Assembly (NCBI GenBank): GCA_012976225.1
Contig: JAAVVG010000043.1
Span: forward strand, 1 to 64,000
DNA from: Golubevia sp. BC0850
Lineage: Eukaryota; Basidiomycota; Exobasidiomycetes; Golubeviales; Golubeviaceae
Reading direction: 5' to 3'
DNA: 64,000 nt
In this document: one piece after another, positions 1-64,000 of the stretch
How the letters are laid out: each line of letters starts with the position of its first letter
Numbering within the stretch: position 1 is the stretch's first letter
Made by a program: the position numbers and the translations under genes
Notes under the pieces: model-generated
The model's input: the letters and a program-made list of their open reading frames with translations, nothing else
The model's database searches: none
What the model was told of the DNA's origin: nothing

Positions 1-817
1 GCGTCCTTGAATGGAATCAGCTGGCCTGGCCTCATCCTCAAGAAATCAACGCGTTTCCAGTCCATCGAAAAAAGCCCTTATAAGGAGGCGATCTTTTCGA
101 ACAAACATCCCATTCCACTCTGTCCTCTTTCCTTTTTCTGCTCCCTTTAGAGACCAAGACCAACCACTCAGAAGCCCCCACCATTCTCAGTGCTTCACAC
201 ACATAGCTCTAACCCCCGTTTACGGCTCTATTGCCGTCTACGTCTCCAACCTGAGTCTATAGAAAGGTGGATGGGATCTGCTTTGCCAATCTTTGTTTCT
301 CGAGGTAGGATCGAATCTTCGCTGTAGTCATGTCTTGAGGATGGGAACCGTCGATCACATACATCGAAGGAGAAGACGCTTGTTCTTGGGCCTCCCACGT
401 CTTTTTATTGAGTAAGTGCCGGAGATCTAGAAGAGTCTTGGTCTGTTTTTTGTTGACCAGCTGAAATCTCTGGTAATGTGAGCCACTTCGTCGCAGCCAC
501 GAAGTTTGCGAGCTCCGGTACTATGTATGGAAGGGAAGGATGATGCAAAGACTTCTTCGGAAGGGGAAAGAAGCTTCGTGAAAGTTTGAGTGATCCTCGC
601 ATGCCTCTCCCTTTGTCTTCCACCAGAGAAGTGATGATGACGATTCCTCCTTCGTTTCTCGCTCTAGTAAAACAAAAGCACTTTCCAGTCCTTGGGAAGT
701 GCGGAGAGCCTCGTGGGAAAGCTGCTGTGCGCTGGAGCTGCTCGCGTCGCGAAGACCGAAGGGAGGATTGAGATTCCTTCAACCAACTCACGCAACAGAT
801 TCAAGCTGAACAGGAGA
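1..817. other. Upstream intergenic region of pol32
   Basis: No gene is supported here. Open frames on both strands are short, unlike any family I know, and lack splice-linked continuation. The last stretch before 818 is presumably the promoter and leader of the Pol delta subunit gene. The 3' end of a gene lying further left could be present but is not visible. Confidence 0.4.
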
Positions 818-3398
818 ATGGGAGATCACATAGATGAATTCATTAACCAATGGGTTCTTCACGATAACAAACTCGTAAGTTTCAATACAGGAATAGATCA
901 GATGGAGAGCCTCACCTCAAATAATCTTATCACCTAGCTCCTTCCCTTCCTTCCCTTCCCTTCTCTTCTTACTGACACTTTCTCTCTTCGATATCTTTAC
1001 AGATAACCTTTCGATTACTATCTCGAGAGCGTGATCTACACATCCGAGACTCAAAACAGTGCGTCTAGAGCTCCCCATCTGATGACTGCTCTGTCTTCCA
1101 GCTCGCTCAACTCTCCTTTTTCTCTCCTGTCACCCTCAAAGAGCTCTTCAATCCTTCTACTCATCAAGAAAATTCTTTGAAAAAGGTGAAAGAGCTTTTG
1201 CTACTTTCTTACTTACTGGAACTCTCAAGAATGAAGATGTCAAAGGAAAGGGAAGGGAAGACCAGATGGAAGTGGATGAGAGTAGTCAATCTCTGGGAAT
1301 GAATGGAGTACAGGAACTTGAGAGGAAAGGAATTCTGATTGTTGGAGAAGATAAACTGGAAGGTGAGTCGAGAGTCGGGTTGTTTGAAGGGACTGAGGAG
1401 GAGCAAGGTGGAATGACTTGGGAGGTCGGATTGATGCTCCCAAGGAGAAAGTGGATCGGTTGCTTCTTTTAAACAGGTTTCATGAAAAAAAAAAACTGAA
1501 ATCAGAGATCCATACCATGCTTATACAGAATGCACGCGGGACTTCAGAGCTCTAACCCTTCTTCCCCCTCTCCTAGAATCTCTACTCCTCTTCAAATCTC
1601 CACCATCTCAACACATCTATTCACTCTCTTCTTCTCCTCTAGTATCTATCCCTATCCGCTCTACTTCCAATTCCGATTCAACTCCATCAACCTCAGCTGC
1701 AACTTCTCCAACCAAGTCCCAAGGCAAAGCCAAGAGCTCGGAAGAGATCAAATCCTTCAATTTCCCTCAATTAACGACTACTCAATACGATCTACACACT
1801 AACAAGAGACACGCTCAATTATGGGAAAAGAGGAACAGAGGTTGTGATTGGGGAGTTCATAGGAATGAGAAGGTGGGGGATAGGTTGGTGAGTTTTCGAG
1901 ATTGTCACTTTTGCCCTCTTTGGTTCTGGAAGTTGCTTCGAAGCGGATTTGACCGATTGAAAGTCAGGTATGTATCGCGATGTCAGGCGCTGATGACCAC
2001 TTCTCTTTTGATTCCACTCTCAACAGAAAGACAAATCCATCCCACCTCCAAACCTAGCAGATCAAGGTTCTCAATATCAATCTCAAGAGGAAACGAAACC
2101 TTCAACTTCTAAGTCAAAATCCTCTAAAAAGGAGAAGGAGGATCTGAAACCCAAAGGTAAGGCCGTGGCTTCAACTTCTTCAAAGAACAAAGTCCCGGGA
2201 GGGTTGAGCTTTTCTTCCAAACCTAAGGATGAACCAAAGAAAGAGAAGAGAGTCTTCGATATTGACTTAGATGAATTTGAAGAAGATGAGGATGAAATTG
2301 CTGCAATGGAGGCATTCGAAAAGGGAGAGACAGAGAAGAGAAAGGGTTCTGGTGAAAGTGGAAAGAAAAGTGGAAAAGGAAAGGAAAAGGAAAAGAAAAC
2401 TAGTAGCAACAATTATGATGATGATGAAGAAGAAGAAGAGTTAGATGAGAAGGAAGAAGAGGAGAAGAGGAGGACTAGAGAGAAGAATAAAAAGGAATTG
2501 ATGGAAATGATGGATGTTGATTCTGAGGAAGAAGAAGTTGCACTGCCTGTTAGGAGAGGTAAGGATGACGGTAAAGGGAAGAGCAAAGTCAAAGAAGAGA
2601 AGAAAACTAAAGAAGAAAAGAAAGTCAAAGAAGAGAAGAAAGAAGAGGAGAAGAAGAAATTAGAAACCAAGAATTTGAATTCTGAGAAGAATCCGGTTGA
2701 GATTTCAAGTGAGAATGAAGAGGATGGAGATATTGAGATGAAGGATGAAAGTCAATCTCAAGGGAAAACAAATGGGAAGGGTAAAGAGAAGGAAAGTAGG
2801 AAGAGAACTTTAAGTAGTAATGGAAGTTCTAGTCAGAAAGATAAGGGGAAGGATCCAGATCAAGAGGATGATGCTCAAGAGATCTCCCAGCAAGAAACGG
2901 GAGAGAATAAAAGAGTGAGGAAGAAGAGAAAGGTTATTAGGAAGGAGAAGGTTGTCAATGAGAAGGGGTATAAAGGTGAGTTTTTCGCTGTGAGAGGTTG
3001 AGATCGAAGGTTGAAGAGGAAAAGCTCGAATTCCTTTGCTCTGCTCTTTTCTTGATCCCCCATTGTGTACTGTTATACTCTTACTGACTCCTTCATCTTC
3101 TCTCTTCGCTCTTCTTCAACTCACAGTCACTAAAGAAATCGAATCCTACGAATCCTATTCTTCAGATGAAGATGAAACTCCAGTGGTACCAAAATCAGAG
3201 AAACCCAAACCTAAACCGAAAGCTAGAGCTAGTTCTGCGAATTTAAATGTTGCTGAATCGAAACCTAAAGCTGCTGGAAACTTGAATTCGAAACCTGCTG
3301 CTAAACCTTCTGGGAATGGAGGGAATTCGAAGGCTTCAAATAGCAAATCCAATCCTAAGGGGCAAAAGAGTATCAGTAGTTTCTTTGGGAAGAAGTGA
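818..3398 (+). CDS. pol32: DNA polymerase delta subunit 3 (Pol32/Cdc27/POLD3)
   Basis: Non-catalytic subunit of replicative DNA polymerase delta that links the polymerase to PCNA in the nucleus. Model: join(818..874,1003..1058,1142..1362,1577..1887,2027..2975,3127..3398), 621 aa, all phases close. The N-terminal winged-helix part is recognisable: an opening like IDEFINQWVLHDNKLITFRL, then SKQALQSFY, ATFLLTGTLK, LIVGEDKLE and HIYSL, the order seen in Cdc27/POLD3. The middle (about residues 210-530) is a long Lys/Glu-rich disordered region. Near the end, KGYKVTKEIESYES matches the conserved tail block of the family, and the protein finishes with QKSISSFFGKK, a classical C-terminal PIP box (Q-x-x-I-x-x-F-F). 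The third acceptor (1142) was chosen because only it keeps the family motif in frame. Identity is secure; the 214-nt third intron is the least certain junction. Confidence 0.9.
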
Positions 3399-4114
3399 TG
3401 AACCGAATGGGGGTGAAGGATTTAGGGAGAGGAGGAGGATGATGGAGAGGGAAGGACGAGGAGCGAATGGGAGGGTTGGAGGGGCAGGGCAGTGATGATG
3501 ACTTTCTTCTGTACTTTACTTCCTTCAAATGATTCCTCAAAGATCTATTATCCTTTCATCCCTAACGCATCTTTGTGAGGAAGACGTCGATGAGATCTGG
3601 TGGCGTCGAGTTGAGAGCGCCGAACCCTATTTCTGACTTGGGCTGAGTGAAGCTTCTCCTATTCACAACAACTTGCTCAGACTCAACAACTGATCTCAGA
3701 TAATCGATTCAATCTGTTGACTAAGATCAGTCTAATAAGCTCAACGCAGGTCGTTATTATAGCTCATCCAAACCAGCCAGCAGGGTCTGGCCTCTGGCTC
3801 TGCTTTGACCTTCCCTTCTACGATTACGTTGAGCCTATTGAACCCTCAAGCCATCGTATCCCATCTTTCTTCTTTGAATCCTAATCCTACTACTATTCAT
3901 CAACCTAATCATTCAAATCAAGGCGAGTCTAAACGTTGCAAGTCAAGAGACCACACTTCTAATCTTCAAATCACTCACTCATCCAATTCCACTCTCAAGT
4001 TAGTTGGTAGATCCCATTGATTCCTTCCATTCTCGGTTAATCACCAATTGATCAATCCTTTCCTTTCCTGTCCTTTTCTTCTTCTCTCTTCTCTCTTCTC
4101 TTTCCTTTCCAGGG
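3399..4114. other. pol32 3' flank and opy2 leader
   Basis: No coding sequence is supported. The right half is pyrimidine-rich and ends in a good acceptor (tttccag) two bases before the opy2 ATG, so a 5'UTR intron of opy2 is likely. I could not choose its donor with confidence. Confidence 0.4.
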
Positions 4115-7100
4115 ATGAAGTTCTTGACAGTCCGATCCTCGCCTCCATCAAATTCACTTCTACCACGTCAAGCTACTTCCACCTCCTCAACCTGCATCAC
4201 TTCCTGTCCACAACTAGCAGCATGCCCACCTTCTTGTCCAGTCGGTCAAATGTGTTCAGCCATTCCACGTACATGCAATGATTGTGGAGGAAATGTCTGT
4301 AGTCCAGATCCAGATTACAAGCGACCCTCAAAGAAATCCTCTCCAATCGGTGGTGTCATAGGTGCAATCCTTGCAGTTCTAGTAGTACTAGCAATAGGTT
4401 ACTGGTTTTGGAACAGACGAAAGAAGAAGATCTTAGAAGGTGAACGAAGAAAGAGGAATGAGGAGAAAGTCAGAGAAGCAGGAGTTGGATTTAGACCTAA
4501 GAGAAAGAGTGAAGGTTCTGGGTCAGGGACAGGATCTGGAGGAGTTGCTATTGAAATGAATGATCAATTAAAGAAAAGGTCAGTTAATAGCTCTAATAAA
4601 TCAAATGGAGGATCAGATACAGATGGAATGGAAGAAGAAATCATAATGGATGAGACTTTAGATGAAGATACAGAATGGACTGAAATGAGATCTGATGGTT
4701 TAACAGTTTATAAGAAACCAGCTGGTTCACCTCAAGAAGAAGAGTATCAAATCAAAAGGTATTCAAGTGGTGCTGCAACTCATTTGTCTAGAATTACAGA
4801 AGGGAATGAAGATGATGAAATGTCTATCAGAAGAGCTTCAACTTTACATCCTTCGGTTCATAACATTCCTCCTCTACCTGGAAAACCTCAAAGCGGTTTA
4901 AGAAATCATTCACATTCAAGTTCTATCAATTTAGATCCTTTGAATAAAAATGCTACTAGATCTAGGAAATCAAGTCCTAATTCTCAAAACCCATTTTCAG
5001 ATCCTTCTTCAAATTATAACATATCAAGTTCTCCTACTATCACTCAACCTTCTCCTGTTCACAGACCTGTTGGAGCTCCTTTAGTTGATTTGTCAACTGG
5101 CAAAGTACCTTCTAGAAGAGGTTCTGGAGTTCCAAGTGTTGGTTCTTCTAATTCTTCAAACGATCATGGTAATTCATCCAATTCTGGACATTCCGCCAGT
5201 GGAATGAATAGAACTTTACTGAGTCCTAGTATGCCTTCAAGACCAAGTAGAGCTCCAGATTTGAATTTGCGTTTGGAAGATGGAGCAGAACCTGGAAAGA
5301 AATCACCTCAAATGAATGGATTCAAAGGATTACAACCTGATCAAAGAAGAAGTAATGCAACTTTCGATTCTTTCGGGTCTTATAATGATAACAATGATTC
5401 AACAGATCCACTCTCTCCTGCAGCTGCTTCATCAAACTTCCACCATTCCAACGCTCATTCTTTGAAATCACCACTTTCAGCTTCTACTTCTCAACAGAAA
5501 TTCGATTTTATGTCTATAGATCCAACAACCGGAGGAGCTGGAAATTATTCTTCGGCTTTGGAATCTTCAAACGTTTACTCTAGGAATGATGAGAAGAGGT
5601 TATCATCTGCAACTGTTGGTACTCTAGGAACTATGAATACAACAGCTTCTGATTACGTTCTATCAAAGCCTCAAATCATGACTCTGAAATCTCCAGCTCA
5701 AGCCGCTTCTAGATCTACTCCAAATACTCCTGCTAGTGCAGTGCCTAGAAAAATGGGTTCTCCAGCTTTAGTCAAAGGTTCAGGTTCTAAACCTCAAGTT
5801 CTCAAGAACTTAGCTCAGGCTAAAGAAAGAGGTCTATTGAGGATAAGTCCCAGAGGCACACCGATTGAAGAAGATCGAAACCCTTTCGAAGACGTTCAAG
5901 AAGAAGATGAAGAAGGTTTCCGATCTGAAGTTTCAAGTTTAGCTCCTAGAGTTAGAAATCCATTTCATGATGATCAAGCCAGTGAATTAGAAGTTGAAAC
6001 TGATTTGAATGGTTTCAACGTTAGAAGGAATCAAGCTGGTACACCTAACACTTTTGGAAACCTTTCAAGTAGAGATGAAGATGAGGATGAAATGCCTAAA
6101 AACCATAGATTCACTCAAAAATCTTTTACTTCTTCAGTCAATAGAGATTCTACTGGAACTTTTCAAACTGTTGGTTCTGGATTTAGTATTCCATTTATTG
6201 ATGTTGGGAAAAGTGAAAGTTCTCCTCTTAGGAATATGGAGAGTAACAGTCCTAGAGATGAAAAAGGTGGAGGATACGGGTTTGGATTCGATGAAGAAGA
6301 AGAGGAAGATGAAGAAGGTCAAGGTAGAAGAAGTGGCTGGTTGGAACAAGCTCCGGCTAACAATCAAAGCGGAAGTGGCTCCAAGAATCGATTAACTCAT
6401 ACTCAGATTACTTCTAAGAGTTCAGGATCGAATCTCATTCCTAAAGGTAGAGGAGATGAAAGGAGTTCACTGATTTCAAACGTCAGTGATAGTGATTTAA
6501 CTATCAAAGATGAGGACATTACGATCAACTCAGTTGAAAAGGTCTCACTTGGTAGAAGTGATAGTGCGAAGAAGTTGGAATATGATGGAAATGGAAAACT
6601 CAGTAGGAATAATAGTTCGAATCAGAAGGGAGTCGGTCGATCGAACTCAACTTCAGCGTCAACTTCAAATGAAAGGAAAAACCTCAACGATCTTAATGGT
6701 AGACAATCAACAGCTTCTTCAATAGGTGGTCTATCTTTGTTTGACGACGTCACTTTCGTTCCTTTCAAATCTGATAAAATGCCGGAGAATGCAGCTCAAA
6801 ATGCTAGATCTCATCAATCTTCAAATTTGACTGGTAGTAACTCTTTAGATCCCAATCGGAATTTAAATTCTCCCATTGTTAGCCCTAGGAATTTCGATGA
6901 CACGTTTGATGAAGATTTAGATGGAGAAGAATTTTTGAGAGAAGTTTCTAAAAAAGGAAAGGGAAGAGATGATGATCATGATGAGAGATTCGAGGGTGCT
7001 ATGGTTTGGGATTCTAGTACTGGTAGCAATGGAAATGCTAATGGGAATAAAATGATTAATACTGGAGCAAATCCTGAAAACGTTGAACAGATTCGATTGG

Positions 7101-7138
7101 CTCATGAACTTTCGAATTATCCTTTCCAGATGGGTTGA
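4115..7138 (+). CDS. opy2: Opy2-like single-pass membrane anchor
   Basis: Single uninterrupted frame of 1007 aa. Residues about 26-66 carry a compact Cys cluster (CITSCP, CPPSCPVGQMC, RTCNDCGGNVC), the Opy2 extracellular domain. It is followed by a transmembrane helix at about 80-98 (GAILAVLVVLAIGYWFW) and a basic RRKKK stop-transfer. Opy2 proteins are plasma-membrane anchors that recruit the Ste50 adaptor in the HOG and filamentous MAPK pathways; that role is taken from the family. The cytosolic tail of about 900 residues is Ser/Asn-rich and low in complexity, with scattered proline motifs and acidic patches, and is much longer than in yeast Opy2. The start sits just upstream of the Cys domain, right after a likely 5'UTR acceptor. 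There is no clear cleavable signal peptide, so the helix probably acts as signal-anchor with N-terminus outside. Confidence 0.82.
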   Translation: MKFLTVRSSPPSNSLLPRQATSTSSTCITSCPQLAACPPSCPVGQMCSAIPRTCNDCGGNVCSPDPDYKRPSKKSSPIGGVIGAILAVLVVLAIGYWFWNRRKKKILEGERRKRNEEKVREAGVGFRPKRKSEGSGSGTGSGGVAIEMNDQLKKRSVNSSNKSNGGSDTDGMEEEIIMDETLDEDTEWTEMRSDGLTVYKKPAGSPQEEEYQIKRYSSGAATHLSRITEGNEDDEMSIRRASTLHPSVHNIPPLPGKPQSGLRNHSHSSSINLDPLNKNATRSRKSSPNSQNPFSDPSSNYNISSSPTITQPSPVHRPVGAPLVDLSTGKVPSRRGSGVPSVGSSNSSNDHGNSSNSGHSASGMNRTLLSPSMPSRPSRAPDLNLRLEDGAEPGKKSPQMNGFKGLQPDQRRSNATFDSFGSYNDNNDSTDPLSPAAASSNFHHSNAHSLKSPLSASTSQQKFDFMSIDPTTGGAGNYSSALESSNVYSRNDEKRLSSATVGTLGTMNTTASDYVLSKPQIMTLKSPAQAASRSTPNTPASAVPRKMGSPALVKGSGSKPQVLKNLAQAKERGLLRISPRGTPIEEDRNPFEDVQEEDEEGFRSEVSSLAPRVRNPFHDDQASELEVETDLNGFNVRRNQAGTPNTFGNLSSRDEDEDEMPKNHRFTQKSFTSSVNRDSTGTFQTVGSGFSIPFIDVGKSESSPLRNMESNSPRDEKGGGYGFGFDEEEEEDEEGQGRRSGWLEQAPANNQSGSGSKNRLTHTQITSKSSGSNLIPKGRGDERSSLISNVSDSDLTIKDEDITINSVEKVSLGRSDSAKKLEYDGNGKLSRNNSSNQKGVGRSNSTSASTSNERKNLNDLNGRQSTASSIGGLSLFDDVTFVPFKSDKMPENAAQNARSHQSSNLTGSNSLDPNRNLNSPIVSPRNFDDTFDEDLDGEEFLREVSKKGKGRDDDHDERFEGAMVWDSSTGSNGNANGNKMINTGANPENVEQIRLAHELSNYPFQMG

Positions 7139-7807
7139 AGATTTGAAGGATCTCTGCTCGAATTCAAAACTTCAAGGTCACAATCGCCATTGCAAGGTTC
7201 AAGACTCAATTCCCGTTCACTATTTTCATTAGCAAGTCAGCTACTCTTCAAAATTTGTCTGCCTCTCATCCCAGGTCTCTCTCGCTGTCATTCAAGCTTT
7301 AAATTCTCAGCCATGCTTCAAATTCAATCTACTTTCAGTTAATGTTTCTCGTGCTCTATCTAACCACCCCTTTTGGGTCTTCTCTCATTTCCCATTCACT
7401 ACGAGTTGTGAAGCAAAACTTCATCAACTTTCAACACCCCCCCTCCTTTCTCCTACAGACTCTCAACCCTCACCTTCTTTTTTCCTTATGTCTCGTGTCT
7501 CGTGTCTCTTGCCAACCCCCCCCCCCCCGCGGTCACGAATTTGTTTTCCACAATACCCTTCTCTCGTTTTCCTAAGGTCTGGTACCTTCTCTCTCACTCT
7601 CATTCAGATTCAGCAATTCAACTCTCCCTATTTATCCATTGTATTTGCTCTTCTCTCTCTTCTTTTTGTAAGCCTCGATTCTGTTTGATGTTCTCCGGAG
7701 AGTTTCGAGTATGTTACAAGAGATTGAGTAGTCATCTTGAGAGCAGAAAATCCAACGCTTCTTGTAAATCGGGCTGGCTTTGATCACCATCTCTCGGCAA
7801 GATGTTC
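7139..7807. other. opy2 3' flank and diverged outer part of repeat arm
   Basis: No gene seen. From about 7607 the sequence resembles, with many differences, the reverse complement of about 25233-25440 (for example atccattgtatttg and gagagcagaaaatc are shared). It is thus a more diverged extension of the inverted-repeat arm that begins at 7808. A homopolymeric C run lies near 7517-7530. Confidence 0.5.
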
Positions 7808-9255
7808 CCATCCTTCTGAATGAGGGCATTTTTATAAGCTTATCAACGTCCTACAAAGTCCGAGACGTTGAAAACGAAGGCCTCGTTCGCAGATTGTCAA
7901 TCGAGGGCCACTTTGGCAACGTCGGTGGAATAGTCAAGCTTCACACAGATAAAGAAGAGATTACCACAAGCAAGAGCATGTATTCAAAAGAAAAAAGGGG
8001 GAAAAACGAAAAGAAAAAAGAAAGAAAATGAAAAAGAAGGGTGATCAAAAACCAACACGAACACCGTTCTCAGAGAGTCAACTCTGAGCGGATCGAGAAG
8101 GAAAAAAGGGGGGGGCACTTCGCCATCAGCATGTTCGTCCAAATGGGTGGGGTGAGGAGCGGTTTGATATGTTGATGCGAATGTGTCGAGCATCATTGAG
8201 AGCGGAATCGTCTAATCGAGACGGCGAGAGAAGCAGGGGCAAGAGAGAAGTAGGATGTCATCGCTTTTAAGTTGCGTAGAAGAAGAGACCAAATCTGTCG
8301 CACACTTCGATAGACTCGGTTAGACAAAGCGACCCAAGGTCGTTTTGTGCTAGTTGAATCTACACACTCAAAAGTACTTGAAAGTGTGGAGAGCTTTTGA
8401 CCTTTCTGCCTTTTGTGGGCTTGACTGGAGCACGCTGCTTTTTCGAGGTTCAAGCCAGCCCGGTCCAATCGCGTCGACCAAAACCAGGCCCAGCCTACCA
8501 AGATGTGTTTCAGAAGCAAACCGGCTTGGCCCGATGACTTACCTCAACTTTCGATTCTAGAACCTTCTGTCCTTTCCAGGATGCGATGCAGAATCAGCGA
8601 CGAACTCGTCGCCACTCGGTCTCGGGTCTCGCATCCACTGCTATCGCAACCGGTTCGAGGTGTACGAGTCCCTCAGATTTCACTCTTTCTATCCCGCTTC
8701 GATCAGCTTTAAAGAATCTCAAGATTCTTTGAGTAGTTGTACATCCAGGTAAGTGATACTACCATTGGCAGAAATCATAAGAGAATGAGGTGACATAAAT
8801 TTACTGTGACTCTTGGGTGGCAAAAGTATGGTCTCCAACAATTGGCAAGGAAGCTTCTTTTTCATGGCTTCAAACGGATCCCTCTCAGAGTATCCAGATT
8901 CATTGAATGGCTCTAGACCCTCTTCCTAAGATGGAAAAGGATCTAACAAGTGACTCGATCGTCGGTCATCGACCCCCGGGTATCTTTCTTCATCTCACTG
9001 GATTCTATGTGACGGAGATCGCGAGAAACTTCCAAGGCCTTTCGGTTTCATAGTCACCTTCTGCGTTGGTAACGATGAGGACCAGAAGCCGAGCAAATCC
9101 TTCATCTGCTCTCCATGGTTGAGTACTCAGGCCACCGAGGTCTCGTTATCGGTGACATTTTAAGCTGGGTCTTTCTTCAATGGTTCCCTATGTCTTGTTT
9201 TGTGAGATGATCTTGCTTAAACTTATCCTAATGTGATGTCTCTTGTTCCTTGATT
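7808..9255 (+). repeat. Inverted repeat, left arm (about 1.45 kb)
   Basis: Reads as the reverse complement of 23786-25232. Small frames inside it translate identically in both arms: a 108-aa frame at 8193-8519 on - against 24522-24848 on +, and a 69-aa frame at 8503-8712 on + against the matching frame near 24305-24538 on -. The stretch of about 7815-8700 looks base-identical where I compared it; 8700-9255 has roughly a dozen substitutions. The edges are sharp: shared sequence ends at tcttgttccttgatt (9255). No terminal TG..CA, target-site duplication or transposase frame is visible. A TATA-like ttttataag (near 7831) and a splice-donor-like CCAGGTAAGT (near 8746) occur in both arms, so a non-coding transcript is possible. 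Confidence 0.93.
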
Positions 9256-9754
9256 TCTACTTGCTGACTTTGACTCCCTGTTGTGAACATGACTTCGGTT
9301 TCTCAGCGTACTCTCACTCTTAAACATCAACCAATTTCTAGGTGACAAATATTGAGATTACCAAGAAAAATTGAGGTTCGTTGATGAAGGGGATTAGCAA
9401 CAGATGAAAAAGGAGAATAGAACGAAGAGAAAAACAAAGGGGGGGGATTTGAAACAGGGATTGGATACAGGAAAGCTGTCATGAAATGAGTTTGGAATGC
9501 GAGAAAAAGGGCAGGTTGAGAGAAAAGAGAAAAGACCAGGGAAGATGATAAACAAATAACTAAAAAGGGGGGGGGAAAGGAAAGCGAAAAATGAATCTTT
9601 GTTGAGGAGTCTTGGTCAAGATTTTGATGATTTCATAATTGAGGATGCAGTCGTCAAGAGTTCGTTTCAGGAAAAGAGAAGGCGATAGATTCTAGGGAAA
9701 GGGGAAAGGGGAAAGGAGAAAAGGAAGTCGATGACTTGCACGTTTGGAAAGTTT
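9256..9754. other. Intergenic, purine-rich byr4 3' flank
   Basis: No gene seen. The + strand is rich in A/G with several G runs (for example near 9439 and 9567), which on the byr4 strand would be pyrimidine tracts in the 3'UTR. Confidence 0.4.
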
Positions 9755-12700
9755 TTACCTGATGGCCTGTCTAGCTAACCTCTGCAACAAATAAAGAGAT
9801 TGCCTTTGTCTATTAATCATAAGTTGTTCCTGATTTGAATCTTCCTTAGATGCAGAAGTTTCTTTAGAAGTTTTTGTCTTGGAGGCTCTACTAGTCGGAG
9901 GTAAGAACCCTCTAACTTCTCTCCTATGTCTTTTTTCAGCTTCCAAACAATTCTTCTTCAATTCTTCATCTTCCATGACGATAAGATTTTGATGTTGCAG
10001 TTGTAATTGAAGTTCAACTTCCTCTTCTCCATCTTCTTCAGCATTGTCCTGAGCTACAGCATTTGGAGATCCCCCTTCCCAATCCACCGGAATGACAGAA
10101 GAAGTTCCAGTACTCGCTCTAGCTCGATTGATAGATCTTAGAGAACCAGTTTCTGTATCTTCTTCACCTCCGAATCCTGTTGCTGGACTACTAAATCTAG
10201 GTCTATTCATGACTTTATCTCTCCAAGATAAGTCACCTTTAACTGCTTCTGTTGAATCCAGCAAAGCTTTCTCTTTACCTTTTCCTTTGAGAGTTGCTCC
10301 CAAATCTTCCGGATCATCTAATTCCATCTGCTCAAATACGTCCGGCTCTTCAATCCTACCAGGTTTGGATAACCAAGTCATTTTGATAGGATCGAAAATC
10401 ATATCTCCAACTACTCTAGCTCCACCAACAGTTGAAGTTTGATTTGAAGTCGAAGTTGAAGGAGCTGTTTTCAAGCTTGAAGTACTCATAGGATGATTCG
10501 ATTTCTGACCCAAAGCACTTGATTTCCCCTTCGACCCTGAATTGAGACCGAAATTGACATTCGGATTTGCATGACTGGTTCCAAAAGCAGCTCTATTACT
10601 TGAAATAAGATTAGGAGCAGAAAGTGGTGAAATCAAAGCAGGTCTAGTACTTGAATTCAAAGAATTTTCGAAAACTCTAAGAGCAATCTCATTTCCTTCC
10701 CACTTTTGACGAATTGGATTCCATTTCATTTCAGCAGAACCACCACCGATACCTAAGCCTCCTAAACCCAAGGGAGAACTCGGATTAGAGCTTCCTAAGT
10801 TTTGAATCAACGTTGGTCTTCTACGATTCTTGGTCTTTCGAGAAGGTTTTGGAGATGAAGTTGAACTTTGAATTTGTGATGATGGAGCAGAGGATGATGA
10901 TTGATTTTGAGGTGAAGGCTAGAAAAGGATCGGAATAGTCGAAATGAGAAGGTTGAAATGGTCAGTAAGGTAGGCTCAGACCTTGCTGCTACTCGGACCT
11001 CAAAAGAGACTCACCTTCAAAGAATTAGGATTAACAGACCCTTTGACTTTAATAGTGTCATCACCTAATTTCTTCTCAAAATTCCCACTTCCAACCAAAG
11101 GACTAGCGTTTCTCCTCCAAAAAGGAGTTGCAGCATTCCCCGTTGAATAAGGAGTAGGAGAACTTCTAGCCGTACTTCCACTAGACCCAGTGACTGGTAG
11201 ATCATCAAATCCATCCAATTCATGACCATCACCATACTGTCTAGCTCTTTTTGGTCTTCTCATCAATCTGACAGCAGCATCTCTAGCAGCAGCAGCAGTA
11301 GCTGTAATAGCAGTATATGGAGAATTAGGTCTTCTAATCAATGCTGAAGAATTTTGTTCGCTAGAAGCTTGAGCACGTGCTAAAGAAGAAGCAGTTGGTA
11401 GAGTAAATCTCATCGGACCTGTTGGGGTACTAGGTCGAGCTGGAGGAAGAGTTATCGAATTTGGTGAAGTTGAGAGATTGAATCGATTCTTGATTGATTC
11501 TTGAGTTGGAACTTTGAATGAGGTTTGATGTAAAGATTCTGCACTTCCAGATTTTGGTAGGCTCGGAAGATTTCCAGAACCGATTGAGGAGGAAGTTATT
11601 GGAGGTTTGCTTGATCGATTAGATGTTGAAGAGGTTGAGTGTTTACTTTCATTTTCACCACTTAACATTGGTAAAGATCTTTTTCTAATCAAAGATCTTG
11701 GTCTAGAAAGAAGTGAATTGGAAGAAGGTTGATTTGTAAAATTTGATCCTCCTACTGCTGATGATGATGTGCCAACAGTGCTAGAATTAAAAGCATTCCC
11801 AGTAACTCTAGAAAAGAAGTTCAGATTCCCAACACTTTTCTCTCCTCTAAGATTTCTATCTCTTTGTTGTTGTTGTTGTTGTCTTGGACCAGTTCCAGGA
11901 AGATGACTATAAGCAGAAGGAGCTCTTGGAGGAGACGATTTTGCCATATTTGAACTTCCATTTGAACCAGAAGATAGATGATGTTGATGTTGAGTGGAAG
12001 AAAAAGCAGGTGAAGAGTTTGTGACTTTGAAAAGTGGAGGTTGAGGATTCGAAGTTGAGGTTGAAGGGGTTGGAAAGTTGGAAGAAGCTGAAACTTTTCT
12101 AGAAGCGTTATTTGAATTCCTAGTATTTGAAGTAGAAGTGGTCGTCCTACTTCTCGGTGCCCTGCCAACTTGTTGAATTACTCCCTGTTGAGCTTGAACC
12201 TTCCCTCTTCCAATTCCAGAAGTCGTAGTAGAATGACCTCTTTTAGAACCACCAGCTCCTATCGCCATTCCAGTATTTCTAACTTTGAAACTCAAACCAT
12301 TAGCTTTCAATCTATAAGGACTTAAATCCAAATCATCGGTGATAATCAATCCTTTACCAAAATCTTGATCTTCTTCAAGATCGAAATCCTTCCTGTTCTT
12401 CAAATTGGATCTCAAATCGTTTTGACTGATTCTAGGAGGTAATTGATGACCTTTAGATCTAGCATCTAACATAGCTTGTAATTTCTCTCTAGTATTAGAA
12501 TGATTCCCACCAACATTTGATAAAGTATCAGATTTCTTCTTGATCTTTCTTCTGTTTTTACTTATTAGATTTGAGAAATTCCCTTCATTTTCGTCATCGG
12601 CATTTGAATTTCCAGAGACATCGTCTTCCTCGTCCCCTCCTCTTTCCAAATCTCCCTCTCTTTCATCTTCAGCAGGACCAAAAACACTTTCAGGAAACAC

Positions 12701-13972
12701 TAAACCTTCTAAAAGATCCTCACCTTCATCTTCTTTAGATTCCTCATCTTCAACTTCAGAGGTCGAATTGCTGGTAGCTTTGCCTCTATTGATTCTTCTT
12801 CTCTGATTTTCAGATCTAACTTCAGGAGAAGAAGAAAGACTTCCACCACCACTAGACGGTCCACTTAATTCATTCCATAAAATCCTTTCCTTCTCTAAAG
12901 TGGAAATGGAATTCCGTTTCCTAATTTCAGTAGGTGATAAATGAAGTCTTAACAATTGAGGAGACAATTCGAAATCGTTTTCCATTTCGATTTGTTCTAA
13001 TCCTTTCTCTGAATTCTGATGAATGTTCATTGGATTGGTTCGGTTTTGAGAAAGTGAAGAGGGAGAAAGTCTAGAAATTGAGGTAAACTTAGAAGGAGTT
13101 TTAGGCATGGAATTAGGTCTCGAAGAAGGATTTGAAGAACTAACGTCAGAAGATGAAGAAATCTTTCCCTTTTGATTTGAGGAAGAAGTTTGTTTTCTAT
13201 TCCTTAATTCAGGAGAAGGACTATCAGTAGTCCAATCTGTAGAAGTGTAATTTCGGGTCGTACTAAGATAAGGATTCCCACCTCCAACACTAGCGCTACT
13301 TTTACTTTGATGAGATTCTTCTGAAAAGGAATTACTATTCCTATTATTTAAATCTCCCTTTCCTCCAGATTCATCATCATCACTAAGGTCATCCAATTCT
13401 AATTCACTAGTAAAAGATCTGGGTCCATCCAAAGTAGAAGCTACTTCCACCCCTCCTCTCCGCTGGTCTTTGGACAAATGATCTGGGATTTCTAAATCCT
13501 CATCCCAATCTCCGCCCCCATTAATATCAACTCTTTCATTGATGTTAGGTCTACTATTCAATTGAGTTATAGTTCCAGTAAAGACACTTTGACCTTCAGA
13601 TCTAGTAGTTTTGGAAGCTTCTCTTAAAGATTCTAAAGTTTTATCAGCCAGAGAGGATAATTTGATTGTATCCACTTGCTCTTGATCTTCTTCTTGTGAA
13701 TCTTTATCCCAATCTAATTCATCATGATCATCATATTCAAGTCTCACCTTTGATCCTCCACTCTCAATCTCTTCTCTTGCCTCCAAATCAGCATCGATCT
13801 CATCATCATCTTCATCGAAATCTCTCAATTGATTCTCAAGTTCTTGATCCGAATCTTCTTGAGGATGATTGAGTTTGGATTGAGGATGAGATGGATCTGG
13901 CTCTGAAGGATCATCTCGGAAATCGAAATCTCCATCGTTCCAATCTTCTGTTACTGAGAGGTTCGTGTTCAT
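9755..13972 (-). CDS. byr4: Byr4/Bfa1-like mitotic-exit GAP scaffold
   Basis: Two exons, complement(join(9755..10918,11015..13972)), 1373 aa. Byr4/Bfa1 is the spindle-pole scaffold that pairs with the Cdc16/Bub2 TBC protein to form the GAP for the Spg1/Tem1 GTPase and so restrain septation and mitotic exit. The sequence shows the family's signature blocks. Near the N-terminus are paired acidic/aromatic motifs (EDWNDGDFDF, then GDWDEDLEIPD around residue 160) and a GTITQL element between them. In the second exon are IRQKWEGNEIALRVFE and GDMIFDPIKMTWL, followed by the C-terminal EAEKRHRRE block. The long centre is Ser/Asn-rich and disordered. Family assignment rests on these short blocks because overall conservation in Byr4 is low. 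Its partners are not in the window. Confidence 0.78.
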
Positions 13973-15306
13973 GACTGGTGATTGAGGATTGGATTTGAGA
14001 AAGAACGCGATTCCTTATTCAAGATGAAGAGAGGAGGAGAGGATGGGGATGTGTAGCTTCGAGGTCCGAGGGGTCGTTAGATGGGTGCGAGTGCTGAGAG
14101 AAGAGATTCTTGATGCTCTTCTCTTGAGAGATTTGGCAAGTTTGAGGTTTGAACTTAAGAAGTGAAGACCAGCAACATCTTGATCAGAAGCAAGTTGACT
14201 CGACTCTCGAAATAAAGTTGGATGGCAGCTTCACTGTGATCCACGTCAAGGACATAGGTGATGGATAAGCCGAGCCTCGGTCTTCTAGCCATTCACACAT
14301 CGTCTTAATCTCGACGAAATGTAAAGATATGGGACGGTATTGTTTCAATTCAAAGATCTCTTCCAAAGAAGAACAAAGGGTGAAGCGGCGAGGAGGAGCA
14401 AGGCATTCTCATTCTCACTCGCCTGTGTCCACCTACCCGCATTGATGACTCCTCCTTCCACTTTCAAGACCCCTCCTTTGGAGAAGAAGTCTCGATTGGT
14501 ATGACTTAGGTGCTTAACGAACCGAGAGCTCGGCAATCAAAACTCTATGAATCGCACCTTGCTACCTGGAAGGAGCTGCGTTGTCTTCCAGTCAAAGCAT
14601 TTTCCAACGACACTGGCTACTTCTTTTTTTTCTTTTTTTTTTTGTTGGCCATCCTGTTTTTTGAAAGTGATTAAAATTGAATCTTCATCATCGGAATGCC
14701 ATACGAACCTTTCTGTGCTCTCTACCTCTCTTCTCGTGGGGGCGACGAGGGGTGATACGGGAGCAGACAGCGGGTTCAAAAAAGGGAAGAGAGAGAGAAA
14801 GAGTCACACAGAAAATTGACTTGAATCTCGACACTCTCCACCACCTCAAGATCAACAAAAGTACGTATCTTCATTTTCTTATTCAAGCCTCATCCGATAC
14901 GGAGGTTCACCTCAAGATCATTGCTGGACAGAACGAAGGGCGAAGGAGGGTGGGGGGGATGAGAATTTTCAGCAGAGGAAGAAATCTTCTCAAACTCATG
15001 AAATCGAGAGAGCGCTCCTCGAATAGAGCTGGGACGCTACCTCAATCTTTCTAGAACTGCTGTAGCTGGAATTTGGGGACATATGGAAGCGTCAAATGAT
15101 GGAGGAATCGGAGGATGGGTGGATTCGAGGTTCTGCTGCAGGAAGGAAGGAAGGTCATGCTGTCCCTCTAAATATCAACTGCTACTCGCAATTGAATCAC
15201 TCCAATTCAATGAGGATACATCGTCAAATTCAATTGCAAATCCATTAACCGAACCCGCAACTTCAGAAGACTGACCCCCACCACCTCCCCTCCTCTCTAC
15301 CACAGG
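13973..15306. promoter_or_regulatory. Divergent byr4 / rpl13 upstream region with probable rpl13 5'UTR intron
   Basis: The two genes diverge across this 1.3 kb. A perfect GTACGT donor at 14861 and the acceptor ccacag ending at 15305, one base before the rpl13 ATG, suggest a 445-nt 5'UTR intron, the common arrangement for ribosomal protein genes. A T-rich tract lies near 14623-14645. Small open frames at 14.2-15.1 kb are unlike any protein family and were not called. Confidence 0.5.
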
Positions 15307-16700
15307 ATGGGTTTCCGCCACAACAACGTTCTCCACAACAACCATTTCCGTAAGGATTGGCAACGTCGTGTCAAAGTTTGGTTTGATCAACCAGGATCAA
15401 AGACTCGTAGACGTAATGCTCGTTCAGCCAAGGCCACAGCCCTAGGACTCAAACCTCTACAATCTCTACGTCCAGCTGTCAGATGTCCAACCATCAAATA
15501 CAACACTAAAGTTCGTGCTGGAAAAGGTTTCACTCCAACTGAACTTAAAGCTGCTGGAATTCCAAAGTTGGAAGCTAAGGCTATTGGAATCCCAGTCGAT
15601 CATAGGAGAAAGAACAGATCTGAAGAAAGTTTGAAGATCAATGTTGAGAGAGTCAAGGCTTATAGGGAAAGACTTGTTGTTATGCCAAGACGCAATAAGA
15701 AAAACAAAGGAAAGGTTCGTATAAAGCGGGATGGGGATCGAGAGTTGGATGGGCGGGATTCGGGGTTTTGGGTTTCGAGTCGGGAGGGACATGGTGATAA
15801 AAGTTTGTCGTGATCTCTCAACTTCTTTGAAAGTAAGAGCAAATCCTTACAATACCAAGTCCAGAATCATCCAACCATGGCTCCTTGAAAGAATCATCAA
15901 CCTTAACTTCCACTCAGGCGCTCCCAAGATTCAAGTCAGCTAACAGGACCGCCTTCTGACTCTCCTATCTCTCCTATCCCCCATTCAATTCTCTCAGGTT
16001 CCAAACCTTGCCAATGTCGACACCACTCGTGATGTTACCTCTGCCTTCCCTCTACCAGCTGGTGTCGCCGCCGAGGCTCCTCGTGCCATTACCTCCGAAG
16101 AGAAGGAAGCCCAGGCTTTCAGAACTCTACGTGTTTCCCGTGCCGACCACAGGAACGCTGGTACCAGAAAGGCTCGTCAACAAAAGGTGAGTTGGAGATG
16201 TAGATAGAGAATAGGTGGATTTGAGAGAAGCATTGGAGGGAGAGGTTGGAAAGGTTAGGAGGCTGCGGACAGGAAAGACGGTGGAAGAACAGGATCAGAA
16301 CAGAAGGAAAGCATTCTAGAAGACCAGCAGTTGGGAGTAAATTTGTTGGTGAGACGAGATGTCCAAGAAGTTAAGCTGAAAGAGAGCCCATGCGTGAGAC
16401 ATCAGAGCTATACAGTTAGCTGGTCCGTGGACAGACCATGAAGAGATAATGTGATAGAACAGAACTCAGTGCACGTCAGGACAACCCAGAAGGGCAGTGG
16501 CGAGAGAAAGGATTCGTCTGCCTGCGATGGAAGCTTTCTCGATTTCCAGAGGACACCATGCTCTGTTCCTGAGGACCACACTCCGACTTCTCAAGATCGC
16601 GCATCACTGACAAGCTTCTCTTTTTTCCTATTCTTCTCTTTTCACTCCTCTTGTTTTCCGAGGACAGAAGGACGAAGAAGCTGCCAACGCCAAGAAGTAA
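15307..16700 (+). CDS. rpl13: 60S ribosomal protein eL13 (RPL13)
   Basis: Component of the cytosolic large ribosomal subunit. Exons join(15307..15714,15998..16186,16668..16700), 209 aa, the usual eL13 length. The first exon carries the diagnostic LHNNHFRKDWQRRVKVWFDQ opening, RRNARSAKA, VRAGKGFTPTELKAAGI and IGIPVDHRRKNRSEES. The second exon holds the AFRTLRVSRADHRNAGTR segment, and the last exon is only 11 codons including the stop. Intron 1 (283 nt) and intron 2 (481 nt) are much longer than most introns in this window, which leaves room for an intron-encoded small RNA. I saw no convincing C/D or H/ACA boxes. Confidence 0.97.
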
Positions 16701-17668
16701 ACAACTCTCCCGACTATTTTCTTCCAGCATCCTTGAAATTTCTATTCTCCCCTCTTTCCTTTCTCAATTGTTCTTTATTCTCGCTGTTTCTTCAAGCCTG
16801 TTTCATTATTCTCCTTCCTTGGTTCACTTTGACGATCGTGTCAAAAAAGGATCCAACCAAACCAAAACTCACAAATCCCATGTTTTCTTCTCGCAAGTCT
16901 TTTAGCTCTCTTTTTTTCCCTTGCGAAAAGAGTATAAACATTTAATCATCAATTTAAAATTGACTTTCTCTCCCTTGCAACTTCATGTTCATTCATCGAT
17001 CCAATCACTTCACTCACCCAAAACAAACATTATGAGATGTATGCTTTTTTACAAACCAACAAAATCACAAACATCCCTTGGCTTCAACCTGTGATGGACT
17101 GACTGAGTTTTGTCTATTTGGTAGGTTGTCGTGATGGAAATTTGGAGAGAGGTTCAGGACGAGAGTAGACATCGAACAGGAGAGGACAAAGAGCTGGGGA
17201 CTGGCAGCAAATTTGAAATTGAGACGTGAACATAATTCCAGCAGATTTACTTCTTCTTGGTCGCCAACTAGATCAGGAAGCGACTGGAAGTCCGACCTGG
17301 AGCAGTGGAGAAGAGAGGAGTATGGGGTTTGGACGTTGTCAGAAGCAAGAATCTCAGCCCGCGAAACAACATCAGCACAAAGGTACCTAGATTCTGAAGG
17401 CTTAAAGCTTTCGATATTCTTTCTAGAACTCTGAAGTTTTTGGCTCCCAAGTGGGATCTTTGAAAATTGAGTCATAGGCTTCACGAGATTTCACTTTGAC
17501 CTTCTCCAATCTCTGTAGAAGGTGTCGCCAACACGCTGACGAAGCACTCAATCAAAAGAGCGAGAACAATGTAGTTTATGAATGCTGAATATTAGTACAA
17601 AGATTGGAAATGCAGGACACACGATAGCTTTCTCCCACCCTCACCCCACTCGATTGACCTCTATTTAT
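16701..17668. other. Convergent 3' intergenic region
   Basis: Lies between the 3' ends of rpl13 (+) and rdh54 (-). It is T/C-rich just after rpl13, consistent with 3'UTR and polyadenylation sequence. No credible gene, RNA or repeat is seen. Confidence 0.4.
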
Positions 17669-20600
17669 CTATCTCCCTCCCACCAGCAGCTTTCTTCGTT
17701 CCATCTCCTCGTCTGAATCGTCGTCCAAATTCTCACTTTCAGGCTTCCCTTTACCCTTTCCATTCACATTTTCTCTCTTCTCACACTCATTCTTCTTAGC
17801 CTCCTGCAGTTGATTGGCACTCTTAGTGTAAACGTAGAGAACCGATCCTGGATCCATTGCAGAGATGTTGAAAGTTGCGGTCCCCTGAGGATCTTGATCT
17901 GACTGAGACGAAGAGTCTTCCTCTTTGTCGTCTTCATCTTCATCAGAGTCGATTGGAGGTGAAGAAGAGTTACGAGCTCGTTTCTTTGAGGGCTTTTTTC
18001 CGACTTGAGTTTCCTTCTCGTTCCTTTCAGGGGTGGAAGCAGGATCCGAATCGATGATCTCCTTCTTGATGTGTAGATTGGCTTGATCGAGCTGTTCCAA
18101 AAGACTTGGTCTCTTCTTCTCCGGAACCCTCTGTTCCATCTCTGCATTCAAGTTTGCTCCGCTCTCAGGACCTGGAAGAAGAGAATCATCGCTTTCGAGA
18201 TTTGGATGGAGTAGAGCAGCGCCTTTGGATGGGGAAGAAACTTGAGACTGGGACTGAGTTGAGATGATGCGAGGTGGAGCTTGGGTAGCGACGATTGCTT
18301 GAAGAATCGGATCATCGAGTTCATCAGAAGCTGAAGGCTTGGTGCAGTCCAAATGAGACCAGTCGAAGAGAGCGACGAGTTTGGCTCTCTTGTCACGAGC
18401 GTTCTGCAAAAGCAAAAGGAGTCAAGGCAAATTTCCGATCAGTCTTTCAAGGATTCATTGAAGAAGGTCGAAAGACTTGAGGCTCATCGGAAGCACTTAC
18501 TTTCTGAGCTTGAGTAACGTTGTGTTGACTAGCATGCTGAAATCCAACTTCTTGACTCGATTCATCATCGTTGTCGTCTTCTCTGACAGCCCTGTTCCCG
18601 CTCTTGCGAGCATCGTCCAGCTTGCCAGTACCACCACAAGAGCAGCATAGATGATCGTGAGAGAGACATTTGGTGTCTTCGTGTAGACGGAAGATATCGC
18701 GTAGCTGAAGTGAGGGAAAGTTAAAAGAGGTTTATTAGGTGATGAAGGATCAAATTCAGAAGGAAGACCTCCGAACTCACCTCCTCGGCACTGAAAGAGT
18801 CTGAGGACTTGGAAGAAGCAGCATTCGAATCCTGGGAAGAGAAGAGAAGAAAAAGAAGTCGAGAAACGGTCAGAGACATTGAGAGCATGCAAATCTCGGA
18901 TCGACGTAGATGAAATTCACCATCAAAGAATCACTCAGCCCCATCTTACTGATCTGTCTCTGAAAGATCTTCTCGTCCATAGTTCCAGCGATGAGAAGTC
19001 TGTAGATGTAGCAAGTCTTCTTCTGGCCATCTCTATGAATTCTAGCCATGACTTGAAGGTCAGTTGCTGGATTCCAGTCCGAGTCGAAGAGTACGAGACG
19101 GTTGGCTCCGATCAAGTTTAGACCAACTCCACCTGACTTGGCCGATAGGAGAAAGACGACTGAAAAGAAGAAGTGGGGCGAGGGGAAGGTGTCAGCAACA
19201 AGTCTAGCACAGCTGACATCTTGACAGGTTGGTGGGGAACTCACAAGAAGACGTGACACTCGATTTGTTGCTGATTCGAATGGAACGGGGATGAAACGTT
19301 TTAGTGATTAGTGATTGAGAAACTAGACAGTTAGTAGAAGAAAACAGAAACTCACAAGGTGTTGACGATGTCCATTCTATCAGCTTCTTTCGTCTTTCCG
19401 TCGAGACGAACGAAACTATAACGAGACTTCCTGCAAGCTCCTTCTATGATGTCTAAAGTTGCTGTGAAGTTCTGAGATTCAAGAATCAAGGAAGATGAGA
19501 ACAAAAGAAAAGATCAGCGTTGAGAGCAAGCAAAGACCATCAAGTCCTGTCAGACAACTTACAGAGCACACCACAACTTTGTCTTGAGTAGTCTCTCTGG
19601 TCTTGCGGAGGATGCTCATGAGAGTCATCATCTTACCTGTGAGAGGAATTGAACATGAGGGTGTCAAAAGTCTGTGGGAAATTATCGTGAATTGAAGAGA
19701 AGCCAAGGAGAACTTACCACTTAGACTAGGATCGCAAGCGACTCGATTCTTAGGATAAGCCTTCAAAACATCTCCTAACATAGCCTTTCCAACTGAATCT
19801 TCTGCTCCAGGTTTATTTTTCTCTTCCACAGTCCTAAGCAGAAGCTCCGGAGAATTACAAAGCTTTCTCAAATGACCAATCAAGACCAAAGGATTACTTG
19901 AGACTCCATTTAAGACTTGTCTCATCAGACCTGAACCTAGAATGTGCTTGTAAATGTCGATTTGAAGGACAGTCGGAGAGCAGAATACCACGAACTCTAG
20001 CTTTGGAAGAAGATAAGCTGAAAGAAGATCGGCAGTACGACGTAGAATGATTTGATTCGTAATCTTGGCTAGCTGTTGAGTCCTAGCTTCTCCAGTCTCT
20101 CTGACTTCTCTACGAGAATTTTGCATTCTAGACTTGACGATCGGGTCTTCAAACACTTTCTTGAAGGTAGGATAATCCCCAATTAAACCTGGATTGACGA
20201 AATCGATCTGAGATTGAAGAAGGGAACAAAGGTCAGAGACTACTGAAGGAATCAAAGGAGAATAAAACATGAATCTACACTCACCATAGCATAGAACTCC
20301 GAAAGATCGTTCTGGAGAGATGGTGTTGGGATCAAACTGGCAAGTTAGAGAAGAAGCTTTTGAGAGAACCAAAATTCCGACTCACCTGAATAGGAGTTCC
20401 TGACAGAATGATTCTTCTCCTCGTTGTCAATTCATCGAACATCTTCGTAGTCTTAGCATCTTTGGATTTCAACCTATGACCTTCGTCGCAGACTATCAAG
20501 CCAATAGGCGGTTGGACTCCTTTCAGAACTGAGATACAAGTTCTTAGCTTCTCGTAACCAATAATCAGAACTTGGTAGGTTTTCGATCTGACGAAAGATT

Positions 20601-23176
20601 CAATCTTCTGTTGCCCTGAAGAATCGATTGCTAAGACGTTGATCGAGTTGTTACTGAGCAACAATAGGGGAGGGGAGAGTAGCAACAGTCAGCTTGAAAT
20701 CACGATGTATGCTTCAGAGGTCAGAGCCAAAGCTCACCCGATCCATTTTCTGAATTCACGTTTCCAATTCTGGTGGTTGGGAAACAGAATTGAGAAGGAA
20801 GAGAAGTTGAGGCGAGATGTTCAGCGACAAATCCGACGCTTCGAAGTCCCGAGTTGAACTCGTTTCAGCTCACCTTGACAAGCGAGAGCGGACATACGAT
20901 AAGAACTCTATCGATGGTAGCAGAAGCAGGAGTGTAGTAGCAGCTTTGACCTGTCAGGGAGATGCCATGGCATGGTAATGAGGAAGATATGAGATCAACA
21001 TCTTGAATGAAAAAGACGAAGGGAAGAGGGGCAGGACTTACGAAGAAGCATGGAACACAAAGCAATGGTTTGTAAGGTTCTGAAATAGAGCGAGAAAGGA
21101 TGAAGGGAAAGCCCAAAGGAAGAGCTAGTCAGATTTCAAAGACTAGAGAACTGAACACTTCTCGTTTGATGCCTCTTCGAGAGCTCCCAGGAACTCACTT
21201 CCCAAGTCCCATCTCGTCCGCCAAAATGCAACCTTGATAGCTTTGATCAGTATGTCTCATTCCCATTACTGTTTCATAAAGGAACTTGACTCCTGTAACT
21301 TGATGAGGACGGAGATGAGCTGACAAGGATGGGTCCAAGACCACATCTACGATCGGATAGCCTCTGGAGAAAGGAAGAAAGAAAAAAACAGAGAAAAGAA
21401 GAATATGATTGAAATCAGCTGTGAGTCTATCGCGGAACTTGAAGAAGATACCAGTAAGCCTTAAGTAGAGGACACAAACCTACGATTGTAAAGCTTTTGG
21501 TGAGCACCATCCGGGCGTACCATGACGACAGCTCCAGGAGCATCGGCTGGGAATCTATTGAAGTCGAGTGAGCAACAAGAGCAGGTAAGAATCGTTGTGT
21601 GCGTCAGTACTGCTGAAGGTCGAGTCAGCAAAAGCATCGAAGGGAGCTCCACACTCACCGAGAGTGAGCCGTGACACCCATACCGGGATTCGTCAATCCT
21701 AGTTTCGGTTTGGTAGGAGACAAGAAGATAGCGGGGTTGGACTTGGAAGAGAAGTCTTTCTTGGCTTTGAGGGTGAGAAGATGGGGGAACAGCAAGAGAG
21801 AAGACAAGGTCAAAGACTGAACCGCCGAACAAACTCTTTCCCGAAAGAAGAGGCATCAAGAGTGTCGAGAAGCGCATAGTGAGCCGTATCCATCCCCAAG
21901 GTCTATCACTCACCATAGAAATTATTCGTAGAAACCCCTCCACCCTTCTCCTTCTCTTTCTTGATCTTCACCTCTCCATCTCCATCTGACTCATGACTAC
22001 TAACGGTCGGTAGAGAATCAGATCTGGCATTTGATTTTCCAATCACAGCCTTATTTCCTATCCAAGAGCTCTTTGTTCTAGATTGGTTGATTTGAAGTGT
22101 AGTCGGAACCTTAGTAGGAGGTTTGAAAGCAGCCGATACAGGTCTTGATGGGATTGGAGCTTTGGCACGTAAGATTGGAATAGCAGAAGTAAGTGGAGAG
22201 CCATTCAGGTAGTCTTCTTTAGAGATTTCGCGTTCGATCTGAGAAGAGAGTGGGAGGGGGAAAGAGTTCAGATTGTATGCGTGAGGATAGGGAGGAAGGA
22301 TAATGATCTAGATCGCAGATGACGCTGAGAACTTACCTCGATCTGAGATCACAAACAAAGTGAAAATTGAGACAGCAGTGGGAGAGGGGAAGTAACTGTC
22401 AGAGGGTGGAAGGGATTCTTGAAAGAAGGAGGACCAACTCACCTCTTTCCCGCCGACTGAAAGCTCATCCTCAGGTTTGAGATGCCCCTGACCGAACTTG
22501 GCTCCAGTAACCAGACTGCCATACCAATCAAAGAGAAGAAGCCCAAAGGTCAGGACGACTGAGCCCTTCCTCACCCGCACCTAACATCCTCCCAAGAGCC
22601 CTTTCTTACTCACTCTTTGCAAGTTTCAGCGCACTTCAACGAACACGTCGACCCACTAACAGAGACTATGAGAACAGCATCCCCATCCCAAGTCTTGTGT
22701 TTTCTAGCTTGAGGCTTTCTATACTGACAAAGGTAGTAAGCTTCTCCATTGCCACCACTAGCAGGTGAACCACCTGGGTTTGAAGCAGAAAGCTGCTTGG
22801 GATGTAAAGCAGTGGAAGGAGAAGCAGCAGATCTGTCGTTCTGTTGTAAGTCGTTGGAAGTGTAGGAAGGTTTCCTTTGACTTGAGTTTGAATTGATCTT
22901 TGAAGTTGAAGGATTTGAATTGGAATCAGTTTTAGCCATCTTGTTGGATTGATACCCAACTTCCCAGTCTTCTCCCTCTTTACCTGCTCCCAAATCATCA
23001 TCTAAGTCTTCATCGTGATCATCTTTGAAGTTGGATCGAGGATTTGACCTTTTGAGGGGAATTGAAGAGGTGGATCTGGATCTGGAAGGAGTGGAATTGG
23101 AAGAGTTTGCTCCTCTAGAACCTCCAACAACTGAAGGAGATTGGAACTTGGATTTGAGTTTTGTTATAGCATCCAT
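17669..23176 (-). CDS. rdh54: Rdh54/RAD54B-type SNF2 DNA translocase
   Basis: Swi2/Snf2 ATPase of homologous recombination that works with Rad51/Dmc1. The spliced model has 20 exons and 1229 aa, all phases closing: complement(join(17669..18403,18501..18704,18781..18831,18921..19159,19245..19270,19356..19471,19563..19636,19718..20207,20285..20311,20386..20653,20738..20769,20874..20950,21042..21079,21199..21363,21480..21554,21659..21764,21914..22238,22337..22342,22443..22515,22614..23176)). The subfamily motif [20 protein letters not shown] lies near residue 155. It is followed by [14 protein letters not shown], the Walker [15 protein letters not shown] (split by an intron), the DEGH box, the [17 protein letters not shown] segment, and helicase C motifs [20 protein letters not shown] and [10 protein letters not shown]. 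The post-helicase [19 protein letters not shown] matches RAD54B rather than Rad54. The 6-nt exon 22337-22342 is discussed separately. Head and tail are disordered. Confidence 0.92.
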
Positions 23177-23785
23177 CTTGATTCAGAATAGAATTATAAT
23201 GAATCAAAGGATTTGGTCGAGAATGAAGGAGGCCTTTCCTTTTTCTCTCCTCGAGACGCGAAGGAGGTTCGCGATTCTTCATCTCGTGAAGAACCTCTCT
23301 TGAAACAAGATCCCCTAAGAGCCGCAAATAAAGATTGAAATCGCGATTAGCAGTCTTGTAATCCGACGCTCAGCTGCAAGACTCTTTCCACCAGTCATTC
23401 TAAGACAAGCTCTCCTCTTCAAGCTTCCAGCTTCGTCCGCGATGAATTGAGCTCAAATCTAACGACCTCAGCGTCAAAAGTCAATAGTCAATTCTGAGGC
23501 CGATTGGTAACTTAGGTTATCTGCTGAACACTTCGAAGTTCACCGCGGAAGTCTTATCCTTTTGACGGCCAACAGCGAATGGTTCCACGTCATCACTATG
23601 TTTCTTTCATCCTCTGGGTTCCGTGACGATTGCTCTTTCAGATTTCACTAATAAGAACAAGTAGAAACACGGTCAAGGAAGTCAGACATACCACCTTCAC
23701 ACCGCAAGAAGGATAAGAAAAGACAGGCAAAGGAAGCTCAAGGATAGTGGCTCGCACTGCGAACCTTTAAAGGTCGAAAGAAAAG
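23177..23785. promoter_or_regulatory. rdh54 upstream region
   Basis: Holds the presumptive promoter of rdh54, read toward lower coordinates. The right arm of the inverted repeat begins abruptly at 23786. No coding sequence is supported. Confidence 0.4.
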
Positions 23786-25232
23786 AATCAAGGAACAAGA
23801 GACATCACATTAGGATAAGTTTAAGCAAGATCATCTCACAAAACAAGACATAGGGAACCATTGAAGAAAGACCCAGCTTAAAATGTCACCGATAACGAGA
23901 CCGCGGTGGCCTGAGTACTCAACCATGGAGAGCAGATGAAGGATTTGCTCGGCTTCTGGTCCTCATCGTTACCAACGCAGAAGGTGATCATGAAACCGAA
24001 AGGCCTTGGAAGTTTCTCGCGATCTCCGTCACATAGAATCCAGTGAGATGAAGAAAGATACCCGGGGGTCGATGACCGACGATCGAGTCATTTGTTAGAT
24101 CCTTTTCCATCTTAGGAAGAGGGTCTAGAGCCATTCAATGAATCTGGATACTCTGAGAGGGATCCGTTTGAAGCCATGAAAGAGAAGCTTCCTTGCCAAT
24201 TGTTGGAGACCATACTTTTGCCACCCAAGAGTCACAGTAAATTTATGTCACCTCATTCTCTTCTGATTTCTGCCAATGGGAGTATCACTTACCTGGATGT
24301 ACAACTACTCAAATAATCTCGAGATTCTTGAAAGTTGATCGAAGCGGGATAGAAAGAGTGAAATCTGAGGGACTCGTACACCTCGAACCGGTTGCGATAG
24401 CAGTGGATGCGAGACCCGAGACCGAGTGGCGACGAGTTCGTCGCTGATTCTGCATCGCATCCTGGAAAGGACAGAAGGTTCTAGAATCGAAAGTTGAGGT
24501 AAGTCATCGGGCCAAGCCGGTTTGCTTCTGAAACACATCTTGGTAGGCTGGGCCTGGTTTTGGTCGACGCGATTGGACCGGGCTGGCTTGAACCTCGAAA
24601 AAGCAGCGTGCTCCAGTCAAGCCCACAAAAGGCAGAAAGGTCAAAAGCTCTCCACACTTTCAAGTACTTTTGAGTGTGTAGATTCAACTAGCACAAAACG
24701 ACCTTGGGTCGCTTTGTCTAACCGAGTCTATCGAAGTGTGCGACAGATTTGGTCTCTTCTTCTACGCAACTTAAAAGCGATGACATCCTACTTCTCTCTT
24801 GCCCCTGCTTCTCTCGCCGTCTCGATTAGACGATTCCGCTCTCAATGATGCTCGACACATTCGCATCAACATATCAAACCGCTCCTCACCCCACCCATTT
24901 GGACGAACATGCTGATGGCGAAGTGCCCCCCCCTTTTTTCCTTCTCGATCCGCTCAGAGTTGACTCTCTGAGAACGGTGTTCGTGTTGGTTTTTGATCAC
25001 CCTTCTTTTTCATTTTCTTTCTTTTTTCTTTTCGTTTTTCCCCCTTTTTTCTTTTGAATACATGCTCTTGCTTGTGGTAATCTCTTCTTTATCTGTGTGA
25101 AGCTTGACTATTCCACCGACGTTGCCAAAGTGGCCCTCGATTGACAATCTGCGAACGAGGCCTTCGTTTTCAACGTCTCGGACTTTGTAGGACGTTGATA
25201 AGCTTATAAAAATGCCCTCATTCAGAAGGATG
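23786..25232 (-). repeat. Inverted repeat, right arm (about 1.45 kb)
   Basis: Reverse-complement copy of 7808-9255. The arms face each other across 14.5 kb containing byr4, rpl13 and rdh54. The substitutions I could align lie in the part nearest rdh54 (23786-24345) and at the opposite outer edge; the middle appears identical. Beyond 25232 similarity continues for roughly 200 bp at clearly lower identity. The same TATA-like and GTAAGT signals are kept. No transposase, integrase or terminal-repeat structure is visible, so its origin is unknown. Confidence 0.93.
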
Positions 25233-25719
25233 GAAAGATCTTGAGGAGAGATGGTGGTCAAAGCTCAATTCACAAAGAGTGCGTTAGATTTTCTGCTCTC
25301 AAAATGACCACTCAATCTGTGGTAACGTACTCGGACATTTCCGAAGAACATTAAACAATCGAGGTTTACAAACTGAAGGAAAAGAAGATCAAATACAATG
25401 GATGAATAAGGAAAGTTGAAATGCTTTGAGGCTGAAGGGCTATACGAAGGAAGCCTGGGAGGAAAGGAGAGAAAGCTGGAAAATGAGCCCATCTCCAAAA
25501 GACGAAGGAAAAGCTTGATCAAAGTTGATCAAGAAGTAGATAGGAAATAGAGAATTCGACGATTGATCTGAGTTGAGTGATAGATACAAAAAGGTCGAAA
25601 CTTCGAGCCAGCTCCAGAGAAAGTCTCAATCTCTCAATCTGCAGCTGTGGAACTCTGCCTCAGCATCACAAGACCACCAATAAGCCAATTCATCCTTACA
25701 AGTTCAACTTTTGCCAAAG
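25233..25719. promoter_or_regulatory. Diverged repeat extension and ubc8 upstream region
   Basis: The first 200 bp or so are the diverged continuation of the inverted-repeat arm. The remainder directly precedes ubc8 and should hold its promoter and leader. No other gene is seen. Confidence 0.45.
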
Positions 25720-26969
25720 ATGAGCTCTCCAAAGCGTCGAATCGAAACAGATGTCATGAAACTGTGAGTAAGATAGCGACACAAGAGAGAGAATCGAGAG
25801 AGAATGGAGGTTTGAGAAAGCTGATGTTGATTAGCCTTCAAGGCCACACTGAGTCAACGAGTCAGCCGTACCTACGTTCTAACAAGTGAATAGACTGCAT
25901 TGGACTATTAGATCCCACTAGGACGTCTCTGCCTCACTCTAACCTTGAAGAGCCCGGCCTGCCTTGTGTGCTTCATGACTCAGTCCAACCCTCAACCCGT
26001 TATCAATCCTCTCACTCATCCTTCTCCCTTTCTTTCCAGACTCATGAGTGGTTTCGAAGCAACTTTAGTCAATGACAACATGCAGGAATTCTTTGTTAGA
26101 TTTCATGGTCCAGAAGAGAGTGAGTTTGTTAATCAATCTCCATCTGTGTCTCATGCCTCAAAGATGCTCCAGAGATAGCTCTGGCCGACAGAGCGAAGGT
26201 TAAGATATGATGGATTAAGGTACAAGGCATGGTATCAATGAGCAGTCTAGTCGGAAGTAGAAGAGGCTCAATTGGAGGGGGCCAGGCAGTTCCGTATCAA
26301 TGCGGAAAGGAGTGAGCTGTATCCCTCTCTTTCTGAGAGAAGCAAGCTAGCTATTCTCAGGATCAGTGCGATATCCAGATTCACTTCCAAAGACCAGCAG
26401 ATCAACTGTTCCTCAGTCAGAAGAGGCGAGCCAGCTGAGATCCCTTATCACTAGAGTGCTCCACCATCAGGGTCGCTTGACGACTCCAATCTCTCTTTCT
26501 GACCTCCCTCCTTTCCCTTTCCTTCTCTTCAGCTCCTTTTGCAGGAGGCATCTGGAAAATCCACGTAGAACTTCCGGATCAATATCCTTTCAAATCTCCC
26601 TCCATCGGATTCATGAACAAAATCTTTCATCCCAACATCGATGAACTTTCAGGTTCAGTTTGTTTGGACGTTATCAATCAAACTTGGTCACCAATGTTTG
26701 ACATGATCAACATTTTTGAAGTTTTCCTACCTCAATTATTAAGATATCCAAATCCAACTGATCCTTTAAATGGGGAAGCTGCAGCTCTTTTAATGAGAGA
26801 ACCAAAAGGTTATGATGAAAGAGTTAGAGATTATGTTAAGAGATTCGCTGGGAAAGAAGCCGTGGAAGAGAAAGAAGAGGAAGAAGAAGAGGAGGAAGAT
26901 GAAGAATTAAGTGATGTCGGAAGTTTTAGTGATGAAGGAAACCCAGCTGGGAAGATGGACGATCTTTAG
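25720..26969 (+). CDS. ubc8: Ubiquitin-conjugating enzyme E2, Ubc8/UBE2H type
   Basis: Exons join(25720..25763,26040..26119,26533..26969), 186 aa, as expected for UBE2H/Ubc8. This E2 serves the GID/CTLH ligase that in yeast degrades gluconeogenic enzymes. The start [15 protein letters not shown] is nearly that of human UBE2H. The active-site block is present as [20 protein letters not shown], with the catalytic Cys in [11 protein letters not shown], then [15 protein letters not shown]. The tail after the UBC fold is a long acidic Glu/Asp stretch, typical of this subfamily. The second intron (413 nt) is unusually long for the window. Confidence 0.95.
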
Positions 26970-27750
26970 AGAACATTAGCTTCTACTTCACTTGTTTCTT
27001 TCAAAAACTCAACTTAATCTTTAAGATGTCTCGTAAATTTCTGACTCTCAAGTCTCTTTCATCAAAGCCAAGTCCTTCAAACGTCAAATCTCAAACTCAA
27101 AGTCACCAAACTCTTTCTCTCAATGAATTCCCCTCCTTTCAGAAGATCTACGCTCACTACTTTCGATCTTCAAGAACAATGCATTGCAAAAAACTCGACC
27201 TAGCAAAAAAAACCCACTTATCATGTTGTCATCTTCTCATCAAGATTCTTCCCCTTTCTCTCGTCAAACGCTTTCAAAGATTCTATTTTCTCCCTTTCTT
27301 CAAACTCTTCTCCGACTTTTTTCTGATCTTAATCTATTCTCTTATCTTTTATAATGTAATTGATCTTTCGTCCTCCTCCTCCTCTCCTCTCCTCTCCTCT
27401 CCTCTCCTCTCCTCTCCTCTCCTCTCCTCTCGTCTCCTCTTCTCTTTCTTTCTCACTTTTTGACCTCTTTCTGTCCATTCCGAACTTTTCCCCCCTCTCA
27501 CTAATGAATCCATGAATCTTTCTGACTCTTTTCTGCTTCTTTTCTTCTTTTTTGTAATTCTTGTCTCTTTTTCTCTCAATAGCAATTAATCGTCTTTCAC
27601 AATACGAAGAGCCATAATAGTGACCTTGTCAAATCAAACAAAGAGAGAGTAACCCTTTCAAGGTGTTGTTCAGACAATTCTTCAGAAGCAGCGAAGAAGG
27701 GTTTCAAAACAGAACTCCATAAAAATACAACATCAAAAAACCCTGAAGCC
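26970..27750. other. Convergent 3' region with CTCTC satellite
   Basis: Lies between the 3' ends of ubc8 (+) and ctu1 (-). It is strongly pyrimidine-rich on + and includes the short satellite listed separately. Open frames here are compositional and not called. Confidence 0.45.
27372..27435 (+). repeat. CTCTC pentanucleotide microsatellite
   Basis: Roughly a dozen tandem units of a CTCTC pentamer, with an imperfect end, in the ubc8/ctu1 convergent intergenic region. Probably non-functional and length-polymorphic. Confidence 0.9.
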
Positions 27751-29640
27751 TCAACCTCTAACTGCGGTCTCTCTGCCCACCGATACCTTTCTCTCTCCTT
27801 CCAATTTCTCTTCCTTCGTGACATCCTTTTCGGGTCTGTTCCACATCGGAATGATTCTTCCCACTCCCTTACCAGGACTTTCACCCTCCACAGCTTCAGC
27901 TAATTGAGCTCTCCTAGCTTGTTTTGCAGCTCTTGATTCTGATCTAACACCTAACTCTGGGTTTCCCCGGTTCAACCCTTCTAATAGAACGCAAGCTTTA
28001 CAGAGTTCTTGAGATGACATGTAGCCGCATCGCTGACAGGTACCTGTGAGAGCGCAGATAGAGGAGGGAGAAAGGGTGGCGAAAGAGGGGCCAGAAAATG
28101 CAATCAATTGGCTGCTGGTAGCGAGATTTTCGAGGACTTCTTCGTCATGCGCTTGGAAACTTTATTTCAACTCTTGAAAAGGAGATCAGAAGGAAAAGCG
28201 AGAAAGATTTTAAGAGTACTCACGAGCAATAGCCTTCTTAACTTCTCCTCCAACTTTTAATTTTTCTCCAGAATGAATGATGTCAATAATAGCAGAGGGT
28301 CTGATAGCTTCTAGATCCTTCAGGAAAGTCCTTGCATAACCTCTATAAGCATTCGGAGAGTAAATGCATTCTGTGGAAAAATAATCTAGACGCTTGAAGT
28401 AGGCGTACCTTTAGATTCAAGGGAGACGGCAAAGACAAGTCAGAAGACTGTGACTCAAATGGTCTCAGAAGAAGAGGGAAGGGAAAAGAGGAGGATGGAA
28501 AAGAGGAAAGGGGAGAGGAGCGGAGAAAGGCGAGGGGAGGAAGCACTCACATTACGATCTCCTTCTCATAAGCATACTTGAAAGGTTTACTCCTTCTAAT
28601 TCCACTTCCACCGACATCTCCTGCACTTCCAGAACCAGAACCACACCCCCCTGAATTCTCGTTTTCTTCTTGAACTTCTCCACCTTTGGTACAGATTTCG
28701 ACGCATCTTTCTAAACGGGATATGTCTCCTCGGAGAACTGTTGGAAAGAAGAGGTGCAAACAAGAGTTTCAACAAATTGATTGTTTGAGCATTCTGAGAT
28801 TTTCGAAAATCAAGATAGGAGAGGAGAAGCAGGGAAGGGTTCTAGTCAGAGAACTTACTGTTCATGAGAATCGTTTCTGCTATGTCATCAGCGTTGTGTC
28901 CTGTTACGATATGATCGACTCCTAGAGAAGCAGCTCCTCTATCTAAAGCCTGTCTTCGGAAAACTCCACAGAAAGTACCTGTGAAGGATGAGGGTAGGAA
29001 GAGAGTCAGAGAATATTTCTTGAGGTGGCGGGCAGCAATTACGAGAGGAAGAGACGACCATTCTTCCTCTCAAAAAAACTCTTCTACACCTGAGTGAGAT
29101 TTGAAAGATCTTCGAGGGTACCTGGCTGATCTCACGAGAGATTCAAGGCAGCATGACAAGCTTCACCTTTCATCCACCCAGCCTTTTTCTCACTCTTCTA
29201 TCTGGCAGCCAAAACTCACAATTGTTCTTATTGCCAACACTTTTAACGATATCATCCATAGTCCAACCATAAAGTTCATTATAACCCAACACTTTCAGAG
29301 GTAGATCATACTGCAACTGATTCCTTTTGACAGTTTCTAAACTATCATCTCTATAACCAGTTATGCCTTCATCTATACTCAACAAGAACATATCTAATCC
29401 ATAATCGTGTCTATCATTTAAAGTTTTCATGACATGAGCTAGAACTGTTGAATCCTTTCCACCTGAAGCACCTATAGCAACTTTATCACCTCTTTTGAAT
29501 AATTGTGCAGAAATGATTGTGTCATGAACTTCTTCTTCAAAGACGTAGAAGAAACATTCTCGACAAACTAAAGATCCTGTCTTGGGTCTTCTAAGTACTG
29601 CTCTCGCTGAATTGCAGATAGCACAATTTCGAGGTGCCAT
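27751..29640 (-). CDS. ncs6: Cytoplasmic tRNA 2-thiolation protein 1 (Ctu1/Ncs6)
   Basis: Adenylates wobble U34 of tRNA Lys, Gln and Glu so that sulfur delivered by Urm1 can be inserted, in complex with Ncs2/Ctu2. Exons complement(join(27751..28043,28224..28408,28551..28737,28859..28978,29220..29640)), 401 aa, phases close. Visible: N-terminal zinc-type cysteines ([26 protein letters not shown]), the PP-loop [17 protein letters not shown], the central [18 protein letters not shown] cysteine pair, [29 protein letters not shown], and the C-terminal [20 protein letters not shown] knuckle. The start at 29640 gives the family's MAPRNCAIC opening; an upstream in-frame ATG at 29751 would add 37 unconserved residues. 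A Gly/Ser-rich insert in exon 3 is lineage-specific. Confidence 0.95.
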
Positions 29641-29798
29641 GAGTTTTTGAGGATCTTCAGGTACAAGTTGATGGAGTGGTATAGTCGAGCTGTCAAGATG
29701 GGATTCAAACTCTTCCTTCCTCTTTTCCACTCTACTACCATCCAGACTCATTCTTACTTGAATCTTTCATTCCTTAGTTTTAAGCACTAGAGACTAAC
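29641..29798. promoter_or_regulatory. Bidirectional promoter, ctu1 / thioesterase-like gene
   Basis: Only 158 bp separate the two divergent start codons, so the promoters and leaders must overlap. Co-expression is an inference from spacing alone. Confidence 0.55.
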
Positions 29799-30960
29799 AT
29801 GCAAGCTCATCCGATACCCAAATCACCAAAAACCAGGTCAGCTCCTCAAGCTTCCACTTCAACTTTCGACTTGAACTATTTACCTCATCCTTCAAAGACC
29901 GATTCAAATCTTCTAATTCTCTTTCACGGAATCGGTGACAATGAAAACAATTTCTCAAATCTAGCAAAAACGCTTCAGAACACTCTGCCTCAGACTTCAG
30001 TCTTGGTTTTGAGAGGTGGAAAAACTGTTCCAATGTTTCCAGACGCTTACTCTTGGTGGCAAAGCTTCGATCAATTGGGTGAAGGTAAGAAGCTTAAAAA
30101 CTACAATATTACCATCCTTGTAGAGCGATCCAGCCAGGAAAGTCATTCTGACCAAAACTCTTCTCTCCTTCTCGCACTTCGACCAACTTTTCCAGCGGTC
30201 ACGAATCCAAACCCAACTGCCTTCCTAACTTCCTTCAATAAACTTATAGATTATTTAAAGACTCCGACATCGAAAGGAGGAATAGGCTGGAGAGCTTCTT
30301 GCATTCATCTCTTCGGTTTCGGTCAAGGAGGATCCGCTGCTTTGGAAGGTGCTATCTCTTGGACTCGGAATCAGAGGCGAGGTGGTAAAGAACCTTCGGC
30401 TTCTTCAGCAAAAATCGAGGAGACAACAAAGAGCTCGAATAGTCTGGGAGAAGAGAAAACGATGGAGAAAGAGTTGGGTAGCATAGTCAGTGTTTCAGGA
30501 GGATTGCTTTCTGTGAGTCTTTCGTCATATCTGGCCTTTCAGGCAGTCTGACGTCTCTATTCTACAGCATCTTTTGACCTCAAGAATGTCATACTTAGAG
30601 AGAGCAAGAGAATCATCTATCAAAAACGGAATCCAACTCCTCTCAATCATAACTCTATCTCTCCCCGATTTCTTTTCACAGCACCCGACTTTCTCTCCTC
30701 CACTTTCAACGCCGATTTTCATCTTTCATAGATCTCAAGACTTCCACCGAACGTCGTTACCTTCAATCAAAAAGGCCTTCTCAAATGTCACAGAGCAGAA
30801 ATCAACTTCGAAAGCTGGAATGGAGATGGATGAATCTATGCCTAGAGGAGATGAATGGGGTCTCATTATGAGATTTTGGTCAAAGTTTATAAGAAACCGA
30901 AATAGATGGGAGATAGAAGGAGAGGGAAGTGAGGAGGTTTATGAAGTTAGGAGTGGGTAG
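29799..30960 (+). CDS. Acyl-protein-thioesterase-like alpha/beta-hydrolase fold protein, probably inactive
   Basis: Exons join(29799..30084,30196..30512,30568..30960), 331 aa. The fold is that of the phospholipase/carboxylesterase (LYPLA/Apt1) group: LLILFHGIGDNENNFSNLAK, VLRGG and WWQSFDQLGEG in exon 1, then a nucleophile-elbow sequence HLFGFGQGGSAALEG in exon 2. The canonical elbow is GFSQGG; here the nucleophile Ser is Gly. The acid position survives in IFIFHRSQD, but the C-terminal segment (KAGMEMDESMPRGDEWGLIM) has no His where family members carry GMxH. Both catalytic Ser and His are therefore missing, which suggests a binding or scaffold role. I recall related fungal proteins with the same GFGQGG, so this is probably a conserved subfamily rather than local decay. 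It shares a short promoter with ctu1. Confidence 0.75.
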
Positions 30961-31347
30961 GGGGACCTAGCTTCATGTTCTTTATAATTCAATCTGGAAG
31001 AGACCTTGTTTGCTCACAAGCTGATAGATCAAAGAAGAGTCGATCTTATCTCAGGAATATCAAAAAGGGGTTTGGAGTCATCAAGCCATTCTTGTCAACA
31101 TTGGTTGAAGACTCTCTCTTTCGAGAAAAGCTGTTGAATAAAATTTAATTCTTTACCGAGGCATAAATAAGTGACAGAAACTGAGGGGGAGGGGATAAAT
31201 GAGAGGTTGAATTAGATCTACTACATGATTGGTGAAGACGAGATATGAGGAAATGTCGGGAATTGGTATGACTTTTTTGGGGGCGACTTTGGTAATTTGA
31301 GAGGGCGAAGAGGGGGAAAAGGGGGGAAAGAGACAAGAATCTGAAGA
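30961..31347. other. Convergent 3' intergenic region
   Basis: 3' flanks of the thioesterase-like gene (+) and the seven-helix protein (-). No further feature is seen. Confidence 0.4.
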
Positions 31348-34300
31348 TCATAATTTCCCATCATCTGAAGTCATTTTCTGAGGATCCCAAACTTCCGGAG
31401 TTGTCCACTTGTTAGATTCCCAGCTCTGTTGTTGATGGTCGTCGATAGAGAAGCTGTTGCGAGATTGACTTTGATCGATACTTTGATGTCTAAATCCCTC
31501 CTTCTCGTCTCTTAAATTCTCTTCTGGCTCTTGACTCTTGTTCTTGACGTTTAGAAAATCTCTTGAAGAAGATCTTGATTCGTGAATGTGGTCTGGAGAT
31601 CCTATCATCGAGTCGATTCCTTCACCTTCAAAGACAGATTCCATTTGAGCAGCTTCAGAGTTATGAGTGGGATTAAAGCTGAAGGCGGTGTTGGTTGGAT
31701 TGAAGAAGCTCTCACTGAGAAAGCTATCGTCTCTTTGAACGAAGCCTTCGCTAGCGGTGCTCATGGCTCCAAATGACTTTTGAGGGTTCAGATATCTTCC
31801 GGTACTTGAAGTTTGGAATTTCTCCTCTGAATAATCGTGTCCATCTTGAGCTTCTAAACCTTCGTTCATTTCCTCGTTTGATTTGACATTGCCAAAAGTG
31901 TCCACCTCGTTTGAATTAGAAGCCAGATCTTTAGCAGGAGTTTCAGCTGCTCTTCCTTTTAATTCCAGTATTTCTTTACTCCTGGTTCCTGTTCGTGAAC
32001 GTGTCTTGGATTCGACCATGTTATCGAAGAAAGTCTGGTAGGTGTTCAAGAAGATGTTGGAGAATCTGGATGAAAGAGAAGGGCAACCCTGGGTCGGTAC
32101 GTTGAAAAGTGAAAAGAAGTCCCAGCCAGCATGAATTGCTCAAAACCACATCTTATCCTCACGATATTGATCCAAACACAGCGGCTAACCAACCCGCTAT
32201 TAGATTGTAAGTTCTGAAACCGTCGGAGAACGAAGCGTTGGATCTATCAGTGCCAACATCACCGGCTGAAGAAAGAGACCTCAGATTGGACTCACATGTA
32301 AACTTTGGTCAGTTCTTGAGGAGAAGCTATTGAGGCTTCATAGACTCTGAGGGAGATAAACATGGTATTGGCAACATAGCCCAAGACTGTGAGGAGGTCA
32401 ATTTGGAAGTTCCGCGGTGAGAGCGTGACGGGATTCGATAAAAAGGTGAGTTTAGACACTCACCTGCAACATTGATAGAAAGAGACGTGATAATGATGTT
32501 GATTAAAGCGGAACGGAGAACCTCTGCTCGCTGAGAAGACGTCTTCGCTTTCGCCATCTTGTGGAGAAGAGAAAAAAGGGGGCGGTGGAAAAGCAGGTGA
32601 GTTAGATTTTGAAGCCAAGCTCGTCTCAGAAAAAGAACAGAGATCTCACCTTATTCTCCGGATTCTTAACTGGAGGGTAGAATGTCGATTGGACAGCTCT
32701 GTAAAGAAAGTAAGACGAGGTTCGATTTGTTAATCCAGGTAACAGTGTCACATTGTCGATTCGACGAATTCTCAATCTCACCTTTCTTCTTCTTCTGCGG
32801 CCGCTCTCTCGTCTGCATTCCAGCCTGGAGTTTGACCTTGAGTCGTTTTCGTAAGACTTCTGAATCCACCGAACACGAAACCAGCCGCCGTGATCTGACT
32901 GTTGATCTGAGAGATCAAGAAGAGAGAAGCGGAAGTGTAAAAGAGAAAGATGGTCGAGGCTACGCAGCAGAAGGTCAGAAAACCAGCTGAGATCCACCAA
33001 AAGGCTAGATGGAACGAAGAGAGAACAGAAAGGAAAAAGCAAGGAAGAATCAGAGAAGAAACCGAAACAAATAGTCCATTAGGTGAACTCACCCTGCGAC
33101 CATAGGTTCCAAATCTCTATAGCATCTGCAGTTTGATCAATCGAGATAGGACCAGACCTTTGGAGCTTGAGTTCACCATCTAACTTCCTCCATAAGTCAA
33201 GAGCTTCTTCTGAAGGTACGCAAAGGATTTAGGTTAGCAGCTTGAACAAAGAGTTTCCTTTTTCTTCTTCTTCTGCTTTGCTCACCCCATTTACCACCTG
33301 CTTTGGAAGCGATGAAACTGATCACTATAGTGAAGATGAGAGGAAATCCAACGCAAAGGATGTTCAAGATGAAAGCCGAGGGAATGAAACGCGAGACATT
33401 GAATCTGCCTCCTCCACTTTGAGTTCGTGAAAGAATTCCTGGACATAAGAAGAAGCTACGGGAGTTCATGGAAAGGAACCGTGTTAGCAAACGCTCTGCG
33501 TGATTTGAACTCCTCGACATCGAGTCACATCTTCGGTCAACTGACACTCCTCTCACCTTCCCCAACTGGCACCTAGGGCTACATTACAAGGAATAGAGTA
33601 TAATAGAGAGAAGGAATGGTCAGCAAATGGAGGCTTTGTCTCAATAATTAGATTCCGTAGTTGCTATGCATTTGCAGGCACGTGCATTCTTCATTCTCTC
33701 TCTCGGTCTTCCGAATCTTCCCTGTTCTTTCGGAGCACATTTCACTCAAAACCTCTCGAGAACATACTGACCTCCTATTACCAGCGGCAACCAAGCCAGA
33801 AGCATGAAGGCAGCTCGCCCTTTGGGATCAGCGTGTCCTTCGTCGATGGCTCTGGAGAAGAAGGTGTAACCGAACCATGTGATTGCCTGGAGACAAGAAC
33901 ACTTAAAGTCAGTAAGCTCAACAAGTCCTGTTTCTCTGATGAAAAGAGGAAGTAAAACGGAGATAAAGGAGAAACGGAACGCTTGTTGTGTACGCACAAA
34001 GATGCCTGCAGATGGAAATCCAAATTCAAGAAAGAGAGTAGGAAGTGGGTCAGCAGGCCGCTGAGGTCAGACCATATAGAGAAGATTGTTTAAAGCTGAG
34101 CAGAATTGAAAAGACGATCTACTGACCTTCAAACAAAATGAAGCTTGCGGTCGAATTTGGAACCAGCAATTTGATGTTAGAAGATGTTTGCTGAGACCTG
34201 AAGATCCAGAATTTTCTTTCGTAGATTTGTTTCATCTGGAAGGAGTATGATTGAAAGAAAAAGGTCAGTGAAAAGCTCTCTTGATGGTGGCTTTCTTTAT

Positions 34301-34628
34301 CATTGCTTTCTCTCCTTTTTCTCACAATGATGAGAACTCCCCACAAGATGAGAGTAGACACTACTGCTATGATTATATAGATCTGGACATAGTAGCTAGA
34401 CGGAATTAGAAATCTAAAGAAGGATTCCATAAATTTTCCAAGTTCTGGGGGAATGTACGGCAGAAGCTATAACGTCAATTCCGTTACAAAGCATACGCTG
34501 ATTGAGACGAGTTCTCCTGAACGATACCTACCTTCAGTCTCATCCCCACTAAACTTGGGTAGCTTGAAGATCGATGGATTCACGGGATCCTTCTTGAACC
34601 TCGCCTCGAGGAGATTCAGAGCAACCAT
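31348..34628 (-). CDS. Orphan seven-helix membrane protein, receptor-like
   Basis: I do not recognise the family. Fourteen exons give 641 aa with every phase closing: complement(join(31348..32065,32163..32213,32296..32386,32464..32557,32650..32698,32782..32986,33093..33209,33286..33416,33557..33578,33772..33886,33998..34005,34127..34235,34326..34444,34532..34628)). About seven hydrophobic segments can be read, in order: YYVQIYIIIAVVSTLILWGV, NSTASFILFEGIFAITWFGY, FMLLAWLPLVIGGALG, FIPSAFILNILCVGFPLIFT, FLTFCCVASTIFLFYTSASL, INIIITSLSINVAVLGYVAN and LIAGWLAAVFGSISF. A hydrophilic tail of about 240 residues follows, rich in Ser, Glu and Gln. The layout (short N-terminus, seven helices, long soluble tail) resembles a G-protein-coupled receptor, but no STE2/STE3 or cAMP-receptor motif is seen. 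FFSRAIDEGHADPKGRAAF between helices 2 and 3 looks like a family signature worth searching. Confidence 0.72.
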
Positions 34629-34923
34629 TCAGGTGTTGGGAAGAGAAGGAAGAAAGATTTCAGGATAAATTCAGAATCCATTGCTCTGGTGGAAAATTTG
34701 TTCAGGTCCGTGATTCTTTGGGATTTGGAATCTATAAAGGTAGGACTCCTATCTCGGTCCTTTTCAACCCCACTGAGGGGTTGGGCGTAGGAGGAAAAAA
34801 GGGGTTCGAGCGAACTCTACACAAAACATTGATTCTATACTCTATTACTCAACATCAAAATTGTTCTTTTCTCATTCTTAAATCTCAACAACAATGAGGA
34901 TACATTTCAACAGACCTGTTTGT

Positions 34924-35361
34924 TTAAATCAAGAGAGCACCAACTACAATCGAACCAGCAAGTGCAGCGTACATCGACTGAGACACAGGAAAAGAAGCAC
35001 CAGAGTTATCATCATCAATGGCGTTTCGAGTAGCGTTTCCAACAGCAGTGGTGTAATTGGTGATCCCGTCTGCGATCGCTCCAGTCACATTGTGAAACGC
35101 ATCTCCGACTGTCGACAGGATTCCGTCTCTTTGAGCTAGAGCATCACTGGGAGGGAGAGAGACATGGCGAAGCAAGGAATCCAGAGGTTCAGCAGTCAGT
35201 TGGATAGAACAGATAGAATGAGACCTTGAAAATGAAAGTGGTGGATCCGGTCCTCTTCAGTGAGAAGCGAACACTCACTCTCTTGAGAACTGAGGCGAAG
35301 CAAAGGCTGAGCTGGCACTGACTAGAAGAACGAGAGCGGCTGAAGATGGGGTGATTTTCAT
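34924..35361 (-). CDS. Small secreted, probably GPI-anchored protein A
   Basis: Exons complement(join(34924..35145,35146..35146,35279..35361)), effectively 34924-35146 plus 35279-35361, 101 aa. It has a signal peptide (hydrophobic run ending ASSAFAS), then a short Asn/Asp/Thr-rich ectodomain with N-glycosylation sequons (HNVTG, NYTT, GNATR), and a hydrophobic C-terminus (SMYAALAGSIVVGALLI) preceded by small residues (NSGAS), as in GPI-anchor signals. It is a paralogue of the protein at 41053-41706: both first exons are 83 nt, with the same intron phase, the same repeated GDA..N.T motif and the same SMYAA..G end. It lies downstream of the adenylate-forming reductase, on the same strand. Function unknown; cell-wall or surface location inferred. 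Confidence 0.78.
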
Positions 35362-35460
35362 TTTGGAGGAAGAGTGCTGTTTGAGTTGAAATTGAAATTA
35401 AGAACTAAGCAGAATTGGGACGGCCGGCGTCGAGAAAGAAGTTGAGTAGAAAGTTGAGTT

Positions 35461-35515
35461 GGTTCTGGACGAGGAAAAGTGCCTTCGACCATTAAGATTT
35501 GGCTCCTTATTTATA
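35461..35515 (-). promoter_or_regulatory. Core promoter of secreted protein A (TATA plus shared initiator block)
   Basis: On the minus strand a TATAAATA box (35508-35515) is followed about 30 bp later by CTTTTCCTCGTCCAGAACC (35461-35479). The identical 19-mer sits 27 bp after a TATAAAAT box in front of paralogue B. The spacing places the block at the transcription start region. A GACGGCCGGCGTC-like element closer to the ATG is also matched in B. Confidence 0.7.
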
Positions 35516-36089
35516 CGTCTTCCAGGAGTTGGAGGCAGTGCGACACCATTTTGAAGGTGCGATAGCGATTGAGTATTGAGGGCAGGTGGAAGGAGATGTT
35601 CCCATGTTGGAAACTTCAATTCGGCACGATCTATTATTTGAAGGCAGATCACGAGAAATTTAGGTCGTCATTTTTGAGTTGTGTAACGGTGCATACGTTC
35701 TTTTCCAATCAAAAGAAGAACGTCAGCGTCGTCATTGAACCCACTGAGGGGTCAAGAAATAGAGGGCAAGGTTTGGGCTCGGAGTGAGGATCTTTCCTCA
35801 ACAGAAGCTACTCTTACTTTCTCGAAAACACACCTGGATCTGAGGATTATGTAGAAGAAATCTAGACGAAGTATCAAAGTTTGCCTTTCTAATCCAGTCT
35901 ATTCAAAGTATCAAGCCAGCTTCCGTTCCAGACCGATTCTTCAGAGCGTTGGCTGATATCAGATCCACAAAATCGAAGATCTGAGCTTACTTCTCAGCTG
36001 CGATCGAAGGGAAGACTAGGGTATCTTCAAAGTTGATGTCGCTTTGACAAAAGTTCCATGGGGCGGAAGAGATAGCGCTGACAGAGAGA

Positions 36090-36126
36090 GACTTCCAGAA
36101 AAAGGGGTGATGCAAAGGAGTCGACG
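36090..36126 (+). repeat. Direct repeat copy 1, 3' of reductase
   Basis: Contains ttccagaaaaaggggtgat followed by aaaggagtcgac. It matches, with few differences, 40777-40814 on the other side of the reductase gene in the same orientation. The match extends weakly leftward (ctgacagagagag against ctgacggagag). Confidence 0.75.
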
Positions 36127-36331
36127 AGCTTTCAAGGTTGACTCAGTACCTTTCCTGAAGGGATCCATACTTCCGTGTCACAGTGAACAGTCCTTCCACC
36201 TTGCTTCTAGATTCGAACTGTAAGGAGATCAGGCCTTTGTTAAAGCAAGTTTCCAAATTGCGAGTCAGAATAAAGAGACGATCACAAAATGAGACGAAGA
36301 TGATATGTTTACAATTCAGCCACTGGAAACA

Positions 36332-39300
36332 CTACCTTCTACATATAAAACCTTTAGACCTCCAGTAAGAAATCCACATCTTGACGTCCAACTTCCTAGC
36401 TTCTCTCAAACTCTTGCTCGCCTTCTCTGAGAAGGTTGTGTTCAATCTTCTGACACTCATGGCTTCTTTCGATCCATTCGAATATCCGGTGTCGCTCTCT
36501 GAGACATTTTGAAAGAAGCTGAGAAGCTTTCGGGCTGGCATGATTTCGAGAGGAACGCTTGAGGCCTCAAGCTTCTCTAGCCACGTTGAGTAAGGGACCA
36601 AAGGGACCTTAAGCTCATCGGATAGAGTGGAAGAGATGAATTTCCAGGTTGTAGGATTTGGATGGGCGATGTGAAAAGTTTGATGAGGCGAAAGAGAAGT
36701 GGGAGGAGTGACTTCTCCGTCTAGTTTTGAGAAGCCAAAGTCTAGAATGGCAGAAGCAACGTCTTCAGAGCTGATCCAAGTGACGATGACTTCCTCATTC
36801 GGGAAATTGGGTAGGCAGCCAAGATGCTGAGCTGAGTTGACCATCGCTGGAAACCAATCCGACGTACTCCAAGATCCATTCGACGATCCAGAGATCTGAT
36901 CTATTCTGACAGCGCAAGACTCCAGCCCCGCCTGAGAAGCGTTGACTGTTAGAGGCCAGAAAATGGGTCAGCTCTTGTAGTCCAAAAGCCTCGAAAACCA
37001 AATCGACTCACCTAGAATCCGCTCGGTCACGGCCTTTGATTCTCCATATCCTCCCCCAACTGAAACCTCCAATCGATCCAAGAAGTCTTCTTCTGGAACT
37101 GGCTTTCCTTCTTCGTTGAAACCTCCCACAGCAGCTATTGAGCTTGTGAAAATGAACTTCGGAGGATTGATTTTGGGAGAGTTAAGGGCGAGATCGACGA
37201 GATTCCTTGAACCCCTGATGTGCTCTTCGAAGCTTCCTAGGGACAGATTGAAATCCAGCCTCCAAGCGCTGTGGATGATGAGAGTGGTCGAATCTCTAAG
37301 TTCAGAATAGAGAGTCTCGTTCAATCCAAGTTGATCTTGATCCAAATTGGTTTCGACTAGTTGTAGCTTCCTTGAAGCAAGGAGAGTTGCTTTTAAGCCT
37401 TTGTCCTCAAAAGCTTCCCTTTGACGGATTTCTAGCGACTTAGAGGATGATGGTCTATTGAGAGCAAAGACTTGAGAGACAGATGGATTCCGCAGAAGGT
37501 GAGATAGAAGAATCGTTCCGAGGGATCCAGTGCTTCCAGTGAGAAGTACCACTTCGCCTTTAGGCTTCTGCGTAACAGCGATGATTCGGGAAGGAAAGGT
37601 GTAAGAGTACTTCTGAACCATCGCCTCCATAGCTTTGATGTGTTGAGTTGTGTCAGAGACTGAAGAAGCATCTGTTCCTTCGATGACCTTGAAGAAAGCC
37701 GAAGACAAACTGGCGATGGTTGGAAAGTTGAAGACTATCTCTGGCTCTAGACACTTTCCAGGGATAGACCTGGACAGTATTGTTCTGATTCTGTTCGCCC
37801 GTAGACTGTTGCATCCAGTAGCAAAGAAGTCTTGATGCTGATTTATTGAGCTTTCGAGTGCGACTTCGACAGTGTTGGCGACGAATGAAAAGGCTGCGTT
37901 AAAAGAAGGAAGGAAGCGAAGGTGAGGGGTCTACTTCGCCTTCTAATGAAGCGAAAAGCACTCACCATTTTCTTCATCCCATACAGAGGGAATCACCACT
38001 TGACATTCCATTATTTCATCTGCGGATCGATAAATTTCTTCGATTTCTTCTGAATAAGACTTGAGGATGGCTCCACCTCTAATAGATCCCTTGGCTGTAT
38101 AGGTGAATGGCTTTGAAGGTGATGCTACGATGATCATGTTCTTGCTGAGAGCGCTGTGAACAGGAGCAAGTTGATTGGCTGTGGAATGCAAGGAAGTTAA
38201 GGGAGGATCGGCGAAGGGTAGAGACGAGTTAGGTGAGAATCAAGCTCAGTTCATGGGAGCACAAGGAGGACTAACCTTTCTCAACAGTTGCCCAGATGGC
38301 TTCTCTGAACTCAGACACACATTCAATTTTTGTGCCTTTTGATGGTTCAATTAAGACGCCAGCTTGATGCTTTTGTCGACCGAAGTACAAAGCGGCAGAG
38401 ATCATTGGATCTGTAGCCAGGATACCCTGCAGAGGTCCAGGATTGGTCTTCTCGCCTGTCGAGTCTGAATACGAAAGAAGAAAAAAGACAAGCAAGAGTG
38501 TAAGGGAGGAAATGAGAAGGTAGCCTGATGTGATTGATTTGCAGCTTCCTGTTTCCACCTTCCTCTTCACTCCTGACTCCTCTCGATTCGACTTCCTATT
38601 CTTTGATGTGAAATCCTACTCACGTATGATCTGGTCGTCTAGGCGCCCAACTACCTTAACATAAATGTTCCCGCCTCTTTCCACCTTCTCAACTAAATCG
38701 CTTGTAGCGTACACTTTCTCGCCTTCATGAACATCATTAAAGACATTCGGAGAATAGTGAGAAGTGGAAGCGATCAGCATTTCGTACTGATCGGAATCAG
38801 ATTGCGATCGAAAGAGCATCCGGATTTGAGGATTTGGCTGGAAATGGAACTTCAGAGGATCGGACGAAGCAGAAGAAGTGACCGGATATTTTGACATTAT
38901 TCCACATTCTGTGCTCCCAAGGGCGCTGATCAGTTGAATTCCTTGTTCATCTCGAAGATTGGAGGCAATTTGAGGACAAAGAGGGCCACCTGAACTAATG
39001 CATCTCATCTTCTTGAGCTGCTTCTCTGCACCTCCTGTTTCGCTCCAAGCCTGGTAGAATGCTGGGACGGCGAGTAAGAACGTCGATTCCAGCTGAATTG
39101 CTTCCGATAAGGTTGACTCTGGGGTAGGAGGCTTATAAAGGAGACAAGAAGAGGGGACGTTAGGAGGAGAATCAGTGGCACGAGATGGGAAGGATGTGCT
39201 TACCTTTGGAGTGCGAGGATCTCTCAAGCCCAACGTCGATCCTCCACCTAGAGAAGAAAGCAATCCCCACTGTATACACATAGCGTGGGAGCTGGGTAGT

Positions 39301-40203
39301 TGACCGCAGAACAATGTCTTGCCCAGGATAGGCTCTTCTCCGAAGTTCAACAGACGAAAGCACCACATCATACTAAAAAGAGGATACGTGATGGGCTTGG
39401 GGAAATCTGTTGAACCCGAAGAGTGTAAAATCATAGCAGGCTCATCCCATTCTCGTTTGGGCGAGGTTTGAAGGAATTGAAAAGAGGAATCGAGCTGAAG
39501 AAGGCGAGTGAGAGAAGGGTACTGAATTTGAGGCAGATTCAGTTCTGCAAAGAAATCGAAGTCTTATCAGAATCTGATCAGTAAGCTCGTTTTGACTCAA
39601 GCCGAGAAAAAAAGGTCTTTGACTCACCAATCATAGAAGCACTTTTGGGCCAACAATCGACGACAAAGCTTGCCGACGTCGCTCGCAGGAGGTGCTCGAC
39701 AGCTTCTTTAGAGTTGTTGCTAGAGATTGGAAATGGCACAGCTCCTGCTCTCAAACATCCCAAGATGAGGACGAAGTAAAGCAGAGTCGATTCGCCTTCT
39801 CCTAAGAGCGCAATCACTGGCCTTGAAAGAGCTCCACCGGTACCTTTCGAAGGAGACAGGTCACCGCCCCTTAGATCGACTCCAAGATTTTCAGAGATAT
39901 CAATCGCCCTATCGAAGAAGAAAAGAAGAGGAGTAAAGAAAAACTGAGCTCGGTGGCAACTTTCTCTAGCTCTTTTCCCTGTACTGACTGCTGTTGCACC
40001 ATGCGCCCAAACTCCTTGAATTTCAGTTCCTTGACCAGTCCTGAAGCTTGGTCGATCCATTTGCTCCAGACCCAATTTGGAGAGTGGGCGATGTGGAAAT
40101 CGAGGACGTCTGAAGGAGAACAGCTACCATCGAGAGGCGGAGCGGTAAAGGTTTCATTACTTTCTTGAGGATTCATGTCTGGGGTTTGGCGAAGTCCAGG
40201 CAT
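36332..40203 (-). CDS. NRPS-like adenylate-forming reductase (A-T-R)
   Basis: Eight exons, complement(join(36332..36945,37012..37893,37966..38178,38276..38464,38624..39131,39204..39544,39628..39908,39989..40203)), 1080 aa, phases close. Such enzymes activate a carboxylic acid as acyl-AMP, load it on a phosphopantetheine arm, and release it by NADPH reduction to an aldehyde or alcohol. Adenylation domain about 1-560: AMILHSSGSTDFPKPI, ALGSTECG, YATSDLVEKV, GRLDDQI. Thiolation site DFFATGCNSLRA with Ser near 612. Reductase domain from about 695: NADPH loop LLTGSTGSLGTILLSHLL, FTSSIAAVG, the GGGYGESKAVTE Tyr-Lys pair, and VRIDQISGSSNGSW near the end. The A3 core reads SGSTD where SGSTG is usual. 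Two small secreted paralogues flank it on the same strand. The substrate cannot be told from sequence. Confidence 0.9.
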
Positions 40204-40597
40204 TATTGAGGAGCGTCGAAGGTTGAACCAAAGAGAACAGGTATGAGAAAGCGGAAGAGAGAGAAAAAGTCAGAGATCGAAGACTCCCTCTTAATGACCT
40301 CCACCCATAGAAGGATTGGTAATATAACCACTATCTCAGATCACTCGATCTGGCATTTAATCAAACTACTATCTTCACCTCACGATAAACAAACCACCAC
40401 GCGTCATGTAGCGTGCAAAAAAGTAACCGACAACGGCCGCACTAAAAATACAAATCTACACGCCGTTCGTTTCACACAGAAAAAGTCGTTTTCAATTAGT
40501 TGTTGTGCAGTATTCTTTCACAGAGGTATTTGAATCTCCAAAACAGAAACATTCTCTTATCCTCCCAATCTTCTAAGTAATCTTGACTGGGAATGAG
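40204..40597. promoter_or_regulatory. Reductase upstream region
   Basis: Presumptive promoter of the adenylate-forming reductase, read toward lower coordinates. No obvious TATA box or recognisable cluster-regulator site stands out, and no gene is seen. Confidence 0.4.
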
Positions 40598-41030
40598 TCA
40601 GAAATGTTTAAGCACTCCGGATTTTAAACCGTCCATTCTCATGCTGACTACCTCTGGACCTTTGACCTTTCCGCCTTCTAGAGTTGGCTGCAAAACAGAC
40701 TTCAACTTGTTCTTCTTCACCTCGTTTTCGTTGGCTACGGTGAACGTCGGTTCCAGCTTATAGGTCTGACGGAGAGGACCTTCCAGAAAAAGGGGTGATA
40801 GTAAAGGAGTCGACATAGTAAAGGAGTCGACACTTGAAGCATCGACATCTCTTTCGTTAGGTTCACTTCCATCGCTATCCTACTGAGCTTCCGTTGATGG
40901 AAGCTTTACTTCCAGCTGAAAAGGAGTCAAAACTGGGCCAAAAGACTTCAAACGAAGGAGTAGTTCTTGTACTCTTACAGGGCTTCGCTCGTCCCGCTCT
41001 AAAGACTCTTTAGAACATGGAATATGGTTT
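40598..41030 (-). pseudogene. Possible gene remnant or unresolved small gene
   Basis: A 72-residue frame (40598-40816) reading YKLEPTFTVANENEVKKNK and GGKVKGPEVVSMRMDGLKSG has protein-like composition. Just upstream, in the same frame, lies ERDERSPVRVQELLLRLKSF and GPVLTPFQLEVKLPSTEAQ, separated by one stop codon. That stop could lie in a roughly 51-nt intron, since a GTAGGA donor, a CCTAACG branch-like site and a caag acceptor are all present. No start codon fits upstream, and the region abuts the 3' end of secreted protein B. It may be the 3' remainder of a gene lost in a rearrangement. I cannot assign a family. Confidence 0.35.
40777..40814 (+). repeat. Direct repeat copy 2, 5' of reductase
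   Basis: Same unit as 36090-36126; here the aaaggagtcgac part is duplicated again in tandem (to about 40830). Together the two copies bracket the reductase gene at about 4.7 kb spacing. Confidence 0.75.
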
Positions 41031-41052
41031 AATGTCAAATAGCGCTCAAGAT

Positions 41053-41706
41053 CTAAAACAACAATGCACTAGCCACCACTGTTCCAACAACAGCCGCATA
41101 CATGGAATGATCAATTGAAAAAGCTAAGCCAGCGGCATTGTCGTCATCATCGTCTAAATCGTCTCTAGTACCATTTCTAATGGCAGAAGTGATAGTTTGG
41201 AGCAAATTGGGAGAATCAGTATCATCATCATCATCATCTTCTTCTTCTTCTTCTTCTTTTGTAGTGTTTGCGTTTTGAACTGAAGAAGTCAAATTGCTGA
41301 TCCCACTTTTCAAGACGTCTCCGATGTTTTCTCCTTTCGCTATAGCTCCGGTTGCGTTTTTCAGAGCATCTCCTATGGCTCCATCTCCGATTGCTGAAGT
41401 TGTGTTTCGAATGACTTCGGCTAGGGTTGAGTTTCGAAGGGCATCTCCGATGGATGCGAGGATGGTTTCCCTGATAGCAACGAGGCAAAAGGATGTCAGA
41501 AGAAGAAGAGGAGGGTTTGAGGTGCCAAAAACCAAAAAGACTCAGCTCCATAAGCTCCTTTTGTCAAAGACCAAAGAACAAAAAATTGGTTCTGGCGACG
41601 AAGAATGTGAAGATTCGACTCACCCTGTTGGCTGTTGGGGAGAAGCCAAGGTCGAGCTGGCACTGGCGAGGAGGATTAGGATAGTTGAAGAATTGATGAA
41701 TTTCAT
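41053..41706 (-). CDS. Small secreted, probably GPI-anchored protein B
   Basis: Exons complement(join(41053..41470,41624..41706)), 166 aa. Signal peptide MKFINSSTILILLASASSTL with a likely cut after LAS. The ectodomain repeats a short unit (SIGDALRNSTLAEVIRNTTS, GDGAIGDALKNATGAI, NIGDVLKSGISNLTSS), each with N-glycosylation sequons, followed by two acidic Glu/Asp runs. The C-terminal helix SMYAAVVGTVVASALLF suggests a GPI signal. It is a longer paralogue of the protein at 34924-35361: the first exon is again 83 nt with a phase-2 junction, and the core promoter block is shared. It lies upstream of the reductase on the same strand. Function unknown. Confidence 0.8.
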
Positions 41707-42145
41707 AATGATGACTTTGAATCTGAAAGGGGAGAGTTTGAGATGAAGTTGAGTGAAAGTGAAAAGTAGAAGAATCAAAAGGACGACCAGCGTCAGAAAA
41801 AAGAGAGTAGAGCTTGAGAGTGGTTGAGATGGTTCTGGACGAGGAAAAGATTCGAAGACCTGATACAACACTTCCATTTTATACTTCAGTTTCGAAAGGG
41901 AGAAATGCGATCAAGGGGTAATGCTCTGAAGAGGGGAGAGAGCTCATGCACATCTCTGAAGGGAAGGGTCGAGTTGCAATTCTTAGCTTTTCCTTTATGT
42001 AGCACAATACTTCAAACGTAAAAGAAGTAGACATGATCGGGTACAAACCTTTTTGGAGGTCGTTAGAAGGAACGGTCCGAGTTCCAAGCCTTCTGATTTC
42101 TGAAGCGGGACCGCAGAGGGACCACTTCTTAAATCCAACATAACG
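41707..42145. promoter_or_regulatory. Divergent promoter region, secreted protein B / rai1
   Basis: Holds the TATA and initiator block of protein B (listed separately) and, to the right, the short leader of rai1. No other feature seen. Confidence 0.5.
41831..41883 (-). promoter_or_regulatory. Core promoter of secreted protein B (TATA plus shared initiator block)
   Basis: Minus-strand TATAAAAT (41876-41883) followed 27 bp later by CTTTTCCTCGTCCAGAACC (41831-41849), identical over 19 bases to the block in front of paralogue A and in the same position relative to TATA and ATG. Confidence 0.7.
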
Positions 42146-44570
42146 ATGTCTTCTATCCTGGGAAAGAGAAGCAGAGACATGCTGAACTCACTTCCTGGCA
42201 AACCAGGGACTTCCAAAAGGATGACCACTTCATCAGCTTCAACTTCTGGTTTGCCTCCAAATCCATATTCTTCTCAAGAACTTGATTCATCCTCTTCTTC
42301 CAAAGTTGCCACATCTAGTCTATCAAGACATCAAATCTCTTATTATGCAAGCAAGAAGCAACCCACCTTTCAACAGCCTTCTCAGATAGCTTCATTCTCT
42401 TATGATGGACAGAGGAACTTGATTCACGATGATAGCTCTCTGCAAGAGTATCATCATCCTTTTGGACTAGAGAATCAGAACCACGTCGATTTGAATAGAG
42501 GTATTGAGGATTGGGTAGTAAGAGATGAGAGTGTGGTGAGTCAACTTGCTGATTAGAGGAGAATCGATGGAACAGGAAAGATATGAGTGGGTAGGAAGGG
42601 AAGAAGGTGGTGGGAGAGGTCCTCGCCATCAACGCTTCTCTGAAGGTTGGTTGGATTGATCAGGACTTTATGGAGATGTTACCATCTATGAGATCGCGAT
42701 AGAAGCACGAGTAGACTGGACGAAGAGAGAGCATAGAGCTTCGATCTCTACCTTAGAAGGGGCTTCATATGATAAGCGTTCTCATCGTCGCAGGAAACTT
42801 CAGGTGTTAGAGCTTTGGATTCAAAGTTTTCATGTGATCTTTCTCATTCCTTTTCCGTCAGATACAGTTCTGGCCTAACTTCGTTACTCACAGCCTCCTA
42901 TCTCTCCATCTTTCTCACCCCGAAACAGAATGAGCACCTCGACTCTCTACTCTTCTCTCTGATGCATAAGGCTGGTCATTCATACTCTAGCTCCACTTCA
43001 GAAGCGAAAGATCTCCCAGGACCTACGGTCAGCCCTGACGAAAATCTAGACCGAGATCGTTCAAGAGCAAATGTTATCACTTGGAGAGGAATGATGACTC
43101 GATTGAGTACCGCTTTGTATGAAAATCAGCAAGGCTTCGAGATGAATGTCATGCTTGTCAGTCGCCGTCTTCATCTCAGAACAATCGAAGTAGTCGAAGA
43201 GGAGGAAGGAGACGAGAAGAATGTCGAGGCAAGACTCGTAGGAACTGACACGCTGATTCTAACCCTTCAATTCGGTAACTAACAGCTTGGAGACACTTTA
43301 TACATTGAAGAGCACGTAGACTCTGCATCTTCACAGCGGAAGAAACAACAGATGGAAGATGAGAGACAAAAGAAATTCACCTTTTATGGTAAGCTCTTGG
43401 TTCTTCCCTTTCTCGCTACCCCCAATCCTTCTGCCTCTTCAACAGCCTTAAGCAAAGATTGACTGCCTTCGACGTCTCCTGATTGCGCTCTTCCCTACTT
43501 TTTCCTCTAGGCTACAATTTCGAATCTTACTGCACCCACAAACCAAAAAAGCCACCTTCAAATCCTTCCGAAACTTGGTCAGGTTCGCCGAATACCAACA
43601 TTCAATGGTGTTCGGTAGTCAAAACTTCTCTTGGAAAGAGTCGGATCTTAGTTGGAGGAGAGGTCGATTGCATCAAACCTGTAGATCCATATGGAAACGG
43701 AGGTCAATTGGTTGAGCTCAAGACTAGTATGACGATTAGGAATGTCAGAGACGAGGAAAGATTTGAAACCAAGATGCTGAGATTTTGTGAGTAAGAGTTG
43801 AGGGGTCTGAACACAAGGCGTTTGATTTCTGACTTTGATCTTTGATTTGGCATGGGAAAAGACATGCAGAGCTTTTTGTTGGGAGTGCCATTCGTTGTGG
43901 TTGGTTTCCGAGATTTCAAAGGAATCTTGCAATCTATTCAAGAATTCAAGACGCTGGAATTACCCAGGATGGTGAGGAACAAGGTGAGTTCTCTAAAGCC
44001 CGTGGTTTCATGTCATTGTTCGTTCCCTCCTTTCCTTTCCTTTCCTTTCCTTTCCTTTCCTTTCCTTTCCTTTCCTTTCCTTTGCTTTCCTTTGCTTTCC
44101 TTTCCTTTCCTTTCCTTTCCTTTCCTTTCCTTTCCTTTCCTTTCCTTTCCTTTCCTTTCCTTTCCTTTCCTTTCCTTTCCTTTCCTTTCCTTTCCTTTCC
44201 TTTCCTTTCTTTTCCTTTGCTTCCATCTCATTCTCTTGACCTCTTCTTCGCCTTCTATCTGATTTATCCACAGCCACATGCCTGGGATCCTCTAGCTTGC
44301 CTCTCGTTCGCAGAAGAGATCTTGGATTTCGTCCAGAAAGAACTGCAGGCAACTTCTTCCCCAAAGCCTATAACTTCAACTTCAGCTAGTTCAGCCACTC
44401 ATCCAGTCTATCGAATTTCTTTCACTTCTCCTTTCAGTCAGATTCAGTTGCGAGAATTGAGTGAAGATGAAACTCTGGATCAAGTTCAAGGAGGTGATAA
44501 ATCAAAAGGTGGAATTGAAAGAATTGGATTTCTCCCGAAGGTTTATTACGATTTCGCAATGAAGAAATGA
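42146..44570 (+). CDS. rai1: Decapping nuclease Rai1/DXO
   Basis: Nuclear enzyme that removes defective or non-canonical 5' caps and partners the exonuclease Rat1. Exons join(42146..42535,42929..43156,43286..43388,43511..43786,43862..43983,44274..44570), 471 aa, phases close. Family blocks: PSQIASFSYDGQRN with DDSSLQEYHHP; WRGMMTRLSTALYENQQGFE; GDTLYIEEHV; GYNFESYC; the catalytic pair GGEVDC and QLVELKTS; and MQSFLLGVPFVVVGFRD followed by the C-terminal VYRISFTSPFSQIQL. The second junction (43156/43286) was chosen to join NVML directly to LGDTLYIEEH, as in homologues. Intron 5 holds a large CCTTT satellite. An N-terminal Ser-rich extension of about 60 residues is lineage-specific. Confidence 0.92.
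44029..44219 (+). repeat. CCTTT pentanucleotide satellite inside rai1 intron 5
   Basis: About 190 bp of almost pure tandem CCTTT, close to 38 units with a few TTTG variants near 44082-44096. It occupies most of the 290-nt intron between the exons ending at 43983 and starting at 44274, with the pyrimidine strand in the rai1 sense orientation. Confidence 0.95.
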
Positions 44571-44616
44571 AACACCTTGAACATTCTTTGGCCGTGTGAG
44601 ATCGTGAGACACGTTC

Positions 44617-45234
44617 TTACACAAGATCTGTCTTTCCCATCCTCTCCGTCGAAAACCATGCAAACCGATCACCCAGCTCCATGACTTTCTTCTGATCTTC
44701 GCCTTTCTCAACATCGACTTTCATGAATTCATCATTGGGGGAAGGGAGAGATCTCTTGCAGGGTTGAGGGATAATCCTCTCCTTTTGAAGCGTCGCCGAC
44801 TGCAGAGGAGAGAAGCGGAAACAGTAATTCGATTTCAAATGGGTCGACATGCATAGAATTGAAAAGAACAAATGAGTCGATGTGCTCTTTTCACCTGTCT
44901 CGCCTATCGCCAAAATTCTCAGCTTGACCTTTCCATTTTTGACCCTCTCATTCTCTTTCAACACTTGTCTTGCCTCCTTCCAAAGATTGAGATGACGGAG
45001 GGTGGTCGCCTCTTCGAAGTTAGCATCGATTGGTATGGAAGGTAGAGCTATCTCCTTCAAGCTAGGGAAAACATCGGTTGAGATGAAAGTCGAGATGTGC
45101 CTCTCTTCCTCGAAGTCATCATCGCCCTGGGGCTCAGATTCTCGGAACCAGTAGCATCTCTCTCTATTGTGTTTCGAATTCATCATCCATCCTGATCTCG
45201 ATCCACAGGGCTGTGGTGTTGACTCTAAGAACAT
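44617..45234 (-). CDS. Hypothetical protein, doubtful
   Basis: Not recognised. A minus-strand frame of up to 205 aa starting at 45234, 66 bp beyond the asa1 stop and on the same strand. The first part (DVFPSLKEIALPSIPIDANF, then ATTLRHLNLWKEARQVLKEN and KVKLRILAIGETG) looks protein-like. A GTGAAA donor after GETG and a ctctgcag acceptor near 44800 would splice it to one of two downstream frames, both short. It could be a small gene, a downstream asa1 exon in an alternative transcript, or chance. The 3' end overlaps the rai1 3' flank in convergent orientation. Confidence 0.3.
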   Translation of the reverse strand: MFLESTPQPCGSRSGWMMNSKHNRERCYWFRESEPQGDDDFEEERHISTFISTDVFPSLKEIALPSIPIDANFEEATTLRHLNLWKEARQVLKENERVKNGKVKLRILAIGETGEKSTSTHLFFSILCMSTHLKSNYCFRFSPLQSATLQKERIIPQPCKRSLPSPNDEFMKVDVEKGEDQKKVMELGDRFAWFSTERMGKTDLV

Positions 45235-45300
45235 GCAACATTCAGCATTCCCTTGTTAGCAGTGGTGGACAGATGAGAAGCAAAGTAGACCGCAAAAATC

Positions 45301-47904
45301 TCAAAAATCCAATTGCCAAATCGATATTCTACCATCTTTCGACCCGACCGCTAGAAAGTTCGATGCCTCTGACGAGTCTATCCTTGACTCTTCACAACTC
45401 TCCTCCGAACTTTCATTTGACACATCTTCTTGCCCTTCGCCTTCGCTTTCACTTTCACTTTCTCCCTCGTTGGCAAATTTCCTTCTCGCCGACCTATCAT
45501 CCTGATTTCCCTCTGGCTCAGCATTATTGAATTGTAATCCTTTCATTCCCAATTCTAAACTCCCATCTGCGTTCGTTTCTCTCTTCTTTTCTTCATTAAC
45601 TTCGGATTTTTGGATCCTATTTTGTCCTCTACTCTCATTCAGAAAACACACTGCTTGAATGCCATCTCTGTGATACTTCAGCGTTCCTAGCGATTTCAGA
45701 AGACTCGATTTAGAAGTCAAAGAGTGTAGTCTCACACTTTTGAGATCGCATTGGGTCGACGAGAAAGTGAGTGACAAGTTGAGAAAGAAGAGAGAGAAAT
45801 GCAGAGTCAGCACTTCAGTCGAGAGAAAGAGGGACAAAGCTGCTGAACGCAACTGTCTGGTCTTCACGGCTTTCTTTTCCCCCTTGATAGTCAGAATTCA
45901 AATATGAAGTACTCACCTTCCATCCCAACCTCCGATAGCGCAGACCTTCCCATTTTCCGAGATCGAGGTGCTAGATCTTCCAGCATGATTGCTCTTCAAA
46001 ACTTGAGCTCGAAGAGTTGAAGAGACATCTTCTTCTTTTCGATCCTCGGTGGAGGTCGAATTTACTTCTGACTTTGAGATAGAGGAAATCTCATCGAACA
46101 GTCGATACTTCACAATCCTTTCGTCTGCACCAACTGAAACTGCGGTGTTGTTGCATAGATCGAAGCTCAAAGACATGACTGTTGGAGAAGTAGAGAGGGT
46201 TGGTGAGAAAATGTCAGCGTCTTGAGATGTACAAGGACAAACAACGCTTCACTTTAGGAGATCCATGATTCAGCTGACTGTGCTTCAAGAGAGAGAAGGA
46301 ACAAAGGAAGCAAGAATCAGGAAGGGGCAAAGTCAAACTCACCAGGTTCTTTGTGTTCTCTACCGGTCCAAATTCTTTCCCACTTCCCTTCCTTCCCTTG
46401 CAAGATCTCTCTCGGATCAAATTTCTCTGAAAATGAAAGGAGAGAAACACTTCCATCTTCATACCCAGCTACCAGATGTAGCCTTCTACTTCGATCTCCT
46501 TTGCTTCCATTCGATTTGGTTCGGAAAAGTTTCATAGACATGACGATTCCGGTCTTCACTTCTCCCTTTCCCTGTGCTTCTTCTTCAGCAGCAGCCTTTG
46601 CTCGACTACTTCCAATCGTTTCTTCTTCTTCTTCTTCTCCAGCCTCTTCCACTGTGGCTTTTCTAGCACCGCTTGAACTTGACGAACCAGGTTTTGATGT
46701 GTAACTGAAGGGAGGTTTCTTCGGAGTGAGTGATCTTCCGATCGCCTCGTGAACTCTTCGACCAGATGGGAGATGATAGACGTCAATCTGTTCGAGGTGG
46801 AGAACAAAGGCGAGAGTCGGATTGCACGAAACATGGATCCAGAGAGAGATTGGTAATTTATTAGGATAGTGACAACACATTCTTGGAGTTTAGGATCTCG
46901 AAAGGTTGCATAAGAGTCGCATCAGAAGAGAAGAACTCACGAATTCAGCAGCCAAGGTGTTCGGCACAGCAATCAATAGTTCATCTCCCTCTTCTCCTTT
47001 TGTCTCTGTTCCTGGACTTTTAAGGGTATTGGTGTACCCAGATCCATGAAATTGAGGTAGCAAAATGGCGCTGAACCGACAGAAGTTCAATGAGTTAACC
47101 TTGAGCGAAAAGGTCTTAGTCGGTATTGGAAGAGATTGAAGTAGAGAAGACGGTAGAGGGGAGGGTGGGAGAGAGACGATTTGGGCATTGGAAGTATTTG
47201 ATGAGGTGGAACTTGCAAAATTCGAAGCTGGGTTCGAGGTAGAGTCAGCTGAAGCTGAAGAGGTTGAGGTTGGGTTTGCTAAGTCCCAGACGTGAAGATC
47301 GTTATCTCTTCCATGACTGAATGGAGAAGGAATGCAGAGTATGTTTTTGCACATAGATGGATGAGATGCACCGCAGAGTCGAAAAGGAGGGATGAAAGAG
47401 AGACGAGAGGCAGAGAGAGACACGGGTTCAACCAGCAAGCAGAGGAATCGCTGGCTTTAGTGAGTCAACAACGGACTGAAATCAGATAGAAGTCTCTATC
47501 CTGGTCTAGGAAGATAACAGCAAAGGGACGCAAAGGAAACGCTCGTCATTGCAAGCAAGAACTCACGTTAAAATCCAACCATTTTCCAGAATCTCTACTC
47601 CCAAGACTGGACTATCTTCATCTTTTCTTCTTTCACCTTTCCCATCACTTTCCAAACTTTTTCCATGAGCTTTCCAAAATGCTACGGGTCGATAGTCGTT
47701 CAAGGAAGTGATTGAGATTCTTCCGGCTGAATCTGATGAGATGACGAACTTCTCCTTCCGCCTCCTGGAGCGTTGATGAGACCGAGAATTGAAAGGAGAA
47801 TGAGTAGCGAAATCTATAGAAGTTATCGAAGAAGGAGAATGATGTCGTAGAATCCATAAAGGAGTTGGAATCCCTTTGCCTTTGCCTTTTCCTTGAGAGA
47901 TCAT
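45301..47904 (-). CDS. asa1: ASTRA-associated WD40 protein Asa1
   Basis: Five exons, complement(join(45301..45736,45917..46178,46343..46787,46941..47316,47567..47904)), 618 aa, phases close. WD40 beta-propeller protein related to yeast Asa1 and human GNB1L, a subunit or partner of the TTT/ASTRA complex that stabilises PIKK kinases (inferred from family). Visible repeats: PLWILRHHSPSSITSIDF, FVISSDSAGRISITSL with VAFWKAH, the diagnostic THGRDNDLHVWDL, LVAGYEDGSVSLLSF, SVGADERIVKY, CAIGGWDGSVRLHSL and the final FLAVGSKDGRISIWQLDF. Low-complexity Ser/Glu inserts between blades enlarge it beyond the yeast protein. The next gene on the right (RasGAP) diverges from it. Confidence 0.85.
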
Positions 47905-48870
47905 CTTTAAAGGATCGGACGTAGAGGAGAAGTCCTACTTCTGGCTCCCTGGAGCAGCCCTCTGAGAGAAGAATAGATTAGATTACTCTGCTGACTTGCT
48001 AAAGCCTGCGAATAAGAGGTAGAAAGAGAGTAGGTTGGAATGGGAGAGGGAGTAAAGTCTACTTCTCTCTCTTCTCTCTGCGGAGAGATCAGTAGTTTAC
48101 GCTAATTAACCCATCCCCTCCCACACACCATCACTACAAATTCTATTCCAATATCTTCTTACTTCCATCTTCAACTTCAGCGTTTCAACTCGTCAAAGAT
48201 TAACCTCTTCAGAAGGTCGCCTTAAGTAGACCCGCCTTTTCAACCTTTGTTGCTTTTGCAAGGTGAGTTAGAAAGATAACAAAAGGCAGTTAGGAGAAGT
48301 GTAGAGTATGGTATGGAATGGAATCGGATGAGCTTGATGAAAGACATAGAAAAACAGAAGAGATACAGGCTACGTACTCAAGATTAGCAGCCAGAAGAGA
48401 AGAGAGAGAGGGAAAGGGGATGGATGGCTTCGGTCAAAGGGATTCAAGATCAAAGAAAGGGATGAGATGGCCAACTCGATTGGATTGTCAATGGCAACTC
48501 GCTGCTAGACTATGGTTATGATGCTATAGATCTCAATTCAAAGCATTTCTTTCCAGGTCAAGAAGAGAGTTGGAAAGACTGAAGACGTACTGATGGGCAC
48601 CCATAACCTTTCGATAAGGTTTCTTGGGTTAGAACTCCCCGACTTGCCCATCTCTCTTCTACCTACCTTCTTTTCTTTTTGATGATCTACCATTTGAATC
48701 TTTTCAATCACTCAGGTTAAGCTCGGGGCTTATTGACTCATTGTCACGTTCAATCCCTACAACTGCTGATCTCCCCTCTTCCCCTCCCTCCGACATCTCA
48801 TCCTTTCATCCCCTAATACCAATCTCCCAGCCCTCCTTTTTCTCTCTTCCTCCTCATCTTCTCACCTCTC
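47905..48870. promoter_or_regulatory. Divergent asa1 / RasGAP upstream region with probable 5'UTR intron
   Basis: A strong GTGAGT donor at 48263 (after TTTTGCAAG) and a CTCAG acceptor ending at 48715 suggest a roughly 450-nt 5'UTR intron of the RasGAP gene. The exon downstream of it leads to the ATG at 48871. An in-frame ATG at 48741 belongs to another frame and was not used. Confidence 0.5.
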
Positions 48871-51787
48871 ATGACTTCCATAGAGAACCCCTCAATAGGA
48901 GGCAACCGTCGAGCAGCAGCAGCAGCTATGATAGCTGCTAACAATTCATCCTCTTCTGCTATCGCTTCCTCCTCCAACAATCCCAATTCAAATCAAGGTG
49001 GTGGCGGTGGAAATAGAAATACAAATCGTTACTCAGTGACTGCTCTTTACTCATTAGCGGCCGAGAATGATTTGGAAGTAGAAGACGATTTAGCTAGAGC
49101 TCAGAAAAGGTTAAGAGAATTGAAAGGGAGGATTAGTACTCAGAGCAAGAAGAATTTCGTTTTGGAAAGGGATGTTAGGTACTTGGATAGTAGGATTGCG
49201 CTTTTGATTCAGAATAGGATGGCTTTGGATGAGGTGAGTGAGAGAGAAGGGTAAGGGAGGAGGGAGGGAGTGATAGAGGAGAGATGGGAGAAGAGAAGAA
49301 GAATAGAGAGATGGATCGACCTTAAGAGTGGGTGGAGGAAAGCTTAGATGATTGGGGTCCTAACTCGATCGACTTGATAGAGGGATGAATGGGAGGCGTG
49401 CGAATGGAAACGTCGAGAGATCCAGAGCTTGCAGATGCTCGCGGAACCTGGACATAGATAGGAATCAAAGTCAATGCAACTTGAATCTAATATCTCCTTT
49501 TGATTTTTCACCTCAGCAATCGGAAGTAGCCTCAACTCTTGAAGATCAAGATCAAACTCTCTCGACAGCTTTAGATGATCGTAAGATGCAACAATACGGT
49601 AATCTCTTCTTCCTCTTACAATCAGAACCAAGACATACAGCTCAACTTTGTAGGCTGGTTAGTTTGGCTGAGATCGATACGTTGCTTCAAACTGTCATGT
49701 TCACTCTTTACGGAAATCAGTATGAGAGTAGAGAAGAGCATTTGTTGTTGACTATGTTTCAGGTGAGTGTCTGAAAGTGTGGAATTGACGGAAGGAGAAT
49801 GAAAAAGAGGAACCGGAGAAAAGAAAAGAGAGGTTCGACTGAATTTATTTTTCCATTTGGTCTCAACAGTCTGTTCTGTCGGCTCAATTCGAAACAGCTA
49901 CAGAATTTGGATCTCTACTTCGAGCAAACACTCCAGTCTCACGAATGATGACAACTTACACTCGAAGAGGACCTGGACAATCTTTCCTCAAAGACGTTCT
50001 AGCAGAGAGGATTAACTCTTTAATCGAACACAAAGAACTCAATCTGGAAGTCAACCCTCTCAAAGTCTACGAACAAATGATTACTCAAATCGAAGAAGAT
50101 TCAGGTTCACTTCCAGCCAACCTGCCAAAGGGAGTTCCACCTGAGGTAGCTCAAGAGAATGCAGATGTTCAAGCTATCATTGCTCCTAGACTGACTATGT
50201 TGATGGAAATCGCTAACTCCTTCCTCAATACGATCATCAACGCTATTGATGAAGTTCCTTATGGAATTCGTTGGATTTGTAAACAGATTCGATCATTAAC
50301 CAAGAGAAAATACCCAGATGCTACGGATTTCGCTATTTGTTCTCTTATTGGAGGGTTCTTCTTTTTAAGATTTATCAATCCTGCTATTGTTACTCCTCAA
50401 GCTTATATGTTGGTTGATGGTTTACCTGCAAAACATCCTAGAAGAACTTTGACTCTTATCGCTAAGATGTTACAGAATCTAGCTAATAAGCCAAGTTACT
50501 CGAAGGAGCAGTACATGATGAGCTTGAATCCTTTCGTCGAGAACAATAAGACTAGGATCAATGCCTTCTTGAATGCTCTTTGTGATGTCGGAGATTTCTA
50601 TGACACTTTGGAGGTGAGTGGCAGAGAGAGAGAAGGGAATGTATGCGCTACGTCAGAGATCCTTTCTGACCTCATTGCGACCCCCTCTCTTTTGTTCCTT
50701 TTCCCCTCAGATGGATCAATACATGGCCCTTTCGAAGAAAGATCTCGCAATCTCAATCACACTCAACGAACTCTACAACACTCACTCTCTAGTAGCACAA
50801 CATCTAGATGTCCTCTCCCCAAACGACAAGCAACATCTCAGAATTCTCATCGACGAACTAGGACCTTCTCCAGGACAGGTCCCAAGAAAAGAGAATCGTA
50901 CAGTCGAATTACCTTTATTCTCTCGATGGGAGACTCCAATCCAAGATCTAACAACAGCCTTCATGTCCGAGAACAATGTCACTCAGAACGACATCTTATA
51001 CATGGAGACCAAATCGATCTTCGTTCAGCTAATCCGTTCAATTCCTCAACTCCAAAACAAAAGACCTCTCAATTTACCTCAGATCGCAGAGAGAGCTGCT
51101 ACTACTAAAGATTCGACTCTAGTAAGGAAAGGAATCAAGGTCAAGGAGATGTTAAGAGAACTAGAAGAGTTCAAGGTAGTCGATAGGAGGGATGGCTACA
51201 ATTTGATGACCGAAGAAGTTCAAACTGAGCTTGCTCATCTTGGAAATATGAGAGAAAAGGTCATCGAAGAGATGAAATCTTTGGAATCCGTTTACAAGAC
51301 TATCGGTGAACACAACAATTATATGAGAAGTCAGCTGGATACTTACAAGAATTATCTACAGAATGTTAGAATGACTAGTGGAAGTGGAAAGGATTCGGGA
51401 GGAAAGAACTCTGGTAGCGGAGGAGTTGGAGTAGTTTCTTTCAATGGAAAGGAGAAGTCTAAGACTTTTAAGAACCAAGTTCTAGGTCCAGTCAGATTTA
51501 CTCATGCCCAGATGGAGAAAGATGGGATTATCGTTGAATCTAACGTTCCGGAAAATAGGAGAACTAACATCTTCTTTAACATCACTTCTCCAAGTCCTGG
51601 AACCTTCATTATCGCTCTTCATTACAAAGGAAGAGAAAAAGCTATTCTTGAAATGGATCTCAAATTAGATGACCTTTTGGAGAAACAAAAAGATGAAGTA
51701 CATCTCTTGGACTTAGAATATGTTCAATTGAATGTTAGCAAGATTTTAGGATTGCTTAACAAGACTTTTGCTAAACGTAAGACTTAA
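48871..51787 (+). CDS. gap1: Ras GTPase-activating protein, Gap1/Sar1 (IQGAP-related) type
   Basis: Exons join(48871..49233,49517..49762,49870..50613,50711..51787), 809 aa. Stimulates GTP hydrolysis on Ras and so damps Ras-cAMP or mating/morphology signalling, as S. pombe Gap1. Order: Ala/Ser/Asn-rich head, a coiled coil ([16 protein letters not shown]), then the RasGAP domain about 190-450 with the arginine-finger loop region ([20 protein letters not shown]) and the [12 protein letters not shown] motif. The RasGAP_C domain follows, from about 540, with [20 protein letters not shown]. No calponin-homology or IQ repeats are present, so it is the short fungal form rather than a true IQGAP. A Gly/Ser loop near 720 is an insert. 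Confidence 0.88.
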
Positions 51788-52602
51788 TCAGCAGCTCTCG
51801 ACTGCCATCAGAAACCTTCATTTGAACTCGAAATCTTAACCCAAAACCTCAAAACGACACAAGTACAAGACTTAGATTCTGGAAATCTCAACCTTCGACT
51901 TCTCTCCTTCTCAATTTCCTCGCCCTCTTCTCCCCTTCTCTTCAACTTCCGATTGGATCTACCCTCTCCAATCTCAATACCCAACACGTTTTCGGCCTCA
52001 ACTCTTCTCTTCGTTCCTTTGTATTGACTCGTTTGCTTCCTATCTTCCCTCTTGTCTCTCTCCTTCCTCCTCTCTTGAACTTTTCCTTCTCTTCAAAGTC
52101 GACTTCAATCCTTATCTTACTCGGCTTCTTTCACCATTTCTTTCCAATGATATCCCTTCCCCCTTATTTCCGTCATCCCATCCGACCAAGTATATTTCTA
52201 AAATCTCTCCTCTTTCGATGTGTCATTTACTTCTATTCCCCATTCTTCTTCTTTTTCACCTTCCGTTTCCTGTTCAAATCTATTACTGCTCTCTCAGCCT
52301 CCTTTCGTTTGTGTTTGGTTGCTGTTTTCTATCTTACTCTCCCGCCTTCCTTCTCCAGAATTCGGGTGACAGGATACGCTCTTCTCTTTTGTTCTCTTAT
52401 CACTCTTTTGTTATGTTCACTCTTTTCGTTTCTGTCAAAATCTCAATTCACGTATTGTGGTTTCAGACTCAAGTTTGATCAGACGATACACTGCAAGGTA
52501 GACAATGTGAAGAGGAACGTCACCTGATCACCATCCACATTTGCTTTTGAAATCATTAAGGAAGAACTGAATTGCTGTTAGAACAGACAGTAAACCCAAT
52601 CT
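51788..52602. other. Convergent 3' region, T/C-rich
   Basis: Lies between the 3' ends of the RasGAP (+) and M16 protease (-) genes. Long pyrimidine-rich frames on + (for example 52024-52527) are compositional. No gene, RNA or repeat is supported. Confidence 0.45.
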
Positions 52603-55600
52603 TCATAGTTTCCCCTTTCCTTCTTCTTCACTCTCACTCTCACTCTCACTTCCACTTCCACTTCCACTTCCACTCTCACTTCCGGACCCATCCTCCATTT
52701 CACTATCCTCAGCTCCCAAATCCAACTCTTTCTTTTCCATCTCATATCCTTCCTTCTCCAGGGCTTTTTGAATCTCCTCGACTCTTGAAGGAGTTGAGAC
52801 GATAGCACAAACCGAGCTCGAAGAATCGAAGAGAGGTAAAATGTAAGTTTTGAGAACTCTTTTAACTTCTGAAAGATCGACTCTCTGTGTTTTCGAAAGA
52901 GAAGAAGAGAGAAAGAAGAGTGGGAAAGAAGTCTGATTAGCAGATTGGTCAAGAAATCGACCGATTTCCCACCATCTACTCACACTAGTCTCTTCCAATA
53001 ACTTTCTTCCCCTACCCTTCCCAACTTTCTTAACAACTTCATCAACGAAACTTTCACCAGCAGCACTTCCAACAGTACCCTCTGAATCAGCGATAGAATA
53101 ATGCAAACTAGATTTAGCAGATTCGATAGTAGTTTCATCAACTTCCATTTCACCTCTACACAATTTCTCGATCACCTTTTTGGCTTCCAAGAAAGCTTTT
53201 GAACTATCTGGAGATCTGTAAAGAGAGAAATGAATATGAGAAGATTCAACGTCTGATCTAATCGAAGCTCCATACGCTAAACCTGAACCTCTGATGAATC
53301 TCCAAAGAATAGATTCCATAGCGTTTAACCAAGCGATGCACACGACTAGCGCTGCGTTATCTGGATGAGTGTAGGAATCTAGACCCTTGGCTGTGAAGAC
53401 GGCGTAAGATGATTCAATGGTTGGAAGAGGAGTGATGACACCCTGATTTGAAAAAGGCAGAAGACGGGTCAAAATTTGGAGACACCCTCTTTTGCTCAAA
53501 CAGAGAGCATGAACTTACCTTCTTTTTGGGGTTCTTTCCAAGAGCACTGAGCACATCTCTTCCCCAAGTAACGTCAAGAGTCTCCTTGTATCCATCTTTC
53601 TTCCAGTTCAAAGTCTCGATAGCCTTCTCCCATTCGCCTCTTGGCTTCTCCAGTCCAAGAATGTCTCCAGCAACAGCTACTCTCATGTTTTGAGGGTTGA
53701 AAATTAACTTTCTGATCTCTTCAAAGTCGGAGACCACCTTCTCAGGATTCTTCTCCAAAGCTTCCACGAGGAGAGGAGTGCTTTCTACCAAAGACAGGAG
53801 GGAGTTGGCGAGATTGGTCGAAACAGAAGGATCCAAGCTGAGCTGCTTAGCGAGAGACCATGAGATCTGTTGAGAGAAGCGAAAAAAAGACGGGTCAGTA
53901 CTTGAAGGGCTTGCATCAGTAGACGTCCATCTACTCACAGTTCTTCCGTCTCTCTTCTGTTCCGGCAAAGATTGAGCCAACTTAGCAGCTCCAATTCTCA
54001 ATCTTTCGACGTCAAACTTAGTTCCCCAAACGATATCTCTCAACCATTCAATAGCTTTTCCATAGCTTTGTTTCTCAACTTTGACTTCTACGGCCAACAT
54101 TTCTGAGAAACCACTTCCAACTCCAAGACCGGTTTCGTAAGAGAGAATGTCTTCATCTAGACCTTTGACTACTTGCTCATAGGTGAGGGTTTCGTTCGAT
54201 CCATCCAGTTTAGTCAGTGGAAGAGAGAAAATTGAAGCTAAGTAGAGATTGAGGAAAGGAAGAAGATGAGAAGGTAAAGCTGAAGTTCCGAAGATCAGAC
54301 AGATTGAGATGAAGGAAGAGTTGACGTCTGTAGGAGAGGGATTCGGTTGATGGAGTGGTCGGAGACAAGAGGAAGGTCAGAGGAGAGACAAGGTGCGCTA
54401 GTCTAGCTGCAGGGGAAGGGAAGGCAAAACGGGAGTCCTACTCACGATCGTATTGAACAAAGAAAGGTAATCTTTCACCATCTTGATCGATATGACTTTG
54501 GACTTTCAAATCCAAATCATTAGGATTAGAAACCAATTTCTCTTTCTTCTCATTTTTCTCAACAGGTAAATTTCTACCGGTACCAACTTCAATCCAATTA
54601 ATACTTTCAACCTTTGGAATTTCAAATCCTTTCAACATTTCTTCAGGAATGTCTTTATCATTTTCAACTTTAGCCTTTTCCAAAACTTCCTCTAATTGTT
54701 TCAAACCTGTTTCACCCAATTCTTCCTTACGTTTCATAACCAATTCTTTAGAATCTTTTTTTAGTTTATCAGCTAATTTTGAAGAAGGTCTACCGATGAC
54801 TACAACTCTATTGTTTTCAACATAGTAATTTTTGAGAAGTTCTAACCACTGAGTTTCAGTCCAAGAATTTAATTGATCATATCTTTTCATATCATCTAAA
54901 CTATCAATGAGATCTTTTCCACTTTTCTCACCATAAAGGAAATCAGTAATCAAAACATCAGCAAAAGAATCTGCAGGTTTAGTTTCTAGTTGATTGAGTA
55001 ATTTCATTTTCTCTCTTTTCAAAATCATTTTCATTCTTTCCATATCAATCCCTTCTTTTTCAACCACGTTCTTCAGAGTAGAAATTAAATCGAAATCCAA
55101 CGAATCTAAATTTTCAAAAGGAACGTTTGAAAAGTAAGCATTGAGAGTAGTCTTCCCCACAGAATCTTGACTAGAAAAGAAAACATCAGTACAAACCGGC
55201 TCCTTGATTTCAACAAACTGTCTCATTAAGACCGAAACCGGAGAATCAGTTAAATAAGTGTTTAAAACGTCTAAAGCTTCAAGAGTTAAATGATCTTTGA
55301 TATCAGGACCTAAATAAGTTATCTCGACTTCACCAATAGACTCATCTTTTTCTGGGAAATCTATGAAAGCTCTTCTTCTTTTAGAGTCCGGACCCTCAGG
55401 TCTAACGGGCTCTGGATCTGGTTTATCAACTCCTGGAATTTCAATTTCTGAACCTTGAAGGACTGGTGGAATAGAAGTTGTAGTTTCAACAAAAGGTCTC
55501 TTCCAACCTCTAGGACCATTTTCACCGAAGGCCTTTTTCTTTTCAACCAGGTTCTTTTCAGTAGATTCCAGTGAATCTAGTAGATTGTTTCTATCAAGAG

Positions 55601-56994
55601 ATCCACAAACCACCAAAGCAGCATTATGAGGACTATAAAATTTCCCATGATAGTCTTGAATTTCCTCAATAGACAGAACTCTTAAAGCAGACATTAACCC
55701 ACCAGTTTCAGATCTATAAGCAGATTTACTATCATAAATCATTCTTTGTTTTTTCAATTCCATTAAATCTCCGGATGAGTTTTCTCTACCTTGCATTTCA
55801 GAGTAGACTACTCCTGCATCTTCTCCTTGACCATTGATATGATAAACTTCAGTTGTGAAACCAGCTGGGGTTAGAGTTGGAAAGAAAACGTGGTCTAGAT
55901 AGACTGGTAACATTCGAAGGAAACCATCGGAACCAGCTGTTGTTAAGGTGTATGCTGTATGATCATTGGCTGTCCAGGCATTGGTTCCTTGAGCGAAAGC
56001 TCGATTGGCTAGGGAATCCAAAACTCCTTTGAAAGGGTACTTTTCGGATCCTAGGAAGATGAGGTGTTCGAGCTGAGTGAGGAGGAAGTTAGAGAGGAGA
56101 GAGAGAGGATGAGATGGGAATGGATCAGACAAGTTGCTTTTAAGAACAAGTAACTCACAGTATGCGGAACCTAAGCAACAGGAGAGAAGGGAGTCGGAAA
56201 GAAGGAAGAAGAGAGAGTCAGAGAGAGGTCAGGTCAGTATCGACTCAGTGTGCCTTGAGCTCCTCCTAGCACTTCAGACTTACTCCACTATCAGCGAAGA
56301 TCTCAGTGGCCAACGTGATGTAACTGTTAACCAATGGACCTGGAGAGTGGGAGAAGGCAGGTGAGAGATGAGACAGAAGCCAGTTGGTCAGAACAGGAAG
56401 AGATGATCACAAGAACCTTGCAGGTCACAGCATCTCCTTCTGAAAGCTACGTCTTCTTCTCCCTTCTTCTTCGATTGAGCCATGACTCTCAAGCCCTGTC
56501 TAATTCACTCCCCTTATGCACTCACTCTGGAAATCGGCCCAAACGAGAGTGAGACCAGTGACTCTACTCTTCCATTTCTCTACAGCCATTCCAGGAGCGT
56601 AGTCCATTGTGATTCTCTTTACCAAATCGAAGTTCCCATGAGAAGAAGGAGCTCCTTGAATGTTTTCAGTTGCCATGATTGAAGATGGGAAGTAGGTGGA
56701 AGTTGTCAATCTTCTACAAGAAGGAGAAGGAGGTTGATTCCAATTGGAGAAAGTAGAAGAGGATAAATAGAAAGCTAGAGAGAAAGCTAAGAAAGTTGAA
56801 GATTTGGTCGGAATTGAGGAAAATGTTCTAATTCTTGAAGGAGTGGAAGTGGAAGTGGAAGAGAGATGACGAGGAAAGAGAGATACAGATCGAGATTGAG
56901 AGAAGAGGTTGGTTCGATTCTTGATGGAACTGTAAAGAGTGGAACTGAAATTGAAATTGGCTGAATTGAATAAAGGTTGATTCAATCGGTTCAT
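52603..56994 (-). CDS. M16C zinc metalloprotease (Sdd3/YOL098C type) with putative mitochondrial presequence
   Basis: Eight exons, complement(join(52603..52884,52984..53442,53519..53866,53939..54327,54446..56072,56160..56171,56284..56339,56526..56994)), 1213 aa. The active-site HxxEH is intact as HTLEH, split across the 12-nt exon 56160-56171 and the next exon; further family landmarks are NSYITLATEIFADSGVPHT, ANDHTAYTLTTAGSDGFLRM and VVYSEMQGRENSSG. The C-terminal half has the second M16 lobe, then an acidic Ser/Glu tail. The first 106 residues (MNRLNQPLFNSANFNFSSTL..., Arg/Ser-rich, few acids, then a hydrophobic stretch) look like a mitochondrial targeting sequence. An internal ATG at 56676 (MATENIQG) would give the 1107-aa cytosolic form expected from yeast YOL098C. 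Both starts are plausible. Confidence 0.87.
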
Positions 56995-57244
56995 TCAACC
57001 TGAAATCCTCAACCTTGGAAGATAGAAAGCTAACTGCTGGTTGGTGGAAAGAGAGAGAGGCCGTGGGTCGATTGCTTTCTCTCTTCTCTCCCACGATTCT
57101 TCCCTCTCTTCTCTTCTTGGTTTGATTCAACTTAACTTCAGAGTTCATTTCAGTTCAGCTTCAAGATCAAGCAGTTCAAGATCAGATTCAGATTCAGATT
57201 CAGATCAAACTTGACTGAATTACTACCACTACTCCTCCCAAGCC
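56995..57244. promoter_or_regulatory. Bidirectional promoter, M16 protease / AVT transporter
   Basis: 250 bp between divergent start codons. A short cagatt tandem (near 57186-57208) precedes the transporter ATG. No further motif recognised. Confidence 0.5.
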
Positions 57245-59982
57245 ATGTCCTCTTCCAACCCACCAGATTCGACTCCAACCATTTCACCTTCGCTACCACC
57301 ACGAGATGAAACTTCCAACAGTCAAAGTCAAGAAGACTTAGATTCCTTAAGAGCAGAATATTCACAATTAGGTGTTTCACCAAGGTTACCAAACATTCCT
57401 TTGAGAGGTCTAGCTTCACCCACTTCACTTCCCTCCACTTCAACTCCTTTACCTGATCCTGAAAATGAAGATTTAACTTTAGGTTCATCTGCAACTTCTC
57501 CTCAACAAAATTTGAGACCAACACTTGCAGGTAGAACAGCAAGTGGAAGTCAGAATTCTTCAAATAGAGTTAGCATGACTGACTCTGAGTTGGGTCAAGC
57601 AGTTCAAGATGAACAAATGGATTTGGATACTTTACCTATATCTGATGAGCAGAAAGCTAGAATCATCGCTAGGCAGTTAGTGTCACAAATAGCCAGTACT
57701 ATCCATCAGAGCGACCATTCCAACTCTCCTGCCCCTCCTGACCCTGACCCATCTCTAACCTTCAACTCCTCCACTATCTCCTCAGTCTAGCCCAACCAAA
57801 TGCCTCAGGAATTTCACTTCCAGATTCAAAACCAAGTTCTTTAGCTCCAATTTCTCGTACTTCAACTCAAGATCCCTCCACTCCTAACAACCTTGATTCT
57901 TCAAGGTCTTCTTCTATTCACGATGCTTCAGACATGGAAGAATTAGATGATGATGTGAATCCACATGAATATTTAGGTCCACATCAAATGCAGGGAGGTG
58001 CCATCACTGACGATGTTTATAGATGGGCTCACAATAATAAGAGGAAGATGTATAAAAGATCTAGGTCTGAAAGTTTACATTTACCTAGTACCAGTCATAT
58101 TGATCCTAGTTTGGATACTAGAGCTATTAGAGAACCGGGAGGATTTCGGTGAGTCAAGGAAGTTGAGGGAATTGAAGGGGAGAGGGATTTAGTAGGCATA
58201 TATAGTCGATCAAAGAGAATGGCTTCGGCGCACCTATCCGATACCATTTCTGTCCCATAGCATCGCACTGACCTAACTTTCATCTTCATTCATTGAATCT
58301 GTCTAGTCGATTCTTCGTCATCAACCAAGCGGCGGAAGAAGGAAGACCTAAGCCTCGTGCTCTTCGTAGTTTCATTGATTTCTTGAGTCGTAAGTCTTCG
58401 ATATGAGAATTGGAAGTTCCAAGATCTGTTGTTGATCATTTCTCTTCTATCCTCTTCTACAGTATACGGACACTTCGCTGGAGAGTATCTCGAAGATGAG
58501 GACGATGAAGAAGATGAAGATGATGAAGAGGAAGCCATCGAAGGATCCCACGCTGGAGCAGGTTCTGAAGGAAGAGGTTCAACTGAACAATCTTCACTTC
58601 TACGTAAAAGACCAGGAGGAAGATTAGGAACTAGAATGGATTCTCAAACTGCTTCTAGAATTCGTAAAGCCTCAAGCAACAAACCTAGAGGAGAAGCTTC
58701 AGTAACAGAAGCAGTTATGATGCTTCTAAAATCTTTTGTTGGAACTGGAATTCTGTTTTTAGGAAAAGCTTTCTTTAATGGAGGTTTAGTCTTTTCAACA
58801 ATCTTCTTATGTTTAGTTGCTTTAATTTCTTTAGCTTCTTTCTTACTTTTAGTCAAGACGAATTTAAAAGTAACTGGGTCTTTTGGAGAAATGGGAGGAA
58901 CTCTTTATGGAAATCAAATGAGATTATGGATTTTATTGAGTATAGTATTTTCTCAATTAGGTTTCGTTGCAGCCTACACAGTTTTCGTTGCTCAAAACCT
59001 TCAAGCATTTATTTTAGGTGTTACAGAATGTAAACATATGGTTCCAATTTCTTATTTAATAGGTTTACAAGCTTTGATTTTCATTCCATTATCTTTAGTT
59101 AGAAAGATAGCAAAATTATCTTCAACAGCTTTAATTGCAGATGCTTTCATTCTTTTCGGTATTGTTTATCTTTTTCAATTTGAAATCTCAACAGTTTTAA
59201 ACAAAGGTTTATCAGATGTTGTTTATTTCAATAAACAATCTTTCCCACTTTTCATTGGAACTGCAGTTTTCACTTTTGAAGGAATTGGATTAATCATTCC
59301 AATTACTGAAAGTATGTCTCAACCTGAAAGGTTTCCAAAAGCTTTATCGGGTGTCATGATTGGTGTCATGTTACTCTTCGCAACTTCTGGTGCTCTTTCT
59401 TATTCTGCTTTTGGTTCAAAAGTTCAAACTGTTGTCATCAATAATTTACCTCAAAACTCAAAATTCGTTCAAGCTATGCAATTCCTCTATAGTTTGGCCA
59501 TTCTTTTGAGTACACCTCTACAACTATTCCCAGCTCTCAGCATCCTAGAGAGAGGAGTTTTCACAACCAAAAGTGGAAAGTACGAGTAAGTGATCTCCCT
59601 CTCCCTTCTTCCCTCCCCTCCCCGCTCCCACTAACTCAACTTCCCCTGCTCTTCTCCCAGTTGGAAAATCAAAACCTTCAAGAACCTCTTCCGATGTTCC
59701 ATCGTTTTACTCTCAGCACTTTTCGCATATCTAGGATCTTCTTCACTAGACGTCTTCGTTTCCTTCATTGGATCAATCGCTTGCGTTCCTCTATGCTTCA
59801 TTTACCCTCCTCTACTTCATCTTAAAGCTTGCGCAACTAAGACTAGAACCAGAGTACTAGATTACGCTTTATTGAGTTTTGGTATCGTTTGCATCGTTTT
59901 CTGTGGAAGCCAGACTATCAAGGAATTGATGAATCCTGGAAGTCCTCCTGATGCACCTATTTGCATTCCTCCAAAACATTAA
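57245..59982 (+). CDS. Vacuolar amino-acid transporter, Avt3/Avt4 type
   Basis: Exons join(57245..57675,57786..58148,58307..58389,58463..59585,59661..59982), 773 aa. AAAP-family carrier expected to export neutral amino acids from the vacuole, as Avt3/Avt4. A long Ser/Pro-rich cytosolic N-terminus (about 320 residues, with VNPHEYLGPHQMQGGAITDD and the acidic EYLEDEDDEEDEDDEEE stretch) precedes about 11 membrane segments, starting at EAVMMLLKSFVGTGILFLGK. Other landmarks are GFVAAYTVFVAQNLQAFILG, TFEGIGLIIPITESM and the last helix LLSFGIVCIVFCGSQT. The first junction uses a GTTAGT donor at 57676, chosen because it alone restores the frame; it is the weakest splice call. Codon use in the transporter core is markedly AT-rich compared with its neighbours. 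Confidence 0.88.
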
Positions 59983-60837
59983 GAGATTAAGAAGATGCTT
60001 GAGAGATATGGGTTTTAAATCCCGAGAGGTCCTCAAAGACTGGGTTACAAATTCTTCCTGATGTTGCAAGGTTTTTGGTTTCTTCTCTTTTAGGGCTGTA
60101 AATGTTCTTTTTCTTTTCTTCAATTCAAACATTAAAAAGCTTTTCCTTGATTTCTTCGACTCTTTCACACTTTCTTCCAATCTGTTAAAATTGCTCTCTT
60201 TCTAAAGTCTTATCTCAATCTCATGCCTGCCTACACTTCTACATAGCTTTCTAAAACGCCCGATTGCCGTCAATCCTCTTTCCCTCCCGTCCCCTCCCGG
60301 TTATCGTCATTCCTCTGTCGCTGCTGCCCCTTTGTCTATCCTTTCTCACATACATAAATTCTAAGCCTGCTGTCATCCTTTCTTTGAAGCCTCGTTCGAT
60401 CGTCATCTCTACCCCTGTGGAAAGAGGGTGGTTGAGAAACATCTCGAGTCGACGATGGAGAACAGACGACAGTTTCGAGTCTCACAATGCTTTGGAGATT
60501 TTTGAGTAGAAGGAGAAGGCCAGGGAGGGGGAAGAGAAGAAACCGTGAAGCGGTGAAGGGTCTTTCGTACATAAAGACTTTCGAAGTGGTGGCGATTATT
60601 CCACAGGCACAGACCTCGGCATTGACTCGTCCCCTGGCGGAGAGGAGCATGTTTGCCTCTGCAATTTGGGAACCCTCTTCTCTTTTCTCTTCTTCATCAC
60701 CTTTTCCCTTTTTTCTTCCTCTTCACTTTTCTTGCTAACGTCTCAAGTCCGTTATTGCTCTTTTGCCTTTTAAATCAGATCTTCAAATCCAACTTCCACT
60801 CTCTTTAGACCAACAAACCTAAATCAACACCATCAAG
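59983..60837. promoter_or_regulatory. Transporter 3' flank and promoter of secreted glycoprotein gene
   Basis: No gene is supported. The last 100 bp (pyrimidine tracts, then caacaccatcaag before the ATG) look like the leader of a strongly expressed gene. Confidence 0.4.
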
Positions 60838-62794
60838 ATGAAGTTCCTATCTGTCCTTTACCTCGCAGCTACTGCTTTGCCTCTACTTGTCAAGGCTGAT
60901 TACCAATGGGAAGACATTCCGTTCGTATCTACAGTTCATTTCTAGGCACTTCGTTGGAGGGGAGGAAGGAGAGCGAGACTCCAGCATTTTGTCCTATCCT
61001 ATCAAAACACAGAGCTAATCTCCTTTCTATCCCCACCTCTCCTCTTGATGCTTTGTCCACTTCTTCAATATCTTCAAACAGAAACCTTCCAGCCAAGACT
61101 GACCCTGTAAGTGTGATGTGGTTTGGTAGGAAGTGGTGTTGGGTGTGGAAAGGGTTCCCTCTATCGTAACTTTGTTCTCACCACAATTTACTTCCTTCCC
61201 TCTTGGCCCTCTTTCTCTCTCTTGCTACCACAGGAACATGGTCAATTCGGATACAACGATTGTCAAAAGCGTTACGGTGAGTCATGGTTGTAGATGTTAG
61301 GGGCTCTCACTTTCTCCCACCATGCGGTCTTTGCTTACGCTCCTCTCTTCCTTCCCCCTCGCTTTCTCGTCTTCTCACAGGTGCCTCCTCGTAAGTTGTC
61401 GAATACATAGTAGGAATTGTTCTCATGCGCGCGGGAAGAGGGGATGGGTGCCGCGAGATATCAGAAGTGGCGAAAGGTTCTGAGTCGTGGTTGATTTTTC
61501 AACTCGTCCATGCCTTGGTTCTAGAAGCCTGACCTTTTGACTTCCTTTTCTAATGATTCCTTGATTTCCGTTCCTCTATTAGTACCAAGGGACACTGTCA
61601 AAACGGTGAGCGATAACGCGTGGAAATCCAACCGACTACCAGCTTGTTAACCCTTGCCTCCCAACTTGCCTTCATCTCTTCTCGTACCCAGTCTACCTTA
61701 ATTCTATCCACGATTTCTGTCGTGAGTTTTCATTAAGGACTGTTGGTGAAGCTGTCTCAGTCTCTTCGGATTTGAGCTGATCCATCCCGCCTTCCACTTC
61801 TCTCTCCCATCCTCTCTCCCTTCCTCTCTCCAATAGTTTGGGCTCCTCACAAGACTGACAAGATCGGTAACTCCGAAGCCAGAACCATCTCCTACTGTAT
61901 GAAGTCCGGATACGGAACCAGATTGATTCCAGATGGAACCATCACTGGAGCTCATTTCCTAAAGACTCCTTCTTACGTCCAAGTCACCGGAAGAGGTCAC
62001 CTCAAGAACATCAACATCGAAGTTGGTGACCAAGGAGGAGAGCTAGATCCTCACGGAGCCAACGGATCTGGTAACCCAGTCGGAGGTCTCGTATACACCA
62101 GAGCTTACACTGGAGAGTACGAGCGTATCTACCAATGGAACAACTTCATGTCTTACAACGAATTCTGCTTCAGAGGATGCAGAAGAGATACTCCAAACGA
62201 CTCTGAATGGTGGTGAGTAGGCCGAGAGGAGCCTCTTCGATTTTTCTGCTTTCTTTTTCTCCACCCTAGCTAAGCCACTGCCTCTCCTTAATCACTCTAT
62301 TCCAGCCCACACATTTACGATGGTGAGTTTTGACAGCGTTCATTATGGACGAGAGAAGAGAAAGCGACGAGTGACTAGCGAGCTGACCCCACTTCCCTCT
62401 CCTTCAACTCTCCTTCAGTCATGGGATGCATGTGGAACCAGCCAGCTAACTACGATCACGGTTTCGAACAATGTGAAGGAACTGAAGGAGAATGGCCAGG
62501 GTGAGTATTTCGAATAGCAGAAAGTCAAGCTTCTCAGACTCTGACCTCTCTTCATCCCCTCTTCAGTGTCTACTCTGGGTCGACTTGGTACCAAGGACAG
62601 AACCCAACTCCTCCGTAAGTTTCGGAAATTAGAGCAAGCATTTTTTAAGGGAGCGAGGAACCTTGTCGCTCATTTCGTCTCTCTTCTCTTCCCCCATCGC
62701 CCACTACAGTGCCCAAACCGCCGGAAAGTCCTCCAAGTGCAAGTCTCACGCAACAATTGCAACTGGAAAGGCGATCAAGGTCCCAGGAAAATAG
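60838..62794 (+). CDS. Secreted macrofage-activating-glycoprotein-like protein
   Basis: Eleven exons, join(60838..60920,61082..61106,61234..61276,61381..61390,61583..61605,61692..61721,61837..62212,62306..62322,62419..62500,62567..62614,62710..62794), 273 aa, phases close. Signal peptide MKFLSVLYLAATALPLLVKA, then a Cys-rich extracellular domain: GQFGYNDCQKRYG, KGHCQN, a core TGAHFLKTPSYVQVTGRGHL, GGELDPHGANGSGNPVGGLV, WNNFMSYNEFCFRGC, CPHIYDVMGCMWNQPANYD and YSGSTWYQGQNPTPP. This matches the family annotated in basidiomycetes as macrofage activating glycoprotein; its molecular role is not established. Most exons are under 50 nt, with one of 10 nt and one of 17 nt. The short tail ends KAIKVPGK without a GPI signal, so the protein is probably released or wall-bound. 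Confidence 0.85.
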
Positions 62795-63455
62795 ATGGAT
62801 CGTCATCTTGAAGTCGTCGTTCGAGGTGACTAGAGCGCTCATCGGCTCTGGTCGACATTTCCTCGCGTTCTTCGACTTCCTTCAAGCGATTCACTCTCAC
62901 TAGACTCCTTTCCAATTGCCAATCTCTTAGCTTTGCTTCTCCAGACATGCTCCATGCCCACTTTAACTATGATCCAGTTCTCTCTGCCCCTCTTCTTTCA
63001 AACTAAGCATTTTGTTCTTTCCTTTTGGGCATCTCGCTTACGGACTTTTCTCTCTCTCTAAAAGCGATCCTTTTATTTCTCCCTTTTACACTCCCACCAA
63101 ACAAATATCACTGTCTTTTCCACATTTTACGTCAGAAGATTTCAACATGAGTGGTAGTGTCTGACGAGTTTGCTCAGTCTAGCTCTGAGAATTTAGAAGA
63201 GAACAAGTCGCAAGAAGAGAGATCTATCTCCAAAGTCGCTCTACAATCTAGATGTTTATCTTCTTCTCAGTCAATCCAGTCCTTCATCTCATGCGAGCCT
63301 CAGGATCAAATCGGTACATTTCAGTCCCAGGTTCCAATCTTACGCGTCCCGATCCAGGAAGTCGAGAAGTGGAGAAAAACAATGTCATTGAAGGTATATC
63401 AAACAGAAACAACAGAAAAGCGCTTCAAAAAAAACACCAGAGCAAACACAGTCTC
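62795..63455. other. Convergent 3' region
   Basis: 3' flanks of the secreted glycoprotein gene (+) and the partial gene on -. Pyrimidine-rich; no other feature supported. Confidence 0.4.
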
Positions 63456-64000
63456 TCAGATCTCCCCCTCAACCTTCTCCCAATCGTCTTTCTCCTCGCT
63501 CGACCTTCTCTCCCTCTCCTTGACCTTTCTACCCTTCGGAAGCAAAAGCTTAGCCTTATCACCATCACCATCCATTCCCTTGAAAGGAACCAACTGTCCA
63601 TCTTTTGCCTCTCTCCAAACTCTTTTCGCAACTTCCTCACATCTCTCAACGACTTCTCTAGCCAAGTCCAAGACGTGACTTCTGCCCTCTCCTTCCACCT
63701 CTTTTGAGCCAGTCATGTTGATCGACTTCTTATCCCAACCATCGAGTCTTCCAGTCGAAACGTATTCCCTTCCTAGAACATCACAACAAGATCCGTACCG
63801 AATTTCTGGATCTAAACTTTGAAGTGGAGCCAGAGATACGTGAGAAGCTGCTACTCCTCCTTTGAAAGCTTCTATCGGATGGTTTGGAGAGAACGTCCAA
63901 CGGGCCTGGGAATCAGAAGGGAGAGAAAGCTGAAATTGAGTGCCGCTCTACAACATCGGAAGAGACTCAAAAGCTTCAACTCACAATGTAAAATGCCAAT
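63456..64000 (-). CDS. 3' end of an unrecognised gene (cut by window edge)
   Basis: Last exon 63456-63905 (150 codons with stop), preceded by a 79-nt intron and an exon that starts before the window edge (63985 onward). The encoded C-terminus begins ARWTFSPNHPIEAFKGGVAA and continues SLDPEIRYGSCCDVLGREYV, STGRLDGWDKKSINMTG, a helix LDLAREVVERCEEVAKRVW and a charged Lys/Glu tail. The first part looks like a conserved enzyme core, with Cys-Cys and STGRLDGWD as possible signature residues. I do not recognise the family and make no functional claim. Confidence 0.7.

Follow-up and report, generated by a model that had tools for sequence, protein, structure and literature searches.

A real inverted pair of repeat arms brackets a gene-bearing segment in the window, which is the whole stretch of 64,000 nt analysed here from contig JAAVVG010000043.1 of Golubevia sp. 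BC0850 (below, C37). The arms can be read with moderate confidence as decayed members, probably non-coding, of a low-copy repeat family seen on three contigs, which may together form one small chromosome, with the pair having been homogenised by ectopic gene conversion and inversion of the 14.5 kb between the arms being possible. The original prediction is partly supported, being right in outline, too reliant on a perfect plateau of identity and made without a view of the three-contig family.

The inverted arms and the segment between them

The two arms (Table 1) were 96.9% identical across 1646 columns by blastn, extending the pair originally placed at 7808-9255 and 23786-25232, with a repeat search of the window returning an ungapped part (7777-9255 and 23786-25264; 1479 nt, 99% complementary, spacer of 14530 nt) and, further out, two pieces (77 and 69 nt) that match at 84%. 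Base-by-base alignment gave a stepped profile, with ~80% identity in the outer 165 nt, an identical run of 898 nt and 98% identity across 8706-9255. The run lies close to the identical middle expected at about 7815-8700, the 11 differences counted in the inner part are in keeping with the dozen or so noticed by eye in 555 nt, and the outer 200 bp or so were indeed more diverged, with each of the four 50-nt windows across 7601-7800 at 71-84%. Between 7784 and 7807 the arms differ at five sites, neighbouring differences from 8706 to the end of homology are all no more than 118 nt apart, and at 9251-9300 identity is at chance level (34%). A run of at least 898 nt arose in none of 20000 shuffles with uniformly placed differences (52 in 1644 nt and likewise 16 in 1479 nt), a test that ignores assembly collapse. 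The step from 80% to 98% identity is the robust part of this profile. As first argued, the pair is not a plain assembly duplicate, having differing flanks and diverged ends.

Of the genes named between the arms, rpl13 was recovered by Pfam and rdh54 stands as a SNF2/RAD54-like gene, with further exons recognised by eye on the minus strand within 17669-23176, but the label byr4 found no backing, neither of its two long frames having a Pfam match. No ATG frame of at least 100 aa overlaps the arms, so inversion of the 14.5 kb need not break a gene. Intact genes such as those in the Saccharomyces flip/flop repeats (see below) were not found in the arms, a short or many-exon gene still being possible, and a bacterial-code scan of the window returned no tRNA genes. 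Arrays with 10-bp periodicity occur at 43978-44282 and 27340-27499 of the window. Multi-exon genes on the minus strand at 36335-40269 of the window and at C20:189560-193435, NRPS- or carboxylic-acid-reductase-like by eye, are 45-63% identical in matched minus-strand frames.

Table 1. Features of the inverted pair, of the repeat family and of the intervening segment in the window.
Feature	Position	Strand	Remarks
Left arm	7612-9255	+	block A reads on the plus strand and points inward
Right arm	23786-25425	-	reverse complement of left arm
Outer unhomogenised end, left arm	7612-7776	+	partner ~25265-25425; 84% in ungapped pieces
Core identical in both arms	7808-8705 (898 nt)	+	exact identity may be partly assembly collapse
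Inner arm part	8706-9255	+	11 differences between arms
Family block A, left arm	7814-8408	+	76-85% to C24 and C20 copies
Family block A, right arm	24633-25227	-	sequence match
Anchor word, left arm	8052-8072	+	exact
Anchor word, right arm	24969-24989	-	exact
Pre-A fragment, left arm	9125-9255	+	homologous to the block preceding A in C24 copies (79-80%); breaks at 9255
Pre-A fragment, right arm	23739-23916	-	81%; 47 nt longer than left-arm fragment
Block B of another family copy	1-301	-	cut by left end of contig; 96% to C20 from 235171
Inter-arm segment	9256-23785 (14.5 kb)		rpl13, SNF2/RAD54-like gene, two long minus-strand frames
rpl13	15307-15813	+	Pfam Ribosomal_L13e, E 1e-62
SNF2/RAD54-like gene	frame 19482-20270	-	SNF2-related domain; best solved-structure match RAD54-like
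Two long frames (putative byr4 of the original prediction)	9755-10729, 11000-13972	-	no Pfam match

A low-copy family on three contigs

Searched against the whole genome, the left arm matched only the two arms themselves and pieces on two other contigs (at least 11 matches), with queries from loci on C20, C24 and C37 finding family members on these three of the 64 contigs only, copy counts being lower bounds as the search scores only its best candidates. Together the three contigs hold 507,964 of the 25,771,031 assembled bases. The remaining genome matches of one query fell in its pre-arm part, a neighbouring HSP70 gene (the first tested frame being HSP70, the rest by eye). This HSP70 gene lies directly beside the right C20 arm (C20:232500-233870), with similar sequence at C20:103845 (90%) and C16:250041 (74%), while the left C20 arm adjoins a Mpp10 gene (Pfam). 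A genome-wide dispersed repeat with one profile everywhere, which the original prediction had named as the finding that would count against it, is not what was seen, the three pairs having different profiles.

Block A is present in six copies that form three inverted pairs, one each on C20, C24 and C37; were orientation random, all three pairs would be inverted with a probability of 1 in 8. A search for a 21-letter anchor word from block A, tolerating up to two mismatches, gave six places in the genome (C24:85870, C24:122030, C20:177790, C20:234449, C37:8052 and C37:24989), all exact and three on each strand, with no further place at one or two mismatches and a single occurrence of the backward control word. 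The window arms are 14.5 kb apart; between anchors the distance is ~36 kb on C24 and 57 kb on C20. In the orientation in which A reads forward, the family order is pre-A, A, B, C. The window arms consist of A, followed by a stretch peculiar to these arms and by a pre-A fragment. If conversion took place, the right arm more probably served as template, since its family homology extends 47 nt beyond that of the left. Parts of other copies are present at the left end of C37 (1-301) and at the right ends of C24 and C37.

Ten frames from the family, three of them from the left arm of the window, gave no Pfam family above the cut-off and three weak sub-threshold names. Among the matches listed, those between copies fall in all three frames of the tested strand, and copies differ by 1-nt indels. 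On these observations block A and the blocks beside it were rejected as coding sequence; block A is not evidently coding and, judged by its sequence, the arms are probably non-coding. Nor was there support for a structured RNA, with no Rfam match over the gathering score in 7400-25600 and an unfavourable covariation term for block A (+2.84; 14 of 96 pairs with a double change, from only four distinct lineages). Block A carries purine-rich tracts.

A gene start, here called X, lies at the right end of C24 as an open frame of 137 aa from C24:190132 that runs off the contig, such that only its first 137 residues are assembled. A decayed X lies at C24:87187-87549 (35% identity, three stops, protein E 1e-5), and a piece of X in C20 was matched at E 0.29 by protein search and, by DNA search, at E 2e-7 (66 nt, 79%). 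The region upstream of X is 79-84% alike among copies, while past its first 65 nt the X frame differs much more (34% alike in protein to the C24 relic), a pattern that could reflect fast coding evolution or exchange between different members. By protein the start of X otherwise gave only chance-level matches in its own genome, on C28 (E 0.07) and C5 (E 0.24), with no Pfam family above the cut-off and one chance-level match among solved structures (E 0.57). A viral origin was considered and rejected, none of 13 peptide-pattern matches in viral contigs being confirmed. No transposition protein was found in the family relics or in the start of X, the body of X being absent from the assembly.

Contig ends bear on how the three contigs are linked. 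C24 and C20 begin with a sequence (longest 118 nt) found in 17 of the 23 matches of a genome search, 9 of these 17 beginning no more than 230 nt from a contig start, one ending at the last base of C61 and seven lying on the minus strand; the other six of the 23 match a neighbouring stretch. Such telomere-associated sequence stands at many contig ends (e.g. C24:1-118 and C20:21-111), adjoined on C24 by a frame resembling, by eye, a LINE RNase H. C37 opens with 111 nt that recur exactly within C20, on the opposite strand, and closes with 111 nt identical to C24:189976-190086, such that C37 is entered from the C20 tail and left into the C24 tail. The telomere-type ends and the exact overlaps of 111 nt at contig ends suggest as the simplest layout a chromosome of ~0.51 Mb, running telomere, C24, R, C37, R, C20 reversed, telomere, where R is a collapsed repeat.

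Proposed homogenisation, assembly and rival explanations

Between loci block A is 76-85% alike. Within loci the C20 pair was 97.3% identical over 994 columns and then 84% over 224 across a deletion, and the C24 pair was 80-88% alike by segment, with 92-100% per 50 nt in the first 300 nt of segment 1 and 33-96% elsewhere, the final 6-nt window excepted. The block containing this C24 patch is only 79-82% alike to the copy in the window. In a tree of block A from the six copies of this one genome, the two window arms are sisters at 100/100 and the two C20 arms likewise (100/100), though parts of their flanks are 16-20% diverged, with the right C24 copy grouping with the window arms at 81/85. As block A of the two C24 copies does not form a sister pair, homogenisation is not general across pairs. 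The identity of the arms is not explained by constraint, because 8425-9100, though part of the homogenised tract, is matched elsewhere only over 66 nt (8471-8536) and block A itself varies between loci. Copying between inverted partners would explain it, with ectopic gene conversion fitting best on the pattern in this one assembly. The originally proposed old duplication with later homogenisation agrees with outer ends that are ~20% diverged, as are copies at other loci, around a core at 98-100%.

The perfect plateau on which the original prediction leaned fared less well. The C24 contig has ten N at 78674-78683, the only N run in the scanned loci L001-L034, with an identical 111-nt stretch on each side marking an unmerged k-mer overlap, and the exact 111-nt repeats here and at both ends of C37 suggest a de Bruijn assembly with k=111. 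As such a build may have merged isolated differences, 100% identity cannot serve as evidence, and it is quite possible, if a little short of probable, that the 898-nt core is an assembly effect in a repeat diverged by ~2%, leaving a single step from 80% to ~98%. The arm differences spaced no more than 118 nt apart from 8706 onward agree with this, as do simulations in which uniform divergence gave a core of at least 898 nt with P 0.95 at 1.08%, 0.81 at 1.5%, 0.56 at 2% and 0.17 at 3%, although these assume that every isolated difference was hidden by the assembly. The C24 assembly, however, passes through a perfect direct repeat of 3314 bp, so that longer-range data may have been used. That repeat (C24:94937-98250 and 102364-105677) is itself either a recent duplication or an assembly effect; it carries a gene resembling, by eye, a sterol demethylase, its one Pfam-tested frame being without a match. 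The assembled orientation of the 14.5 kb rests on resolving the 898-nt identical stretch.

Under the preferred reading of decayed family copies homogenised by conversion, the family would descend from a multi-copy unit carrying X, with contigs breaking where copies of that unit share identical stretches. Repair templated by the inverted partner would keep stretches of a pair alike and an occasional crossover between the arms would invert the 14.5 kb. Direct pairs flanking essential genes would, through deletion, tend to be lethal or to disappear, such that inverted pairs survive. Alternatively, though this is unlikely, one arm may have been duplicated fairly recently, in inverted orientation, onto a site that held an old family copy, with no conversion thereafter. 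Such an event would account for the high core identity and the abrupt edges, the homology of the left arm ending sharply at 9255, but homology at ~80% continues past the outer edge on both arms and the C20 layout is similar. This outer homology means that an old copy already stood on either side, such that the change was one of replacement. A more serious rival, though on balance doubtful, takes the family as relics of a transposable element confined by chance to this part of the genome, in keeping with its multiple, decayed and variously deleted copies, its purine-rich tracts and the identical stretches that copies share at contig breaks. Yet neither the ten family frames nor the start of X has a Pfam family above the cut-off, no Rfam match passes the gathering score, no relative in viral contigs was confirmed, and DNA searches, as a lower bound, place members on three of the 64 contigs only.

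Inverted repeats flank some yeast centromeres, and the pairs, at ~86-330 kb of the proposed 0.51 Mb chromosome, might be pericentromeric or centromeric repeats of one chromosome; this is very unlikely, the intervals being gene-rich with core genes (L13, HSP70, Mpp10) and no family member having been found on other contigs. Equally improbable is a reading of X as a multi-copy gene that evolves fast, may be selfish and is restricted to a single small chromosome, where its dead inverted copies would act as inversion switches (of ~14.5, 36 and 57 kb), reshuffling gene order and suppressing recombination on that chromosome only; on that account direct pairs would remove essential genes, leaving the dead copies to survive in inverted pairs. 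The geometry is also like that of the Hansenula polymorpha mating-type switch (PMC4238957), but a switching cassette that recombination between the arms would flip is scarcely credible here, as STE3 matches lie only on C62 and Homeobox_KN matches on C61 and C4; a mating-type locus was rejected, with no STE3 or homeodomain match on the window contig.

Comparison with known systems

The likenesses drawn here to the Saccharomyces flip/flop region and to wtf genes are ones of behaviour, with no claim of membership. The closest known case in the literature searched appears to be the flip/flop region of Saccharomyces chromosome XIV, though a closer precedent may exist in print. For that region gene conversion with an occasional crossover inverting the segment was proposed, and independent long-read assemblies were compared, as assembly errors might falsely raise the similarity of arms (PMC9731477). 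In both cases inverted repeats homogenised within the genome bracket ordinary genes, but the Saccharomyces repeats carry intact sporulation genes and both orientations occur among strains (PMC9731477), whereas here the arms look non-coding, there is one assembly and the flip is putative. In keeping with its caution on assembly errors, the window shows how k-mer assembly can create or exaggerate an identity plateau in repeat arms.

X recalls the Centroid gene family (PMC9731477), likewise a multi-copy gene that diverges fast, underlies repeats, has few recognisable relatives, if any, and is non-randomly located. Centroid genes are centromere-linked on several chromosomes (PMC9731477), whereas the family here lies on three contigs, and the likeness carries no claim of homology. 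Likewise, the wtf drivers of fission yeast are concentrated on the smallest chromosome of that species, and the family includes pseudogenes and bears signs of ectopic gene conversion (PMC5478263). Unlike these meiotic drivers, the family described here gave no sign of drive or of a wtf-like protein, X being known by its first 137 residues. The mating-type inversion of Hansenula polymorpha shares an inverted segment between two loci that can flip there (PMC4238957), but differs in that the window contig has no STE3 or homeodomain match. If confirmed, the pair in the window would give the Saccharomyces flip/flop region a counterpart in another fungus, and the three inverted pairs of the family, being homogenised to differing degrees, would allow the balance of conversion, decay and inversion to be compared between pairs.
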